Positions 1 through 64,000 of a stretch of DNA of 64,000 nucleotides are shown piece by piece. Position numbers and translations under genes: made by a program. The notes under the pieces were generated by a model. The model did no database searches, was not told the origin of the DNA, and worked only from the letters and a program-made list of their open reading frames with translations. Each line of letters opens with the position of its first letter. The stretch's first letter is position 1. The DNA is from Aliiglaciecola sp. CAU 1673 (GTDB lineage: Bacteria > Pseudomonadota > Gammaproteobacteria > Enterobacterales > Alteromonadaceae): NCBI RefSeq assembly GCF_029223185.1, contig NZ_JARHUG010000001.1, forward strand, positions 1-64,000, written 5' to 3'.

Positions 1-118
1 TGCCTGGCGGCCATAGCGTTACGGAACCACCTGAATCCATTCCGAACTCAGAAGTGAAACGTAACAGCGGCGATGGTAGTGTGGGGTCTCCCCATGTGAG
101 AGTAGCACACCGCCAGGC
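1..118 (+). rRNA. rrf: 5S ribosomal RNA
   Basis: The first bases of the window match the canonical gammaproteobacterial 5S 5' end (TGCCTGGCGG), and the internal blocks GAACTCAGAAGTGAAAC and GATGGTAGTGTGGGGTCTCC are classic 5S signatures. The 3' segment CCGCCAGGC pairs with the 5' end to close helix I. Length is about 118 nt, normal for 5S. It is the last gene of an rRNA operon; 16S and 23S must lie upstream, outside the window. The 5' boundary coincides with the window edge, so a base or two could be missing. Confidence 0.96.
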
Positions 119-125
119 TCCCAAT

Positions 126-167
126 AAAAGCAAACCCCGGTCTTAACAGGCCGGGGTTTTTGCTTTT
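126..167 (+). terminator. rRNA operon intrinsic terminator
   Basis: Long inverted repeat just after 5S: arms AAAGCAAACCCCGG and CCGGGGTTTTTGCTTT around a 10-nt loop, with the T-run inside the 3' arm. This is a typical rho-independent terminator closing the rRNA operon. Confidence 0.93.
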
Positions 168-315
168 AGCGCTGCCGCGCAGTATCTACCAAACACCGAA
201 GACCATACCCATCGGACTGTGGCTAGTTCCTAGTTCCAACGGCAAGCAGTCATCTGTCATTCATCCATGAAGCTGTTTCCAGGTCGGCCGTCCAGGCCTC
301 CCGTTCAGTCGGCTG

Positions 316-336
316 CGAATGTCCACTGGACATTCG
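316..336. repeat. Near-perfect palindrome in rrn downstream spacer
   Basis: The arms CGAATGTCCA and TGGACATTCG are perfect 10-bp inverted repeats around a single C. They sit in the non-coding stretch after the rRNA terminator. No gene is visible between 168 and 537. The function is unknown; a dispersed intergenic palindrome is one possibility. Confidence 0.6.
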
Positions 337-393
337 GTCCTCCTTCACCCCCATGTGAGAAGTTGACACTAAATCTAAGTTAATCAAAATCTT

Positions 394-477
394 GCGTAGC
401 GCGTAGCGCGTAGCGCGTAGCGCGTAGCTCGTAGCTCGTAGCTCGTAGCTCGTAGCTCGTAGCTCGTAGCTCGTAGC
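394..477 (+). repeat. Heptamer tandem repeat, 12 units
   Basis: Twelve uninterrupted copies of a 7-bp unit: five GCGTAGC (394-428) followed by seven TCGTAGC (429-477). The switch from G to T at the first base happens once, so each block looks like a separate clonal expansion. The array lies between the rRNA terminator and the 3' end of the acyl-CoA ligase gene. Seven is not a multiple of three and no gene covers it. The rest of 168-537 holds no recognisable gene or RNA. Confidence 0.92.
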
Positions 478-537
478 TCTAACCGTCTTCCCCTTTGTTG
501 TAAACGGGAAACATAGTGGTCGTCGGTAGGGGACTCT

Positions 538-2136
538 CTACAGGTTCTTTTGGGCGTCCCAGGTGTCTTGGGTGATGCCTTGTTCCCTTAGAGAGGCTTT
601 TTTAATCTTATTTGTTGCTGTGCGGGGGAGTTGGTCTTCGCTAACCAAGCGAATAAATCTGGGAATAGCATAGATGGGCATGGCTTGCTTGCTTTGTTGG
701 TAGATGGCATTGGCATCTATGCTGCCATCGGTGACGATCACGGCCATAACTTCCTGCTCTCCCCCTGGAATATCTGAGGGGACACCAAATACGGCGGCTT
801 CCTGCACACCTTTGAATGAAAGAAGTGTTGTTTCTACTTCAAATGAAGAAATGTTTTCTCCCCGTCGGCGCAGACAATCTTTAATACGGTCAACAAAGTA
901 GAAATAGCCGTCTTTATCGCATCGTCCTGCATCGCCGGTGTGAAACCATAGATTTCTGAAGGCTTCGAGGGTTTTCTCCGGCATCTGGTAGTAGCCACTC
1001 ATAAAGCCTCCGGCTAGCTTCGGGCGGACCTGGATTTCGCCTACTGTATCTGGTGGTAGCAGTAGGTCAGTCTGGGTATCAGCAATACGCACCTCAAAGT
1101 ATTTGTCATAAGCTTTGCCACAACTCCCCGGACGTGGCTTATCCATGGGTGTGTAAAGGGGAATATTGACTTCAGACATGCCATACAATTCGATCATTGG
1201 GACACCGAAACGCACCGCAAACTTTTCGATAAATACCGGTGCGGCGGGCGCAGCTGCAATCACTTTAAGCTTGTGGGCTTTATCTAGTGTTGAAGGAGGC
1301 TGACGATCGATAAATTCGCTCATCACTCCCAGCAGGTTGGTATGAGTGATGTCATATTCAGCAATATCCTTAATCCAATTAGATGCACTGAATTTACTTC
1401 GGACTACTGCCGTAGCACCGGTTATCAGGCAGGCATAGAGCTGCATAAACAGGCCGTTGGCGTGAAAGAGAGGCATGCAAATATAGTATTTGTCAGTGTC
1501 CAGAAGCTTAAGATTATCAATAGTTCCCTGGCCAAAAAGGTAGCAATGGGCATGCGGCATCATGACTGCTTTTGAGGGGCCGGTGGTGCCGGATGTAAAG
1601 AGTAAGCAGGCCAGGTCAATAAAAGTCGATTTAGGCGGAGCCGGAACGCCGCATGATTTGGTGGCTCTAAACTGCAAGTAAGAGCGCAATTCTAATGAGT
1701 CAAATGAGGGGAGCGAATCATTGCTAATTACTATTACTTGCTGTAAGTATTCGAGCCTATCCTTCACCGCGGCAAGTCTTTGTAATCCCACCGAGTCACA
1801 AGCAAGAAACCGGCACTGGCTTAGATTGAGCGCATGTATCAAATAGTCGCTAACTAATTCAGTATTAAGAGCGACCATCACGCCGTCTGCTTGATGGCAA
1901 CCCAGCCACAAACTTATAAATTCCGGACAATTGGGCAGCATCATCCCAAGTTTGTCGCCAGCCTCAAAGCCAATGCTACTAAGCTGGCCGGCTATAATCT
2001 TTGCCTCTTCGAACAGTTGCTGAAAGGTAAAACTGGGGCCATCGATAAAGCTAACGGCTAGTTTTTGCGGGCGCTCAGCAGCTTGCCGAGCCAACACTTG
2101 TGGTGTCGTCCATCGTGTTACTGCTTCAAATTCCAT
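538..2136 (-). CDS. AMP-dependent acyl-CoA synthetase/ligase
   Basis: A 532-residue member of the ANL (acyl-CoA synthetase/NRPS adenylation/luciferase) superfamily, which activates a carboxylic acid with ATP to an acyl-adenylate and transfers it to CoA. The phosphate-binding loop TSGTTGPSK is at residues 181-189, the YGMSE motif around 318, the W-F-H-T-G-D motif around 396, the hinge region DRIKDCLRRRGENIS around 415, and the catalytic-lysine region PRTATNKIKK near the C terminus. Length is normal for the family. It resembles the crotonobetaine/carnitine-CoA ligase and medium-chain ligase branches, but substrate cannot be read from sequence. It stands alone on the minus strand, with the chemoreceptor gene starting about 105 bp upstream. 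Confidence 0.9.
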   Translation of the reverse strand: MEFEAVTRWTTPQVLARQAAERPQKLAVSFIDGPSFTFQQLFEEAKIIAGQLSSIGFEAGDKLGMMLPNCPEFISLWLGCHQADGVMVALNTELVSDYLIHALNLSQCRFLACDSVGLQRLAAVKDRLEYLQQVIVISNDSLPSFDSLELRSYLQFRATKSCGVPAPPKSTFIDLACLLFTSGTTGPSKAVMMPHAHCYLFGQGTIDNLKLLDTDKYYICMPLFHANGLFMQLYACLITGATAVVRSKFSASNWIKDIAEYDITHTNLLGVMSEFIDRQPPSTLDKAHKLKVIAAAPAAPVFIEKFAVRFGVPMIELYGMSEVNIPLYTPMDKPRPGSCGKAYDKYFEVRIADTQTDLLLPPDTVGEIQVRPKLAGGFMSGYYQMPEKTLEAFRNLWFHTGDAGRCDKDGYFYFVDRIKDCLRRRGENISSFEVETTLLSFKGVQEAAVFGVPSDIPGGEQEVMAVIVTDGSIDANAIYQQSKQAMPIYAIPRFIRLVSEDQLPRTATNKIKKASLREQGITQDTWDAQKNL

Positions 2137-2241
2137 TGCTCCATCTCACGCACTTGCCGACTGACTTCTGGCCCTCCAAAACATTTTTATACCCTAACGC
2201 AAGAGTCATAAGCCAACCACAACACTTAAGTCTTAGAGCTA

Positions 2242-3807
2242 CTAAGCCAGTCGGAATTGCTTTATCAGAGCGTTAAGTTCGCTTGAGAGGCCATTCAGTT
2301 GAGACGCATTTTCCAGACCCTGCTTAGATTCGCTCAGGAATTGCGAGGAAACTTGCTGGATCAGATCAGTATTAGCGTTGATCTCTTCCGTCACTGAATT
2401 CTGTTGTTCGGCTGCTGTGGCGATTTGAGTTGCCATTTTGCTGATAGTTTCGATGGCGCTGGCGATTTCCTTAAAGCTGTTTGAGGCATTTGCGGCATCA
2501 ACCACACTCTCTTCGGTTAATGTGTAACATCCGTTCATCATGGTGACAGCCGAGTTAGAGGTGGACTGTAACGTACTGATCATACTAGAAATTTCTTCGG
2601 TCGAAGCGTGGGTTCTTTGCGACAGTACCCTAACTTCATCGGCGACCACTGCAAATCCTCTTCCCTGTTCACCAGCCCTGGCGGCTTCTATGGCTGCGTT
2701 AAGGGCTAAGAGATTGGTTTGCTCTGAGATCCCCCTGATGGTCGCCACAATACTGTTTATCTGCTGACTACCCTTCTCCAACTCTGACAACACTTCTGAA
2801 GCTTGTTTTACCATGTTGGCCAAGTTGCCGATAGAGGATTCAAATTTGGTCGCTAGCTGTCTTCCGCTTTCACTGACTTTAACGGTGTTATCAAGCTCAC
2901 CCGCGGTTTGTTCCGCACTTTGCGCAATATCGCGGGTTGCCAGAGCAAGTTGTCGTACAGCCTCCGTGACCAGGCTTATCGACTCCTGCTGTTTGTTGGC
3001 TTGAGCCGCGCTTTCTTGAGCTAGTGTTGTGCTTTGCTGTGCTTGAGTATTCAACGCGGTGGCCGTATCCGATGCGCCCAGCAATGCACTATGTAACCTT
3101 TCGAAGAATCGGTTAACGGTGTCAATCAGAGGAGTCCTGTCCTCAGTTTTAATTCGTTCTGTAAGATTACCTTCAGCCCCTTGTTTAACCAGTCCTATAA
3201 CATGATTAGCGGCCAAAAACTGGGTATTGCCATCATAGATATACAAGGTGGCAACAATTGCGCCGACTACGGCAATGACTACGTGATAAACCAAGGGGGC
3301 AAGTAGTCCCCATCCGGTCTCTGATCCCCAGGAAAATACCAGTAAAGGCTGTCCAAAAAGTTCAGCACCGATGTACTGGCAATAAGTTAATGTGAGGTGA
3401 TGCAGAACCGTCAGAAGCACCAGCGCTATTAGAGGCAAAATATCCCGATAACGGATAAGAATGGTAAAATTCAGGAAAAACAGGAAATGGCCTTCTCCCA
3501 AACCATTAGACTGCTGAATGGTAATGGCCATCATCGCCGTCAAGCCTGTAGCCATGATCAGGCGGGACAGCAAAGTTCCCGGAATGGTTTTGTAAGCGAG
3601 AAAACACACCGCAAAGACCAGCCCACCACCAATCATACCCAGCTTAAAGTAGCCATGATGGAATGAGGTTAGAAAAGCCACGATCACGAAGTAGCCAAAG
3701 ATCGCCATCAGAACCAATTTATCGGCGGTTTTGAAGTCCGCCGCGAAGCAATCCTTCATATAGTCATTCAGGCGATTGTCGTAGCAAACTAAAAGGTTTT
3801 TTAACAT
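2242..3807 (-). CDS. Methyl-accepting chemotaxis protein with multi-pass N terminus
   Basis: Chemoreceptor of about 521 residues. The N-terminal 190 residues hold roughly six hydrophobic segments and no large periplasmic ligand domain, so it probably senses through the membrane or an energy-related cue. The C-terminal half is a cytoplasmic MCP signalling domain with the hallmark hairpin tip ([20 protein letters not shown], then [12 protein letters not shown]). A longer reading starting at 3840 exists, but the ATG at 3807 is preceded by AAAGGA at good spacing and starts 13 nt after the SCO stop codon, so I chose it. It probably forms an operon with the upstream SCO gene. It would signal through CheA/CheW, which are not in this window. 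Confidence 0.9.
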
Positions 3808-3820
3808 GGTGTTTCCTTTA

Positions 3821-4339
3821 CTAGAACAGGTCTGCTTCAAGGTCTGATGCGTCGAAGGTGGACGGGTTATAGGTTTTGATCAAATGCCATTGCCGTTGCT
3901 TTTGAACTAACAAGTAGGTTCGACCATCATGCATAATTTGCTCACCCTGCTGCTGGATATTTAGCCCAAAGCTGTCTTTCAGTTTAGGCAACAGCTCCTG
4001 ATCTGCATGTATGCCGATAAAGTCAGGATGAAAAAAGGAGGCATAGCGCTGTGCATCAGCAGAGTTGCTATTCGCATCGATATCCACAAAAACCACTCTT
4101 GGCCATTGTGTTTGGGGAACACGGTTCAACAGATTACGTAATGTGGCCAAGGTTGTTGGGCAAATATCCGGGCAACGGGTAAAGCCGAAAAATACAATAG
4201 CCTTATCTGCTTTTTCGGTTTCCAAAAACGGCGCATAGACTGGTTTGTCGCTGGACAGCGAGGTATAGGGCAGAAGGAAGATAACCCCGATAAGAATACT
4301 AAGCAGTAGTATTCCCCAGACTGTTTTAACAAACGACAT
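3821..4339 (-). CDS. SCO1/SenC family copper chaperone/thiol protein
   Basis: A 172-residue membrane-anchored protein with a thioredoxin fold. One N-terminal transmembrane helix (about residues 8-25) exports the rest to the periplasm. It carries the SCO motif CPDIC (Cys56 and Cys60) and a downstream His in a MHDGRTYLL context near residue 138; together these make the three-ligand copper site. Family members deliver copper to the CuA site of cytochrome c oxidase or act as thiol reductases. No oxidase genes are adjacent. The stop codon is 13 nt before the downstream chemoreceptor start. Confidence 0.88.
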
Positions 4340-4443
4340 ACCGGCCTAAAACTAAATGGCTCAAGGTCATAGAGTAGTAAAAACCTTAGCAATTAGTTCA
4401 CTGCCTCAGTAAATATATTTCCTTGGGGATCACGAGCAGCTAT

Positions 4444-4926
4444 TCAGTACTCATGCTCAGCGGTTGCGTGAGGAGAGGTCCTGATTTCAAACTGCCAAGA
4501 CAGCGTTGCGAGTTGCTGATAACACTCTGGCTGCGTTGGCTTTTGGCGTATTTGCAACTTGTAATGCCCGGCTTTAAGCGCATAAGCCTCAGTCAGGTCT
4601 AGTGTTGCTGATTGCTGCTGGCCAGGCGCCAATACAAGGGTATCTTCCTCCGTTGGTGCCCCACGCTTGGCCATTGGGCCTTGATAAGGCAGGGGTCTGT
4701 CAGTGCTAAGATCGGTGATAAGAAATAAATCAGACCAAAAGCCTTCCAGGGGGGTGTGCCAGATTAAAATCTGTAACTCGTCTTTGCTTTGGTTAGTCAG
4801 CGTAAACTGCAAGGGGTGTGGCTGACCCTCCAGGCTTATGGGGACAACGTCAAGCTGGCAATTCAGGTTATCCGCTTGGGTATTCATACAGAGCAGTAAA
4901 AAAATGAAGCAGAGCAGGCGGTACAT
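4444..4926 (-). CDS. Secreted protein, stand-alone paralog of the neighbouring M35 protease prodomain
   Basis: A 160-residue protein with a signal peptide (about residues 1-18, ending near TQADN). I recognise no named family for it alone. Its central part (residues about 42-126) aligns by eye, nearly without gaps, to residues 50-131 of the M35 protease encoded 62 bp upstream: LTNQSK/ITNTGK, L-W/W-Y, then a GP-x3-KR-x-P segment followed by an acidic stretch, a L-x-L/K-x-G-x3 block and A-G-x-Y. It has no zinc motif. Same strand and tight spacing suggest co-transcription after the protease. By inference it could be an inhibitor, a chaperone or a competing binder of the protease. The unusual C-terminal tail contains H-A-T-A-E-H-E. 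Confidence 0.75.
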   Translation of the reverse strand: MYRLLCFIFLLLCMNTQADNLNCQLDVVPISLEGQPHPLQFTLTNQSKDELQILIWHTPLEGFWSDLFLITDLSTDRPLPYQGPMAKRGAPTEEDTLVLAPGQQQSATLDLTEAYALKAGHYKLQIRQKPTQPECYQQLATLSWQFEIRTSPHATAEHEY

Positions 4927-4988
4927 AGACTGGCTTTAGGCGATGAAGCATAAAGCCAGTCTAGAGGGCTTAGTCTAGTAAGCTCAAG

Positions 4989-6071
4989 TTAGTTTTGCTT
5001 TGGCGTGTTCTCAGCAAAATACTCATGGCTGTCGGCATTGTTCAGAGCCTGATCCGGGTCGGATATTGCCAGGCTCTTGGCGCCTGATTGGCCGTAAACT
5101 ACGTCATCGGTACCGGCAACTGCGGTAAAGTGGCTTAACTCATGCACGATAGTACCCGCGCGCGAGTCGGTGCCCAGCTCAGGAGCGCTCCAGAACGCGC
5201 GGCAAAGGTAGACTGTGTAAGGCTGGTTTGGGTAAACATAGGCGTAGTAGGTCTTTTTGCAGCTGCAATCGAAGGTTTTATCCTGATTGTCGATAGCATC
5301 GTTAATGGCGTTGAAGTTTGCCACTGCTTTGGCATAACGAGCACTGGTAGCTGCGCCAAACCAGGTTTGATAACGGGCGCTGGTATTATTGGCTGAATGA
5401 CTGGCCAGGTAGGCAACCGAGTCATTGGTGATCTGATCCGCTGCGGTTATGGCTGACAGAATGTCATTTTTCTGGGCGTTGTCACAACGACCAGTAAAGC
5501 AGGTACCGCCTACGCAGTCACCGCTACCACCGCCGCCAGGGCCTTTACCGTTGCCGCTGCCTTTAGTGCTGATGCCGTCCAGCCACAGAGTTACAGCATT
5601 CGAATTCAGTGCTTCTACCTGACGTTGCTGCTTCTTGATTTGGCCGTTGTTAGCATCGAACAAGTTGAATGACTTCACCTGATAGGCGATTTCATAGGTA
5701 CCGGCTTCGCTTAAGTCATACAAACCGGACAGCTCGAAAGTGCGGCTGATGGTTTCGCCAGATTTCAGTTTGATGAAATCTTTATCTTCAGGGGCGGGGC
5801 GCTTGTAGTGCGGACCGAAGAAAGACACGGTTTCACCGTTACGCTTTACTTCGAAAATCGCTTCTTCTTCCAGGTCTGCGTACCAGCTCAGTAGCTTTTG
5901 CGTACCTTTTCCGGTGTTTGTGATCTGCAAGGTTGCAGTAACGTTGCCGTTATCCTGCGCAGCCACGTCCAGAGCTACATCCAGTTCCTTGTTGCCTGCT
6001 TGGGCATTAAATACAGTAAGAATGCCCAAGGCACAAAGCGCCTGGAACAACTTAGGTAAATGCTTTGACAT
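4989..6071 (-). CDS. Secreted M35-type (aspzincin) metalloendopeptidase
   Basis: A 360-residue preproprotein. The signal peptide ends near residue 25 (FNAQA). Residues about 28-165 form a beta-rich prodomain, then a Gly-rich linker (171-184), then a Cys-rich catalytic domain. The zinc site HELSH is at 310-314 and is followed by GTDDVVYG (320-327), the third-ligand Asp motif that defines aspzincins (deuterolysin and peptidyl-Lys endopeptidase families). Bacterial members include the exotoxin AsaP1 of Aeromonas; these are secreted and self-process the propeptide. The downstream gene encodes a protein resembling the prodomain. The substrate is unknown. Confidence 0.9.
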   Translation of the reverse strand: MSKHLPKLFQALCALGILTVFNAQAGNKELDVALDVAAQDNGNVTATLQITNTGKGTQKLLSWYADLEEEAIFEVKRNGETVSFFGPHYKRPAPEDKDFIKLKSGETISRTFELSGLYDLSEAGTYEIAYQVKSFNLFDANNGQIKKQQRQVEALNSNAVTLWLDGISTKGSGNGKGPGGGGSGDCVGGTCFTGRCDNAQKNDILSAITAADQITNDSVAYLASHSANNTSARYQTWFGAATSARYAKAVANFNAINDAIDNQDKTFDCSCKKTYYAYVYPNQPYTVYLCRAFWSAPELGTDSRAGTIVHELSHFTAVAGTDDVVYGQSGAKSLAISDPDQALNNADSHEYFAENTPKQN

Positions 6072-6367
6072 ATCATGTTCCCGTTAGAGTTATTATTTTG
6101 GGGTCAGTACTGCTCGGCCTGACTTTTGGTCTTCTCGAACCGTCAGCAAATTAATTTGCGACCGTCAGATGTTACAGAATGTAACCGAAATGAAATAGCT
6201 TTATTTTTCACCATTTTTCAGTGGCTTGCATTTGAAGTGCTAGTCATAAGCACTGCAGTCAGTCACCAAGTGAGATGTGCTACCACTTCAGAACAGCAAT
6301 TCCATTTTCTGAGAAGTTCCGGGCTGATATTATAATTTGATTATCATGTTTGAGAAGGAGACTGGCT
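6072..6367. other. Intergenic region between divergent M35 protease and RHH genes
   Basis: About 296 bp, AT-rich toward its right end, carrying the promoters of two divergent genes. A TATAAT hexamer at 6331-6336 could be a -10 element for the rightward gene, but I find no convincing -35 at proper distance. A 69-codon reading frame on the plus strand (6126-6335) has no ribosome-binding site or recognisable family and I do not call it a gene. Confidence 0.5.
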
Positions 6368-6544
6368 TTGGAATCGAAAACTGCCCGCTTTACCGTGTTG
6401 ATGGATCCACGCAAAAAACAGGCCTTTGAGCAGCTTTGTGCAGAACAGGACATCACGCCATCCCAAGTGGTTCGCCAATTGATTCGGGATTATCTGCAAA
6501 AACATGGTGTGAGTTACGCGACAGATGAGCCTGCCAGTAAGTAG
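6368..6544 (+). CDS. Small ribbon-helix-helix (CopG/Arc-like) protein
   Basis: A 58-residue protein. The likely start is the TTG at 6368, since AAGGAG sits at 6355-6360 with 7-nt spacing; a reading from 6350 would bury that site inside the gene. The pattern T-A-R-F-T-V-L-M-D (a beta strand), then a helix (KKQAFEQLCAEQ), a turn (DITPSQ) and a second helix (VVRQLIRDYLQKHG) is a ribbon-helix-helix DNA-binding fold. Such proteins dimerise and repress nearby promoters, often as antitoxins. No toxin gene is beside it. An AT-rich palindrome just downstream may be its operator (inference). Confidence 0.72.
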   Translation: MESKTARFTVLMDPRKKQAFEQLCAEQDITPSQVVRQLIRDYLQKHGVSYATDEPASK

Positions 6545-6568
6545 TTACAGCCATCATATTGCGGAATG

Positions 6569-6595
6569 ATAATAACATTATAATGATGTTATAAT
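6569..6595. promoter_or_regulatory. AT-rich palindrome and probable yjdM promoter region
   Basis: Inverted repeat with arms ATAACAT (6572-6578) and ATGTTAT (6586-6592), partly extended outward, within a stretch containing TATAAT-like -10 hexamers. It lies between the RHH gene and yjdM. It could be an operator for the RHH protein, or a weak Fur-like element (GATAAT half-sites are present). Neither is proved. Confidence 0.4.
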
Positions 6596-6677
6596 TATTG
6601 GCCGGGCATAGTCCGCCTATACATCCCGAACGGTAAGCGTCGGGTTATTTTGCAACTGATTACAGAGAATACTGCTT

Positions 6678-7016
6678 ATGAGCGACACCTTACCTTCATG
6701 CCCACAATGCCAGTCTGAATATACTTATGAAGACAGAGGCCTGTTTGTTTGCCCTTCTTGCGGTCATGAATGGAAAGCCGGTGCTGAAGCGGCGCAGGAC
6801 GGCCCGTTGGTGCGCGATGCCAATGGTAATCAGCTGCAAGACGGCGACTATGTGACCCTGATTAAGGATCTCAAGGTAAAAGGCTCATCCTCGGTGGCCA
6901 AAATAGGCACTAAGGTAAAAATCAATCGCCTGGTGGAAGGCGACCACAATATCGACTGCAAAATCGACGGCATCGGCGCCATGATGCTTAAGTCGGAATT
7001 TGTTAAAAAAGCTTAG
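6678..7016 (+). CDS. yjdM: YjdM/PhnA zinc-ribbon protein
   Basis: A 112-residue protein with an N-terminal zinc ribbon (CPQC at 8-11 and CPSC at 25-28) and the C-terminal KOW-like PhnA domain ([17 protein letters not shown], then [16 protein letters not shown]). It matches the YjdM family, historically called PhnA because of linkage to phosphonate genes in E. coli; the E. coli protein is not a phosphonoacetate hydrolase and its role is unclear. The length is typical. It is convergent with nsrR, with an 11-bp gap. Confidence 0.92.
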
Positions 7017-7027
7017 TCAAAAGCCAC

Positions 7028-7465
7028 TTATTCTTCACCAAGCGCCAGTACCTGTACCAAGGTCTGGCGCTGTTCGCCCACCAAATCGGCCAAACTGTAT
7101 TTCCTCAATTCCGCAATAAAAGCTGCCGTGGCTTGATGCAAAATCTGCTTTAGCTTGCAGGCCGGTAAGATACGGCAGGGCGGTTGATGGCACTCCACCA
7201 CTTGCATAGAGTTTTCCAGCAACAGCACCATGTCTGCCAGATTAATCGTTGCTGGCGCTTTATTTAATACGAAACCGCCGCCTTTGCCGCGCTTGGTTCT
7301 AATCACCCCGGCCTTGCCCAACTGATGAACGATTTTGTTGAGATTATTACGGGAAACATCGTAGATCGCGCTGATCTCATCGATGCTGGCCTGTCGTCCT
7401 TCAGGCAGTAGCGCCAGGTATATAAGGGTGCGCAGCCCATAGTCTGTGTAGCGTGTCAGTTGCAA
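7028..7465 (-). CDS. nsrR: Rrf2-family nitric-oxide-sensing repressor NsrR
   Basis: A 145-residue Rrf2-type regulator. The start MQLTRYTDYGLRTLIYLA is nearly that of E. coli NsrR, and the three [Fe-S] cysteines C92, C97 and C103 (spacing C-x4-C-x5-C) match the NsrR pattern rather than IscR. The winged helix covers residues 1-65. NsrR represses NO-detoxification genes until NO damages its cluster. It is divergent from a small membrane protein plus nnrS, with a candidate NsrR site between them, so local repression of nnrS is likely. Confidence 0.92.
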   Translation of the reverse strand: MQLTRYTDYGLRTLIYLALLPEGRQASIDEISAIYDVSRNNLNKIVHQLGKAGVIRTKRGKGGGFVLNKAPATINLADMVLLLENSMQVVECHQPPCRILPACKLKQILHQATAAFIAELRKYSLADLVGEQRQTLVQVLALGEE

Positions 7466-7516
7466 GGTGATCTCCTGATGTGATCAAAAACCATTCAATT
7501 ATATTGATCCGAAAAT

Positions 7517-7539
7517 AAGATACATCTAATATGCACATT
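7517..7539. promoter_or_regulatory. Candidate NsrR operator
   Basis: A 23-bp site beginning AAGATACAT, with the second half ATGCACATT, in the nsrR/nnrS divergent region. By eye it agrees at 17 of 23 positions with the gammaproteobacterial NsrR consensus, an inverted repeat of AAGATGCAT-type half sites. It lies 29 bp before the small membrane protein start. The match and the position next to nsrR support it, though no binding data exist here. Confidence 0.72.
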
Positions 7540-7567
7540 ACAAAACATGCATGTAAAAGGTATCTAT

Positions 7568-7789
7568 ATGTCGCCTGAATCAACACTGCGAATTGCCAAT
7601 TTCGCATTACTCCTTTTCTTCCTCGCTTTTTGTGTGTCTGTAGTACTTGCCTACGGATTTGAAAGCCAAATACCGATGATAGTGGTGGCGCTGTTGCATG
7701 TTGCGCAGTTGGTGCTGGCCGGCCTGGTCAAAGTGGCCTATGTGGTGCGCCTGGTATCGCAGAAGCAGCTGGGGATGGAGGTTTGTTGA
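7568..7789 (+). CDS. Small membrane protein of the NnrS operon
   Basis: A 73-residue protein with two predicted transmembrane helices (residues about 9-29 and 37-57) joined by a short loop. I chose the ATG at 7568 because AAAAGG lies 7 nt upstream; an ATG at 7547 lacks such a site. Its end overlaps the ribosome-binding region of nnrS (stop 7787-7789, nnrS start 7791), implying translational coupling. I recognise no named family, but its position between the candidate NsrR site and nnrS links it to the nitric oxide response. Confidence 0.8.
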   Translation: MSPESTLRIANFALLLFFLAFCVSVVLAYGFESQIPMIVVALLHVAQLVLAGLVKVAYVVRLVSQKQLGMEVC

Positions 7790-7790
7790 T

Positions 7791-9005
7791 ATGCCGCAGC
7801 CTATGCATTCCCTGGATCTTGTTGCAGAAAATCGTATCCCTCCCATCTTGCGCCAGGCCTTTCGCCCTCTTTTTCTGTCAGGTGCTGTTTTTTCGGCGCT
7901 GGCTGTTCTGGTCTGGGGAATGTATTTGTCCGGATATGTGTTGCCGCAACCCTTTGGTGGTATGCGCTTCTGGCATGCTTTTGAAATGTTATTTGGTTTC
8001 GCTGGTGCCGCAGTGGTGGGATTTCTGCTTACCGCCGTACAAAACTGGACCGGACTGAGGGCCATTCATGGCAAGGCATTGGCACTGCTAGTTGGTTTTT
8101 GGCTAGTGGCGCGGATGATGATGTTTTGCGGTCATACGCCCGCTTTTTGGTTCTTGGCTTTTGCCAACAGCGGATTCTTTTTATTGGCCGCCATCGCCAT
8201 GGCCCGTTTGCTGATCGCTGCGCAAAACTACCGCAACCTGTTCTTGGTCGCCTTGTTGTTATTGATGGCAGTGGCCAGTTTATTCAGCCTGCTTTCGGTG
8301 CAACTGGGAGACAACCAATGGTTTATTACCGGTACTCGTAGCGCCTTGATGATTATAGCGACCATGATGGTGATCATTGGTGGGCGGGTTATTCCCATGT
8401 TTACCGCCAACGGCACCGGGACCTTAAGAAAGCCCGCGATTCCCTGGCTTGAAGGGTTGGCATTGTCGCTATCCTGGGGATTAGCCATCATCACGCTTTG
8501 TGGAGGGCTTAGCCGACTGCCCTCGTGGTTGCTAAGTGCGTTATTTGGCTTGGCGGCGCTGGCTAATACCCTGCGTTTGGGGCGCTGGTTAACGGCAAAA
8601 GCCTTTAACGTGCCTTTGGTGTGGTCACTGCACTTAGCTTATGCCTTTATTCCTCTGGGCTTTGCGCTGTTCTCGCTGCATTTCGCCGGTGTGGCGGTGA
8701 CCTTCAGTACGGCATTGCATGCCTTAACCGCCGGTGCCATGGGCAGTCTTATTCTGGCTATGATTAGCCGGGTGTCATTGGGCCATAGCGGCCGTGCCAT
8801 TGTTGCCCATCCGTTGATGAGCCTGGCCTTTATGGCGGTGGCCTTGGCGGCATTAACAAGGATCCTGCTGGGACTTATCCCTTCCTGGCAAGGGCACTGG
8901 ACTTTTATGCTCAGCACCGTGCTTTGGGCCGGTGCCTATCTGCTGTTTGTAATTTTGTATTTCCCCGCGTTGACCTCGGCCAGAATCGACGGGCGACCAG
9001 GCTAG
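7791..9005 (+). CDS. nnrS: NnrS family heme-copper membrane protein
   Basis: A 404-residue integral membrane protein with about 12 hydrophobic segments. The start at 7791 (MPQPMHSLDL) has GGAGG 9 nt upstream; a longer reading from 7698 runs through the previous gene and is rejected. Family features include FRPLFLSGA near the N terminus, GGRVIPMFTANG in the middle, and LHALTAGAMGSLILAMISRVSLGHSGR in the C-terminal third; conserved histidines in these motifs probably bind heme. NnrS protects against NO stress, especially metabolic damage from dinitrosyl iron complexes. Regulation by NsrR is expected from the adjacent gene and operator. Confidence 0.93.
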   Translation: MPQPMHSLDLVAENRIPPILRQAFRPLFLSGAVFSALAVLVWGMYLSGYVLPQPFGGMRFWHAFEMLFGFAGAAVVGFLLTAVQNWTGLRAIHGKALALLVGFWLVARMMMFCGHTPAFWFLAFANSGFFLLAAIAMARLLIAAQNYRNLFLVALLLLMAVASLFSLLSVQLGDNQWFITGTRSALMIIATMMVIIGGRVIPMFTANGTGTLRKPAIPWLEGLALSLSWGLAIITLCGGLSRLPSWLLSALFGLAALANTLRLGRWLTAKAFNVPLVWSLHLAYAFIPLGFALFSLHFAGVAVTFSTALHALTAGAMGSLILAMISRVSLGHSGRAIVAHPLMSLAFMAVALAALTRILLGLIPSWQGHWTFMLSTVLWAGAYLLFVILYFPALTSARIDGRPG

Positions 9006-9095
9006 ATCCCTCCATTTGCTGCGCAAGAGCCTTTCGACCTCTTGCTCGGTGATCTTATGGATTGTGGCTTGTAATATTGCTGCGCTTTTCAAACA

Positions 9096-10910
9096 ATGGA
9101 CAAAAGTATTATCACGATATTCGCCATGCACAACGCATTCACTTTGGGATCCTGGACGGTGGAACCCGATAGCTGCCAACTTAAAAATGAGGCTGTGGTT
9201 AGAAGATTGGACTTCAAGCAGATGAAGTTGTTGTGCTTCCTTGCTGCGAATCAGGGGCAAGTTGTCAGCCGGCAATTGTTGCTGGATGAGGTCTGGCGGG
9301 ATCAGGTGGTGGGGGATGATGTATTAAATGTTGCCATCAGCGGTTTGCGTAAAGCCCTGGACGACGACAGTCGCCAGCCTCATTTTATTCAGACCATTCC
9401 ACGCAAAGGCTACAAACTGTTGGTTGAAACCGGCAGTGTGCCGGCAATCCCAGAAGCTAAAGAGCCACCCGTAAAAAGGCCTGGGCTACTTTGGTTTGCG
9501 AGCGCCTTTTCGTTACTGGTAGTCGCACTGGCCTGGACATTGTGGCCAGGCAAAACCGAGTCAGCCCAAACACGCCTGGCCATTTTGCCATTTACATTAA
9601 TTGGCGCCGATAAGGCTGACCAGTATCTTGCCGAAGGCATAACCCAAAGCCTTATCGACAGCGTGGCAGCCGATAGTCCACTTTCCCTGATATCCCTGAA
9701 CTCCGTTAAGGCGGTTGATCAGCAAGTGCAATCGTTGGCGGATATTGGGACGCAGCTTGACGTTGACTGGATTGTGCAAGGCAATGTGCAAGTAGAAAAA
9801 GAGCAAATGAATATCAGCGCCAAGTTGATGAAGCCAGGATCCCAGAGCATTTCATGGCAAACCTCATTGCAGACTTCCCGGGATCAGTTATTCAGTGCCC
9901 AGCGCAAACTGGCGCAGCAAATTGCCGGGCAATTCGGGGGCAAGGAGATAAAAGCCTCAGGCGCTATGAGTGAGCAGACTTATCAGGGCGTATTGCAAGG
10001 CAATTACTATCTGAATCGCTCAGAGCTGGAGGATGCCGAGAATGCATTTCTCAATGTATTAGTCAGTAATGAAAATACCGCTGCTGCCTATTCCGGGTTA
10101 GCCCAGGTATATTTTCTGCGCGCTTATCGTGCAGCAGAAAGAACTCGCGACTATCTGGCGGTGGCTGCCCGCTATGCCAGACAAGCTTACGCATTAGCCC
10201 CAGGCGATGAGGACAGCTTGTTGAATATGGCCCTTACGGCCTTTTATGTGGATAAGGACTATACCCGGGCCGATGCGCTATTTGCCCAGGCGTATGCACA
10301 AAATCTTCACGACATCATGCTGATGGAGTGGTACCACAATTATCTGCTGGCCACGGCCAAATTTGAAAAGGCCGCGCAGGTTAATCGGCAGATGCGCTTG
10401 GCCAGTCCCCTGGTGTTTAACAAAACCGCCTACTACGACACTTTGTATTACCAGCAAGATTTTGCGGGGGCGTTGTCAGAAATTGAAGCCATCAGCCCTT
10501 ACTTAAATAGCCAGCGCTGGGTGCAAGGCGCCAGTGCCTGGGTTTACCTGGCCCAACGCGACTGGCAGCGATTTGCCGACCTTGTCCCGCCGATGCTGCG
10601 TGGCTATGGCATTGATAACCAAGGCATTGAAGCCTTTTTACAGCGGCTTCAGCAGCAAGGGATAGCATCTGCTATCGGCTATTTTATTGAGCTGACCGAA
10701 GATAGATTGGATAACTACAGTAAAGCAGAACTGTGGGCCAGTGTTGGCGAAGAGCAGAAGGCCCTTGAGGCACTGACACCGTTGGTGGAAAACCAGGAAC
10801 TAAGGGTATTTCGTGTCAAAGTGGAGCCGACGCTGGCCTTGTTGCAAGGCACTGCGGCTTTTGAGGCGCTGATTGCCCCGCTTAATTTACCCGCTGTTGG
10901 CAAACGTTGA
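9096..10910 (+). CDS. CadC/ToxR-like transmembrane winged-helix regulator with TolB-like and TPR regions
   Basis: A 604-residue one-component regulator. Residues about 17-105 are an OmpR/PhoB-type winged helix (VSRQLLLDEVW and ALDDDSRQPHFIQTIPRKGYKL are typical). A single transmembrane helix lies near 131-150. The periplasmic part has a TolB-N-like domain (LAILPFTLIGADKADQYLAEGITQSLID) and a long helical TPR-type region. The ATG at 9126 is an alternative start that places the DNA-binding domain directly at the N terminus; neither start has a clear ribosome-binding site. It converges on a secreted beta-propeller protein. The signal sensed is unknown. Confidence 0.86.
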   Translation: MDKSIITIFAMHNAFTLGSWTVEPDSCQLKNEAVVRRLDFKQMKLLCFLAANQGQVVSRQLLLDEVWRDQVVGDDVLNVAISGLRKALDDDSRQPHFIQTIPRKGYKLLVETGSVPAIPEAKEPPVKRPGLLWFASAFSLLVVALAWTLWPGKTESAQTRLAILPFTLIGADKADQYLAEGITQSLIDSVAADSPLSLISLNSVKAVDQQVQSLADIGTQLDVDWIVQGNVQVEKEQMNISAKLMKPGSQSISWQTSLQTSRDQLFSAQRKLAQQIAGQFGGKEIKASGAMSEQTYQGVLQGNYYLNRSELEDAENAFLNVLVSNENTAAAYSGLAQVYFLRAYRAAERTRDYLAVAARYARQAYALAPGDEDSLLNMALTAFYVDKDYTRADALFAQAYAQNLHDIMLMEWYHNYLLATAKFEKAAQVNRQMRLASPLVFNKTAYYDTLYYQQDFAGALSEIEAISPYLNSQRWVQGASAWVYLAQRDWQRFADLVPPMLRGYGIDNQGIEAFLQRLQQQGIASAIGYFIELTEDRLDNYSKAELWASVGEEQKALEALTPLVENQELRVFRVKVEPTLALLQGTAAFEALIAPLNLPAVGKR

Positions 10911-10933
10911 AGTGGCGCCCAAGGCGCCACTTC
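10910..10933. terminator. Bidirectional terminator between convergent genes
   Basis: Perfect hairpin AAGTGGCGCC / GGCGCCACTT around a CAA loop, followed by TCTTC on the plus strand. It sits exactly between the two convergent stop codons. Confidence 0.8.
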
Positions 10934-10941
10934 TTCATAGG

Positions 10942-12321
10942 TTATTGCTGGCGGGTAAACTCGTGCACATCTACTAAAGTGCGCTTGCCGTCTTTGTCCA
11001 TATAGATCTCCGATTTCCAGGATGCATCATCCGAACGAGAGTAGGACACATACATCTGTTTGGGATACAAACGGGAAAGGCCATGGGATGCAACCTGCAT
11101 CTGCCAGTTGGCCGCTTCACCGGGGTTGGTCTGTTCTTGCATGACGACAGTGCCGTCTTCCATGGTCAGGTTGAAGAAAACCTTCTGCTGCTCTCTGTCC
11201 AGCCCCAACAAACCGCTGGCTTTACCATATAACTGTCCATCCCAGTAAAGCTCCATATCGACCAGCAGAGACTTATTATTTGGCGCCCAGTAATAATGGC
11301 TTCGCTCTTCGAATCGACCCTTGGCATTACCGTGGGTGCTGACGCCTCTCCATTTGCCCACCATAGGGGCAAGAAAGGCTTGTTCCATCAAGGCGATGGT
11401 GTCTACCCAATCTTTACCCGTTACCAGTTCTGGCGTCAGCGTTTGGCCGGACCAAGGGGCCCGATAAACAAAGAAGTTACGGCTCCAATCGCCCTGATCA
11501 AAGTAAATAAAGCGGCCATCGGCACTAAAGGCAGAAAAATACTGATGGTCGACCTCTGAATGGGTCAGCCGGGTTTGTTTTCGGCTATTGATATCGATGG
11601 CATAAAGATCATGTTTTCCCGCTTCGTTGGGGGCGCTGAATACAATATTCTGGCTGTCGGGTGCCCAGGTAATAAAGTCCTGACGGATATCGTCACTGGT
11701 AATCTGAGTGAGCGTGTCAAAGGCGACATCTGCGACAAAAATATCCAGGTCCTGACCATCCTCACGGTTTGAGATGAAGGCTACATGTTTGCCATCGGGG
11801 GAGACAATGGGGCTTAGGTTACTGTCTTTTCGGTCCGGTGTGAGCACGTTTTCCTTGTCGCTATTTAACCACTTTTGCACAATCTCAGAGCGTCCCTGCG
11901 GGTACATGCGGCTGTATAGAATAGACTTTCCATCCGGCATCCAAACCGCGGCATGGCCTTTTCCTTCACCCTTTGTTAGTTGTTTGACCTCGCCGTTTTC
12001 TACAAAGATTTGATAGATTTCCAGGTCCGCCATGCTGGGGCCAGCAGAATAAATCAAAGACTGTCCATCCGGAGACCAGGAAGGAACAATTTCCCATCTG
12101 TCAGGCGTGTGTGTCAGCTGTTGTTCATTGCTGCCATCCACATCGGCCAAAAAAAGGTCCGGTAGCGCTTCTCCCCGGTAAGAGTAGTAAGCCATTCTTT
12201 TACCGTCAGGCGAGATAGCCGCCTTGAAATCCTTTTGCTGCTGGGCAGCGGCATTGGTTGTGCCAAGGGCTGCCAGGCAACCCAGAGTGGCAAGTAGTGG
12301 TGCAAAGGTTTTGCGGTTCAT
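10942..12321 (-). CDS. Secreted PD40/TolB-like beta-propeller protein
   Basis: A 459-residue exported protein with a signal peptide (cleavage near TNAAAQ, residue 26). Residues about 30-290 contain at least five PD40 (WD40-like) repeats marked by S-P-D-G-K and A-P-D-S-Q motifs with D-L-F/D-I-F-x-A-D strands, as in TolB. Residues about 320-459 form a separate beta-rich domain (GKWRGVSTHG, then AKGRFEERSHYYW) that resembles DUF1579/lipocalin-like modules. It lacks a peptidase domain of the S9 type. Function is unknown. Convergent placement against a TolB/TPR-domain regulator suggests a linked job, but this is inference. Confidence 0.82.
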   Translation of the reverse strand: MNRKTFAPLLATLGCLAALGTTNAAAQQQKDFKAAISPDGKRMAYYSYRGEALPDLFLADVDGSNEQQLTHTPDRWEIVPSWSPDGQSLIYSAGPSMADLEIYQIFVENGEVKQLTKGEGKGHAAVWMPDGKSILYSRMYPQGRSEIVQKWLNSDKENVLTPDRKDSNLSPIVSPDGKHVAFISNREDGQDLDIFVADVAFDTLTQITSDDIRQDFITWAPDSQNIVFSAPNEAGKHDLYAIDINSRKQTRLTHSEVDHQYFSAFSADGRFIYFDQGDWSRNFFVYRAPWSGQTLTPELVTGKDWVDTIALMEQAFLAPMVGKWRGVSTHGNAKGRFEERSHYYWAPNNKSLLVDMELYWDGQLYGKASGLLGLDREQQKVFFNLTMEDGTVVMQEQTNPGEAANWQMQVASHGLSRLYPKQMYVSYSRSDDASWKSEIYMDKDGKRTLVDVHEFTRQQ

Positions 12322-12454
12322 TTTGAGACTCCAATAGTGTCGGTGCTAACCGTTTGTTTAATTCGGTTGGCAGCTTAGGCAGGCGTCGCTATCGGAGTCC
12401 TTAGGGACTTCTAAAGTTTTCTAATTTAGGTATAACCAGCTGTATTTAAATGAT

Positions 12455-12880
12455 TTATTCCTGATCATAATCATTACGCCGTTTTGGCTGATCGCTTAAA
12501 TACTGCACAAATTCCACTTCAAAGCCGTCCGGGTCAAGGTAGTAAACGTTGCGCCTAGACGGTGCCGCGGCACCTTGTTTGGCTACAGCAAATCCGGCGG
12601 CATGCAGTCGGGTGATCAATGCATCCAGATTTTGGGTAATAAAGGCAAAGTGGGCCAGGCCCACCTGATGCCCGCTCAAGTTCCGGTTATCACCTTCGCC
12701 ATGATCACTAAACGCTAAATACTGATAGTCATCGCCAAAATGCAGCCATTGTCTGGGTTTCCCTGACCATTCGCCGTTGCCGCCACCGCGCACCCACCAG
12801 TGGGGAAAGGCGGCCTGATAAAAGCGCAGGGAGCGGGGAATATCTTTGACCTCCAGATTTAAGTGTTCTAGTTGAATCAT
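12455..12880 (-). CDS. VOC-fold (glyoxalase/bleomycin resistance/dioxygenase) protein
   Basis: A 141-residue single VOC module pair: H7 (LEHLNLEVKDIPRSLRFYQ), H86 area (GLAHFAFIT) and E near 120 (YYLDPDGFEVEFVQY) are the metal-ligand positions of the superfamily. Such proteins act as glyoxalases, thiol transferases, dioxygenases or drug-binding proteins; the substrate is not readable. It is the second gene of an operon led by a 31-codon gene, whose TAA stop overlaps this gene's AAGGAG ribosome-binding site. A SoxR box and soxS-like promoter upstream put it under redox-stress control (inference from sites). Confidence 0.88.
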   Translation of the reverse strand: MIQLEHLNLEVKDIPRSLRFYQAAFPHWWVRGGGNGEWSGKPRQWLHFGDDYQYLAFSDHGEGDNRNLSGHQVGLAHFAFITQNLDALITRLHAAGFAVAKQGAAAPSRRNVYYLDPDGFEVEFVQYLSDQPKRRNDYDQE

Positions 12881-12891
12881 TTCCTTTCTCC

Positions 12892-12987
12892 TTATTTGTG
12901 CTGCCAGGTCATCACAAACAGGCGGCGCCAGGCCTGTTTTTTGTTTTGTGTTTCCTTCGTTTGTTGCGTGTTTTGTTGGTTTTGCAT
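12892..12987 (-). CDS. 31-residue SoxR-regulated small protein
   Basis: A short reading frame that most gene finders would miss. ATG at 12985-12987 is preceded by a perfect GGAGGA at 6-nt spacing. It encodes 31 residues: a polar Gln/Asn/Thr/Lys-rich N-terminal half (MQNQQNTQQTKE...) and a cationic aromatic end (AWRRLFVMTWQHK). The TAA stop overlaps the AAGGAG site of the VOC gene, whose start is 11 nt further on, so the two are coupled. It is the first gene after the SoxR-controlled promoter. No family is recognised. It could be a real microprotein or a leader peptide that sets translation of the VOC gene. Confidence 0.75.
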   Translation of the reverse strand: MQNQQNTQQTKETQNKKQAWRRLFVMTWQHK

Positions 12988-13014
12988 GTCTTGTCCTCCA
13001 GTTGGTTCAGGCGT

Positions 13015-13045
13015 AGGCTAAAACCTCAGGTTAAGTTGAGGTAAA
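13015..13045 (-). promoter_or_regulatory. SoxR box within a soxS-like promoter
   Basis: The 18-bp near-palindrome CCTCAGGTTAAGTTGAGG (13024-13041) differs at two positions from the E. coli soxS SoxR box. Read on the minus strand it lies between a -35 TTTACC (13040-13045) and a -10 TAGCCT (13015-13020) with a 19-bp spacer, the overlong spacing that MerR-family activators such as SoxR untwist. It drives the 31-residue gene and the VOC gene; soxR starts 32 bp to the right. Confidence 0.88.
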
Positions 13046-13076
13046 GCGTTTTTTTTCGCTTTTTTGGAGGGGGAAC

Positions 13077-13517
13077 ATGTTAGAGGAAGCCAATCTCACC
13101 GTTGGCGCCGTGGCCAAACGTTGTGGCGTAAAGGTGTCGACTTTGCATTTCTATGAACAAAAAGGGCTGATTCGCAGTTGGCGAAATGCCGGTAACCAGA
13201 GGCGCTATAAGCGTGATGTGCTGCGGCGGATTTCTGTGATTAAGGCGGCACAGCGACTTGGCGTTAGTCTTGAAGAGATCGCTACTGCCTTTGCCAACCT
13301 GCCCGACAACCGCACACCGGACAAAGCCGACTGGGCCAAGCTGTCTCAAGCTTGGCGGGCAGATCTGGATGCCCGTATTGCCGCCTTAACGCAGTTACGG
13401 GATTCTCTGACCGGCTGTATTGGCTGTGGCTGTTTGTCCCTTGCCCGATGCCCCCTTTATAACCCTGATGATAAGTTTGGCGAGATTGGCGTCGGAGCGG
13501 TGAAACTATTGGGGTAG
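13077..13517 (+). CDS. soxR: Redox-sensitive transcriptional activator SoxR
   Basis: A 146-residue MerR-family regulator with an N-terminal winged helix ([25 protein letters not shown]) and a dimerisation helix. The [2Fe-2S] cluster cysteines C114, C117, C119 and C125 (C-x2-C-x-C-x5-C in [17 protein letters not shown]) match SoxR exactly, which separates it from other MerR proteins. Ribosome-binding site GGAGG lies 6 nt before the ATG. Oxidation by redox-cycling compounds turns it into an activator. A SoxR box with soxS-like geometry lies on the divergent side, but no soxS is present: the target is the small peptide and VOC protein. Confidence 0.95.
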
Positions 13518-13558
13518 AGCCTGATGGCTCAGAAACGAAGTTGGGTAAGGAGAGTGGC

Positions 13559-14356
13559 CTAGTTGTTATCTTCCGGTTGACGCCAGTCTTCCAGACCATA
13601 AGCGGAGAGGATTTTTTGCAATTCTCCGGAAGCGCGCAGCTGCTCTGTGCCAAGGCTTAAGATATCCGCCCAGTGTGCCGAATCTTGTTTTGCCGGAGAA
13701 AAAGCTACAAACACGTTAGCAAAGTCATCCTCCAAAGAGAGGCTGCCTGCTTGTTTGAAGGAGGAGGGTGATGATTGAGACATCATATAATGTCTAAATA
13801 CGGATTCGTCCTCAATAAAAATATCTATGCGTTTGGCGGAAAGCATTTTTAAGCCGGTTTTCAAGGGGCTGCTACCGTACATCACCTGGATATAAAAGGC
13901 GTTGTTTGGGTTGGCAATATAATCGTCCAATTTCGGACCATAACTGTACTCTGAGCTGACGCCCAGTATATTGTATTGCAGGGATTCTATTCCCTGATAT
14001 CGCCATTGCGCATCCTGTCTGACCCAAAAGCTGTTTTTCATCCTGCCTTGCTCCACAAGCGGGAAAACAAAGTCACGGGCATCGGCTTTTGAAGCGCCAA
14101 CCACAGCATCGAACTCACCTTGCCGGGTGCCTTGAATGGCCCGACTCCAGGGCATGATACGATACTCAATCTTAATACAGTGCTGGGCAAAAATGCGCTG
14201 TGCGATCTCGATCATAAAACCAGGATGTTCACTTTTAGGGGCGCAGTTGTAGGGGCACCAGCGATCGGCAGCGATTATCAGTGTTGGAGTTGGTGAACTT
14301 GCTGCCTGGGTGCACAGACAGAAGAACAGCAACAGGACAAGAATCTTGCCTCTCAT
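13559..14356 (-). CDS. Periplasmic substrate-binding-like protein (SBP_bac_3 type)
   Basis: About 265 residues from the ATG at 14356, which gives a proper signal peptide (MRGKILVLLLFFCLCTQA). A TTG at 14407 would add 17 hydrophilic residues before it and is less likely. The mature part resembles the amino-acid-binding-protein fold: LIIAADRWCPYNC, then the strand/helix GFMIEIAQRIFAQHCIKIEYRIMPWSRAIQGTRQGEFDAVVGA. No permease or ATPase is adjacent, so it may serve as a sensor or scavenging protein. It is the last of three same-strand genes beginning with a chemoreceptor. Confidence 0.85.
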   Translation of the reverse strand: MRGKILVLLLFFCLCTQAASSPTPTLIIAADRWCPYNCAPKSEHPGFMIEIAQRIFAQHCIKIEYRIMPWSRAIQGTRQGEFDAVVGASKADARDFVFPLVEQGRMKNSFWVRQDAQWRYQGIESLQYNILGVSSEYSYGPKLDDYIANPNNAFYIQVMYGSSPLKTGLKMLSAKRIDIFIEDESVFRHYMMSQSSPSSFKQAGSLSLEDDFANVFVAFSPAKQDSAHWADILSLGTEQLRASGELQKILSAYGLEDWRQPEDNN

Positions 14357-14459
14357 GGAAACAATTCGCTGTGCAACATTGTTACAACCCTCTGTGATGT
14401 CCTTCAAGTATTAAGCATCTATTCAATCAGTCCATTCTATAACGACGTTCAGTAGACCT

Positions 14460-15368
14460 CTAACCTGGCGGTACCTTTAGATGCAGAACCTGTCGTTGGC
14501 TGAGGTTGAGTCCGGCGGTACTGTTGCCATAATGCTCTTCAAATAGCGCTTTGAAGCGGCCATTTGCTTGCAACGTTTCAAGTCCTTGCTGCAAGGGGAC
14601 GGCTAGGGCGTTATCGTTCTTGTGAGTAAAGAAGTAATAGTTGTTAGGAAACCTCAGTAGCAACCTGGGCTCTATCATCAGGTTGCTCTTTGTCTCTTGA
14701 CGGTTCTGTCGGGCCAATTCGCCTTGCACTGTTAGTACTGAGCGGGGAAAGTAATCCGCGATACCCTCTTCCAAAGCCTTAAACATGCCTTCGTAACTCT
14801 GCTGACCATTAATGTTCAAGCCGTTGAATCTCAACAAGGCATACTCTGACCAGCTGTATTTTTGTAAGCCAACCATTGTCGACAAATCATCGAGTGACTG
14901 AATCGATTTGAAGGCTGCTTGCTTGTTCTTGTTGATCAGCAACACCCTCTCACCGTGTAAACCATAATAAAGCGGGACCTTTATTGGCTGTAAGCGCGCT
15001 TCCAATTCAGGGGTGGTGGCAAACCAGCACAGGTTGATGTGCTCATGATTTGAGAGTGCCTCAACTGCACGCTTTTGATTCATGGATTCTGCGGTATAGG
15101 TGATCTGTGCCTTTAGACCTTGTGATAGCAACGCTTCTTGTAACAGCCTGAATAAGTAACTGTTGGGCTTATCATCTCTGTATGAGTGTTTGGGTAGAGT
15201 TAATGTGACGGAACTGAACGTCTGTGTTTGAGCTTCCTGCGCAGAGGCCTTCACGCTGAATAAAGACCCCAGGCAAACCAGCCATAACATCATAACCGCA
15301 CCATTCGGTTTTATCTTACTGCTTACTCCCGGCGTGGCATGGATAAGCTGAGGCTTTTGGCGATACAT
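14460..15368 (-). CDS. Periplasmic substrate-binding-like protein
   Basis: About 302 residues with an N-terminal signal sequence (hydrophobic stretch AVMMLWLVCLGSLFSV, cleavage near KASAQE). The ATG at 15368 is preferred over TTG at 15374; a start at the internal Met pair near 15293 would give a more standard signal peptide and is also possible. The fold looks like a type-II periplasmic binding protein (substrate-binding strand SSVTLTLPKHSY, later GMFKALEEGIADYFPRSVL and FTHKNDNALAVPLQQGLETL). No transporter genes are nearby. It lies between a chemoreceptor gene and a second binding-protein gene on the same strand. Confidence 0.82.
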   Translation of the reverse strand: MYRQKPQLIHATPGVSSKIKPNGAVMMLWLVCLGSLFSVKASAQEAQTQTFSSVTLTLPKHSYRDDKPNSYLFRLLQEALLSQGLKAQITYTAESMNQKRAVEALSNHEHINLCWFATTPELEARLQPIKVPLYYGLHGERVLLINKNKQAAFKSIQSLDDLSTMVGLQKYSWSEYALLRFNGLNINGQQSYEGMFKALEEGIADYFPRSVLTVQGELARQNRQETKSNLMIEPRLLLRFPNNYYFFTHKNDNALAVPLQQGLETLQANGRFKALFEEHYGNSTAGLNLSQRQVLHLKVPPG

Positions 15369-15509
15369 CGACAACTACAAGATGATAATGATGCCTCTAT
15401 TATAACCCTTGTTAGAAGCATGTTTAGGCAAAACGGGATCTTTGTCACTGGCGCCATATTTCCTGACCGTGTAGCCAGCATCTTGGTCACGGCCTGGTGT
15501 GAATTGGAC

Positions 15510-16709
15510 CTAAAAGAATGTCAGTTCAGAAGACTCATCCTGCTTTTTATCTTTACTCCCCTGATGAACGTCTGCCTGTTCCATGGTGGTGTAGGTTTTT
15601 CTGAGCGTTTGCAACCAGTTCTCGATATCGATAGTGGATGGCCGTGCATTGTTTTGCAGTTGCTCTTGCCGCTCTTTAAGGGTTCGTTCGAGTTTTACCA
15701 TATCGGCGCGTATGTGACTTAGGATCTGGCTGATTCGATCCTGGAACTGTAAGCCCACCAGCACATCCTGAATATCCGTTTGCACCTGGCTTCCGGCATC
15801 GTGAAGCGCTTGCGATGACTCAATAATGTCTCCACTGGCTTGTTTAAAGTCGTCAAGCACCTTACTTATCGCCTCCTGTGCTTGTGCCATCTGCCCTTCG
15901 TCCTGTTGGGTGAATTGGGTGGTTCTGGATAAGGTCTTTTGCAGTCTTTCGTTGACCTCTTCGATACGTTTTGTAATGCGCGCGCCGGTTTCGCCTGAGC
16001 GGGTGGAGAGGGTTCTCACTTCATCTGCGACCACAGCAAAACCGCGTCCCTGCTCACCGGCCCTGGCCGCCTCAATAGCTGCATTCAGGGCTAACAAATT
16101 GGTTTGCGACGCTATTCCGGCCACTTCATCGCCCATGGTTTTTAATTCATCGGTGGTGGCGGCAAGACCGGAGATCTCTTCGAGCAGCTCTTTTCTGTTG
16201 CTCATTGCTTTTTGCAGCATATCCACGATGGTACCCAAGTCTTTGTCGGCACTGTTTAGTACTTTGCCCAGCCCTTTGTCCATGCCCCCTGCTGCCTGAC
16301 TGGAGCTCTGTATGGATACCTGAAGCAATTCATGAATTTCCGAGAACTTTGCCACTAATTGGTTAATGTTGGTTTCCACTTGTTCACTGACTAAATCCTG
16401 CAATCTGGTCCAGACGGGCAGCACATCGGCTAACAATTTGTACTGATTCGCCAGAACTGTCTGGTAATCATCGGTTTTCTTTTTATCTTCTGGCGTGGGC
16501 AGGCTGTTGAAAAGTGATTGTCGCTCGGCAAGACTATGTTGCCACCACATCCCAAGTGCTGCGCCACCAAGCAAACTGCCGCAAAGCGCTAACCACCAAG
16601 GTGCAGGGCTTAGCCACAGGCACAAGCTAGGGATGGCGAAAGCCGCCAAAGCGAAGAGTTTGGCTTTACCATCAAAGGTTGATGGTGTTCGGTCCTGCAT
16701 ATTGTCCAT
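15510..16709 (-). CDS. Methyl-accepting chemotaxis protein, short form
   Basis: A 399-residue chemoreceptor-like protein. Two adjacent hydrophobic segments (residues about 15-55) anchor it with almost no periplasmic part. The rest is cytoplasmic, with the conserved hairpin [20 protein letters not shown] and [20 protein letters not shown]. The family usually contacts CheA/CheW. The lack of a sensing domain suggests it responds to an internal signal or a partner protein; the two binding proteins encoded downstream on the same strand are candidate partners, which is inference. Confidence 0.88.
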
Positions 16710-16982
16710 AAGCCCTCCATATTTGCTTAAGCAGCGGTGCGAAGGCCCTTATCGCGAACCACTGGCTTGCTTTGACAGTCAGGTAAAGCTGTTGCCTGTT
16801 ATCCGAATTCTCGCCTAATCAAAGGTAAATGGGTCAGCACGGACTCTAATACATAGCAAAGAAATCGCTAAGAGGTGGGCAATAAGGGGTAAATCCAGCC
16901 AGTTTTTCTTCCCATAGTTGCCTGCCATTCTTTACATAACCACCTATATTTACAGGGTGTTTTTAGAAACTGGATAATAAGA

Positions 16983-17441
16983 ATGGCCAATTTTTCCCTG
17001 GTACGTGACCTGTTGACCCACAATCTAAAACTCCATCAACAAGCGGCTGCCTTTTACAAAGGATTGAGTGAAAAGACGCAAAGTGAGCGAGTCAGGATGT
17101 TTTTGAACACCCTTGCGCTACATGAGCAGCAACTCGCTAAGGAATTAAAGTCCTACGTAGAGGGAGCGCCGGACAAGGTACTGAATACCTATTTTCAATA
17201 CGATCCGGGCGGGGATACCTCGGAATTATTTACCGCACCATTTGATCCCGGCCAATGCAACGAGAGCGATGTTGAATCGTTGGCCAACAAGCTCGACGAT
17301 TATTTCTGCGAACTCTACAAAGACATGGTGACCTCTGCCAGCATCGCTGCAGTGAAGGAGTTGTTTGAAAATCTGTATGACCATTTGGTCGAAGAAAAGA
17401 AAAGGCTCTCCACCGATATTTATTCACTGGAAGACATGTGA
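16983..17441 (+). CDS. Ferritin-like all-helical protein
   Basis: A 152-residue soluble helical protein with no signal peptide. Two long helices at residues about 5-60 contain HQQAAAFYKGLSE and LNTLALHEQQLAKELKSY, and two more lie at 95-148 with KDMVTSASIAAVKELFENLYDHLVEEKKRL. Glu and His in the L-x-E/H-x-x-L positions fit a ferritin/rubrerythrin-like four-helix bundle, but I cannot confirm a di-iron site. It stands alone between the chemoreceptor and nuoA. Upstream 16710-16982 (about 270 bp) shows no recognisable gene. Confidence 0.68.
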   Translation: MANFSLVRDLLTHNLKLHQQAAAFYKGLSEKTQSERVRMFLNTLALHEQQLAKELKSYVEGAPDKVLNTYFQYDPGGDTSELFTAPFDPGQCNESDVESLANKLDDYFCELYKDMVTSASIAAVKELFENLYDHLVEEKKRLSTDIYSLEDM

Positions 17442-17601
17442 AAAGTTCCGAATATCAATGTGTTAAAAACTAAATTCCGTCGTTTGGCTTTGACGAAAAG
17501 AGCATTTTGGTCAATGTTTTAGAAGACCCGTCAAACAAAAAAGAATCTCTGCCTCATTTAAGCAGTTGGGGCAATGCAGCAAGCACTAAAGGGGAGTCTG
17601 C

Positions 17602-17982
17602 ATGGCGCTGGCATGGGCCGAACTCTGGCCAATACTGCTCTACTTTTTGTTCACTTTGACCTTATTGGCTGGCGTGATGCTGTTGTCCAGTGTGCTTGGT
17701 CCAAAAAATAAAGGCCATTCCACCGATTTGCCCTATGAGTCCGGCATCCTCTCCTATGGCGGCGCCCGGGTAAGATTTGGTAATCACTTTTTTCTCTACG
17801 CCATTTTCTTCGTGATTTTCGATATGGAAGTGTTGTTCCTTTTTGCCTGGGCCATTTCGCTTAAAGAAAGTGGCTGGATGGGGTTTATCGAAGCCTTGGT
17901 GTTTATTCTGGTGCTGCTGGTGGCACTGGTTTACTTGTGGCGTATCGGCGCTTTGCGGGTCAAAGCAGAGGAGCGTAGTTAA
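17602..17982 (+). CDS. nuoA: NADH-quinone oxidoreductase subunit A
   Basis: A 126-residue membrane subunit of respiratory complex I with three transmembrane helices. Signatures: [17 protein letters not shown] in the first loop and [22 protein letters not shown] with the conserved D-x-E in the second helix. GGGGAG precedes the start. First gene of the nuo operon; its TAA overlaps the nuoB start (TAATG). Confidence 0.96.
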
Positions 17983-18632
17983 TGGATTGGAATCTAAGTA
18001 GGCCGGGGCAGGTCAGTCATAAGCAAGATGCAATCGATACTCAGGACCCGCAGGTCAGGGAACAGGTCAAACGTTCGGTGCTAACCACCACCCTTAACAA
18101 GATGGTTAACTGGGGTCGCAAAAACAGTTTGTGGCCGATGAATTTCGGGCTTTCTTGCTGTTATGTGGAGATGGCCACCAGTTTCACTGCCCGCCACGAC
18201 ATTGCCCGCTTTGGGGCCGAGGTGATTCGCGCCACCCCAAGAGAGGCAGATCTGTTGGTGATATCCGGCACCGTATTTCGCAAAATGGCACCTGTGGTGA
18301 AGCATATCTATGATCAATTGCTGGAGCCGAAGTGGGTTATCTCCATGGGCTCCTGTGCCAATTCCGGCGGTATGTACGATATCTATTCTGTGGTCCAGGG
18401 GGTGGATAAATTTCTGCCGGTGGATGTTTATGTTCCAGGTTGTCCGCCTCGTCCTGAAGCGCTCATGGAAGGGCTTTTGCTGCTGCAAAATGCCATCGGC
18501 AAGGAAAACCGCCCGCTGAGCTGGGTGGTGGGAGAGGGCGGCGGCAAGCCGATTGCGATGCCCAGTCAGCGGGATACCAAGCAAGCAGGTCGCTCTTTGG
18601 CGAGCGACCTGACACCGCCGGACAGGGTCTGA
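17982..18632 (+). CDS. nuoB: NADH-quinone oxidoreductase subunit B
   Basis: A 216-residue peripheral-arm subunit that carries terminal [4Fe-4S] cluster N2, the immediate electron donor to quinone. Cluster ligands are visible in the consecutive Cys pair of [10 protein letters not shown], in [11 protein letters not shown] and in [16 protein letters not shown]. The N-terminal 35 residues and C-terminal tail are variable. The single-base gap to nuoCD supports co-translation. Confidence 0.97.
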
Positions 18633-18633
18633 T

Positions 18634-20382
18634 ATGGCTGATACTCCTTTGCCGCTTCTGCCCCAGGTACAGGTCTTAAGTAAGGACTTTGCACCAGAGC
18701 TGGAAAGCAGTAAGGACGGCGTCGAAACCTGGTGGATAACGAAGGAGGAGTTATTACCCCTTTGCTCTGTCTTAAAAAACAAGCTGCCTCAGCCATTTGA
18801 TTTTCTTTACGATCTTACTGCCATTGATGAAACCCGACGCAAAAACGGGGCTCCGCAAAGGCAAGATTTAACCCTGGTTTATCTGCTTCGCTCCTATGCC
18901 CGCAATCAGGATTTGCGCCTGAAAATTGCGCTTAGAGCCGACCTTAAAGATGCGCCCAGCCTTTGCAGTGTTTGGCCTTGTGCCAATTGGTATGAACGGG
19001 AGGTCTGGGATCTCTTTGGGATCCGTTTTGACGGTCATCCCTGTTTGCGCCGGATTATGATGCCCAGTTCCTGGCAGGGGCATCCGCTTTTAAAAACGCA
19101 CCCTGCGCGCGCGACCGAGATGGGCCCATTCAGTTTGCCTGACGAAGTACGGGACTTTGAGCAGGAATCCCTGCGCTTCGATCCCAAGGCCTGGGGGCTT
19201 AAGCCCACAGGTCTGGAAGATGAGTTTATGTGGCTTAACCTTGGGCCCAACCATCCCAGTGTCCATGGTGTCTTTCGCATTATGCTGCAGCTGGACGGGG
19301 AGGCCATTCGCAATGCCATTCCCGATATCGGCTATCACCATCGCGGCGCCGAAAAAATGGCTGAGCGCCAAAGCTGGCATTCCTATATCCCTTACACCGA
19401 CCGTATTGATTATCTGGGCGGGGTGATGAATAACCTGCCCTATGTGATGGCGCTGGAGCGCCTTGGCGGCATCGAGGTGCCGGAGCGAGCCAAGGTCATC
19501 CGGGTGATGATGGCGGAGATTTTCCGCATCCTCAGCCACCTGCTTTTCTATGGCACTTTTGCCCAGGATGTGGGCGCTTTATCGCCGATTTTTTATATGT
19601 TTGTGGACCGCGAAAAGCTGTTCGGCATTGTCGAGGCTATCACTGGTGCGCGCATGCATCCCAGTTGGTTTCGTATCGGTGGCGTAGCCAATGACCTGCC
19701 CAATGGGTGGGACAAGATGATCCTGACCTGGCTGGATGAGATGCCAAAGAGGCTAAGAGATTACGACAAGATGGTATTGGCTAATCGCATCCTTAGAAAG
19801 CGCACTGTCGGGGTGGGCGCCTATGACAGTGCTACCGCCATCGAATGGGGGGTGACAGGCCCCGGGCTTCGGGCTACCGGCTTCGATTGGGATCTGCGTA
19901 AGGCCAGGCCCTATAGCGGTTATGAGCAATTTGAATTTGATGTGCCACTGGCGCAAAACGGCGATTGTTATGACCGTTGTCTGGTGCGGGTAGAGGAGAT
20001 CCGCCAGAGCATGCGCATCATTCGCCAGTGTGTGGAGAATATGCCAGGTGGCCCCTACAAGGCCGATCACGTGCTGACCACACCGCCGCCCAAAGATCGC
20101 ACCATGGAAGATATCGATACACTTATCCCGCATTTCCTTGGGGTCAGTTGGGGGCCAGTGATCCCTGCCGGGGAAGTGCACTCGGAGGTGGAAGCCACCA
20201 AAGGCAGCAATGCTTATTATGTGATCAGTGACGGCGGCAATATGAGCTATCGCACCCATATTCGTACCCCATCTTTCCCCCACTTACAGATGATCCCGGT
20301 ATTGGCCAAAGGGCAAATGGTGGCGGATCTGATTGCCACTATCGGCAGTATCGACTTTGTGATGGCGGATGTAGACAGATGA
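18634..20382 (+). CDS. nuoC: NADH-quinone oxidoreductase fused subunit C/D
   Basis: A 582-residue fusion of the 30-kDa (NuoC, residues about 1-175) and 49-kDa (NuoD, about 190-582) subunits, as in Enterobacteria and other gammaproteobacteria (nuoCD). NuoC signature: [19 protein letters not shown]. NuoD signatures: [15 protein letters not shown] and the quinone-site region with RIDYLGG, plus the conserved C-terminal VMADVDR. It forms the quinone-binding cavity with NuoB. The stop overlaps the nuoE start by 4 bp (ATGA). Confidence 0.97.
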
Positions 20383-20894
20383 ACCAGAGCATCCCTATCC
20401 GCACCCTGCATGAAAGCCTTACCGAGGCCGAGCGCGAAGCCGTGGAAGCCGCTTGCAGCCATTATGAGCAGCGTCCGGCTGCCGCCATCGACGCCTTGAT
20501 GATAGTGCAGCAACAACGTGGTTGGGTGGATGATGAGAGGCTCTATGCCCTGGCCGAATTGCTGGGTATGTCTGCCACCGAACTTGAAGGTGTGGCTACC
20601 TTTTACAACCATATTTACCGTCAACCAGTTGGCCGCCATGTGATCCATCTTTGCAATAGTATCAGTTGCTGGTTACAGGATGTGGGGGCGCTGGAGCAAC
20701 ACCTCTGTGAGCGCCTGTCAATTCGAATGGGGCAAACCTCGCAGACTGGGCAGATCACCTTGCTGCCCAATGTCTGCCTGGGCTGCTGCGATAAAGCCCC
20801 GGCCATGATGCTGGACGGTGAACTCATAATGGATCTGGATAAAGACAAACTCGACAGCATCCTCGATAAACTGCAAGGGGAAGGCAATGGATAA
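20379..20894 (+). CDS. nuoE: NADH-quinone oxidoreductase subunit E
   Basis: A 171-residue thioredoxin-like [2Fe-2S] subunit of the NADH dehydrogenase module. Cluster ligands: the pair in CNSISC and the pair in CLGCC (Cys-x3-Cys), near residues 88-93 and 129-133. The motif [16 protein letters not shown] is typical of the 24-kDa subunit. It works with NuoF to accept electrons from FMN. The gene overlaps nuoF by 8 bp. Confidence 0.96.
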
Positions 20895-22155
20895 GCCCCT
20901 AAGCTCCCATCTGAACATCGAGCAGCCCCAGGATATTGGCGCCTATCAGGCAGTGGGCGGCTATCAGGGATTTCTGGCGGCCCTTGAGCAGGCACCTCAG
21001 AAAGTGCAGCAACAGGTCAAGGAAAGCGGTTTGAAAGGCCGCGGTGGTGCCGGCTTTGCCACCGGTGAAAAGTGGCGTTTTGTGCCCATGGGCGACGATG
21101 CGCCTAAACAGAAATACCTGATCTGCAATGCCGATGAAATGGAGCCAGGTACCTTTAAAGACCGCTGGTTGATGGAAGGCGCGCCTCATCTGCTATTGGA
21201 AGGTGTGATGATCGCCGCTTATGCCATCGGCGCGTCACAGGCCTTTATCTTTCTACGCGGTGAATACCGGTTGTGTGCCAGGCGGCTGCAACAGGCTATT
21301 GATGAAGCCAAGCAGGCGGGATTGTTGGGTGAGAATATTCGTGGCTCAGGTTTTGGGCTTAACATCCTTCTGCACCAAAGCGCCGGACGCTACATTTGTG
21401 GGGAAGAAACAGCGCTACTGAATGCCCTTGAAGGCAAGCGCGCCAATCCCCGGGCTAAACCGCCTTTTCCTCAGGTGGTCGGTCTGTTTGGACGCCCCAC
21501 TATCGTCAACAATTGCGAGACTCTGTGTAACTTACCCGGAATTTTGCGGCATGGGGTGCAGTGGTATCAGCAGCTGTCCGACAGCCCCGATGCCGGCACC
21601 AAGATTTACGGTATCAGCGGGCGGGTTAAAAAGGCCGGCCTGTGGGAGCTGCCCATGGGCGTAAGCGCAGGCCATATCCTGTCTCTGGCGGGAGGTATGC
21701 AGGATGGTCGGAAGCTTCGCGGCTGGCTGCCGGGCGGCGCCTCGACAGATTTTTTGTTGCCTGAACATCTGGAACTGCCCATGGGTTTTGACGCCATTGC
21801 CAAGGCGGGCAGCCGCCTCGGTACCGGAGGCATTATTGCCCTGGATGATGGTCATTGTCCGGTGGGGATGGTGCTGAATTTACTGCAATTCTTTGCTCAG
21901 GAATCTTGCGGCTGGTGTACTCCCTGTCGCGATGGTCTGCCTTGGGCGGTGGAGATCTTAAGTCGTATGGAAGTCGGCAAGGGAACCCAAGAGGATCTCG
22001 ATGAGCTGTCCCGGCTTTGTGACTTTATGTGGATTGGCAAAACCTTCTGTGCGCTGGCGCCTGGAGCGGTTGAGCCCCTTCGCAGTGCGCTGAAATACTT
22101 TGCCGATGATTTTGCTGAGCACGTAGACAAAGGGAGGTGCCGTTACCGGCATTAA
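20887..22155 (+). CDS. nuoF: NADH-quinone oxidoreductase subunit F
   Basis: A 422-residue flavoprotein holding FMN, the NADH site and one [4Fe-4S] cluster. GLKGRGGAGFATGEKW (about residues 48-63) is the NADH-binding glycine loop, the NADEMEPGTFKDR region is the FMN site, and ESCGWCTPCRDG near 338 supplies three cluster cysteines, with a fourth further on (KTFCALAP). Entry point of electrons to complex I. Its TAA overlaps the nuoG start. Confidence 0.97.
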   Translation: MDKPLSSHLNIEQPQDIGAYQAVGGYQGFLAALEQAPQKVQQQVKESGLKGRGGAGFATGEKWRFVPMGDDAPKQKYLICNADEMEPGTFKDRWLMEGAPHLLLEGVMIAAYAIGASQAFIFLRGEYRLCARRLQQAIDEAKQAGLLGENIRGSGFGLNILLHQSAGRYICGEETALLNALEGKRANPRAKPPFPQVVGLFGRPTIVNNCETLCNLPGILRHGVQWYQQLSDSPDAGTKIYGISGRVKKAGLWELPMGVSAGHILSLAGGMQDGRKLRGWLPGGASTDFLLPEHLELPMGFDAIAKAGSRLGTGGIIALDDGHCPVGMVLNLLQFFAQESCGWCTPCRDGLPWAVEILSRMEVGKGTQEDLDELSRLCDFMWIGKTFCALAPGAVEPLRSALKYFADDFAEHVDKGRCRYRH

Positions 22156-24893
22156 TGCCTATGTCAGAAAAAGTGCAAATCCATATCGATGACAAAAGCT
22201 ACCAGGTGGAAGCAGGGCAAAACCTGTTGCAGGCCTGTTTGTCGTTGAAACTGGATCTGCCTTATTTTTGCTGGCACCCGGCCATGGGCTCGGTGGGTGC
22301 CTGCCGTCAATGTGCAGTGACCTTGTACAAAGATAAAGATGATGATCGCGGTAAGCTGGCCATGGCCTGCATGACGCCCGTGTCTGATGGGCTTCGGGTG
22401 GGCCTTGGCGGCAAGCAGGAGCAGGGCTTCAGAGAACAGAACATAGCAGCGCTGATGACCCGCCACCCTCATGATTGTCCTGTGTGCAGCGAAGGCGGAG
22501 AGTGTCATCTGCAGGATATGACGGTGATGACCGGCCATCATGCCAGGCACTACCAGGGGCAAAAAGTCACCTTTAACAACCAGTACCTGGGCCCGCTGAT
22601 AAAACACGAGATGAACCGTTGCATCACCTGTTATCGCTGCGTGCGCTTCTATCATGATTATGCCGGGGGTAGTGATCTCTGTGCCCAGGCCTCGAAAAAC
22701 CATGTGTATTTTGGTCGTCAGCAGGACGGTGTGCTGGAAAGTCCCTTTGCCGGTAACCTGGTGGAAGTCTGTCCCACCGGGGTTTTTACCGATAAACCCT
22801 TTAATGCCCATTTCAGCCGCAAATGGGATCTGCAAAGTGCGCCTTCCGTTTGCGGTCATTGTGCGGTGGGCTGTAATACTTTTATCTCTTCGCGCTACAA
22901 CAGCCTGCGCCGTGTAAACAATCGCCTTAACCCACAGCTAAACGGTCATTTTCTCTGCGATATCGGTCGTTATGGCTTTGCCTATGCCAATAGCCCCAAG
23001 CGCCTAAATGAAATTAAATTAAATGGCAAACCAGCGGATTGGTCGTCAAAAGCGGTACAGGAGGCGCTTGCAGAGGGAAATTGGATTGGTATTGGCAGTG
23101 CTCAGGCCAGCCTTGAAGATAACTTTGCCTTGCAGCAGTTGGTGGGGGAAGAGAATTTTGTACCCGGCCCCGAGCCGGCGATGTGGCCACTGATGGCCAT
23201 GCATCTGGCCATCGCCGGACAAAAGCCCATGGCCAGTCTGGCGCAGATAGAAGAAGCAGATGCGGTACTGATCCTCTGTGAAAACCTCAACCAAAGTGCC
23301 CCGCGCATCGCCCTTTCAGTACGCCAGGCGCTGACCAATAAGGCAAAAGATAAGGCCGAAGAACTGCAAGTCCCGCGCTGGCAAGATGCGGCGGTGCGCC
23401 AGTTGCAGAGCGACAATCCGGTGCCGCTTATTTACTTTGGTTATGGCGAGCAGGCATTGCAGCGACAGGCCTGCGTATTCTGTGTTTGTGATGATGAAGA
23501 GGCGGCAAGACAGGGCTTTGCCCTGGCTAATCTGCTGCATAATCGGGCACCGCAAAAGGCCGGTACGAAGGTATCGGCACAAACCCATCAGGCGGCAGAT
23601 ATTCTGCGTCAGGCGAAAAAGCCCTTAATTGTTAGCGGCTGGTCGGCCGGTAATCCGGGTTTGCTGGCAGCAGCTGCCAATATTGCCGAAGCCTTGGGCG
23701 ATAAAGCCATGCTCTGTCTGGTGGCCGACAAAGCCAATAGTGTGGGGCTGGGACTTCTAGCCCAGAAAGATCAATGTGGGAATCCAGAAGAGTGCTTAGC
23801 AAGTGCTAATGCAGGTTTGTTGGTACTTGCTGACCACTCTGCGAAAAGCCGTAGATGGATGAGCAAAATTACGGAACAGGCAAGACAAGTGGTGCACCTT
23901 AGCGCATTGCAACAAGAAGGAAACAGCTCGTTGCAGTTGCCCATTGCGGCCGAGGGGGAATGCAGCGCCACCAGGGTCAATTATCAGGGCTATGCCCAGC
24001 CGCTTTGGCCGGCGGTTACGCCACCAGGGCAAAGTTTACCAGCCTGGCAATGGCTGGTGAATCTGGCCAAAACCTGGGGTCACACACTGGGGCAGGTTGA
24101 AGATTTGCGGCAACTCAGGGCCAGGATGATATCGGTATTCCCGGCTCTGCAAGCTTGCTGGGCTGATATTGATGACCCCATCGCTTTGCAAACCCCCAGA
24201 GTCAGCGGCCGTACCGCTATGCTCGCCAATCAATCGGTGCATGAACCTAAGCCGCCGATAGAAACAGAAGCACCCTACAGACAAAGCATGGAAGGACAGG
24301 TTGGTAAGGGCAATAGCCAGGCTTATAGCTGGTGGCCCGGCTGGAACTCCAATCAGTCACAGCATAAGTTCAGTCAAGAGCGGGGGGATTTATCGGCAGC
24401 TTTGCTGATCACGCCATCAGGACAGGGCTTTTGGTGGAAATGGCAGAGTGCCTGGCAAAAGATAAATGGCTATCACTGGCATCTGTTGCCTTACAAGGGG
24501 GTATTTGGCGGCGAAAGCTTAAGCCTGGAAGCGGCACCTATTGCCGAGCTATGCCCAGCACCAGGATTGTTTATCCGCGCCGATGATGCTGCCTTGTTGG
24601 GGCTGTCAGAAGGCGACCTCGTGTGCTGCGATGAAGACAGCACTTTATTTGAACTGCGCTTTACCGACGGTGTCCCTCCACACTCATTGCTGTATCAGAT
24701 ACCCGCTAATCACGGATTCTCTTTAAGGGGCTGCGAGTTGGTAGTGCTGGCCGATGAAGCTCAGCGTCACGCCTATCAACTGGCCAGAGATACCCAGCGA
24801 GCCGGGCAGGCTAAAGATCAACAGGCCAAACTGCGTCAGTTACTGGATCAGGACCGTCTTATCCCGGTGCGCTTTATTGAGGGGATGGGCTGA
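22155..24893 (+). CDS. nuoG: NADH-quinone oxidoreductase subunit G
   Basis: About 912 residues. I place the start at the ATG at 22155 (TAATG overlap with nuoF); a GTG at 22137 and an ATG at 22161 are alternatives. N-terminal [2Fe-2S] domain (PYFCWHPAMGSVGACRQC), a His-Cys [4Fe-4S] domain (HPHDCPVCSEGGEC), a second cluster motif (CITCYRC), the extra N7-type cluster (CGHCAVGC) found in E. coli-type enzymes, then a large molybdopterin-oxidoreductase-like domain that no longer binds cofactor. The C-terminal third is divergent. It is slightly longer than the E. coli subunit (about 908). Confidence 0.95.
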   Translation: MPMSEKVQIHIDDKSYQVEAGQNLLQACLSLKLDLPYFCWHPAMGSVGACRQCAVTLYKDKDDDRGKLAMACMTPVSDGLRVGLGGKQEQGFREQNIAALMTRHPHDCPVCSEGGECHLQDMTVMTGHHARHYQGQKVTFNNQYLGPLIKHEMNRCITCYRCVRFYHDYAGGSDLCAQASKNHVYFGRQQDGVLESPFAGNLVEVCPTGVFTDKPFNAHFSRKWDLQSAPSVCGHCAVGCNTFISSRYNSLRRVNNRLNPQLNGHFLCDIGRYGFAYANSPKRLNEIKLNGKPADWSSKAVQEALAEGNWIGIGSAQASLEDNFALQQLVGEENFVPGPEPAMWPLMAMHLAIAGQKPMASLAQIEEADAVLILCENLNQSAPRIALSVRQALTNKAKDKAEELQVPRWQDAAVRQLQSDNPVPLIYFGYGEQALQRQACVFCVCDDEEAARQGFALANLLHNRAPQKAGTKVSAQTHQAADILRQAKKPLIVSGWSAGNPGLLAAAANIAEALGDKAMLCLVADKANSVGLGLLAQKDQCGNPEECLASANAGLLVLADHSAKSRRWMSKITEQARQVVHLSALQQEGNSSLQLPIAAEGECSATRVNYQGYAQPLWPAVTPPGQSLPAWQWLVNLAKTWGHTLGQVEDLRQLRARMISVFPALQACWADIDDPIALQTPRVSGRTAMLANQSVHEPKPPIETEAPYRQSMEGQVGKGNSQAYSWWPGWNSNQSQHKFSQERGDLSAALLITPSGQGFWWKWQSAWQKINGYHWHLLPYKGVFGGESLSLEAAPIAELCPAPGLFIRADDAALLGLSEGDLVCCDEDSTLFELRFTDGVPPHSLLYQIPANHGFSLRGCELVVLADEAQRHAYQLARDTQRAGQAKDQQAKLRQLLDQDRLIPVRFIEGMG

Positions 24894-25858
24894 TGAACTT
24901 TTGGTACAGCTTTCTGGCAATTGTGGTGTTAGTGATGTTGCTCCTGCCGACGGCGGCCATGCTGGTGTGGGTGGAAAGGCGCCTGTTGGGTTTTTGGCAG
25001 GAGCGTTTGGGGCCCAACCGCGTAGGCCCCTATGGCATACTGCAGTCGCTAGCGGATTTGATAAAGATCTTGTTTAAGCATGACTGGATCCCGCCCTTCG
25101 CCGATGCCAAAGTCTTTGTGGCGGCGCCTTTGATGGGCGCGCTCGCGGTCATGATGAGTTATGCAGTGGTGCCCATGGCCCCGGGCTGGGTAATCTCCGA
25201 CAGCCATATCGGCCTGTTGTTCTTCCTGGCCATGACTTCACTGGCGGTGTATTCGGTGCTGTTGGCCGGCTGGTCTTCCAATAACAAATATGCACTGATT
25301 GGGGCCATGCGCGCAGCGGCGCAAACCATCAGTTACGAGGTCTTTATGGGGCTGTCGCTGCTTGGCGTAGTAATGCTCGCTGGCAGTTTCCGCTTAAGTG
25401 ATATCGTTCTGGCTCAGCAAGAGGGCTGGTTTATTCTGCCCCAGTGCCTGGGCTTTGTATTGTTTCTGATCGCCGGTATTGCCGAAAGTCACCGCCTGCC
25501 TTTTGATTTGCCCGAAGCGGAAACGGAGCTGACCGCTGGTTTTCATACCGAGTATTCAGGCATCAAGTTTGCGCTTTTCTTCCTCGGTGAATACCTGGGG
25601 GTGATGCTGATTTCCATGATGATCACTGTGCTGTTTCTGGGTGGCTGGCTGGCGCCCTTTGGATTGGAAGGATTCATTCCCCCCATTATCTGGTTTGTGC
25701 TCAAGACCTTTGTGCTGATCAGTTTTTTTATTCTGCTGCGGGCGGCCTTACCCAGGCCCCGCTTCGATCAACTATTGGCCTTTGGTTGGTTATGGATGCT
25801 GCCGCTCTCCCTTATTAACCTGCTGGTCACCGCAGCCCTGATCCTGGGAGGGCAATAG
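24893..25858 (+). CDS. nuoH: NADH-quinone oxidoreductase subunit H
   Basis: A 321-residue membrane subunit with about eight helices that joins the peripheral arm to the proton-pumping arm and lines the quinone entry. Signatures: [21 protein letters not shown], and [20 protein letters not shown] with acidic residues of the E-channel. TGATG overlap with nuoG; one-base gap to nuoI. Confidence 0.97.
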
Positions 25859-25859
25859 C

Positions 25860-26375
25860 ATGTGGAGTCAACTGATTACCTTATGGCGGGTCTTCCTGCA
25901 TCTGTTTGCCAAAACCGACACCCGCGAGTATCCGGAGCAAAAGCCCTATTTGGCGCCGCGCTACCGCGGACGCATCGTGCTTACCCGTGATCCTGACGGT
26001 GAAGAGCGCTGCGTGGCTTGTAATTTATGTGCGGTGGCCTGTCCTGTGGATTGTATCGCCCTGCAGAAGACCGAAGATGAGGACGGGCGTTGGCGGCCAG
26101 CGTTTTTCCGTATTAATTTTTCCCGCTGCATTCTTTGTGGGTTATGCGAAGAAGCCTGCCCTACTTATGCCATCCAACTGACTCCCGATGTGGAAATGGC
26201 CGAATACGACAGAAACAATCTGGTCTATGAGAAAGAACATCTGCAGATTGAAGGGCAAGGCAAGTATCCGGGCTACAGCTTTTATCGTAAGGCCGGGATC
26301 AGCATTAAAGGCAAGGCCAAGGGCGAAGCCGATGGTGAGAAACCACCGGTGGATGTCAGGAGCCTACTGCCATGA
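25860..26375 (+). CDS. nuoI: NADH-quinone oxidoreductase subunit I
   Basis: A 171-residue ferredoxin-like subunit carrying clusters N6a and N6b. Two complete [4Fe-4S] motifs: [15 protein letters not shown] and [33 protein letters not shown] is the family signature in front of the first motif. It passes electrons from NuoG toward NuoB. Ends in a 4-bp overlap with nuoJ. Confidence 0.97.
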
Positions 26376-26893
26376 CTATGCAGTGGTTATTCTACATTGC
26401 CGGAGCTGTGGCCCTGTTTGCCAGTCTGCGCGCGGTTTGTCATCGTCATGCGGTGCACGCACTGTTGTATCTGGTGGTCAGCCTGCTAGCCCTGGCAATG
26501 TGTTTTTATCTGCTTGGCGCACCCTTTGCGGCGGCGTTGCAAATCATCGTTTACGCTGGGGCCATTATGGTGCTCTTTGTGTTTGCAGTGATGCTATTCA
26601 ATATCACAGACAAAGATATCGAGCGGGAACGGCAATGGATCCGCTGGCAGGTTTGGGTTGGTCCGACGCTTTTAGTGTTATTGCTGTTGGCTGAAGTGGT
26701 AATGTTGATCCAGTTGCAACCTGCCGGCGCACAGCAGGAGGTGCAGTTGATTGAGGCCAAAACAGTGGGTGGCTTGCTATTCGGTCCTTATCTGTTGGCG
26801 GTCGAAATCGCCTCTTTTTTGCTGCTGGCGGCGCTGGTGGGCGGCTATCACCTGGCCAAAGCCCTAGGGAGGCCCCATGACGGTGCCCCTTGA
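26372..26893 (+). CDS. nuoJ: NADH-quinone oxidoreductase subunit J
   Basis: A 173-residue membrane subunit with five helices; the pi-bulge region [20 protein letters not shown] is well preserved. It belongs to the antiporter-linking part of the membrane arm. Overlaps nuoK by 17 bp. Confidence 0.95.
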
Positions 26894-27182
26894 GCATGGG
26901 CTGATATTGGTGGCTTTGCTTTGGTGTATTGGCCTGTTGGGCCTTATCACCCGGCGCAACAGCCTGTTTATGCTGATGTCCATGGAGATCATGCTTAATG
27001 CTGCCGCCTTGGCTTTTATTCTGGCCGGTAGTGTATGGCAGCAAGCCGATGGTCAGGTGATTTATATTCTGGTGCTGACCCTGGCATCTGCCGAGGTGGG
27101 ATTGGGGCTGGCATTACTGATCCGTCTGCGCCGCCATGTGCCTGATCTCGATGCAGACAGGCTCAGCCGGCTTAAGGGGTAA
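26877..27182 (+). CDS. nuoK: NADH-quinone oxidoreductase subunit K
   Basis: A 101-residue, three-helix MrpC-like subunit. It has [16 protein letters not shown] and [18 protein letters not shown] with the two intramembrane glutamates needed for proton transfer. Five-base gap to nuoL. Confidence 0.96.
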
Positions 27183-27187
27183 CCAAG

Positions 27188-29014
27188 ATGCAAGACTGGT
27201 TATTCCTCATTCCATTTATACCTTTTTGTTCTTCTATCCTTTTGATGCTATTTGCCGGACGTATCAACACCTTGGCAACGTCGCTCTTGGGGGTAGGCAG
27301 CCTGGCTGTGTCGGCGGTACTTACCCTGTTGGTGGGGCTGGAGTTTTATCAACAGGGCGCGCAGAGCTGGCAGCAAAGCCTGTTTACCTGGCTGGAGCTG
27401 GATGGGGCATCCATCGGCTTTAGCTTGTATCTGGACCAGTTATCCATGTTGATGATGGGGGTGGTCTGTGGCGTGGGCTTTTTGATCCATTGGTATGCGG
27501 CGGCTTATATGGCCAGCGACCCGCATATGCCGCGCTTTTTCGCCTATATGAATCTGTTTGTGGCGGCCATGTTGGTGTTAGTGCTGGCGGACAACCTGGT
27601 GCTGCTCTATCTGGGGTGGGAAGGGGTAGGGCTGTGCAGCTTTTTGCTGATCGGCTTTTGGCAGCAGGAAAAAGCCAATGCCCGGGGGGCGCGCAAGGCC
27701 TTTGTGGTGACCCGCATCGGTGATACGGCGCTGATGCTGGGGTTGCTGATGCTCTTTGATCTTTTTGCCAGCCTCTCTATCGGCGATATCTTGACCCAAG
27801 TACCGCAATTAGGTGTGTCAAATCTTGATCAGAAACTGCTTTGGATCTGTCTGCTGTTATTAGGAGGCGCCGTCGGCAAATCGGCACAACTGCCATTGCA
27901 GACATGGTTACCCGATGCGATGGCCGGCCCTACTCCGGTCAGTGCCCTGATCCATGCGGCGACCATGGTCACCGCAGGGGTCTATTTAATTGCCAGGCTG
28001 CATCCCTTGTATCTTCAGGTTCCCTTAGCCCTGGAAATTGTCGCCTGGGTGGGCGCGCTCACCCTGGTATTAGCCGGGCTGGCCGCCTTGATGCAAAGCG
28101 ATATCAAGCGCGTGCTGGCGTATTCCACCATGAGCCAAATCGGCTATATGTTTTTGGGGTTGGGGGTGATGGCCTTCGACGCGGCCATTTTCCACTTGAT
28201 GACCCATGCCTTTTTTAAAGCGCTGCTATTTCTTTGTGCTGGTAGCATTATCCTTAAGCTGCACCATCAGCAGGATATTTTTAAGATGGGTGGCTTGGCC
28301 CGACAGTTACCCAAAACCAGTGGTTTGTTTCTATTGGGACTGTTGGCATTGGTAGCTGTGCCAGGCAGCGCCGGTTTTTTCAGTAAAGAAGCCATTCTGG
28401 CTGGCGCCTGGCAAGCCAGTAACCCCATGCTGTGGTATCTGGGATTGTTTGGCGCTTTGCTGACAAGCCTTTACAGTTTCAGGCTGTATTTTTTAGTCTG
28501 TCTGGGCACGCCCAGTTTTAAAGGAAAAACGCAGGATTATGGGGCGGCCAGTCATTTTATGTTACCCCTTTGGATCCTGGGAGGGCTGGCGCTGGCCGGG
28601 GGCTATATGGCTCCGCAACTGGCCGCTGTATTACCGGCATCTCCGCTGGAGCATCCCGATCTGTTGGCCATGTGGCTACCCGTTGGCTTGGCATTGGTGG
28701 GGCTCCTACTGGCCTGGTGGTGGTTCGGACCGGCAAAGCCGCCACAACCTTCCACCGCCGCTTGGGCCGCTTTGCTGAAAGATGGTCTGGGCTTCGACCG
28801 GTTATATGAAACCCTGTTCACCCGCCCGTTGCTATGGTTTAGCCGACTGAATCGCCGTGATGGATTCGACCAACTGACGTGGTTGATGGTCTGGCTAAAC
28901 CTCAATATTCACCGCCTTGGTACACTAACCCAAAACGGACAGCTGCGCTGGTATCTGGCCGTTATGTTGGCAGGCGGCATTTTAATGCTGGGAGGACTGC
29001 TATGGTGGCGCTAA
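27188..29014 (+). CDS. nuoL: NADH-quinone oxidoreductase subunit L
   Basis: A 608-residue antiporter-like proton pump subunit, with the long lateral helix at the C terminus. Conserved Glu and Lys are in LGWEGVGLCSFLLIGFW and GKSAQLPLQTWLPDAMAGPTPVSALIHAATMVTAG, followed by KRVLAYSTMSQIGYM and HAFFKALLFLCAG. Size matches E. coli NuoL (613). Overlaps nuoM by 13 bp. Confidence 0.97.
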   Translation: MQDWLFLIPFIPFCSSILLMLFAGRINTLATSLLGVGSLAVSAVLTLLVGLEFYQQGAQSWQQSLFTWLELDGASIGFSLYLDQLSMLMMGVVCGVGFLIHWYAAAYMASDPHMPRFFAYMNLFVAAMLVLVLADNLVLLYLGWEGVGLCSFLLIGFWQQEKANARGARKAFVVTRIGDTALMLGLLMLFDLFASLSIGDILTQVPQLGVSNLDQKLLWICLLLLGGAVGKSAQLPLQTWLPDAMAGPTPVSALIHAATMVTAGVYLIARLHPLYLQVPLALEIVAWVGALTLVLAGLAALMQSDIKRVLAYSTMSQIGYMFLGLGVMAFDAAIFHLMTHAFFKALLFLCAGSIILKLHHQQDIFKMGGLARQLPKTSGLFLLGLLALVAVPGSAGFFSKEAILAGAWQASNPMLWYLGLFGALLTSLYSFRLYFLVCLGTPSFKGKTQDYGAASHFMLPLWILGGLALAGGYMAPQLAAVLPASPLEHPDLLAMWLPVGLALVGLLLAWWWFGPAKPPQPSTAAWAALLKDGLGFDRLYETLFTRPLLWFSRLNRRDGFDQLTWLMVWLNLNIHRLGTLTQNGQLRWYLAVMLAGGILMLGGLLWWR

Positions 29015-30450
29015 GCCTGCTGCTATTCCTGCCCTTAATCTTGGGCATCCTGGCCTGGGGTGCCGAGCGTGTTCGTGCCGGTAGCGCCAATTATATGAGT
29101 CTGGCCGGCCTTGGTCTGCTGCTGGTGTTCTTTCTCAGTTTGCAAGCTGAGAGTCACCTCAAACTGGTGTGGTTTGCCCGCTTTAATGTGTATTTTTCCC
29201 TTTATCTGGATGGATTGGCGCAGCTGATGATCCTGCTGACCCTGCTGCTCGCAGTGCTGGCGGTATTGGTGTCCTGGCGTGAGATCCGAAGTAATCGCGG
29301 CTTTTTTCATTTTAATCTGATGTTTAGCCTGTCCGGCATTATCGGCGTATTTCTGGCCCGGGATCTGTTTTTGTTTTTCCTGTGTTGGGAAGTGATGCTG
29401 TTGCCGATGACGGCGCTGATTTTGATTTGGGGCCACGAAGGACGTCGTTACGCTGCCTTTAAGTTCTTTATCTTTACCCAGGCCAGTAGCTTACTTATGC
29501 TGATTGCCATTATCGGCCTGGCGCTGGCACAGCTTTCGGCAAGCGGGCAATACAGCTTCGATATGCAGGCCCTTGCAAAACTGGATCTGCCTATGGCCAG
29601 TCAATGGTGGCTGATGCTGGGCTTTTTTATCGCCTTTGCGGTGAAGTTACCCTGTGTTCCATTACATACCTGGCTGCCCGATGCTCATACCCAGGCACCC
29701 ACCGCCGGCAGCGTGCTCCTGGCCGGGATCCTGTTAAAAACCGGTGCGTACGGCTTTATCCGCATTTTGATGCCACTGTTCCCCGAGGCCGCACAGGCTT
29801 TTTCGCCGCTGGCGGTCAGTCTGGGCGTATTCAGCATACTCTATGGCGCCTTAATGGCCTTTAGTCAGAATGACTTTAAACGCCTGGTCGCCTATTCCAG
29901 CATCAGTCATATGGGTTTTATTCTGCTGGCCTTGTTCAGTTGGCATCCTCTGGCTTTACAAGGGGCGGTGCTGACCATGGTGGCCCATGGCATCAGCAGT
30001 GCGGCACTCTTTTGTATCGCTGGTATGTTGCAGCAACGGCTGCATAGCAGGGAGTTATCCAAGATGGGCGGACTTTGGAGTAGCGCACCGAAGATGGCGG
30101 CCCTGACACTGGTGTTTGTAATGGCCGGTATTGGTATGCCGGGGTTGGCTAACTTTAACGGGGAACTTTTGTCTCTGTTAGGTAGTTACAAAATCTTTCC
30201 TATACATGCCATGTTGGCGGCGCTCGCCATTATCGGTTCAGCCCTTTATGGTTTGCATCTGTTCCAACGTGCCTTCCAGGGACCGGCAAACCAGCAAGTG
30301 GTGGATTTGGATAAGCGCGAACTGACATTCTGTTTGTTGTTGCTGCTGGCCTTGGTGTACTTCGGCCTGCAGCCGCAGAGTCTGCTGCAAATCAGCGAAC
30401 CCTGGTTGCAACAGCTTGGTCAGATCGCTACTCAAGTGGTGCGCCCATGA
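29002..30450 (+). CDS. nuoM: NADH-quinone oxidoreductase subunit M
   Basis: A 482-residue antiporter-like subunit. Start chosen at 29002 (MVALSLLLFLPL) because GGAGG lies 6 nt upstream and the first residues form a normal membrane helix; the reading from 28879 adds a non-family stretch inside nuoL. Motifs: FFLCWEVMLLPMTALI with the channel Glu, and KLPCVPLHTWLPDAHTQAPT with the conserved Lys. Four-base overlap with nuoN. Confidence 0.96.
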   Translation: MVALSLLLFLPLILGILAWGAERVRAGSANYMSLAGLGLLLVFFLSLQAESHLKLVWFARFNVYFSLYLDGLAQLMILLTLLLAVLAVLVSWREIRSNRGFFHFNLMFSLSGIIGVFLARDLFLFFLCWEVMLLPMTALILIWGHEGRRYAAFKFFIFTQASSLLMLIAIIGLALAQLSASGQYSFDMQALAKLDLPMASQWWLMLGFFIAFAVKLPCVPLHTWLPDAHTQAPTAGSVLLAGILLKTGAYGFIRILMPLFPEAAQAFSPLAVSLGVFSILYGALMAFSQNDFKRLVAYSSISHMGFILLALFSWHPLALQGAVLTMVAHGISSAALFCIAGMLQQRLHSRELSKMGGLWSSAPKMAALTLVFVMAGIGMPGLANFNGELLSLLGSYKIFPIHAMLAALAIIGSALYGLHLFQRAFQGPANQQVVDLDKRELTFCLLLLLALVYFGLQPQSLLQISEPWLQQLGQIATQVVRP

Positions 30451-31877
30451 ACCGGATCGAGTTGATATCTCTGCTTCCGGTGCTTGTTTTGGCCAGCGGT
30501 ATTATGGTGCTGATGCTGCAAACCGCCAGCAGGCGTAGCGAACATCTCAGCCGCTGGATTTGCTTACTGACACTTATCCTTAGTCTGGCTGCCCAGCTTT
30601 GGCATTATCCTGATGCGGCTCAACCCATTACCAGACTACTAGCCTTTGAGCCTGTCGGTGCCTTTTTCGGCATACTGGTATTAGTGGCCGGGGTGTCAGT
30701 GACCCTTATCCAGGGACCTTATGCCGCAAAACAGCGCGAACCCGCCGAGGAATTTTATCTATTGCTGCTTTGCAGCTGCTTAGGTGCCTTATTGCTGACG
30801 CTGGCCAGCCATGTGGGCACGGTGATCTTGTCCTTAGAGCTGATGAGCCTGCCGTTTTTGGCCATGATGGCCTATAACCGCCAGCGCACGGACGCGCTAG
30901 AAGCGGCCTTTAAGTATCTGATCCTCTCTGGCGCGGCCAGTAGTCTGCTGCTGATGGGCTTTGCACTGCTCTACGTTACAGGGGGCACTCTGGAACTGGC
31001 GCATATTCTGCCCGAACAGCCGGGACTGTTGGCCAGGGCTGGATTGGTGCTGGTGATGGCCGCATTGGCCTTCAAGCTATCTCTGGTGCCCCTGCATATC
31101 TGGACCGCCGATGTTTACCAGGGAGCTAACCTAAGCGCCACCTTACTGCTCACCTCTGTATCCAAGGCTGCCGCCTTTGCGCTTCTGATCAAACTGATGC
31201 TGGCCACGCCGCCGGTGTTCGCCAGGGACCTCTATTTGATGCTCAGCCTGATGGCCATTGCCAGTATGCTGCTGGGCAATTGGTTGGCGCTGCTGCAAAA
31301 CAGCATCAAACGACTAATGGCCTATTCCGCCATCGCCCATATGGGCTATGCCCTGGTGGCGGCTATTGTGGCTACCCAATCCGGTCATCGTCTGGTGGTG
31401 GAAGGCGCGGCCTATTATCTGCTGGCGTATCTGATTGCCTCTATTCTGATCTTTGGCATTTTGGCGTTACTCTCCGATTTAGGCGCCGATGCCGACAAGG
31501 ATGACATCCATGATGTGAAAGGCCTGTTTTGGCAACATCCCTGGTTGGCGGTAGGCCTGAGCCTGGCCTTTTTGTCTTTGGCAGGTATGCCCATTACGGT
31601 GGGCTTTATCGGTAAGTTTTATCTGCTAACCCTGGCGGTGAAATCCGAATTGTGGTGGTTGATTGCCGCTATGCTGTTGGGCAGTGCGGTGGGCTTGTAT
31701 TATTACCTGCGGGTTATCTTCAGCCTTTATGCTGAAGGCAAAAAAGGTGAAACGGCGGTAACCGGCAATCACACAAGCAGAGGCTGGCTGGGACTGATGG
31801 CGGCAGTATTGCTGCTGCTGGGTATACTGCCGGGGTTGTTGGGTGACAGACTCGGTTTGTTATTGCTGAGCTCTTAA
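30447..31877 (+). CDS. nuoN: NADH-quinone oxidoreductase subunit N
   Basis: A 476-residue antiporter-like subunit and last gene of the nuo operon. Motifs: ILSLELMSLPFLAMMAY, FKLSLVPLHIWTADVYQGA and SIKRLMAYSAIAHMGYALV. Its 3' end overlaps the convergent TetR gene by 18 bp with no terminator hairpin visible between them, so transcripts may run into each other. Confidence 0.96.
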   Translation: MNRIELISLLPVLVLASGIMVLMLQTASRRSEHLSRWICLLTLILSLAAQLWHYPDAAQPITRLLAFEPVGAFFGILVLVAGVSVTLIQGPYAAKQREPAEEFYLLLLCSCLGALLLTLASHVGTVILSLELMSLPFLAMMAYNRQRTDALEAAFKYLILSGAASSLLLMGFALLYVTGGTLELAHILPEQPGLLARAGLVLVMAALAFKLSLVPLHIWTADVYQGANLSATLLLTSVSKAAAFALLIKLMLATPPVFARDLYLMLSLMAIASMLLGNWLALLQNSIKRLMAYSAIAHMGYALVAAIVATQSGHRLVVEGAAYYLLAYLIASILIFGILALLSDLGADADKDDIHDVKGLFWQHPWLAVGLSLAFLSLAGMPITVGFIGKFYLLTLAVKSELWWLIAAMLLGSAVGLYYYLRVIFSLYAEGKKGETAVTGNHTSRGWLGLMAAVLLLLGILPGLLGDRLGLLLLSS

Positions 31878-32522
31878 GTAGGGCTTAAGCATGTGCATTA
31901 AGTTTTTCACTGCAAAATCCACCAGATGCTCTTTTTTCTGCTTACTCATGGAAAATTCCAATCCCAGTAAACTGCGCAGATGGTAGTCCCCTTTCAGCAA
32001 ATTTAAAAAGGCCAGGGTCAGCCACATGGCTTCCTGCTCTGATAATTGAAAATCGGGTTGCTTCTGCATAATCTGGCCAACCATTTTGGCGCTTTGCTCG
32101 GGGCCTGCCTGGAAAAACAGGGCAGCCACTTGCGGTGACTGCTGCACTTCACCAATCACTACCCGGTGCATGGCAATAACATCCTCATCCAGTAGCAGCT
32201 CAATAAACTGATAAGCGAGGCGACGCATAATGTCTTCGAAGCAGAGATCTTGTTGCTGCTCGTGAGGGTCGTCCAACTGATACTGCGCCAATTTGCCGTG
32301 GATCACCGCTTGAAACAGCATCTCCTTATTGCTGAAATGGGAGTAGAGGGTTTGCTTGGAGACGCCAGCCCTGTTGGCGACCTGATCCATAGTAGTGCCG
32401 CTTAAGCCGCTTTGCAGAAACAAGCAAGCAGCCGCATCGATAATCTGTTTGCATTTGGCTGCACTTTTAGGTCGTCCCGGTTTTCGGCCCGACGCTTGGG
32501 GGGAAGTTTGTTTACTGCTCAC
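31860..32522 (-). CDS. TetR family transcriptional repressor
   Basis: A 220-residue regulator that begins with GTG. The N-terminal helix-turn-helix is clear: IIDAAACLFLQSGLSGTTMDQVANRAGVSKQTLYSHFSNKEMLF (two adjoining segments, residues about 27-70). The C-terminal ligand domain resembles the AcrR-like TetR_C group (LTLAFLNLLKGDYHLRSLLG). It is divergent from an RND adaptor and pump, the usual arrangement for a local efflux repressor, so it probably represses them and itself. Confidence 0.9.
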   Translation of the reverse strand: MSSKQTSPQASGRKPGRPKSAAKCKQIIDAAACLFLQSGLSGTTMDQVANRAGVSKQTLYSHFSNKEMLFQAVIHGKLAQYQLDDPHEQQQDLCFEDIMRRLAYQFIELLLDEDVIAMHRVVIGEVQQSPQVAALFFQAGPEQSAKMVGQIMQKQPDFQLSEQEAMWLTLAFLNLLKGDYHLRSLLGLEFSMSKQKKEHLVDFAVKNLMHMLKPYLRAQQ

Positions 32523-32588
32523 GGGACGCGGATACCTCTGCCTTAAATAACCTTTTACAAAAACATAAACTGATCTGATTGAATAATC

Positions 32589-32602
32589 AAACCGTACAGT
32601 CT
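32589..32602. promoter_or_regulatory. Possible TetR operator in the divergent efflux region
   Basis: In the 135-bp region between the repressor and adaptor genes, AAACCGTACAGTCT is an imperfect palindrome about GTAC, similar in style to TetR-family operators. Only three of five flanking pairs match, so this is a weak candidate. Confidence 0.3.
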
Positions 32603-32657
32603 AGTATTTAAATCAATTGCTTTACGACTTTGCCCATTTTCTTCCAAAAGGCATCCC

Positions 32658-33821
32658 ATGGTAAACCAAAGTTCCCATAGTAAAACAAAGCTAACACTGC
32701 TTTTGGCAGTAGTCTTACCTTTTATCCTCCTCGGCGGACTTTTGTATGCCGCCGGTCACGGTCAGCAAACCGAGGGGGAGACTGTCCATCAACCTATGCC
32801 GGTTCAGGCAGGACATTTACAGCTACAGGACAGCTATGAAGTTGAGCGTCTGGCATTAGCTAAGGTTGAAAGCCCTAATCTGGCTCAAGTGGGTTTTGAG
32901 CTGTCCGGCAAGGTAAAAACGCTGTATCGGGATGAGGGTGAGCAGGTCAATGCTGGGGAGTTGCTGGCACAGTTGGACACCGCGCGTATCGATGCCGAAC
33001 TGATGCAGCTAAAAGCCAGTCTAGAGCGCACACGCGCCGACGCCAGATTGGCGGCATTGACGGAGCAACGTGTGGCCCAATTAGTGGCCCGAAAACTGGA
33101 TTCTGCACAGCGTCTGGATGAGGCTAAAGAGGCTCTGGCAGCGGCACAAGCGAGAGTGAAGGAAACCGAAGCCGGCGTCGCCCGGTTGCAGGTAGAGCTT
33201 GAAAAGTCGCGCATACTGGCCCCCTTCTCCGGGACTTTAACCAGCCGCAGGGTGGATGAGGGGACGGTGGTAGCAGCAGGTACGCCGGTTTTTACCCTGC
33301 AACAAGCAAGTGGCCTGGAGGCGCGTCTCGCGCTGGGGGCACAGGACGCCAGCGCGCTGACAGTGGGACAAAAGGTAACCATGTACCGTCAGGGTGAGAT
33401 CTTTGATGGCATCGTGAAATCCATTGGACGCCACCGTGCTTTGGATACTCGTACCCTGGATGTGATGGTCAGCCTTGATGATCAAAGCAGCCTTCTGGTG
33501 CCCGGTGACTTACTCGAATTTAAATTACACAAAAAAGTAAACCAACGCGGCGCCTGGGTGCCAAGACAAGCTTTGAGTACTGGTGTACGCGGATTATGGA
33601 ATCTTTATCTGTTGGAGCAAGTGGAGCAGAACCACCGTATTCGTCCGCAGTTGGTAGAGGTACTGCATTTAGAGCAAGACAGGGCCTTTGTTAGCGGTGC
33701 ATTGGCCGACAACACACCGCTGGTACTTAACGGCACGCAGCGGTTAGTGCCGGGGCAATTGGTGTCGGTGCAAGGGTTTACGGATGTTCTGGCGATGACG
33801 ACAGGTGATGGCCATGAGTGA
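32658..33821 (+). CDS. RND efflux periplasmic adaptor (membrane fusion protein)
   Basis: A 387-residue HlyD-type adaptor. One N-terminal membrane anchor (residues about 11-30) without a lipobox. Domain order: lipoyl half (SGKVKTLYRDEGEQVNAGELLAQLDT), a coiled-coil hairpin (about 95-165, Ala/Glu/Arg-rich), second lipoyl half (ILAPFSGTLTSRRVDEGTVVAAGTPVFTL), then beta-barrel and membrane-proximal domains. It links the pump to an outer-membrane channel, which is not encoded here. Overlaps the pump gene. Confidence 0.93.
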   Translation: MVNQSSHSKTKLTLLLAVVLPFILLGGLLYAAGHGQQTEGETVHQPMPVQAGHLQLQDSYEVERLALAKVESPNLAQVGFELSGKVKTLYRDEGEQVNAGELLAQLDTARIDAELMQLKASLERTRADARLAALTEQRVAQLVARKLDSAQRLDEAKEALAAAQARVKETEAGVARLQVELEKSRILAPFSGTLTSRRVDEGTVVAAGTPVFTLQQASGLEARLALGAQDASALTVGQKVTMYRQGEIFDGIVKSIGRHRALDTRTLDVMVSLDDQSSLLVPGDLLEFKLHKKVNQRGAWVPRQALSTGVRGLWNLYLLEQVEQNHRIRPQLVEVLHLEQDRAFVSGALADNTPLVLNGTQRLVPGQLVSVQGFTDVLAMTTGDGHE

Positions 33822-36800
33822 GAGCAGCCCTTGGTACACCGCCTTCTACCGTCGCGGTCATCTGCTGGCCTTATCTATCGTGATCTTGCTGGTAGCGGGT
33901 TTGTCTGCACTTACTCACCTTCCGCGCCTTGAAGATCCAAGAATTGACACCCGCAACGTCCTGATCCTGACGCCCTATCCTGGAGCGTCTGCCGAGCGGG
34001 TGGAGACCCTGGTTACCGATGTGTTGGAAGACGAATTACGGCAATTGCATGAAATTAAGGAAATCAAATCCACCTCGCGTAGCGGTATCTCTACGCTGTC
34101 TGTGGAATTGCAGGCTTGGGTCAATAATCACACCAATGAAGCCATCTTCTCAAAGATCCGGGATCGCTTAAATGACGCCTCTGCGCGCCTTCCCCAAGGG
34201 GCCGGGGTACCTGAATTGGATGACAAGCGCGCTGCCACCGCCTTTACCTTGGTGCTTGGCTTATTGCCCAAGGATCCACAGCACCCCAGTTTGCCGTTAC
34301 TGAGTCGCTTGGCCGACGAACTGGCCGATCGCATGCGCAATGTGCCTGGTACAGAATTGGTGCGCATTTACGGTGAGCTGGATGAGGAAGTCCTGGTTAG
34401 CCTCGATAGTGCTGCCCTGGGAGCTGCACAGCTGGAATTGCAGGATATCAGCCGGTTAGTGGCCGCCAGTGATCCCAAATTGCCGGCTGGAATATTGCGA
34501 GGTGCTCAGCAAGACAGTCGCTTGCAGGTGGCTCAGGAGCTCGATAGCCTTTCACGTATTCGCGATTTACCGCTGCGGGCTTCAGACAAGGGGGGCCTGC
34601 TGCGCCTCGGCGATATCGCTGAAGTAGAGCGTGCCTGGCGCACTCCCGTCAATGACTTGGCCCTTATCAACGGCGAACGTGGGGTAATGGTGGCCGTGCG
34701 TATGCAGCCCACTGTAAGGGTTGATAACTGGGTTGCCGCCGCAAAGCAGGAACTGGCGGCATTTAACAACCAGTACGGTGGCAGTCTGCGTACCGACATC
34801 CTGTTTGACCAGAATGAATACACCCAGGCGCGGCTGTCAGATTTGACCCAAAACCTGTTGCTCGGTTGCCTGGTGGTGATGGCCGTGGTCCTGGTATTCA
34901 TGGGCAAACGTTCTGCCCTGATTGTCGGTCTGGCCTTACCATTAAGTGCCGGTTTTACGCTGTTTTCGCTGAATTTCTTCGATGAGCAAATTCACCAAAT
35001 GTCGATCTTCGGCATCATCATCGCCATTGGTCTTTTAATTGATAATGCCATTGTGGTCACCGACGAGATCCGCGCCAGATTGCTGGAGCCGCAAAACAGT
35101 CGCTTACAGGCATTGGTGGGCAGTCTGCGTCACCTGTTTGTGCCGCTGCTTTCTTCCACCCTGACTACGGTACTGGGCTTTATGCCGATCTTCTTACTAC
35201 CTGGCAATATCGGTGATTTTGTCGGCCCTATCGCCATTAGTGTGGTGATGGCATTACTTGGCTCATTGGCCATATCACTGACCATTATTGCGGCTTTGGC
35301 CGCCCGCTACTTGCCGCGTGAAGAGGTCAAAGCCGATTCGCGCTGGTGGCGCACTGGCGTACAATGGCCGGGCCTTACCGATGCTTTTGCCAAGTTTCTG
35401 GGCACCAGTTTGAAGAATCCATTGCCAAGCCTTTCCTTGGTGGTGGGCTTGTCACTTGCCGGTTTCGTACTTGCTTCGCAACTGGGTAATGTGTTTTTCC
35501 CCAGTGCCGACCGAGACCAGTTTCAAATCTACTTCTGGATGCCAAGCGGCACGGCTATCAGTCATACCACTGAGCAGGTGCAAAAGGCCGATGCGCTGAT
35601 CCGCGCCGATGAGGACGTGAAGCAAGTCACCTGGTTGGTGGGCGGCTCCAGCCCGTCGGTTTATTACAACCAGATCATGAACAAAGACGGCTCGCCGCAT
35701 TTTGCCAATGCGGTTATCACGGCAACAGGCGTTGAGCAAGCAGCCGGTCTGATAGCACGCTTGCAAAGTCAGTTGGATGAAGCCTTACCCGAAGCCAAAG
35801 TGGTGGTCAGGGCTTTTGGTCAGGGACCGCCCATCTCTGCCCCTGTGGGTGTGGAAATCTATGGTCAGGATCTGGAAACCCTGGCCACATTGGGTGAGCA
35901 GGTGCGATTGGCCATGTCAGAAACGCCTGGCATTACTCAATCCATTGCTTCTATCAGCTTGGGGGAGTCAGAGTTACAACTGGCCGTCAGCCGTGAAATC
36001 GGTCAATTTACCCAATTGCCACTTACAGACATCGCTATGCAACTGCAGAGTTCACTGGAAGGCAGCCTGGGTGGCTCGGTGTTGGAAGATACAGAAGAGA
36101 TCCCGGTACGAATCCGTCTAAATGCCGAACAACGCAGCGATATAGGCCAACTGGCCGGACTGCCACTGCTCAATAGTCATTTAGCAATACAGCAGCGTTG
36201 GGTGCCGGTCTCAGCCCTGGGGGACTTGAAACTGCTACCCAACATCGATGGCATTACCCGCACCAATGGTTCGCGTGTTAACAGGGTAGAGGCCTTTCTT
36301 ACCCCCTCGGCCACGGCTATTGACGTTAACCGAGCGCTGAATCAAAAACTGCGGGAAGAAGGCTTTGAGCTGCCGCCGGGCTATCGTATCAAAATGGCCG
36401 GCGATGCCGATGAACAGCAGGAAGCGGTAGGCCAATTGGCAACATACTTACCTGTACTTGTGGTACTCATGTTGACTACTTTGATCCTGACGTTCCACAG
36501 TGTGCGCAATGCCTTGGTGATTGCCGCCGTGGCATTGCTTTCAACTGGTTATGGCTTGCTAAGCCTGTGGATTTCCGGCTTGCCGCTTGGCTTTAATCCC
36601 CTATTGGGCACGGCCGGTTTGATTGGTGTGGCCATTAACGGCTCTATTGTGGTGATTGCCGCCATCAACGCTAATCCACAAGCCCGTGCCGGCGACAGAC
36701 GCGCCATCGTGCGCGAAACCATGGGCTGCAGCCGGCATATTCTCTCCACCACGGTGACTACAGTGGGGGGCTTCGTACCCTTGCTGCTGTTTAGCGCAGG

Positions 36801-36957
36801 TACCTTTTGGCCACCATTGGCGGTGGTGCTGGCAGGCGGAGTCGGCTTCTCTGTGCTGCTGTCTTTGGGATTTACCCCAGTGGTGATGGCTTGGATTGGT
36901 GCTCGTCGCGCCAGGCAGGAGCAGATCGTGCCGGAGCTTGGTGCATTCGGCAGCTGA
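33814..36957 (+). CDS. RND efflux transporter, inner-membrane pump
   Basis: About 1048 residues, 12 transmembrane helices and two large periplasmic loops, as in AcrB-type pumps. Start placed at ATG 33814, with AGGTGA 5 nt before; in-frame starts at 33808 and 33805 cannot be excluded. Family motifs: PRLEDPRIDTRNVLILTPYPGAS near the N terminus and the TM4 proton-relay segment GLLIDNAIVVTDEI, where the usual Asp-Asp pair reads Asp-Asn. This places it in a branch distinct from AcrB. The substrate is unknown. Encoded with the adaptor, under a probable TetR repressor. Confidence 0.92.
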   Translation: MSESSPWYTAFYRRGHLLALSIVILLVAGLSALTHLPRLEDPRIDTRNVLILTPYPGASAERVETLVTDVLEDELRQLHEIKEIKSTSRSGISTLSVELQAWVNNHTNEAIFSKIRDRLNDASARLPQGAGVPELDDKRAATAFTLVLGLLPKDPQHPSLPLLSRLADELADRMRNVPGTELVRIYGELDEEVLVSLDSAALGAAQLELQDISRLVAASDPKLPAGILRGAQQDSRLQVAQELDSLSRIRDLPLRASDKGGLLRLGDIAEVERAWRTPVNDLALINGERGVMVAVRMQPTVRVDNWVAAAKQELAAFNNQYGGSLRTDILFDQNEYTQARLSDLTQNLLLGCLVVMAVVLVFMGKRSALIVGLALPLSAGFTLFSLNFFDEQIHQMSIFGIIIAIGLLIDNAIVVTDEIRARLLEPQNSRLQALVGSLRHLFVPLLSSTLTTVLGFMPIFLLPGNIGDFVGPIAISVVMALLGSLAISLTIIAALAARYLPREEVKADSRWWRTGVQWPGLTDAFAKFLGTSLKNPLPSLSLVVGLSLAGFVLASQLGNVFFPSADRDQFQIYFWMPSGTAISHTTEQVQKADALIRADEDVKQVTWLVGGSSPSVYYNQIMNKDGSPHFANAVITATGVEQAAGLIARLQSQLDEALPEAKVVVRAFGQGPPISAPVGVEIYGQDLETLATLGEQVRLAMSETPGITQSIASISLGESELQLAVSREIGQFTQLPLTDIAMQLQSSLEGSLGGSVLEDTEEIPVRIRLNAEQRSDIGQLAGLPLLNSHLAIQQRWVPVSALGDLKLLPNIDGITRTNGSRVNRVEAFLTPSATAIDVNRALNQKLREEGFELPPGYRIKMAGDADEQQEAVGQLATYLPVLVVLMLTTLILTFHSVRNALVIAAVALLSTGYGLLSLWISGLPLGFNPLLGTAGLIGVAINGSIVVIAAINANPQARAGDRRAIVRETMGCSRHILSTTVTTVGGFVPLLLFSAGTFWPPLAVVLAGGVGFSVLLSLGFTPVVMAWIGARRARQEQIVPELGAFGS

Positions 36958-37085
36958 TGGCTGAACACGACGGCAAGGGGCTTTCAGGCAGGAGCCTAGA
37001 GAATCAATAGAATTGCGGACAAGTAATGAACCTTTCTAATAACAACTGCGTAACAAAATTGGTTTATAAACTGTGGAGAAAATGT

Positions 37086-37289
37086 ATGTCGGCATTGTCT
37101 TTTATGTTTTCTGCAATAGTGACTTTATCTGTGTTTTGGTTTCTGCTGGTGATGGGGATGGAGAGTTGGGTGTATGTGGTTGTGCTACCACCGTTATTCT
37201 TCACGCTATTTATCGCACGTATGGCAAGACTGCCTCGAAAGTCCCGCATTTATGACAAGCAGTTTTTGAAAACTTTCCGTCGTTTTTAA
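37086..37289 (+). CDS. Small two-helix membrane protein
   Basis: A 67-residue protein starting at ATG 37086, with GGAG 7 nt upstream (a longer reading from 37026 has no site). It has two hydrophobic helices (residues about 4-24 and 27-45) and a basic C-terminal tail (RMARLPRKSRIYDKQFLKTFRRF). It follows the RND pump by about 130 bp and converges on the GGDEF/EAL gene. No family recognised. Confidence 0.6.
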   Translation: MSALSFMFSAIVTLSVFWFLLVMGMESWVYVVVLPPLFFTLFIARMARLPRKSRIYDKQFLKTFRRF

Positions 37290-37343
37290 GTGGGGCTAGA
37301 TTGCGGCACGGCCCTCTTTTCGATGAAAGCCAAGCTGTGATTG

Positions 37344-39641
37344 TTAATGATTATTTAGGTGCAGATTCATTGTCACAGGCCTCGACAGCAGTTCCAAAAA
37401 CTTTTCTTCAGGCAAAGGTTTGCTAAACCAATACCCTTGAATGGCATCGCATTGATAGTGACGCAGGAGCTTGAGTTGGTCCGCCCTTTCCACGCCTTCG
37501 GCGACGGTTTTCAAGCCCAGGTTTCTGCTTAACTGACACAGGCTGAGCACGATGGCCTGGTCAGATTTATCCTGATGCATATTGCGCACAAAAGACTGAT
37601 CTATTTTCAGTTTATCCACCGGGAAGCCCTTGAGATAAGCAAGGGACGAATAACCCGTGCCAAAGTCATCAATAGACAGAGTGACCCCAATGTCCCTAAG
37701 CTCATTCAGCACCTTGGTGCCAAAGGTGCGGTTATCCATGATCATGCTTTCGGTGATTTCCAGCTCCAGCAACCTCGCCGGCAAACCAATTTTGTGCAGC
37801 AGATCCTGCACCTTCTTGGCAAAGTCCGGTTGGGCAAATTGTCTGGCTGATATATTGACGGCGATGGATTGCTCCAATCCTTGTGCTTGCCAGGACAAAG
37901 CCTTGCGACAGGCCATCTCCAGGATCCAGTCGCCGAGGGGCAGTATCAAACCACTTTTTTCGGCTAAAGGAATAAATTCGCCGGGTGAAATGGCACTGCC
38001 GTCTTCCTGAAACCAACGGATCAGTGATTCACAGCCATCCACCTGCTGAGTTTCCAGGTCAAGCTTGGGCTGAAAATGCAGCGTCAGCTTTTCATTCTCC
38101 ATTGCCCGCTCCAGTTGACGGGTCACCGATAGACGTCTGGCGTGGCGACTGCCGCTGTCATGATCAAAGAAGCGGGTCACGTATTCCTGTTTACGCCCTT
38201 CATCAATGGCAATCTTGGCATGCAGCAAAAGCTCTTCTGGCAGCTGGCTGCAGCGCGGATATTCGGTGACGCCCTGGGTGATGCCGATACGCATTTGTCC
38301 CAGGGGAGTGTCAATGGGATGGGCAAAGCGGTAATTCAGCCGGTCTGACAGTTGTCGCAAAGCAAGAGATTCATTATCCAGGTCGGTAATGATCGTGAAA
38401 TTGGCATCGCCGATGTGATAGAGCTGCGTTTCCATGCCCAGATCCAGCGTTTCTTTCGCTTGTTCAAAGGCTATGGCCAGCTCTTCTGCAAAAGCGCGCA
38501 TGCACTGACTGGCGCCATTGAGACCGAAATTACCTACCAGTTGGCTGTAATGGGTGACGTCCAACAACACCAGGCTGAATATGTTTCCGGAATCAATCCG
38601 CTTGCCTAAGTCTTTGTTCATTTTGGCCCGGTTGGGCAGACCGCTCAGGTCTTTGTGATAGGCCTTGTGTTCCAGTTTTTGATTGGCAATGACCTGTTCG
38701 GTCACATCCTGAATATGGATATCATAGGCATCCAATTCTTTTACCCAATGCACCTCGTAACTCAGATAAGTATCCCCTATTTGGTGTTCAAACTTACCGA
38801 CTTTGCTATCCGCCTTTTTTGTTAAGGCCAACTGCACCAACAAATCATCCGCCAGAAGAGCCTGGGGATTGGTATCGGTAAAGCCTAAATTTTTCATCAG
38901 CCTTTCTGAGGCTGGATTGTGATAAACCACCTGGCCTTGGGCACTCAGGCTGAGGATTGGATTGGGATTGCGCTTAGTAAAAATGGCAAGCCGCTCATTT
39001 TCGGCGCTTAAACCAACATAACGTCTGGTATAACGGCCAAGCAGAACCGTGAATAACAATAAGGCAGTGGCGAACCCGGTTACCGTCCAAACGGTTTGAT
39101 CAAGTTGCTGCATGGTATCCACATAGCTCGCTTCTGCTCTTGCTTTTACCAGCTGTTTCAGTGCTTGCAACTGCGGCTGCATATTGCGTCTGGAAGCACT
39201 GATGTCTTCCAGCTTTTCTCTTGCCAGATCCCAGTCAATACGACTACTTGATAGGTTTGTATGTAACTGCTCGGCAAGCTTTTTAATTTTCTGCAGTTCC
39301 AGCAGCAGAGGGTGATTGTCGGCCGACAGACCTATGGCAATTAAAAGCCTTTCCACATTGACGATCAGGTCATCAAAGAGACCTTGGTGGGTGTCAAGAT
39401 AATGAGCAGGGTCAGTGGTGGCATAGTATTCATACAGCACTCTTTCCTGTTCGCTGACTCGCATGGCAACCTCACCGAGGCCAATCAGGTTCGGCAGGCG
39501 CTTTTCTATCAAGACATTAGTGGCGTCCTTCACCGAGATGGCGGTCGAGTAAACCATTCCAGCCAATACCAAGCCGACGCCAATTACCAGGATATATAAC
39601 GTCAGTGCCCGGTGTAACATCCGTTTTTTGGCTAGGGACAT
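37344..39641 (-). CDS. Membrane PAS-GGDEF-EAL protein, probable c-di-GMP phosphodiesterase
   Basis: A 765-residue signalling protein. Two transmembrane helices (about 11-34 and 180-205) flank a helical periplasmic sensor. Then a PAS domain (RNPNPILSLSAQGQVVYHNPASERLM), a GGDEF domain and an EAL domain. The GGDEF active-site motif is degenerate (IGDANF), so cyclase activity is unlikely. The EAL motif reads E-S-L in CESLIRWFQ; other catalytic residues are present: NISARQF, ELEITESM, DDFGTGYSSLAYLKGFPVDKLKID and TVAEGVE. It should hydrolyse c-di-GMP and promote motility over biofilm, assuming the E-S-L variant is active. Confidence 0.9.
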   Translation of the reverse strand: MSLAKKRMLHRALTLYILVIGVGLVLAGMVYSTAISVKDATNVLIEKRLPNLIGLGEVAMRVSEQERVLYEYYATTDPAHYLDTHQGLFDDLIVNVERLLIAIGLSADNHPLLLELQKIKKLAEQLHTNLSSSRIDWDLAREKLEDISASRRNMQPQLQALKQLVKARAEASYVDTMQQLDQTVWTVTGFATALLLFTVLLGRYTRRYVGLSAENERLAIFTKRNPNPILSLSAQGQVVYHNPASERLMKNLGFTDTNPQALLADDLLVQLALTKKADSKVGKFEHQIGDTYLSYEVHWVKELDAYDIHIQDVTEQVIANQKLEHKAYHKDLSGLPNRAKMNKDLGKRIDSGNIFSLVLLDVTHYSQLVGNFGLNGASQCMRAFAEELAIAFEQAKETLDLGMETQLYHIGDANFTIITDLDNESLALRQLSDRLNYRFAHPIDTPLGQMRIGITQGVTEYPRCSQLPEELLLHAKIAIDEGRKQEYVTRFFDHDSGSRHARRLSVTRQLERAMENEKLTLHFQPKLDLETQQVDGCESLIRWFQEDGSAISPGEFIPLAEKSGLILPLGDWILEMACRKALSWQAQGLEQSIAVNISARQFAQPDFAKKVQDLLHKIGLPARLLELEITESMIMDNRTFGTKVLNELRDIGVTLSIDDFGTGYSSLAYLKGFPVDKLKIDQSFVRNMHQDKSDQAIVLSLCQLSRNLGLKTVAEGVERADQLKLLRHYQCDAIQGYWFSKPLPEEKFLELLSRPVTMNLHLNNH

Positions 39642-39882
39642 GTCAAATACTCTCCTTTATTAACACCATGTGACCCTGAAAAGTGCAACGGCATTTCAGT
39701 GACGACTGCTGTCTTAAGGCTGATCGTCTGGTTGTGGAAAAGTGACCGATGCCGGGGACTTTGTCTTATGCAAATATATTTTGCAAGCTTTGCTAAGGCC
39801 TGAAGCTGTTGTCCAGCTGCTATTGGACTTAGGCTTGGGTTATGATGCTTTTAACTAACTATAGGCAAAGAATCAGGCATAA
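39642..39882. other. Divergent intergenic region between the EAL gene and selD
   Basis: About 240 bp carrying both promoters. A TATGAT at 39841-39846 could be a -10 for selD, but I see no matched -35. No small gene or RNA fold is evident. Confidence 0.4.
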
Positions 39883-40935
39883 ATGAACACAGAGCCGGAA
39901 AATGCAAAGATAAGACTGACCCAATACAGCCATGGTGCAGGCTGTGGTTGCAAAATTGCCCCTAAGGTACTGGATCAGATTGTTCAGTCAAACCTCAGTG
40001 TACCCATGGACAGTAAACTGTTGGTGGGAAACAGCAGCAAGGATGATGCCGCTGCCTATGACTTGGGTAACGGCATGGCGGTGCTGAGTACCACTGACTT
40101 TTTTATGCCCATTGCCGATGACCCCTTTGATTTTGGCCGTATTGCCGCCACCAATGCCATCAGTGATATTTTTGCCATGGGCGGCAAGCCTATGATGGCC
40201 ATCGCCATTTTGGGCTGGCCGCTGAATAAGCTGGGACCAGAGGTAGCCCGGCAAGTGGTGGAAGGTGGTCGTCAGGCCTGTCTGGACGCCGGTATTATGC
40301 TGGCAGGCGGTCACAGCATTGACTCGCCCGAGCCCATTTTCGGTCTTGCGGTCACAGGACAAGTGCCTATTTCACAGCTTAAGCAAAACAATACGGCCCA
40401 AGCCGGTTGCCGCTTATATCTGACTAAACCTTTAGGTGTAGGCGTACTAACAACGGCACAAAAACAGGGCAAGCTTAAGGATGAACACAGCCGGTTGGCC
40501 ATTGAGGTGATGTGCCAGATGAACAGTATCGGCTCTACGTTAGCGGCCTATCCCTGGCTGACGGCAATGACCGATGTCACCGGTTTTGGCTTACTTGGTC
40601 ATCTGCTGGAGCTTTGTGAAGGCAGCGGCTTGCGCGCGCAGTTATGGTTTGAACAAGTGCCCAAGTTGGCCCCGGTAATGGAGTATATCCAAGCAGGTGC
40701 AGTTCCCGGCGGCAGTCAGCGCAATTTTGACAGTTATGGTCACAAGATCAGCGCCTTGGCGCCAGAAGTACAGGCACTGTTATGCGATCCGCAAACCAGC
40801 GGTGGTTTGTTACTGGCGGTTAGCAAAGATGCCGAGTCTGAAGTACAGAGCATTCTCCAAAGCGAAGGATTATATGCCAAGGCGATTGGCGAGCTGCTCC
40901 CCGCTGGCGAAGGCCCCTTGGTTGAGGTGATCTGA
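39883..40935 (+). CDS. selD: Selenide, water dikinase
   Basis: A 350-residue enzyme that makes selenophosphate from selenide and ATP, the selenium donor for selenocysteine and for tRNA selenouridine. The catalytic segment [10 protein letters not shown] has Cys21 and Lys24, equivalent to Cys17/Lys20 in E. coli; it is Cys, not selenocysteine. It also has the glycine-rich nucleotide region and the C-terminal [10 protein letters not shown] signature of AIR-synthase-like proteins. Its stop codon overlaps the mnmH start (TGATG). Confidence 0.97.
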
Positions 40936-42035
40936 TGGCCAAAGGCTGTAAAGCAGATTCTGCCGACTATCGCGCCTTATTTTTAGCCGACACGCCCTTT
41001 ATCGATTTACGTGCACCGGCCGAATTTGCCAAAGGTACTTTTCCCACTGCTATGAGCCTGCCGCTGATGACCGACAAAGAGCGAGCGGCGGTGGGCACTT
41101 GTTATAAACAGCAGGGTCAGCAAGCGGCCATCAATCTGGGGCACAAATTAGTTCAGGGGGACATCAAAGAAGCCCGGGTTAGGGCTTGGTGTGATTTTGC
41201 CAAAGCCAATCCTGATGGCTTCCTCTATTGCTGGCGTGGCGGCTTACGCTCGCAGATCAGCCAACAATGGATGGCCGAAGCGGGCGTCCTTTTTCCCAGA
41301 GTAGTGGGCGGCTATAAGGCGCTACGGCGCTTTTTAATTGATAGCCTGGAAGCCCTTGTTGCCAGCAAACAGATGTTGTTACTGGCGGGAAAGACCGGCT
41401 GTGGTAAAACCTTGCTGCTGGAGCAGCTTCCCTGGTCTTTGGATTTGGAAGCCCTGGCTAATCATAACGGCTCCAGCTTTGGGCTTCGCCTGGGCGGGCA
41501 GCCTACGCAAATTTCCTTTGAAAATGCTCTCTCCATCGCCCTGCTTAAACTGGATAGCCAAGGCTTCGAATCTGTATTGCTGGAGGATGAAAGCGCCCAT
41601 ATCGGCTCGTTGATGCTACCGAATAGCCTGCAGCAAAGAATGCGGCAAAGTCCGGTGATATTGCTGGAAACGCCACTCAACGAGCGGGTGGAGATTATCT
41701 TTGATGAGTATATCCGCCATCGCCTGGCCCAGCACCTTGGTGGGGAAGGGGGCTATGAAGCCTTCTGCCTGTATTTACGTAATGCCTTTAAGCGGATCCA
41801 CAAGCGCCTGGGTGCGGATGCCTACCAACACATTTCATCGCTGCTTGAGCAAGCATTGGCCGCACAGCCTGACAGCGTATTGGCCGGCGAATTGCACCGC
41901 GCCTGGATTACCGAGCTGCTGGTAAGGTATTACGACCCTATGTATGAGTATCAGCTGAAAAAACGCCCCAGAGCCTGTCTTTTTCAAGGCGATAAAGCTC
42001 AGGTACTGGAGTTTCTGGCAAACTTTACGGGCTAG
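40935..42035 (+). CDS. mnmH: tRNA 2-selenouridine synthase
   Basis: A 366-residue enzyme (SelU/YbbB) that replaces the sulphur of 2-thiouridine at the wobble position of certain tRNAs with selenium. The N-terminal rhodanese domain has catalytic Cys99 (YCWRGGLRSQ), and the P-loop GKTGCGKT is at 152-159. Typical length and domain order. Coupled to selD, which provides its substrate. The 3' end overlaps the convergent binding-protein gene by 11 bp. Confidence 0.97.
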   Translation: MAKGCKADSADYRALFLADTPFIDLRAPAEFAKGTFPTAMSLPLMTDKERAAVGTCYKQQGQQAAINLGHKLVQGDIKEARVRAWCDFAKANPDGFLYCWRGGLRSQISQQWMAEAGVLFPRVVGGYKALRRFLIDSLEALVASKQMLLLAGKTGCGKTLLLEQLPWSLDLEALANHNGSSFGLRLGGQPTQISFENALSIALLKLDSQGFESVLLEDESAHIGSLMLPNSLQQRMRQSPVILLETPLNERVEIIFDEYIRHRLAQHLGGEGGYEAFCLYLRNAFKRIHKRLGADAYQHISSLLEQALAAQPDSVLAGELHRAWITELLVRYYDPMYEYQLKKRPRACLFQGDKAQVLEFLANFTG

Positions 42036-42942
42036 TGCTTAGTGCGGAGGTGAGTGGGGCCTTGCTGAACGACGTGCCATAGACTTCATCGTATATGTCA
42101 ATCACTGCCTGATGACTCGCCGGATGAAACCAGTTCAGATGGGCATCAAGATAGCTTTGTTGTTGGCTTAGCTTGGCAATTTCGCGGTCAAAGATCTCCA
42201 CCAGGGCTTTGCCCGCAGGTGTCTTCGAGCACAGGATATGACCTTCTACCTGCTTGGGTAGCTCTTGCAGGTGCAAAGGGATAATCAGTGAGTGCCCGCC
42301 CAGTTTTTCAGCAAAACTATGGAAAGCGTTGGGGTATTCGAGCACGGCCGCAAGGCGTCCTTCCAGCAACATGTCTACCAGTCCCACCGACATATCGGCG
42401 GCGGTGCGTACCCAAAGCTTTTCTTGCCACTTGGGATCGGCCAAGGCTTGGTCAATCTGACCGCCATAACTGCGTCCGCCGACGATGCCAAATTCCTTTT
42501 CGCCGGCGGCGTTGAGCACATCTTCCAGGGTTAGCTGGTTCTGTTTGTCGCGAATCTGCTGCCAAAGGGCTCTATCGGCACGTACATAGAGTTTGTGTCC
42601 CGGGTAGACAACTTGAGGCAGACGAGTCGCTTGGTAGAGTCTGCGCCTTTCTTCTGTCAGTAACTTACGGCCAGTACAGGCATTGGTTCTGCTGTCGAGA
42701 ATACTCATGGCCCGTTCATTGTTAGCCTGAATATGTTGTACCTCAAGCTGGGGCAAGGCTTGTTGTAAAAGTACTAAAGTCGCTCCGCTCACATCGGGTG
42801 CATGGATATTTTTGTGGGTATGACCCTCTACGTCGGGGCTAATCCAAATCATTTTGGTGGGAGTGGTGCTTTCTGCTTCAGGGCGGCTTTGCACCGAAAA
42901 GCAACACAAGAGAAAAATCAGGGCGGTTAAGTATCTGTCCAT
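42025..42942 (-). CDS. Periplasmic binding-like protein (TIGR02285 type)
   Basis: A 305-residue protein starting at ATG 42942, where a signal peptide begins (MDRYLTALIFLLCCFSVQS) and GGGAAG lies upstream; a longer reading from 43116 would bury it. The fold resembles periplasmic substrate-binding proteins (a C-terminal LDAHLNWFHPASHQAVIDIYDE segment and a SYGGQIDQAL helix), in the group annotated as a hypothetical family related to ABC-transporter binding proteins. Without a transporter nearby its ligand is unknown. The gene is divergent from polB. Confidence 0.8.
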   Translation of the reverse strand: MDRYLTALIFLLCCFSVQSRPEAESTTPTKMIWISPDVEGHTHKNIHAPDVSGATLVLLQQALPQLEVQHIQANNERAMSILDSRTNACTGRKLLTEERRRLYQATRLPQVVYPGHKLYVRADRALWQQIRDKQNQLTLEDVLNAAGEKEFGIVGGRSYGGQIDQALADPKWQEKLWVRTAADMSVGLVDMLLEGRLAAVLEYPNAFHSFAEKLGGHSLIIPLHLQELPKQVEGHILCSKTPAGKALVEIFDREIAKLSQQQSYLDAHLNWFHPASHQAVIDIYDEVYGTSFSKAPLTSALSTSP

Positions 42943-43054
42943 TTGTTTGTCTTCCCTATACCACGGCAACAACATCATCAAAAATAGCCCAGCGTTGCCA
43001 AAGTTCAGCCCGCCTTTGCTAGAATGCGCCGATAATTTTACTGTGGATGACGTG

Positions 43055-45400
43055 TTGAGTACAACCGGAGTTGGCTTCATTTTAACCAGGGCACAACTGG
43101 AGTCGGCAGCGGGCATCAGCCTGGAACTCTGGTTGGCAACGTCACAAGGCCCGTTGCGCCTGCTGACTGAGCCCCAGTCTCTGACCTTCTTTATTGAACA
43201 GCGCGAGCTTCAAAAATTGCCAAGCCTTCTATCCGGGCTCGACTACCGGATAAAACCGCTACCGCTTAAAACCTTCCAGCAAACGCCGGTAGCCGCCTTG
43301 TATTTTTCCAAATCTGCCCATGGGTTTATGGCCAGAGACAGGTTAAAGGATGTGGGCATGGTGCGTTATGAAGACGACATCCGTTTAGCCGACCGCTATC
43401 TGATGGAGCGCTTTGCCTATGGCAGTGTGGCTTATCAGGGGCATCAGATGGCCTATCCTACCTGGCAGCAGATAGATCAGGCCAAAGTGAAGCCAGCCGA
43501 ATACATTCCCACCCTCAGCCTTTTGTCACTGGACATTGAATGCAGTGGTCAGGGCGAGCTTTATTCTATTGGTCTGGCCACAGACAAGCTTCACAAAGTA
43601 CTGATGGTGGGGCCGGCACAAGGGCAAGAAAGCTGGATAAGTTGGGTGGCCGATGAGCGTGCTTTGCTCAAGGCGCTGGTAGAGGAAATCCAGACCATCG
43701 ATCCCGATCTAATTGTCGGTTGGAACCTGGTCAACTTCGATTTTCGCCTGTTGGTGCAGCGTGCCAATGCCTTGGGCATGCCGCTGCATTTTGGTCGCGC
43801 TAACGCGCCGGTACAATGGCGGGACGGTAATGACAGCAATCTTGGGTTTATCAGCATTCCCGGACGGGTCGCCATCGATGGTATCGATGCCCTTAAGACT
43901 GCCACTTACCAGTTTGATAGTTTCAGCCTGGAGCAGGTGGCGCAAAGTCTTTTGGGTAAAGGCAAAGCCATGGAAGAGGGCGCCGATCGTCTGGCCGTGA
44001 TCGAACATGATTTTATTCATAACAAGTTAAAACTGGCCCGCTACAACCTGCAGGATTGCTTGCTGGTGCTGGAGATTTTCGCCCACACCAAGCTGGTAGA
44101 CTTTTTAGTGCTACGCAGTCGCCTGACCGGTCTGGAACTGGATCGTATGGGTGGCTCGGTGGCGGCTTTTACCAATTTGTATCTGCCTAAGCTGCATCGC
44201 GCCGGTTATATCGCGCCTAATTTACCGGCTGATGGTGGCCTGGCCAGCCCCGGTGGCTATGTGATGGACTCCAGGCCGGGCCTTTATCGCAACCTATTGG
44301 TGCTGGATTTTAAAAGCCTGTATCCGTCGATTATTCTCACCTTTAAAATTGATCCGCTGGGGCTGGTGGAAGGTCTGTTGGATCCTGAGCAAGCCATTCC
44401 CGGTTTTCGTGGTGCGAAATTCTCCCGGGAACGGCACTTCTTACCCGATATTATTGCTTCTTTGTGGAAGCAACGGGATGAAGCCAAGCGCCTGAAAGAC
44501 AGCGCCCGCTCTCAGGCCATTAAGATCCTGATGAATTCCTTCTACGGGGTGCTCGGCTCTGGTGGTTGCCGTTTCTACGATACCCGTCTGGCCAGCTCCA
44601 TCACCTTGCGCGGTCATGAGATTATGCAAACCACCGCAGCCTGGATAAAAGAGCAGGGCTATGAGGTTATCTATGGTGATACCGACTCAACCTTTGTGTG
44701 GCTGGGGGATGATAAAGATGAGGTGCAGGCGCAACGCATCGGCAAGGATCTGGCGGCGCTGATCAATCGGCGCTGGCAACACAAGCTGGCTCAAGAGCTG
44801 CAACTAGACAGCCATCTGGAAATTGAATTTGAGACCCACTTTAAGCGCTTTTTAATGCCCACCATTCGTGGCTCGGAGCTTGGCAGCAAGAAGCGCTATG
44901 CCGGCCTTAAAAGTACACCACAAGGCGACAAGCTGGTGTTCAAGGGCCTGGAGTCGGTGCGCTCGGACTGGACCGAGCTGGCCCGGGAATTTCAGCAACA
45001 GTTATATGAAAAGGTATTTGCCGGGGAAGCAGTGGCGGATTACATCCGCAGCGTTATGGATAGCACCCGGCGCGGTGAATACGACCACAAGCTGGTCTAC
45101 CGTAAACGTTTGCGTCGGCCCCTTGGCCAGTATGTGAAAAATGTACCGCCCCATGTGCGCGCGGCCAGGTTGGCCGACGAACAGAATCAAGCGCTTGGCA
45201 AGCCCCTGCAGTATCAACAGCGAGGCTGGATCCGCTACCTGATGACGGTACAAGGGCCCGAGCCGGTGGAGTATCGGCACAGCCCCCTGGACTATGAGCA
45301 CTATATCGACAAACAGCTTCGGCCTGTGGCAGAAGGAATTCTGCCTTTTGTGGATTTGAGCTTTGATGCCTTAGCCAGTGAGCAGATGGGCTTGTTCTAG
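43055..45400 (+). CDS. polB: DNA polymerase II
   Basis: A 781-residue family-B DNA polymerase. I start it at the TTG at 43055: it puts G-V-G-F-I-L-T-R at the N terminus as in E. coli Pol II (A-G-F-I-L-T-R), has GGA 7 nt upstream and gives 781 residues against 783. The longer reading from 42854 crosses the divergent gene's promoter. The 3'-5' exonuclease is seen in LSLDIECSGQGELYSIG and the WNLVNFDFRLL segment; the polymerase motifs DFKSLYPSII and YGDTDSTFVW are intact. In E. coli it works in SOS-induced replication restart; a LexA box was not evident here. Its stop shares CTAG with pxpC's stop. Confidence 0.95.
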   Translation: MSTTGVGFILTRAQLESAAGISLELWLATSQGPLRLLTEPQSLTFFIEQRELQKLPSLLSGLDYRIKPLPLKTFQQTPVAALYFSKSAHGFMARDRLKDVGMVRYEDDIRLADRYLMERFAYGSVAYQGHQMAYPTWQQIDQAKVKPAEYIPTLSLLSLDIECSGQGELYSIGLATDKLHKVLMVGPAQGQESWISWVADERALLKALVEEIQTIDPDLIVGWNLVNFDFRLLVQRANALGMPLHFGRANAPVQWRDGNDSNLGFISIPGRVAIDGIDALKTATYQFDSFSLEQVAQSLLGKGKAMEEGADRLAVIEHDFIHNKLKLARYNLQDCLLVLEIFAHTKLVDFLVLRSRLTGLELDRMGGSVAAFTNLYLPKLHRAGYIAPNLPADGGLASPGGYVMDSRPGLYRNLLVLDFKSLYPSIILTFKIDPLGLVEGLLDPEQAIPGFRGAKFSRERHFLPDIIASLWKQRDEAKRLKDSARSQAIKILMNSFYGVLGSGGCRFYDTRLASSITLRGHEIMQTTAAWIKEQGYEVIYGDTDSTFVWLGDDKDEVQAQRIGKDLAALINRRWQHKLAQELQLDSHLEIEFETHFKRFLMPTIRGSELGSKKRYAGLKSTPQGDKLVFKGLESVRSDWTELAREFQQQLYEKVFAGEAVADYIRSVMDSTRRGEYDHKLVYRKRLRRPLGQYVKNVPPHVRAARLADEQNQALGKPLQYQQRGWIRYLMTVQGPEPVEYRHSPLDYEHYIDKQLRPVAEGILPFVDLSFDALASEQMGLF

Positions 45401-46353
45401 ATCTGGATTAAGGTCTGCTGTAACTGGGCATCTTGGCTGCGATTTTCCAGCAGTAGGGCCTTGGCCATGGCCTGAGGGATGGCTTCAAATTGTACCTCGG
45501 TACCGTGCAGGCACTGCGAAAGTCTTGCACAATCCAGGGACAGCACCGCCCCCAGCTTAGGATAGCCGCCGATGGTCTGCCGATCGTGTAACAGCACGAT
45601 GGGCTGACCATCGCCAGGCAGCTGCACTGCCCCTAAGCAGATCCCTTCCGACCACAGGCTTTTGAAGTCATGGGCAATGGCCTCTCCTTTCAATCTATAG
45701 CCCATACGGTCTGCCTGGCTGCTGATACGGTAGCTGTGGGTAAAGAAAGCCTGTTTCTGTTCCTGGTTAAAGTTCGCATATTGATAGCCTGGCACCAGGC
45801 GCAGCAGAAGTCCTTGTCCATAATGGGGATGATGAGCGGGTGGCAGCATCCAGCCGGCTCGTTGCTTGTCCTCACGGGCGGGCAGCATATCGCCTTTTTT
45901 AAGTTTATTGCCATGTAGTCCGCCAATCCCCTCACGTACTACCGTAGTGGCGCTGCCAAACTGCGGGGCAACGCAAAAACCGCCACTGACAGCCACATAA
46001 CTGCGCACTCCCTGCCTGGTCCGTCCCAGCTTGATGGTATCCCCTTCCTGAACTGAAAAACTTTGCCAAAGCGCTTGAGGCTGGCCATTTACTGACACCT
46101 CGACCACGGCCCCGGTTACGCAAAGCCGGGTCTGAATACGGGCCTGCAGGGTGAGCCCGCCAAGGCTGACCTCCAGCGCCTGGGCATGATCGTTATTTTC
46201 CAAAAGGCGGTTGGCCCAACGATAGGCAAAGGGATCCATGGGGCCACCCTGGGTCAGCCCCAGATGTGCAAAACCGAAGCGCCCCTTATCCACCACAATA
46301 GAAAACAGGCCGCCGTCCAACACTTCAAAGGCATCTGCGAGGATGTCGTTCAT
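45397..46353 (-). CDS. pxpC: 5-oxoprolinase subunit PxpC
   Basis: A 318-residue protein of the carboxyltransferase/allophanate-hydrolase subunit 2 family. Signature features: GRFGFAHLGLTQGGPMDPFAYRWANRLL near the N terminus and YRISSQADRMGYRLKGE and GAVQLPGDGQPIVLLHDRQTIGGYPKLG further on. With PxpB and PxpA it hydrolyses 5-oxoproline to glutamate using ATP. It is third in the pxpABC operon, and its start overlaps the pxpB stop by 4 bp. Convergent with polB. Confidence 0.94.
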   Translation of the reverse strand: MNDILADAFEVLDGGLFSIVVDKGRFGFAHLGLTQGGPMDPFAYRWANRLLENNDHAQALEVSLGGLTLQARIQTRLCVTGAVVEVSVNGQPQALWQSFSVQEGDTIKLGRTRQGVRSYVAVSGGFCVAPQFGSATTVVREGIGGLHGNKLKKGDMLPAREDKQRAGWMLPPAHHPHYGQGLLLRLVPGYQYANFNQEQKQAFFTHSYRISSQADRMGYRLKGEAIAHDFKSLWSEGICLGAVQLPGDGQPIVLLHDRQTIGGYPKLGAVLSLDCARLSQCLHGTEVQFEAIPQAMAKALLLENRSQDAQLQQTLIQI

Positions 46354-47036
46354 AGCTTGCCGCCTAAATCCAGGAAGCTTTGACGGTCAATGGCTTTGAA
46401 GCAGATACGATCGCCCACGCTAAAGGCCATGGGCGGGTCCTGGGCCGGGTCAAACAATGTTGAAGGGCAAAGCCCAATCAGATTCCAACCGCCGGGAGAG
46501 GCATCGGGATAAACCGCGGTTTGGCGATCGGCAATGGCCACCGCGCCTTTTGGCACCTTTTTCCTGGGAGTGGCCAGTCTTGGCATGGCGATACGTTTAT
46601 CCACCTCGCCAAGATAGGCAAAACCTGGAGCAAAACCTATGGCATAAACCCGGTATTCCACTTGTTGGTGCAGGGCAATCACCTCATCGATGGAGAGCTT
46701 GGCCTGCCGGGCCAGACTGCCTAAGTCAGCGCCGCTTTCCTCACTGTAATACACCGGCAATTCGATGAGCTTGCCTGCTGTCAGGTTTGCTTGCTCGGTT
46801 TGGGGCAGACACAGCATCAGAGCATCACGGATTTGCCGGGGCTCAATGTTAAGGGGGTCAAACAGAATCAAAAGACTGTGGTAGCTGGGCACCAACTCCA
46901 GCAGATCCTCACCAAGAGCGCGGTATAGCTTGGGTATCAATGCAGCCAGGCGTGCAGTAATGCTGTCGCTGGGATTATCTGCCAGATAAAGAATGAGCGC
47001 TCCTTCGCCGGCGCTTTGGAGCCTGGGATAACTCAT
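46350..47036 (-). CDS. pxpB: 5-oxoprolinase subunit PxpB
   Basis: A 228-residue protein of the allophanate hydrolase subunit 1 family (KipI-like). Motifs: YHSLLILFDP, VEYRVYAIGFAPGFAYLGEVD with the conserved G-F-x-P-G-F, RLATPRKKVPKGAVAIADRQTAVYP (in pieces) and SPGGWNLIGLCPSTLFDP. Works in the PxpABC complex. Four-base overlaps with both neighbours. Confidence 0.94.
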   Translation of the reverse strand: MSYPRLQSAGEGALILYLADNPSDSITARLAALIPKLYRALGEDLLELVPSYHSLLILFDPLNIEPRQIRDALMLCLPQTEQANLTAGKLIELPVYYSEESGADLGSLARQAKLSIDEVIALHQQVEYRVYAIGFAPGFAYLGEVDKRIAMPRLATPRKKVPKGAVAIADRQTAVYPDASPGGWNLIGLCPSTLFDPAQDPPMAFSVGDRICFKAIDRQSFLDLGGKL

Positions 47037-47761
47037 GCGTCTAACAAATCGCGAATATGTTTGACCATGGCCACGGCCTGTGGGTTATCGCCATGTACGC
47101 ATAGGCTGTCGGCCTCAAGCTTCAGCGCTTTGCCGCTGAGGGTGATCACCTTCCCTTCTTTAACCAGGGAGGTGACCTGCGCCAGGGTTTGCTCGGTATC
47201 TAACACCGCATCGGCTTGGTTGCGTGGTAGCAGACGGCCATCAGCCTGGTAGCGCCTGTCGGCGAAGGCCTCAAACAATAACTCAATGCCAAAGGGGCCG
47301 GCTTCCCGGCGGTATTGCTGTGCCTGGCTGTCGGCTTGCAACATCAGTTTTAATGACCGGGGGTAGCTGCGAATGGCCTCGTAAATAGTGCGCCGGGTTT
47401 CCAGGTTATTCATCATATCGTGGTACATGGCGCCATGGGGTTTGACATAGGTGATAGCTATTCCCTGCACTTTGGCCATGGCATCGAGTGCACCGATTTG
47501 GTAGTGCAGCAGATTAATCAACTCCTGCGAAGTGCAATGCAAGGTACGACGACCAAAGCCAATCAGATCCGGATAGGCGGGGTGAGCGCCTACTTCTACC
47601 TGATACTCGGCGGCCAGCTGCAAGGTGCGATGCATTACATCGGGATCGCCGGCATGAAAGCCGCAGGCGATATTGGCCTGGTGAATATGGGGCATCACTT
47701 CCTCATCCAGCCCCATTTTCCAGTTGCCGTAACTCTCGCCTAGATCGCAATTGAGCTTCAT
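47033..47761 (-). CDS. pxpA: 5-oxoprolinase subunit PxpA
   Basis: A 242-residue LamB/YcsF-family protein. I start at ATG 47761 (MKLNCDLGESYG), as in E. coli PxpA, with GAGGT 5 nt upstream; a GTG at 47776 is less likely. Motifs: DLGESYG, ANIACGFHAGDPDVMHRTL, VKPHGAMYHDM. First gene of pxpABC, which salvages the 5-oxoproline formed from glutamine and glutathione cycles. Confidence 0.95.
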   Translation of the reverse strand: MKLNCDLGESYGNWKMGLDEEVMPHIHQANIACGFHAGDPDVMHRTLQLAAEYQVEVGAHPAYPDLIGFGRRTLHCTSQELINLLHYQIGALDAMAKVQGIAITYVKPHGAMYHDMMNNLETRRTIYEAIRSYPRSLKLMLQADSQAQQYRREAGPFGIELLFEAFADRRYQADGRLLPRNQADAVLDTEQTLAQVTSLVKEGKVITLSGKALKLEADSLCVHGDNPQAVAMVKHIRDLLDA

Positions 47762-47799
47762 CTGTACCTCTGTCACGTGCTTTCTTCCAGCATAACAAA

Positions 47800-49629
47800 T
47801 TAGAGCGATGGCGGCAGGGTCACCGGTAACTGTCCCTGAGGCTTGGATTTGCCTGCCAGCGCCCGGGCAAGAGCATCAAAGGTCGGGCCTTGTATTTGCG
47901 GTGTCTTGCTGTTGCTCTGTAGTTCGTGGGTGTTATACGCATAGCTCGCCAATACCACGTCAGCCCGATGACCTAATTGGGCTATATCGTAAGGTGCGCG
48001 CAGGCTGACCAGAATGCTCTGCTTACCCTCTGATTGGGCTTGTAGCAGTAATCTGGGAAGCAAATGCCGGCGCTCTTCTTCATTGACCACAGCGCCGGAT
48101 AAGTCCCAATCCCAGGGGCCCCATTCGCTGCTGCTTTGTGCCGGGTTGATATTGGCTAACAGTAAGGCATCCGCCTTTTTAATCGCCGCGAAGGCTTTGC
48201 TTTCTTCAAAGCTACGAAGGCTGCTGCAACTGGTGGTAAGGGCAGGCATTTCCCGTGCAAGGGCCTGGGTGAGGGCCAGACATTTGCCCCAATCAGGTAG
48301 CACTAAATGCAGACTTTTCACCTTCTTCGCCAAGGCCGCGCTTTGGCCTTTAACCAGGGTCAGCGAGGCATCGGCCAATTGGGCTTCCAAGGTCTTCAGG
48401 GCTGGGTCGGTAAGTGCTGCATTTGCCTTGGCCAACGCCTGGCTCACCGGTGTACCCAGGTTATCTGAAAATGCCATGTTGGTTTTGGCTTCGCGAATAC
48501 GTTTGGCCGATGCACCGATGGCCCTGGCGTCCAGTTCGCCACTTTTAACCGCCGCTTCAAGGGCATCCAGGAGTATGGACAGGCGTGTCATCGCCTTGGG
48601 GCTATTGAGTAGTAGTGGCATCAGCGCGATATCGGCACCGGCCTTGAAGGTTTCAATAACGGCCTGCTCCGGCTCAAAAAAGTGGGCAACGCCTGCCATA
48701 TCCAGGGCATCGGTGACAATCAGGCCCTGGTAGCCTAATTCGTCGCGCAATAGATCGGTTAAAATGGCTTTGGACAAGGTGGCGGGTCGCAGCATGCTCT
48801 CACCACGCTTATTGACGATTTTACTGCTATCCAAGGCCGGATACTGGATATGGGCGGTCATCAGCATCTTTACTTCACCGGCGCTAATCAGGCGCTGGAA
48901 GGGCAAAAGATCGGCCCTTTCAATGGTGGCCTTGTCATGATCCACCCGGGGCAGGCCGGTATGGCTGTCTACTTCCGTATCACCATGGCCGGGGAAATGT
49001 TTGACCGCGCCCATGACTCCTTGTTGTTGCATCGCCTTTAGTTGGGCCAGACCCAATTCGGCGACCATCACCGGATCTGCCGAAAACGCGCGCACATTAA
49101 TCACCGGATTGTCCGGGTTGACGTTAACATCCAGCGTCGGCGCAAAATTCAGGTTAAAACCCAGGGCCTTTAACTGTTGGGCCAGAGCATGACCGGTTTG
49201 CTCTGCGAACTGCATACCGTGCCTGGCATAAGTGGCGCCTATGGCCATATTGCCGGAAAACGCCGGTGTTAGTTGTCTGGGGATGCGGGCGACCCGGCCG
49301 CCTTCCTGATCGATAGCCAAAAACAAGGGCACACCAGCCTTGGATTTGGCATTAGCCTGCTGCAAGGCTCGATTCAGGTTGATGATTTGCTCAAGGGACT
49401 GCAGGTTTTCGCCGAACAGGATCACGCCGCCAACCCCTTCTTTGGCCAGTAACTTAGCGGCCTCTTTTGGCAATTCAGTCATCGGCGTACGACAAGGTTT
49501 TTTACTGTCCTGACAAAAGTAACGAAAGTCGATGATTAATTTTTGCGCCAGATCCTGACGCAGGCTGTTGGCCTGGGCTGGGTTGGTGCACAGAGCAAGG
49601 ATAAAAAACAACAGGGTAGTGGCGCGCAT
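47800..49629 (-). CDS. nagZ: Exported beta-N-acetylhexosaminidase, GH3 family
   Basis: A 609-residue glycoside hydrolase with a signal peptide (residues 1-20). The bacterial NagZ signature KHFPGHGDTEVDSH is at 210-223 and the catalytic nucleophile Asp307 is in VTDALDM. Residues about 390-609 form a second alpha/beta domain, as in the two-domain secreted NagZ of Bacillus subtilis, unlike the single-domain cytosolic E. coli NagZ. It removes GlcNAc from muropeptide or disaccharide ends outside the cytoplasm. It is divergent from a transporter/kinase/MurQ/NamZ operon, so the five genes probably act together. Confidence 0.9.
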   Translation of the reverse strand: MRATTLLFFILALCTNPAQANSLRQDLAQKLIIDFRYFCQDSKKPCRTPMTELPKEAAKLLAKEGVGGVILFGENLQSLEQIINLNRALQQANAKSKAGVPLFLAIDQEGGRVARIPRQLTPAFSGNMAIGATYARHGMQFAEQTGHALAQQLKALGFNLNFAPTLDVNVNPDNPVINVRAFSADPVMVAELGLAQLKAMQQQGVMGAVKHFPGHGDTEVDSHTGLPRVDHDKATIERADLLPFQRLISAGEVKMLMTAHIQYPALDSSKIVNKRGESMLRPATLSKAILTDLLRDELGYQGLIVTDALDMAGVAHFFEPEQAVIETFKAGADIALMPLLLNSPKAMTRLSILLDALEAAVKSGELDARAIGASAKRIREAKTNMAFSDNLGTPVSQALAKANAALTDPALKTLEAQLADASLTLVKGQSAALAKKVKSLHLVLPDWGKCLALTQALAREMPALTTSCSSLRSFEESKAFAAIKKADALLLANINPAQSSSEWGPWDWDLSGAVVNEEERRHLLPRLLLQAQSEGKQSILVSLRAPYDIAQLGHRADVVLASYAYNTHELQSNSKTPQIQGPTFDALARALAGKSKPQGQLPVTLPPSL

Positions 49630-49722
49630 AGAGATTATTTATTGGTATAGGCGGGAAACCGACATTAGATAAGATAGTATGCCAGGAAGCTTGGCCATAC
49701 AACGCGGGACTGTAGTTAAAGC

Positions 49723-51288
49723 ATGGAGAGTCAATTTGCCTGGCTGGATTGGACGGTATTTGCCGCCTATGCCCTGTTGATGCTGGGTAGCGGCTGGTAC
49801 TTTAGTCGCCGCCAGGCGGCGTCCAGCCGGGAATATTTTCTGGCCGGTAACCAGATGCCGGTGTGGATGGTGGCCATTTCGGTGTTGGCTACCTCCCAAT
49901 CGGCGGCCACATTCTTGGGCGGTCCGGAGCAGGGCTATCGCAGCGATTTAAGCTATCTGGCCACCAATATCGGTGCCATGATTGCCGCACTGCTGGTGGC
50001 TTACTGGCTAATTCCCAAGTTTTATGCACTGCGGGTGACCACGGTGTATGAGTTGCTGGAGCAACGTTTTGGCGCCGGCGCCAAATCCCAGGCCAGTTTG
50101 CTCTATCTGTTTGGGCGGGTGTTTGCCAGCGGTGCGCGCCTGTTTATGGCTGCACTGGCGCTGGCCATGATCCTGTTTAACGATATTCACGCTTCCTCGG
50201 TACTCAGCGCCCTATTGGTACTGACTCTGGTTGGCCTGCTGTATTCGCTGGTGGGTGGCATTCGCTCGGTGATTTATTCCGATGTGATCCACTGCGCTCT
50301 ATATGTAGGCGCGGCGCTATTGGTGCTGGGCTATCTGTTTATGCAAATGCCGCTGGAATGGTCGCAGATGCTATCGGCTTTGGAACATCCGCTGGACAGG
50401 GAATTATCCAAATTTACCCTGATCGATACGCGGCTGGATTTTGGTCCCGGTGGGGTGTTTAGCCTGTGGTCGGCGCTGACCGGTTTTGTGCTATTGAATA
50501 TCGCCGCCTTTGGGTTAGATCAGGATATGACCCAGCGCATGCTCAGTTGCAAAGATGCCAGGCAAGGTGCCAAGGCACTACTGTGGTCAGTGGTATGGGT
50601 GATCCCGGTGATGTTGGTGTTTATCCTGATTGGCTTGTTGCTGTATCTCTTTTACCAGCGTCCGGATTTAATGGGCAGCGCCAGCGGCCTTGAAACACCC
50701 AGCTTCGAGGGCGAGCCGATTGGCGTGTTTATGTACTATGTGCTTAATGAGTTGCCCGCGGGCCTTAAAGGCTTGGTGGCGGTGGGGGTCATCGCGGCGG
50801 CCTTATCTACTCTCAATTCCGGGTTGAATGCCATGTCATCGGTGTTGGTAGAGGATTTGTACCGGCCCTGGCGGGCGCGCCGCGGGGCTTTGCCGGAAAA
50901 ACACTATGTGCGCGCCGGACAATGGGGCATGGTAATAGCCGCCTTAGCGCTTTGCGCCATGGCGGCATTGTGTTTTTATTGGCAGCGCTACTCAGATATG
51001 CCGCTGTTGGCCTTTGCCTTAAGTGTGATGGTGTTTTCCTACAGCGGCCTGCTGGGCGTATACTTCACCGCTTTGTTTACCCATCGCGGCAGTCCGGCAT
51101 CTGTGGCGGCGGCATTGGCCACAGGATTTTTGTTTACCCTGGCTATGCAGCCCTATTTGATGGCGTGGTATTTACCCGCGCAATGGCAATTTGAATTGGG
51201 TTTTAGTTGGCAACTTTGCCTGGGGGCATTGGTCGCCACAATGGTGTGTCTGATGGGGAAAAGCCCCCAATCCGAGAGACGTATTTGA
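49723..51288 (+). CDS. Sodium:solute symporter, probable amino-sugar importer
   Basis: A 521-residue SSS-family protein with about 13 transmembrane helices. Family signatures: SSREYFLAGNQMPVWMVAIS, LATSQSAATFLGGPEQGY, and VGLLYSLVGGIRSVIYSDVIH. It heads the operon with a sugar kinase, MurQ and NamZ, so its substrate is probably N-acetylmuramic acid or GlcNAc released outside; this is context inference. No PTS component is present. The promoter is in the 93-bp gap to the divergent nagZ. Confidence 0.92.
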   Translation: MESQFAWLDWTVFAAYALLMLGSGWYFSRRQAASSREYFLAGNQMPVWMVAISVLATSQSAATFLGGPEQGYRSDLSYLATNIGAMIAALLVAYWLIPKFYALRVTTVYELLEQRFGAGAKSQASLLYLFGRVFASGARLFMAALALAMILFNDIHASSVLSALLVLTLVGLLYSLVGGIRSVIYSDVIHCALYVGAALLVLGYLFMQMPLEWSQMLSALEHPLDRELSKFTLIDTRLDFGPGGVFSLWSALTGFVLLNIAAFGLDQDMTQRMLSCKDARQGAKALLWSVVWVIPVMLVFILIGLLLYLFYQRPDLMGSASGLETPSFEGEPIGVFMYYVLNELPAGLKGLVAVGVIAAALSTLNSGLNAMSSVLVEDLYRPWRARRGALPEKHYVRAGQWGMVIAALALCAMAALCFYWQRYSDMPLLAFALSVMVFSYSGLLGVYFTALFTHRGSPASVAAALATGFLFTLAMQPYLMAWYLPAQWQFELGFSWQLCLGALVATMVCLMGKSPQSERRI

Positions 51289-52160
51289 TGAGTTGGCAAT
51301 ATTTTTTAGGTATTGACGGTGGCGCCAGTAAAACGGTAGGGCGTCTGCATTGTGTTCAAAGCGGTGAACGGTTTGAAGGCCGCGCCGAGCCGTCCTCCCT
51401 GACCCTGGGAGTAGAAAAAGCGGTAGCAGAGATAGTCAAGCTGGCGCAAGACCTGTGCAAGCAAGCCCATTGCAGCACTCAGGATATTTATTTGGTATGT
51501 GGTTTGGCCGGTGCCGGTGAAGCGGCGCTAAATCAACAGGCAACAAAAGCGTTGTCGGCCTATTTCGGCGAGGTGGAAGTGCTGACCGATGCCAAAACCT
51601 CGGCCTATGGCGCCAATCTGGGCGAGCCAGTGGCAGTGGTAGCGCTGGGCACCGGCTCGGTGGCCATGACATTGGACAAGCAAGGCCGGGAGAGACAGAT
51701 TGGCGGCTGGGGATTATTGGTAGGCGATGAAGGTGGCGGTGCTCGTCTGGGGGTCAATGCCGTCAGTGCCTTGCTTTGGGAATTGGATATCCATGCAAAG
51801 CCTGTGACCGACACTGGCCGCTATTTGCAATCCCAACTGGGACAGGATGCTGATGCCATTTTGGGTTGGTTACGCAGGGCAACACCGACTTCCTACGCGG
51901 CGCTGGTGCCTGCCATCCTCGAAAAAATGGAGTGGTGTCCTTTGGCGCAAAGCCTGTTTCAGCAGCATATGCAGGCGGTGGTGCGTTTAATCAAAGCCAC
52001 CGGCGACAACTTGCCCGTGGTGCTAACCGGGGGACTTGCCGATATCAGCCTAAAGCACCTTAATGAGCCCCTGAAATCCCGTGTGATTACTGCTCGTGGT
52101 ACCTCGCTGGATGGTGCTTGTCTGTTGGCCGAGCGTGCTATTGCCTTAGCGGAGGCCTGA
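51288..52160 (+). CDS. BadF/BadG-type sugar kinase (MurNAc/GlcNAc kinase-like)
   Basis: A 290-residue ASKHA kinase. The start at 51288 is set by TGATG overlap with the transporter stop. The first phosphate loop is [15 protein letters not shown], and the second phosphate site [10 protein letters not shown] and [17 protein letters not shown] are typical of N-acetylglucosamine kinases and of MurK, which phosphorylates N-acetylmuramic acid at C6 in bacteria lacking a PTS. Placed directly before murQ, whose substrate is MurNAc-6-phosphate, so a MurNAc kinase role fits best. Confidence 0.88.
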
Positions 52161-52161
52161 A

Positions 52162-53082
52162 ATGTCCAATAATCTGCTGACTGAGCTTGCATCCCTGCAA
52201 TCGGAGGGGCGCAACTCCCGCACCATGGATTTGGATCTGTTGCCCACGTCGCAAATGCTGGAGCGTATCAACGAGCAGGACCAAAGCGTGGCGCTGGCCG
52301 TGCAGGCGGTGCTGCCGCAAATCGCCCAGGCAGTGGATTGGATTGCTGATGCTTTTGCATCAGGCGGGCGGCTGATTTATCAGGGGGCCGGGACCAGCGG
52401 CCGTCTTGGAGTGCTGGATGCTGTGGAGTGCCCACCTACCTTCGGCGTGTCGCCGGAATTGGTCGTGGGACTGCTTGCCGGTGGCGAAAAAGCCATGTTT
52501 AAGGCGGTAGAAGGGGCCGAAGATAATCAGGAGTTGGGCAAGCAGGACCTACAGGCCATTAGTGTAAGCCCAAAAGATGTGCTGGTGGGTATTGCCGCCA
52601 GCGGCCGCACCCCTTATGTGCTGGGCGGCCTGGCTTATGCCAGGGAACTGGGGGTTAAAACCGTTGGACTGTCCTGTAATCCCGGCTCTAAGGTTGCACA
52701 GGCGGCAGAACTGGCTATTTCCGTAGCGGTGGGGCCTGAGGCCCTGACCGGCTCCACCAGAATGAAGTCAGGTACTGCACAGAAAATGGTGCTGAATATG
52801 CTTTCCACCGGCGCCATGATCCGAAGCGGCAAAAGCTATGAAAATCTGATGGTGGATGTGGCTGCCACCAATGAAAAGCTTAAGGCCAGAGCGGTTCGAA
52901 TTGTGATGCAGGCCACGGCCTGTAATGAACAATCGGCCAGGAAGGCGCTGGAACAGGCTGAAAATCAAGCCAAGCTAGCCATCTTGTTGGTGTTAACCAA
53001 CTTAGACAGAGAAGCGGGTAAGGCTTTGCTGGCCAAGCATCAGGGCTTTTTACGCAAAGCGGTGCAAGCATGGCGAGGTTAA
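52162..53082 (+). CDS. murQ: N-acetylmuramic acid 6-phosphate etherase
   Basis: A 306-residue lyase that splits MurNAc-6-phosphate to GlcNAc-6-phosphate and D-lactate. The family signature [23 protein letters not shown] (read in two parts) and [19 protein letters not shown] are present with a SIS fold. GGAGG lies 6 nt before the ATG. The D-lactate released could feed the D-lactate dehydrogenase-like enzyme at 55.6 kb. Overlaps namZ. Confidence 0.97.
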
Positions 53083-54260
53083 TGCCAACAGTATTTCTTC
53101 TGATATTCTGCGGGTTCTTGTTTGGTTTGCCTGCTTTGGCTGGCTGTTCGGCCGATTCGACACCCGTTTTCAGGCTCGGTGCTGAACAAAGCGAGCGCTA
53201 TTTGCCGCAGCTTAAAGACAAACGCATCGGTCTGATTGTTAATCAGACCGCCAGGGTGGGTGAGCAGCATCTGCTGGATTTTCTGTTAGAAAGTGGCGTT
53301 AAGGTGGCCAGGGTCTTTGCTCCGGAGCATGGCTTTCGTGGCGAAGCCGATGCCGGTGCCAGCATTGACGGCGGTGTGGACTCCCGCACCGGTACGCCTA
53401 TTTACTCCATCTATGGTGAGCGCAAACAGCCAGCGCCCGACGCCTTAAACGACTTGGATATCCTGGTTTTCGATATTCAGGATGTGGGCGTACGCTATTA
53501 CACCTACATCAGCTCCATGCATCTGATGATGGAAGCGGCCGCTGATGCCGGCTTACCCTTTATGGTGCTGGACAGGCCCAATCCGAATGGCGCTTATGTG
53601 GATGGCCCTGTGCTTGAACCTGCTTTTCGTTCCTTTGTGGGGATGCATGAGATTCCGCTGCTGCACGGTATGACGGTGGGAGAGTTGGCGCAAATGATAG
53701 TCGGTGAGGGCTGGCTGAAAAGTGAAAAGCCCCTCTCTCTTAGCGTTATTCCCATGCAGGGCTATCAGCGAGAGATGTCCTATGACTTGCCCATCAAACC
53801 CAGTCCGAATTTGCCCAATGCCCAGGCGGTAGCCCTTTATCCTTCGCTGGGCTTTTTCGAAGCCACCCCTATCAGCATTGGTCGGGGTACTGACTTTCCG
53901 TTCCAGGTCATAGGCCACGATACAATCCAGCCACCAGGGGCCGTTTTCAGCTTTACCCCTGTCTCCAAACCCGGCGCCAGTAAACCCAAACTACAAGATA
54001 CGCCGCTGTTAGGGGAGGATTTACGTCAATATCCGGCAAATGGCTTGGACTTAAGCCATCTTTTGCGTTGGTATCAGGTCTTTGCCAAAAAGGGCGAAGC
54101 CTTTTTCGACGCCCCCGCCTTTATGGATAAGCTGGCCGGCACCGATAAATTGCGCCTGGCCATCGAAGCCGGTCAAAGCGAAGCCGAAATCCGTGCCAGC
54201 TGGCAGCCAAAACTAGACGGCTTTAATGTAAAACGCCAAGCTTATCTGCTTTATCCTTGA
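53070..54260 (+). CDS. namZ: NamZ-like exo-N-acetylmuramidase (DUF1343, GH171), lipoprotein
   Basis: A 396-residue exported protein. The N-terminal signal has a lipobox LAGC (Cys26), so it is probably a lipoprotein. An ATG at 53082 overlapping the murQ stop is an alternative start. DUF1343 signatures: [47 protein letters not shown] and [13 protein letters not shown]. Characterised members (NamZ of B. subtilis) remove MurNAc from the non-reducing end of peptidoglycan glycans. It ends the salvage operon. Confidence 0.92.
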
Positions 54261-54427
54261 CCACCCTATTTCTGGCGGCAAGTGGAATTAGTGCTCATGA
54301 GGATTCCTTTTATACACCATGAATGCCAGTCAGATACGAACTAGCCTTATCCTCATTGCCGTGTTGATAGGATGAAAATAAGGCATACCATTAACCTTTC
54401 TGACGATGGCAGTCAGATTATTAGTTT
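54261..54427. other. Left edge of AT-rich island
   Basis: About 167 bp after namZ in which base composition shifts clearly to AT. It holds no recognisable gene. GCCAGTCAGAT-like and GGCAGTCAGAT-like stretches occur near 54325 and 54410 but do not form clear boundary repeats. Confidence 0.4.
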
Positions 54428-54631
54428 TTAATCAGATTTTTTTGGCAGGCCTAAGTAAATCAATGCAAAAATAACATTTGCAAAAGGTATTAAGCCAAGG
54501 ATTATCGCTGTTCTTGCTGAGTAATTTTTCGATTTAGCCATCACAACGTTAATTAATATGCAAGCTATTGAATAAATAAATACGGATATCCAAAGGGGAG
54601 AGATGGTTCCGTCATGTAACATATCTAGCAT
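54428..54631 (-). CDS. Small two-helix membrane protein of unknown function
   Basis: A 67-residue protein with two hydrophobic segments (residues about 12-32 and 44-62) and a short basic loop between (KSKNYSART). The base composition is AT-rich, unlike the flanking genes. It starts 12 bp from the stop of the next gene upstream on the same strand, so the two are likely one operon. No family recognised. Confidence 0.6.
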   Translation of the reverse strand: MLDMLHDGTISPLWISVFIYSIACILINVVMAKSKNYSARTAIILGLIPFANVIFALIYLGLPKKSD

Positions 54632-54642
54632 GATTATCCTTC

Positions 54643-55440
54643 TTAATGCTCTAAAATAACGACATAGTATGTTCTGGCGCCGGCGCCAACACTTACATTG
54701 ACAACCCTAACCCCATACATAGAAGCCCTATTTATATAGTCATTCATTGAATCAACAGAATTAAAGGTATATTCACCAGAGAAGGATTCTCCAGCATCGG
54801 AAATCATATTGCCGTCAACATCACTTGAACTGTTTTCTTTATAATCGAGTCGCAGCTTAGCCTGGTTTGCATGTGGTGCAGTCATTATTAATGTGCTGCC
54901 ATCTTCAAATTCGAAAATATACTCTAAGCCATTGATGGGATTGTAAAAATGTCCAGCAAGTACAACCCCGAGTGTGGAAAGCCAATAACTCACCGGATGA
55001 TTGTCATGAAACCAGTCATCTAGTCTTTCTCTATTGCTTGTATTTCTTGCAATATCCCATGCACTAGTAAATCCACTTTCGCCCGGTACAAAGACCTTCT
55101 TAAGCGCAAAGACTTCGTTTCTGGAAGCATCGTCTACTTTAGCTTGGAGATCGCTCGGGACAGAGACTGGTGAAGAAGTGGAAACAACATCAATTTCACC
55201 GTTATTATTTAAACTATACTGAACCGATATTCTCCATCCTGATATTTGAGCTGTCTTAAAATTTGCAACGAATATATCATCAGTGTACCCATTGCTTGTT
55301 ACATTTCCTTCGGCTGCACTTCTGGCCACTGAATGCATTTGAAACTGATTGATGCAAGTGTTGCAAGTTAAATATTGTTCGGCGCTTGCTTTAATAGAAA
55401 GAGCTAGAGTTGTAATAAAGACTAAAACCAGAAATCTCAT
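54643..55440 (-). CDS. Exported protein of unknown function in AT-rich island
   Basis: A 265-residue protein with a signal peptide (cleavage near SIKASAEQ, residue 20). After the signal there is a CNTC pair (Cys26, Cys29), and later an aromatic beta-rich part with DGSTLIMTAPHANQ and YKENSSSDVDGNM. There are no catalytic motifs I recognise. Codon use is AT-rich relative to all neighbours, which suggests recent acquisition. Possibly secreted by type II secretion or held by another surface system, but nothing shows this. Confidence 0.65.
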   Translation of the reverse strand: MRFLVLVFITTLALSIKASAEQYLTCNTCINQFQMHSVARSAAEGNVTSNGYTDDIFVANFKTAQISGWRISVQYSLNNNGEIDVVSTSSPVSVPSDLQAKVDDASRNEVFALKKVFVPGESGFTSAWDIARNTSNRERLDDWFHDNHPVSYWLSTLGVVLAGHFYNPINGLEYIFEFEDGSTLIMTAPHANQAKLRLDYKENSSSDVDGNMISDAGESFSGEYTFNSVDSMNDYINRASMYGVRVVNVSVGAGARTYYVVILEH

Positions 55441-55631
55441 CTATCTTCCGTTGATCTTGACTTTTTAAACCTAATCTACATTTATCCATTTCACTGGTAA
55501 TATATCTTGCAAAAAAAAGTTGTCAACTTGCTTTTCGGTGCAAGCTATATTACTGCCGTAATTGTGACCCTTCTTGCCGCCTCTTCATATTGCTATTAAC
55601 CTAGTTCGAAGGTATTCACTCGGCTTACCCC

Positions 55632-58451
55632 ATGGATTTCGACGGATTTTGCCGCGCACTGCGCCAGTTTTTGCCTGAAAAGGCGATCATCGATGACCTT
55701 TCCCTGCGGTTGGCGCACGCCGGGGATGCCAGCTTTTATCATCTGGTACCCAAGCTTCTGGTACGTATCGATGATATCGAGCAGATGCAGCGGCTGCTCT
55801 CCTGTTCCGGTGAATTCCGGGTGCCGGTCACCTTCAGGGCGGCGGGTACCAGTTTGTCCGGTCAGGCGGTAACCGATTCGGTACTGGTGTTACTGACATC
55901 TAATTGGCGACAGGCCGAGGTACTGGAAAAGGGCGCAAAAATCCGTTTGCAGCCTGGTGTTATTGGTGCCCGCGCCAATGAGATGTTAAAGCCCTTCGGC
56001 TATAAACTGGGGCCGGATCCGGCCTCTATTGATAGCTGCAAGATTGGCGGGATAGCTGCTAATAATGCTTCGGGTATGTGCTGTGGGGTTAAGCATAACA
56101 GTTACCATACGGTGGAGCAGATGCGTCTTCTGTTGGCCGACGGGACGCTGGTGGATACCGCATCACCCGATTGCCTGGAAGTGCTGACCCGCCGACATCC
56201 CAAACTGTTGGCCGGGCTCTCCAGATTGTCCCGGGTATTGCAGGCGACCCCCTCGCTGGCCGACAAGGTGCGGCACAAATATCGCCTTAAAAACACCACC
56301 GGCTATGGCATCAATGCGCTATTGGACTTTGATTGCCCGATTGAGCAAATCAAGCACCTGATGATTGGCTCGGAGGGGACTTTAGGTTTTATCGCCGATA
56401 TCACTTACCAATCGGTGCCCCTTGCCCCTTATCAAACCAGCGGCCTTTTCGTTTTTGATCATATCGAACATTGTTGCGAGCTGGTGTCCGCGCTTCGCCA
56501 GCTGGATGTACAGGCGGTGGAGTTGATGGATGCCAGCGCTTTGGCTGCGGTTGCGCAAAAGCAGGGAATGCCAAAGTGGCAGGGGGAGCTGCCAGAGGAA
56601 GCTGCCGCGTTACTGATTCAATTGGGTGCGTCAGATAATGAGACACTGGCCAGGCAACAAGTCGAAGTACAGGCGTTATTGGAAAATAGCCGCCAGAGAC
56701 TGATATGCGCCGCGCCTTTTTGTCAGGGTGAGCAAGAACAGTTGCTTTGGGCCATTCGCAAAGGGCTGTTTCCTGCCGTGGGCGCCAACCGCGAACCTGG
56801 TACGACTGTGATCATCGAAGATGTGGCGGTACCTATCGAATACCTGGCTAAAGCGGTAGAACGACTGCATGGCCTGTTTGCACAATATGACTACCACCGC
56901 GCCATAATTTTTGGACATGCCCTCGAGGGGAATCTGCACTTCGTTTTTACCCAGGCATTTGATAATGACGAGCAGGTTGGCCGCTACGATGCCATGATGC
57001 AGGCGGTAGCGGAGGAGATCCTTGCGTTTGGTGGTGCGCTGAAAGCAGAGCACGGCACTGGCCGCAATATGGCGCCTTTCGTGCGCCAGGAGTGGGGCGA
57101 CGAGCTTTATGGCATTATGCGCGAACTGAAACGCCTGTTTGACCCCAGGGGCACGCTCAACCCTGGCGTAATTATTAATGACGATCCGAAAGCACATCTT
57201 AAACACCTGAAGGCCATACCTGCGGTAGATGCGCAAATTGACGAATGTATCGAATGCGGGTTTTGTGAGCCGGTTTGTCCTTCCAAAGAACTCACCCTGA
57301 CGCCCAGGCAGCGTATTGCCCTATGGCGGCAGTTGTCACAAAAAAATGGTCTTGATCCTAAAAGCCGCCAGCAGGTGGGAGAAGATTATCAGTACCTTGG
57401 CATCGACAGTTGCGCGGCCACCGGGCTATGCGCCAGTCGTTGTCCCGTAGGTATTGATACCGGGGCCTTTATTAAGTCTCTGAGAGGCCGGCGCCAAGCC
57501 TCCCCACTAAGTCGCTTTAGCGCTACACATTGGAAAATGACCGGACAACTGGCCCGCTTTGCCCTTAAAAGCGCCGCCATTAGCCGCGATCTGCTCGGTG
57601 AAGCTGTCACCGAAAAGATTTCCAATGGCCTTTACGACATCAGTGTCAAAGGGGTACCCAAATGGAATCCAGCCTTACCAGGACCGGCGGAAAATGTGGT
57701 TGAGCTTGCCGGCAGGGGGCAACCGGTGATTTATTTCCCCAGTTGCGCCAATCGTTGGTTTGGTGTGCAACCTGGGGCGCAAGATGAAAGGCCTGTATTT
57801 CAGGTGATCGCTTCGGTGCTGAAAAAGGCCGGTTATCACATGTTGTTAGTCGATGATGCCGACGTCCTGTGTTGTGGCCAACCCTGGGAGAGCCAGGGGC
57901 AGACAACTTTGGCCAATAGCAAACTTGAGGAAGCCCGGGACAAGTTGATAGCCATGGCGGATGATAAAAGCGTGCCGGTGCTTATCGATGCTGCCAGTTG
58001 CGCCTTGCAACTCAGACGAGCATCAACGGGTCTGGAAATCCATGATCCCGCCAGCTTTATCCGCGATAAAGTGCTTCCCAAGCTGCATATCCGCCCGCTT
58101 TCCGAGCCTGTTATGCTGCATATCAGTTGCTCGGCAAAACGACAGGGTTCTGAGCAGGCGCTGCTTGAAGTAGCCAAAGCCTGCAGTACAAAAGTGATTG
58201 TGCCTAAGGATATTCACTGTTGTGGATTTGCCGGCAATAAGGGCCTGACCTTACCGGAGCTCAATCAAAGTGCCCTGACCGGGCTTAAGGCCCAAGTGCC
58301 CGGTGATTGTCATCAGGGTATTTCTGACAATCGCACCTGCGAAATTGGCCTGAGCCAACATAGCGGCGTTCCCTACCAGTCGGTTTTCTACCTCCTCGAT
58401 AAGGTCAGTCACAGTCTTGGCTATACTGGTGATAAAGCTCAAGAAAAGTAA
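55632..58451 (+). CDS. FAD-linked, Fe-S D-lactate dehydrogenase-like oxidoreductase
   Basis: A 939-residue protein that joins an FAD-binding domain (PCMH type, with VTFRAAGTSLSGQAV, GPDPASIDSCKIGGIAANNASG), an FAD-oxidase C-terminal domain, two [4Fe-4S] motifs (CIECGFCEPVCP and CAATGLCASRCP) and two CCG domains (CCGQPWESQG and CCGFAGNKG). This architecture matches the respiratory D-lactate dehydrogenase Dld-II of Shewanella and related D-2-hydroxyacid dehydrogenases. It passes electrons to the quinone pool. Just beyond the MurQ cluster, which releases D-lactate. No clear ribosome-binding site. Confidence 0.9.
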   Translation: MDFDGFCRALRQFLPEKAIIDDLSLRLAHAGDASFYHLVPKLLVRIDDIEQMQRLLSCSGEFRVPVTFRAAGTSLSGQAVTDSVLVLLTSNWRQAEVLEKGAKIRLQPGVIGARANEMLKPFGYKLGPDPASIDSCKIGGIAANNASGMCCGVKHNSYHTVEQMRLLLADGTLVDTASPDCLEVLTRRHPKLLAGLSRLSRVLQATPSLADKVRHKYRLKNTTGYGINALLDFDCPIEQIKHLMIGSEGTLGFIADITYQSVPLAPYQTSGLFVFDHIEHCCELVSALRQLDVQAVELMDASALAAVAQKQGMPKWQGELPEEAAALLIQLGASDNETLARQQVEVQALLENSRQRLICAAPFCQGEQEQLLWAIRKGLFPAVGANREPGTTVIIEDVAVPIEYLAKAVERLHGLFAQYDYHRAIIFGHALEGNLHFVFTQAFDNDEQVGRYDAMMQAVAEEILAFGGALKAEHGTGRNMAPFVRQEWGDELYGIMRELKRLFDPRGTLNPGVIINDDPKAHLKHLKAIPAVDAQIDECIECGFCEPVCPSKELTLTPRQRIALWRQLSQKNGLDPKSRQQVGEDYQYLGIDSCAATGLCASRCPVGIDTGAFIKSLRGRRQASPLSRFSATHWKMTGQLARFALKSAAISRDLLGEAVTEKISNGLYDISVKGVPKWNPALPGPAENVVELAGRGQPVIYFPSCANRWFGVQPGAQDERPVFQVIASVLKKAGYHMLLVDDADVLCCGQPWESQGQTTLANSKLEEARDKLIAMADDKSVPVLIDAASCALQLRRASTGLEIHDPASFIRDKVLPKLHIRPLSEPVMLHISCSAKRQGSEQALLEVAKACSTKVIVPKDIHCCGFAGNKGLTLPELNQSALTGLKAQVPGDCHQGISDNRTCEIGLSQHSGVPYQSVFYLLDKVSHSLGYTGDKAQEK

Positions 58452-58456
58452 GTGAT

Positions 58457-59779
58457 GTGAACATTTTACGGCGCATATTGCTGTCGTGGTTATTGTTGAT
58501 CTCCGGCATTTGCAAAGCCGAAGTATGGGTCTTGGATATTCGGGATGCCATCGGCGTAGCCACGGCCGAATATGTCATATCCGGGTTGGATGCTGCCCAT
58601 CAGGCGCAGGCCTCTTTGGTGGTGCTACGCATGGACACCCCAGGCGGCCTGGACCAGTCAATGCGAGCCATTATCCAGGGCATTCTGGCTTCTGAAATTC
58701 CGGTGGTGGGGTTCGTGGCTCCAAAAGGGGCCAGAGCAGCAAGTGCCGGTACCTATATCCTGTATGCCAGTCATCTGGCGGCCATGGCCCCGGCTACCAC
58801 ATTAGGTGCGGCAACCCCGGTGCAAATCGGTGGCGGACAACCCGCCTCGCCGTCGGGACAAGATCAGGGAAAACAGCCGGCAAGCGCTATGGAGAGAAAA
58901 ATCCTCAATGATGCAATTGCCTATATTCAGGGACTGGCTGAACTTCGTCAGCGCAATAAGGAATGGGCCGCTGCAGCGGTGCGTGATGCCGCCAGCCTGT
59001 CGGCGCAGGACGCCCTGGAGCAGCAAGTCATCAATGTTGTCGCGGAAGATTTGCCCGCCTTATTGAATCAGCTTGATGGACAAAAGGTGGTGGTGCACGA
59101 AAAGCCCCTGACATTGTCTCTGGCCGGTCAGCAAGTGCGGCTTTTTGAAGCCTCCTGGCGTCATCAGTTTTTATCTGTTCTTACCAATCCCAATGTGGCC
59201 TATATCCTGATGCTGCTCGGCATTTACGGTCTGATTTTTGAGTTTTCCAATCCAGGCATGGGTGGCCCCGGCATTGTGGGCGGCATTTGTATTTTGCTGG
59301 CTCTTTATGCCTTTCAGGTGTTGCCGGTCAATTATGCCGGGGTGGCGATGATCGCTCTGGGAGTGGGCCTGATGATAGCTGAGGCCGTGGTACCAAGCTT
59401 TGGCATCCTGGGCATTGGCGGTGCAGTAGCCTTGGTGATGGGCTCAATTATGCTGATGGATACACCTCATCCCGATTTTCAGATTGCTTACCCTTTAATA
59501 GGGGCGGTGGTGCTGGCCAGCGCTGCTTTTACCTTTCTGACCATCGGCATGCTTATCAAAACCCGGCGCAATCCGGTGGTATCCGGGGCTGAACATTTGT
59601 TGGGCGCAGAAGGCGAAGTGGAACAGCTTGCTACGCAAGGGGTGCTGGCAAGGGTGGATGGCGAGTTATGGGAGGTCAGATGCCGGCAGCCGCTAGCCAT
59701 TGGCGATAAGATCAAGGTCAGGAGCATCGATGGCCTGGTGCTGGAGGTGGAGAAAACCAAGGGGAAAACCGATGAATAG
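58457..59779 (+). CDS. NfeD-family membrane serine protease
   Basis: A 440-residue protein starting with GTG. Signal peptide, then a ClpP-like protease domain (about 25-230) with [13 protein letters not shown] and the Ser-containing [17 protein letters not shown], then four to five transmembrane helices, and a C-terminal OB-fold NfeD domain ([25 protein letters not shown]). Long-form NfeD proteases cleave the C terminus of the slipin encoded next to them; here the slipin start overlaps this stop by 8 bp. Confidence 0.93.
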
Positions 59780-60548
59780 TCCGATTGTAATACCTTATTT
59801 CTGGATGGCGCTGATATTCCTGCTGGTGATGTTTGTGGTGTCCATGTTCCGCGTGCTAAGAGAATACGAACGCGGTGTGATTTTCTTACTTGGCCGTTTC
59901 CAGGAGGTTAAAGGTCCAGGGCTGATTATTGTCATCCCCTTTATCCAGCAGATGGTCCGCGTAGATTTGCGCACGGTGGTGATGGATGTGCCCACTCAGG
60001 ATGTGATTTCCCGTGATAATGTGTCGGTCAAGGTCAACGCAGTGGTCTATTTCCGGGTGGTCGATCCACAAAAGTCCATTATTCAGGTGGAGGACTATTT
60101 GGCGGCTACCAGTCAGCTCTCACAAACTACCCTGCGTTCGGTGCTTGGGCAGCATGAACTGGACGATATGCTGGCTGAACGTGAAAAGCTGAATACCCAT
60201 ATACAGGGGATCCTGGACAGGCAGACAGATGCCTGGGGAATCAAAGTCTCCAATGTCGAAATTAAGCATGTGGATTTGGATGAGAGCATGATCCGCGCCA
60301 TTGCAAGACAAGCCGAGGCCGAGCGTACACGACGGGCCAAGGTTATCCATGCGCTGGGCGAGCATGAAGCCGCAGAGAAACTGTTAAGCGCGGCCAAGAC
60401 CCTGTCTGAGCAGTCCCAGGCGCTGCAGCTTCGCTATTTGCAGACCCTTACGGAGATTGCTGGCGACAAGAGCAATACCATTATCTTTCCGGTGCCTATT
60501 CACCTGATGGAAAATTTGCAGACCTTGTTAAAGGACAAAACCGATTAA
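59772..60548 (+). CDS. Slipin / SPFH-domain membrane protein
   Basis: A 258-residue stomatin-like protein. Start at ATG 59772 with AAGGGG 7 nt before; the reading from 59700 runs inside nfeD. One N-terminal transmembrane helix (about 8-28), then the SPFH domain: [41 protein letters not shown] and [15 protein letters not shown], ending in a coiled coil ([19 protein letters not shown]). Slipins organise membrane microdomains and pair with NfeD proteases. Confidence 0.94.
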
Positions 60549-60645
60549 CCTTTTTGGCTACAGGCAAATACAAAACGCTACAAACTGATAAAGATTCCGT
60601 TTCCCGTCTTGCCTATGCTACCAGCAGCGATATACGGGAGGGAAA

Positions 60646-61401
60646 ATGGCTAAATATTTTGTGTTGCTGATCGGGGTGATGGGATTTACAAGCGGTGCCT
60701 GGGCCACAGTAGTGGAATTTAGAACAGTCCTGGGCAGTTTTCAGGTGCAGCTGTTCGACCAGCACACACCGAAAACGGTGCAGAACTTTCTGGGGTATGC
60801 GAATGCCGGTGCCTTTGAAGATACGCTGGTGCATCGTTCAGTGTCGGGCTTTGTGGTGCAAAGTGGCGGTTTTCAATTCAGCGGTGAAATGCCACCGGAT
60901 CCCATCAGCGTAGGGCCGGCCGTAGTCAACGAGCCAGTCTTCTCCAATGTGCGCGGCACCATTGCCATGGCCAAGCAGGCCGGCAATCCCAACAGCGCCA
61001 CCTCACAGTGGTTTATTAATCTTGCGGATAACAGTTTAAATTTAGACGGTCAGAACGGTGGTTTTACCGTGTTTGGACGAGTGCTGGGTGACGGTATGCA
61101 GGTAGTCGATGCCATTGCTTCGTTACCCACTTTTAACCTGGGGCAGCCTTTTAATGAGTTGCCACTTCGAGACTACACGGCGGGTGATGCCCAACAAGGT
61201 ACCGAAGTGCAGGGAGACAACTTGGTTCTGATAGAAGACATTGTGGTTGTTGATGCCGGTACCAGCAGTGGCGGTACCTTGCCACCAGCCAATAGTCAGG
61301 GCGGTGACAACATGGGGAGTGCCGGTGGTGCCGGCAATTGGCTTTGGGTTTTCGCGCTATGGCTTTTCCGCGGTATCAACAGGCGCGCTCAGCGAAACTG
61401 A
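60646..61401 (+). CDS. Exported cyclophilin-type prolyl isomerase with GlyGly-CTERM-like tail
   Basis: A 251-residue protein with a signal peptide (residues 1-20), a cyclophilin domain (about 24-190; TPKTVQNFLGYANAGAFEDTLVHRSVSGFVVQSGG, NPNSATSQWFINLADN, GFTVFGRVLGDGMQVVDAIA, given in part) and a C-terminal Gly/Ser-rich linker followed by GGAGN, a hydrophobic helix WLWVFALWLF and basic RGINRRAQR. The tail matches the GlyGly-CTERM pattern recognised by rhombosortase in bacteria with type II secretion. The 3' end overlaps the next gene, on the other strand, by 45 bp. Confidence 0.86.
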   Translation: MAKYFVLLIGVMGFTSGAWATVVEFRTVLGSFQVQLFDQHTPKTVQNFLGYANAGAFEDTLVHRSVSGFVVQSGGFQFSGEMPPDPISVGPAVVNEPVFSNVRGTIAMAKQAGNPNSATSQWFINLADNSLNLDGQNGGFTVFGRVLGDGMQVVDAIASLPTFNLGQPFNELPLRDYTAGDAQQGTEVQGDNLVLIEDIVVVDAGTSSGGTLPPANSQGGDNMGSAGGAGNWLWVFALWLFRGINRRAQRN

Positions 61402-62259
61402 TGATTGGTTAATTAAACGATGGAAGGTCGGCCAATAAGGAAGACCTTCTTCTGCCAGCCATTGCTCGATGCCTTGCAAAAAGCGTTGTGATTGACGCAA
61501 TTGGGGGATGGCCTGATTGATGCTTTCAATGGCATGACGCCCCCATTCACTGTTACTGCAGCCAATGGCGCCTATTACAAAATCGTGCTGATTTTCGGCA
61601 ATGGGCAATGCGCTGACCTCAAGCCCGCGTGTCTTTTGGTAATGGCGACCCACGACCGCATAGTCGATGGTGTAATCCAGCCTTCCTTTCTCTATCAGTT
61701 CCAAGACCCCGGAGGCACCAAGGCTTGCCGATATATCCTGGTGGGTAAAAGAGGCCCGGGGGTTGTCATCAATGATGGATTGCAGCGGTTGACTGTATTT
61801 GCGACCCATGGTCAGTCCCAGGCGATAATTGTGGTTGGCCAACAGGGATTGCAGAGAGACCGGGTTGCCAAACTGGGCTTCCAGTCGTTTCGCTATTTCA
61901 GGGCGGGTAAGCAACCGGTGCGGCGGATAAAAATGGGTCGCATTGCTGTAGAGCGTAGAGTCAGTATCTTCCCTTTTTATCATACAGGGGAAGCAAAGTG
62001 GTGCTTTCTGCTCGCGCAACATCGCAATACGCGGATGTGGCATGACCGTGAAATGATGCTCTATTGTGGGCATGGCATCGGATATTGCGCTGGTCAAGTG
62101 GTCACAGAAACCCTGCCCCGCAAGCTCACCGCTGACAATATGAAAGGGTGGGGCGTCGGGAATGGCCCACTGAATGCTTGCCTTCGAATCGACTTCCCTA
62201 TCTGGTTGCTGTGCCAGCACGCTGCTCGCTAGTAGCGTCAACAACAGCCAGAAATGCAT
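61357..62259 (-). CDS. Periplasmic binding-like protein (TIGR02285 type)
   Basis: A 300-residue protein with a signal peptide (MHFWLLLTLLASSVLA). It resembles the orphan binding protein at 42025: IQWAIPDAPPFHI, H-P-R-I-A-M-L-R and a late ELIEKGRLDYTIDYAVV segment typical of type-II periplasmic binding folds. No transporter nearby. Its last 15 codons lie opposite the C-terminal tail coding region of the cyclophilin. Ligand unknown. Confidence 0.8.
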   Translation of the reverse strand: MHFWLLLTLLASSVLAQQPDREVDSKASIQWAIPDAPPFHIVSGELAGQGFCDHLTSAISDAMPTIEHHFTVMPHPRIAMLREQKAPLCFPCMIKREDTDSTLYSNATHFYPPHRLLTRPEIAKRLEAQFGNPVSLQSLLANHNYRLGLTMGRKYSQPLQSIIDDNPRASFTHQDISASLGASGVLELIEKGRLDYTIDYAVVGRHYQKTRGLEVSALPIAENQHDFVIGAIGCSNSEWGRHAIESINQAIPQLRQSQRFLQGIEQWLAEEGLPYWPTFHRLINQSSVSLSAPVDTAEKP

Positions 62260-62405
62260 GTCGACCTCAAAACGAAGAGATAGTTGATTTTAATATACGG
62301 TAAAAGTGCGTTTGAACCGACTTTTTCTTTACTTTGTCGAAGGGCAGGGGGTTAGGCCTTACTTGTCGCTGCCAAGTTCGATATGCTCAGGCGCTTTTTT
62401 TATTG

Positions 62406-62449
62406 CCATGATCGCTCAAGTGAAATGCTCTGTAGCATGCAGATCATGG
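62406..62449 (+). repeat. Nested inverted repeats upstream of the M1 peptidase gene
   Basis: Outer arms CCATGATC (62406-62413) and GATCATGG (62442-62449) enclose an inner hairpin ATGCT / AGCAT (62425-62429 and 62434-62438). It ends 27 bp before the start codon and could be an operator or an mRNA leader fold. Its function is unproved. Confidence 0.5.
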
Positions 62450-62476
62450 TGGATATTCTGTAGTAAGGAATTGCCT

Positions 62477-64000
62477 ATGAAGACACGCCTGCTCCTCCTC
62501 GGTGCGGTTGCGCTTGGTGCTGTTGCGCTAAATGCTTCTGCCGATGCCATTCGCCAGACTAAAGGGGATTTCGAAGATAAATTCCGTCAACTGGATGAAG
62601 TGCTGCCCACCGCTAACATATATCGAAATGCTGCCGGAGAGCCCGGTCATCAATATTGGCAGCAGCAAGTGGACTACAAAATTCAGGCACGTCTGGACGA
62701 AGACAAACGCCGCTTAAGCGCTGTGCAGCAAATAAGGTATTTCAACAACTCGCCGGATACACTGCGTTATTTGTGGCTGCAACTGGAACAGAATGAGCTT
62801 AAAGCGGACTCTATGTCCGAATTGTCCAATGCTTTTGCCGGCATTGGCCGTCGTGGCCCGGCAACTCAAGCGGGCGACGGTGAAACACCGGCCAAGCTGA
62901 GCCTGGATGAACTGCGTCGCCAGCAATTTTTGGCCGACAACCAGATGGGCTTTGATATAGCTGAAGTCAAAGACGCCAAAGGCCGCAAACTGAAGGTCAC
63001 AATCGTCGGTACCAATATGCGAGTCGATCTGCTGGAGCCACTAAAATCTGGCCAGCAATTAGACTTTACTCTGAGCTATGCCTTTAACCTGCCGGAAGAA
63101 AATGCGGTTTCGGCTCGGGGCGGCTATGAGCATTTCCCCAAAGACGCCCGTGAAGGTGGCAATGATATTTTTCAGTTAGCCCAGTGGTTCCCACGTTTGC
63201 ATGCTTACACCGATTATGAAGCCTGGACCAATAAGGAGTTCTTGGGACGCGGTGAATTTACCCTGGAGTTCGGTAACTACGAGGTGGAAATTGATGTACC
63301 GGCGGACCATATCGTCGCGGCCACTGGTACCTTGCAAAACGCCGATGCAGTGTTGTCCAGCGAACAGCGTAAACGCTTAAAGCAAGCTGAAACTGCCAAG
63401 CGTCCGGTGTTTGTGGTGACTGAAGAAGAAGCCCTTGAGAACGAAAAAGAAGGCACCAATAAGCGCAAGGTATGGAAATTCAAGGCCGACAAAGTGCGAG
63501 ACTTTGCCTGGGCTTCTTCCCGTAAATTCATGTGGGATGCCCGCGGCTACGCCCAAGGGGGCGATGAGATGCCGCTGGTGATGGCCATGTCTTTTTATCC
63601 TAAGGAAGGTGGCGACCTGTGGAAGAAATACTCCACTGAGTCGGTGATCCACACCATGCAAGTTTACTCCCGTTTCTCCTTCGATTATCCCTATCCGGTG
63701 GCGCAGTCGGTAAACGGTCCGGTGGGCGGTATGGAATATCCGATGATTACCTTTAATGGTCCGCGCACCGAATTACAGGATGATGGCACCCGTACCTATT
63801 CCCAGGCAGAGAAGCGCTATTTGATTGGTGTGGTGATCCATGAAATCGGCCATATTTACTTCCCCATGGTGGTTAACTCGGATGAGCGCCAGTGGACCTG
63901 GATGGATGAGGGGCTAAACAGCTTCCTCGATGGTGTGGCTGGACGTGAGTGGGATCCTGAGATCCCATGGGGGGTAGAGCCGCGAGATATCACTGACTAT
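62477..64000 (+). CDS. M1-family metallopeptidase (gluzincin aminopeptidase), partial
   Basis: The first 508 residues; the gene runs off the window. The start at 62477 has AAGGA upstream. Signal peptide about residues 1-22 (ends NASADA). The catalytic signature is HEIGH at residues 455-459 and the third ligand Glu478 in W-M-D-E-G-L-N-S-F, giving H-E-x2-H-x18-E. The G-G-M-E-Y-P motif near 417 stands where M1 enzymes have G-x-M-E-N. It is an exported zinc aminopeptidase. Confidence 0.93.
   Translation, partial: MKTRLLLLGAVALGAVALNASADAIRQTKGDFEDKFRQLDEVLPTANIYRNAAGEPGHQYWQQQVDYKIQARLDEDKRRLSAVQQIRYFNNSPDTLRYLWLQLEQNELKADSMSELSNAFAGIGRRGPATQAGDGETPAKLSLDELRRQQFLADNQMGFDIAEVKDAKGRKLKVTIVGTNMRVDLLEPLKSGQQLDFTLSYAFNLPEENAVSARGGYEHFPKDAREGGNDIFQLAQWFPRLHAYTDYEAWTNKEFLGRGEFTLEFGNYEVEIDVPADHIVAATGTLQNADAVLSSEQRKRLKQAETAKRPVFVVTEEEALENEKEGTNKRKVWKFKADKVRDFAWASSRKFMWDARGYAQGGDEMPLVMAMSFYPKEGGDLWKKYSTESVIHTMQVYSRFSFDYPYPVAQSVNGPVGGMEYPMITFNGPRTELQDDGTRTYSQAEKRYLIGVVIHEIGHIYFPMVVNSDERQWTWMDEGLNSFLDGVAGREWDPEIPWGVEPRDITDY

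Follow-up and report, generated by a model that had tools for sequence, protein, structure and literature searches.

The window analysed here is a stretch of 64,000 nucleotides from Aliiglaciecola sp. CAU 1673. Between positions 47800 and 54260 it carries five genes of predicted peptidoglycan-sugar salvage, all of them intact and grouped in the divergent arrangement that an earlier note on this DNA had described. The minus strand carries nagZ (47800..49629), which specifies a two-domain GH3 beta-N-acetylglucosaminidase. A divergent spacer of 93 bp (49630..49722) separates it from four plus-strand genes, namely those for an SSS-family symporter (49723..51288), a BadF/BcrAD-family sugar kinase (51288..52160), the MurNAc-6-phosphate etherase MurQ (52162..53082) and a member of the exo-beta-N-acetylmuramidase family, NamZ (53070..54260). 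The ATG of the kinase overlaps the stop codon of the symporter by one base, a single bp separates the kinase gene from murQ, and murQ and namZ overlap by 13 bp; by families and spacing the transporter, kinase and MurQ genes belong to one predicted operon. The minus-strand gene pxpA (47033..47776) lies 23 bp downstream of nagZ, with which it is possibly co-transcribed, and is followed on the same strand by pxpB (46350..47036) and pxpC (45397..46353), all three coding for 5-oxoprolinase subunits. Beyond namZ a minus-strand gene (54643..55440) encodes a protein that no Pfam or NCBIfam model matches at E 0.001. An Rfam scan of 44000-57000 gave nothing at gathering thresholds, and candidate promoters and terminators matching the consensus were no more numerous than in shuffled sequences (2 vs 4.3, 6 vs 6.8).

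Residues 21-606 of NagZ, which has a GH3 N-terminal domain, align to the two-domain Bacillus subtilis NagZ/YbbD (3bmx; E 7e-97). Both domains are covered by the match, and the catalytic His/Asp motif KH.PGHG.....SH is present, as it is in 105 of the 106 ORFs called as NagZ orthologs. The protein also carries KHFPGHGDTEVDSH and the Asp that is replaced by Asn in 3lk6; a nucleophile pattern, which the window NagZ does not fit, is kept in 28 of the 106 orthologs, and this we count against the main reading. The predicted NamZ possesses NamZ_N (266 bits, cut-off 26.9) and NamZ_C (92 bits, cut-off 25) domains and matches 4jja (E 2e-102). Its motif DRPNPNG is strictly conserved in 91 of 133 orthologs, which we count against the main reading. 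Judged by eye, the N-terminus of NagZ resembles a Sec signal peptide without a lipobox, and NamZ has a signal peptide in which residues 23-26 (LAGC) are lipobox-like. In the named loci, which are anchored on the symporter and represent the best 80 of 459 relatives, 24 of 57 nagZ and 37 of 66 namZ ORFs satisfy a loosely defined lipobox pattern.

The symporter matches PF00474 (E 2e-32; 113 bits vs a cut-off of 22.8) and scores 1.3 bits under the TIGR00813 cut-off. With residue equivalences to SiaT counted by hand on the printed alignment, S362 and T363 align with the Na2 serines of that protein and are invariant in 16/16 orthologs, as are the residues aligned to SiaT Ser60/Thr63. A carboxylate-binding arginine by analogy with SiaT was not established: Arg135 of SiaT, which binds the substrate carboxylate, aligns to Ala135 of the symporter, with Arg132 and Arg139 to either side. 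MurNAc is its predicted substrate, imported with Na+ in a MurT-like role.

MurQ reaches 435 bits on the equivalog model TIGR00274 (cut-off 302); three strict MurQ patterns fit 78, 39 and 109 of 138 orthologs, again counted against the main reading. The kinase matches PF01869 (E 1e-22) and scores 90.7 bits on the NagK equivalog model NF046058, short of the cut-off of 370; the kinase of the GlcNAc operon on contig C11 of the same genome scores 374 bits and another on C36 298. The structure model of the window kinase (pLDDT 96) is closest, among solved kinases, to the putative NagK 1zc6 (Z 34.0, 30% identity). The match to Clostridium acetobutylicum MurK (8zo3) has a Z of 28.4, yet only 22% identity, and that to Tannerella MurK (8ow9) a Z of 21.2 and ca. 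20% identity; PF01869 and a fold resembling solved MurK are both present. The pocket motif is IGGWG in the window kinase, SGGWG in 8zo3 and AGGWG in 1zc6, its GGWG part being common to C. acetobutylicum MurK and the putative NagK. On a presumed equivalence to Ser133-Pro134-Leu135 of T. forsythia MurK, where the lactyl group sits and no bulky Glu/His is expected, the motif is compatible with a MurNAc kinase but does not discriminate. Since the kinase is nearer to the putative NagK than to Tannerella MurK it may act on GlcNAc or on both sugars; the role that we predict for it is that of a MurK-like MurNAc 6-kinase.

Evidence bearing on this role comes from relatives in which kinase and MurQ are fused into one protein. 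Such fusions occur in 7 of 67 namZ-anchored family loci and in 4 of the 80 named loci (best 80 of 459 relatives), their domains having been verified by Pfam in one case (L101). In a tree of 73 kinases a branch with support of 100/100 separates 63 kinases (52 from the loci, 11 fused) from 10 NagK-like ones; of 8 congener NagK loci entered, 4 were kept (slices with a stop were dropped). Clade labels depended in part on how similar a kinase is to that of the window (identity limit 34%), and only the placement of the fusions is therefore independent.

The relatives carry the predicted MurNAc pathway widely. Among the named loci (best 80 of 459 relatives) the next same-strand gene after that for the symporter is kinase or murQ in 78 of 80, these being kinase in 50 and murQ, fusions included, in 28; murQ (fusions included) directly precedes namZ on the same strand in 59 of the 67 family loci. 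These counts rest on a custom ORF caller whose starts were not individually checked, some loci end at contig ends, and the family and named sets have genomes in common; two of the 30 "kinase" loci in the ortholog count are NagK-like (L085, 31%; L103, 27%). As the grouping recurs in many genera it is not due to chance. An order-level search with the symporter found it in at least 22 of 295 genomes at E 1e-130, and a class-level search of 369 genomes at E 1e-110 only in the genome of origin, with the best four or five candidates per genome scored in each. The possibility that relatives without a locus kinase hide one elsewhere was not borne out: in 21 of 21 such genomes (drawn from 32 such loci of 67; 20 with murQ and 15 with the SSS gene in the locus) the best whole-genome matches reached only 110-163 bits, compared with 427 for the window kinase and in the same range as the two NagK-like kinases of the window's own genome (158 and 117). 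Seven of the 67 family loci contain a gene for a D-Glu_cyclase (PF07286), as do 6 of the 80 named ones (best 80 of 459 relatives). An involvement of pxpABC as a D-glutamate salvage arm was also considered; the link is weak, the own genome having no PF07286 match.

The earlier note had called the cluster complete, which is an overstatement: the locus has no regulator, and NagA, NagB-II, NagK and NagP are encoded on contig C11. The latter genes form a Shewanella-type GlcNAc operon (NagK_SO3507, NagB_SO3506 and NagP_SO3503 models; NagP scores 549 bits, below the cut-off of 625) which provides NagA and NagB-II for the steps after MurQ and whose NagK falls outside the locus-kinase clade. Homologs of nhaC, amidase/beta-lactamase and alanine racemase genes are located on C23.

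Taken by families, the gene products suggest the following route. NagZ and the lipoprotein NamZ, both with export signals, would act outside the inner membrane and release GlcNAc and MurNAc from the termini of glycan fragments; the symporter would bring in free MurNAc with sodium; the kinase would convert it to MurNAc-6-phosphate, from which MurQ would take off D-lactate to give GlcNAc-6-phosphate; and NagA and NagB-II would carry this to fructose-6-phosphate. Free GlcNAc would be handled by NagP and NagK, and the organism might be expected to grow on MurNAc. The chain of external cutting, uptake, phosphorylation and lactyl-ether cleavage proposed in the note is upheld by the families, the gene order, the kinase-MurQ fusions and the kinase tree, with the substrates of kinase and transporter as predictions. 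The locus is very probably an operon for salvage of the peptidoglycan sugars MurNAc and GlcNAc.

What is salvaged might come from the cell itself, as MurNAc and GlcNAc that its own wall sheds into the periplasm, rather than from foreign peptidoglycan used as food. The N-termini of NagZ and NamZ would direct both to the periplasm or to the outer membrane, and neither a TonB receptor nor a lytic enzyme was seen among the genes called at 42854-58451. The genome also encodes AnmK and a cytosolic-type NagZ, enzymes of the classical recycling route, and ordinary recycling may thus be what MurQ serves. That classical route may, however, already process fragments of the own wall. The locus is moreover unevenly distributed (NamZ in 66 of 147 family genomes), a pattern better suited to an optional food source, and in relatives genes for alanine racemase, epimerase-like proteins, peptidases and NhaC are found near it; we regard self-recycling as somewhat unlikely. 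The resemblance to 1zc6, the shared GGWG motif and the relatives without a locus kinase would also suit an enzyme acting mainly on GlcNAc, or on both sugars, beside a symporter for GlcNAc or another amino sugar. Such an assignment is distinctly unlikely given the 11 loci with MurQ fusions, the position of the fused kinases within the locus-kinase clade, the near-constant succession of symporter and kinase or murQ, and the presence in this genome of a GlcNAc operon that has NagK and NagP genes of its own. The substrates of SSS proteins are unreadable from sequence, and a cytosolic-type NagZ could cut further inside the cell if the symporter imported a disaccharide or muropeptide instead of free MurNAc. 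We consider this very unlikely, as both exo-glycosidases of the locus bear export signals and belong to families that release monosaccharides, while on the precedent of their families kinase and MurQ work on MurNAc as a monosaccharide (PMC5790795, PMC10465942).

In B. subtilis the NagZ, NamZ and MurQRP genes form one cluster, and the transporter MurP is a PTS protein. The window locus resembles it in two-domain NagZ, NamZ and MurQ, and differs in having an SSS transporter and ATP-dependent kinase in place of MurP and in lacking a regulator. The pathway type is already known from another phylum: Tannerella forsythia murT-murK-murQ is described as an operon for a sodium-symporter-superfamily transporter, a PF01869 kinase and MurQ for PTS-independent MurNAc catabolism (PMC5790795, PMC7670621, PMC10465942). 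The parallel drawn in the note to these genes holds, since SSS transporter, PF01869 kinase and MurQ stand together in both (MurT being likened by description only), but the sodium symporter is no point of contrast, MurT itself being described there as one. Unlike the Tannerella operon, the window locus also holds nagZ and namZ, its kinase is nearer to bacterial putative NagK than to MurK, its distribution is gammaproteobacterial, and its relatives include kinase-MurQ fusions. C. acetobutylicum MurK is described as acting on MurNAc and GlcNAc (PMC10465942), and MurNAc use in mat bacteria has been predicted where MurQ is combined with a full GlcNAc pathway (PMC5507952). Among the literature matches listed, no title or abstract start concerned a MurNAc operon in Alteromonadales.

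Peptidoglycan makes up a large share of dead bacterial matter, and the users of muramic acid and the genes involved are poorly known. The locus supplies a defined set of genes with which MurNAc use by a widespread group of gammaproteobacteria can be tested, the natural kinase-etherase fusions are evidence of function, and the kinase clade that holds them is a candidate marker for separating MurNAc from GlcNAc kinases.

In relatives an RpiR regulator gene stands next to namZ and a GAAT-N5-ATTC palindrome precedes the symporter gene; both are present in four sampled congeners. The palindrome was noticed and counted in the same loci, the shuffles preserve composition and not relatedness, and AT-richness contributes to its intergenic excess. 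It is probably the operator through which a MurR-like RpiR repressor controls the operon in these relatives; a study of Tannerella reports control by GppX instead (PMC5388701). In the window the palindrome is absent between 45300 and 55700, including the 93-bp spacer, the place of the congeners' RpiR gene is occupied by the unmatched gene at 54643..55440, and the one HTH_6 protein of the genome is HexR. Searching the window by tblastn with RpiR, D-Glu cyclase and HGSNAT from four relatives gave nothing significant (best E 0.19, inside murQ). The window species seems to have lost both repressor and operator at the locus. We put forward tentatively, at a little under even confidence, an Alteromonadales type of regulated peptidoglycan feeding, not met with in the papers searched, that would combine a NagK-related MurNAc kinase (sometimes MurQ-fused), a dedicated Na+/MurNAc symporter, NagZ, NamZ, stem-peptide satellite genes and a MurR-like RpiR repressor acting on GAAT-N5-ATTC, with joint loss of repressor and operator in the window species. 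If so, its MurNAc operon would be unregulated or rewired, and the loss of the predicted operator is testable. Copies of GAAT-N5-ATTC do occur in the window at 11638, outside the locus, and in one of the pieces of the same genome that were scanned, the one around the cytosolic nagZ.

All five genes that the earlier note had gathered into a peptidoglycan-sugar salvage cluster are intact at the positions claimed for them. Family scans identify each of them: nagZ on the minus strand (47800–49629) and, divergent from it on the plus strand, genes for a predicted Na+/MurNAc symporter (SSS; 49723–51288), a BadF/BcrAD-family kinase (PF01869; predicted MurNAc 6-kinase; 51288–52160), MurQ (52162–53082) and NamZ (53070–54260). 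The SSS stop codon and the kinase ATG have one base in common, the gap between kinase and murQ is 1 bp, and the end of murQ runs 13 bp into namZ, a tight spacing which fits the expectation for a single operon. Residues 21–606 of NagZ align to the two-domain B. subtilis NagZ (3bmx, E 7e-97), and its N-terminus is like that of a secreted protein, without a lipobox. NamZ matches 4jja (E 2e-102) and carries an N-terminal lipobox-like LAGC. Directly behind nagZ lie pxpABC (45397–47776); some relatives carry, near nagZ, a gene for D-glutamate cyclase next to pxpA, hinting at D-glutamate salvage, but the window genome gave no match to the cyclase family.

By analogy the locus resembles the Tannerella MurT/MurK/MurQ system combined with Bacillus-type NagZ and NamZ. 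The sodium symporter had been presented in the earlier note as setting it apart from Tannerella; this contrast falls away, since a section of PMC5790795 places MurT, compared here by description only, in the sodium symporter superfamily and MurK in PF01869 (another section terms MurT a major facilitator). The five-gene locus is real and biologically sensible, and is of an already known type. Its added interest lies in its wide spread among relatives, in kinase-etherase fusions, and in a predicted regulator and operator apparently lost here.

Of the 147 genomes sampled in the family, 66, from 25 of 52 genera, encode NamZ. With the window genome (4.26 Mb, 36 contigs) left aside there were 67 NamZ matches, and neighbouring genes were called around each. 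At 59 of these 67 loci murQ, fusions included, directly precedes namZ on the same strand; nagZ occurs at 49, SSS at 46, an RpiR regulator at 37, a separate kinase at 30 (two of them NagK-like) and a kinase-MurQ fusion at seven. An SSS-alignment scan of named genomes yielded 459 loci, the best 80 of which include Bowmanella, Lacimicrobium, Alkalimonas, Rheinheimera, Arsukibacterium, Alteromonas, Paraglaciecola, Colwellia, Thalassotalea, Pseudidiomarina, Pseudoalteromonas, Vibrio hepatarius, V. proteolyticus and others. Among these best 80, the next gene on the same strand is the kinase (50) or murQ including fusions (28) in 78; at one of the two exceptions SSS is followed by namZ, at the other by neither kinase, murQ nor namZ. 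Under strict limits 22 of the 295 genomes searched at order level showed an SSS ortholog, and in a class-level sample of 369 genomes none was found beyond the window's own.

Among solved structures SSS matches the sialic acid symporter SiaT best (5nv9, E 2e-38); in SiaT, according to a portion of PMC5931594, Ser60 and Thr63 bind the carboxylate. By hand count on a printed alignment, these two residues and those at the Na2 site are kept in 16/16 SSS orthologs, and an Ala aligns with SiaT Arg135, with invariant Arg132 and Arg139 close by; this pattern may, but need not, point to an acidic sugar as substrate.

The kinase is closest in sequence, among solved proteins, to a putative NagK (1zc6, E 9e-29), followed by C. 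acetobutylicum MurK (8zo3, E 3e-16). Its AlphaFold model (pLDDT 96.2) gives Z scores of 34.0 to 1zc6, 28.4 to 8zo3 and 21.2 to MurNAc-bound Tannerella MurK. Against the NagK_SO3507 equivalog (cut-off 370) it scores 91 bits, far below threshold; this cut-off is cleared by the GlcNAc-operon kinase (374) but not by a third kinase, on contig C36 (298). The pocket motif, IGGWG, is without the bulky Glu or His which, according to PMC10465942, would block the lactyl group; 1zc6 has the same motif, which is therefore not discriminating. In a tree of 73 kinases a 100/100 branch splits 52 locus and 11 fused kinases from 10 NagK-like ones, with long branches flagged by the tool; since identity to the window kinase entered into the labelling of the separate kinases, what the tree shows independently is the grouping of the fused kinases with the locus kinases.

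These fusions, with kinase and MurQ in one protein (loci L062, L096, L098, L101, L109, L110, L112, L129, L132, L147 and L150; 615–701 residues in the first seven), are the strongest single clue that the locus kinase feeds MurQ, and parsimony on the kinase tree requires two changes for fusion. Against this reading counts the result in 21 relatives drawn from the 32 loci without a kinase, where murQ is present at the locus in 20 and SSS in 15. The best kinase matches in their whole genomes reach only 110–163 bits (window kinase 427; the window genome's NagK-like kinases 158 and 117), so that in them NagK or another enzyme must substitute, or the MurQ substrate comes otherwise.

The four sampled congeners (L053, L055–L057) have an RpiR regulator adjoining namZ, with GAATTAATTATTC upstream of the symporter gene. 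Searching from 250 bp before the SSS ORF to 60 bp inside it, we found GAAT-N5-ATTC in 37 of the 80 best of 459 named loci (shuffled mean 0.57, maximum 3, 100 rounds): 33/44 with an RpiR of at least 50% identity, 0/9 with a more distant one and 4/27 with none. Among the 46 SSS loci of the family, a set that overlaps with the named one, the motif was present in 19/33 with RpiR versus 1/13 without. The motif is about 48 times denser between called ORFs than within them, for part of which AT-richness necessarily accounts. Because the motif was counted post hoc and in related genomes, the link between RpiR and GAAT-N5-ATTC as its predicted operator is put forward as a well-supported hypothesis. No copy occurs at 45300–55700 in the window, and the one RpiR-type protein of this genome is HexR; the species seems to have lost both predicted regulator and operator. 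At the position of the congeners' regulator is a 265-residue protein (54643–55440) without Pfam or NCBIfam match.

Elsewhere in the genome are encoded AnmK and a cytosolic-type NagZ. A GlcNAc operon on contig C11 (L120, 5001–25000) clusters NagK, NagB-II, NagA, an HGSNAT-like acyltransferase and NagP (549 bits against a cut-off of 625), preceded by what we take to be a GH20-type hexosaminidase. On contig C23 (L208, 60001–80000) homologs of nhaC, an 821-residue Amidase_2/beta-lactamase protein and alanine racemase lie close together, and other genomes have these families in the vicinity of the core locus. The NagK-like kinase of contig C36 (298 bits; L121, 22000–41999) adjoins an Asparaginase_2 protein, with an SSS-like transporter (25% identity) further along, possibly another glycan operon.
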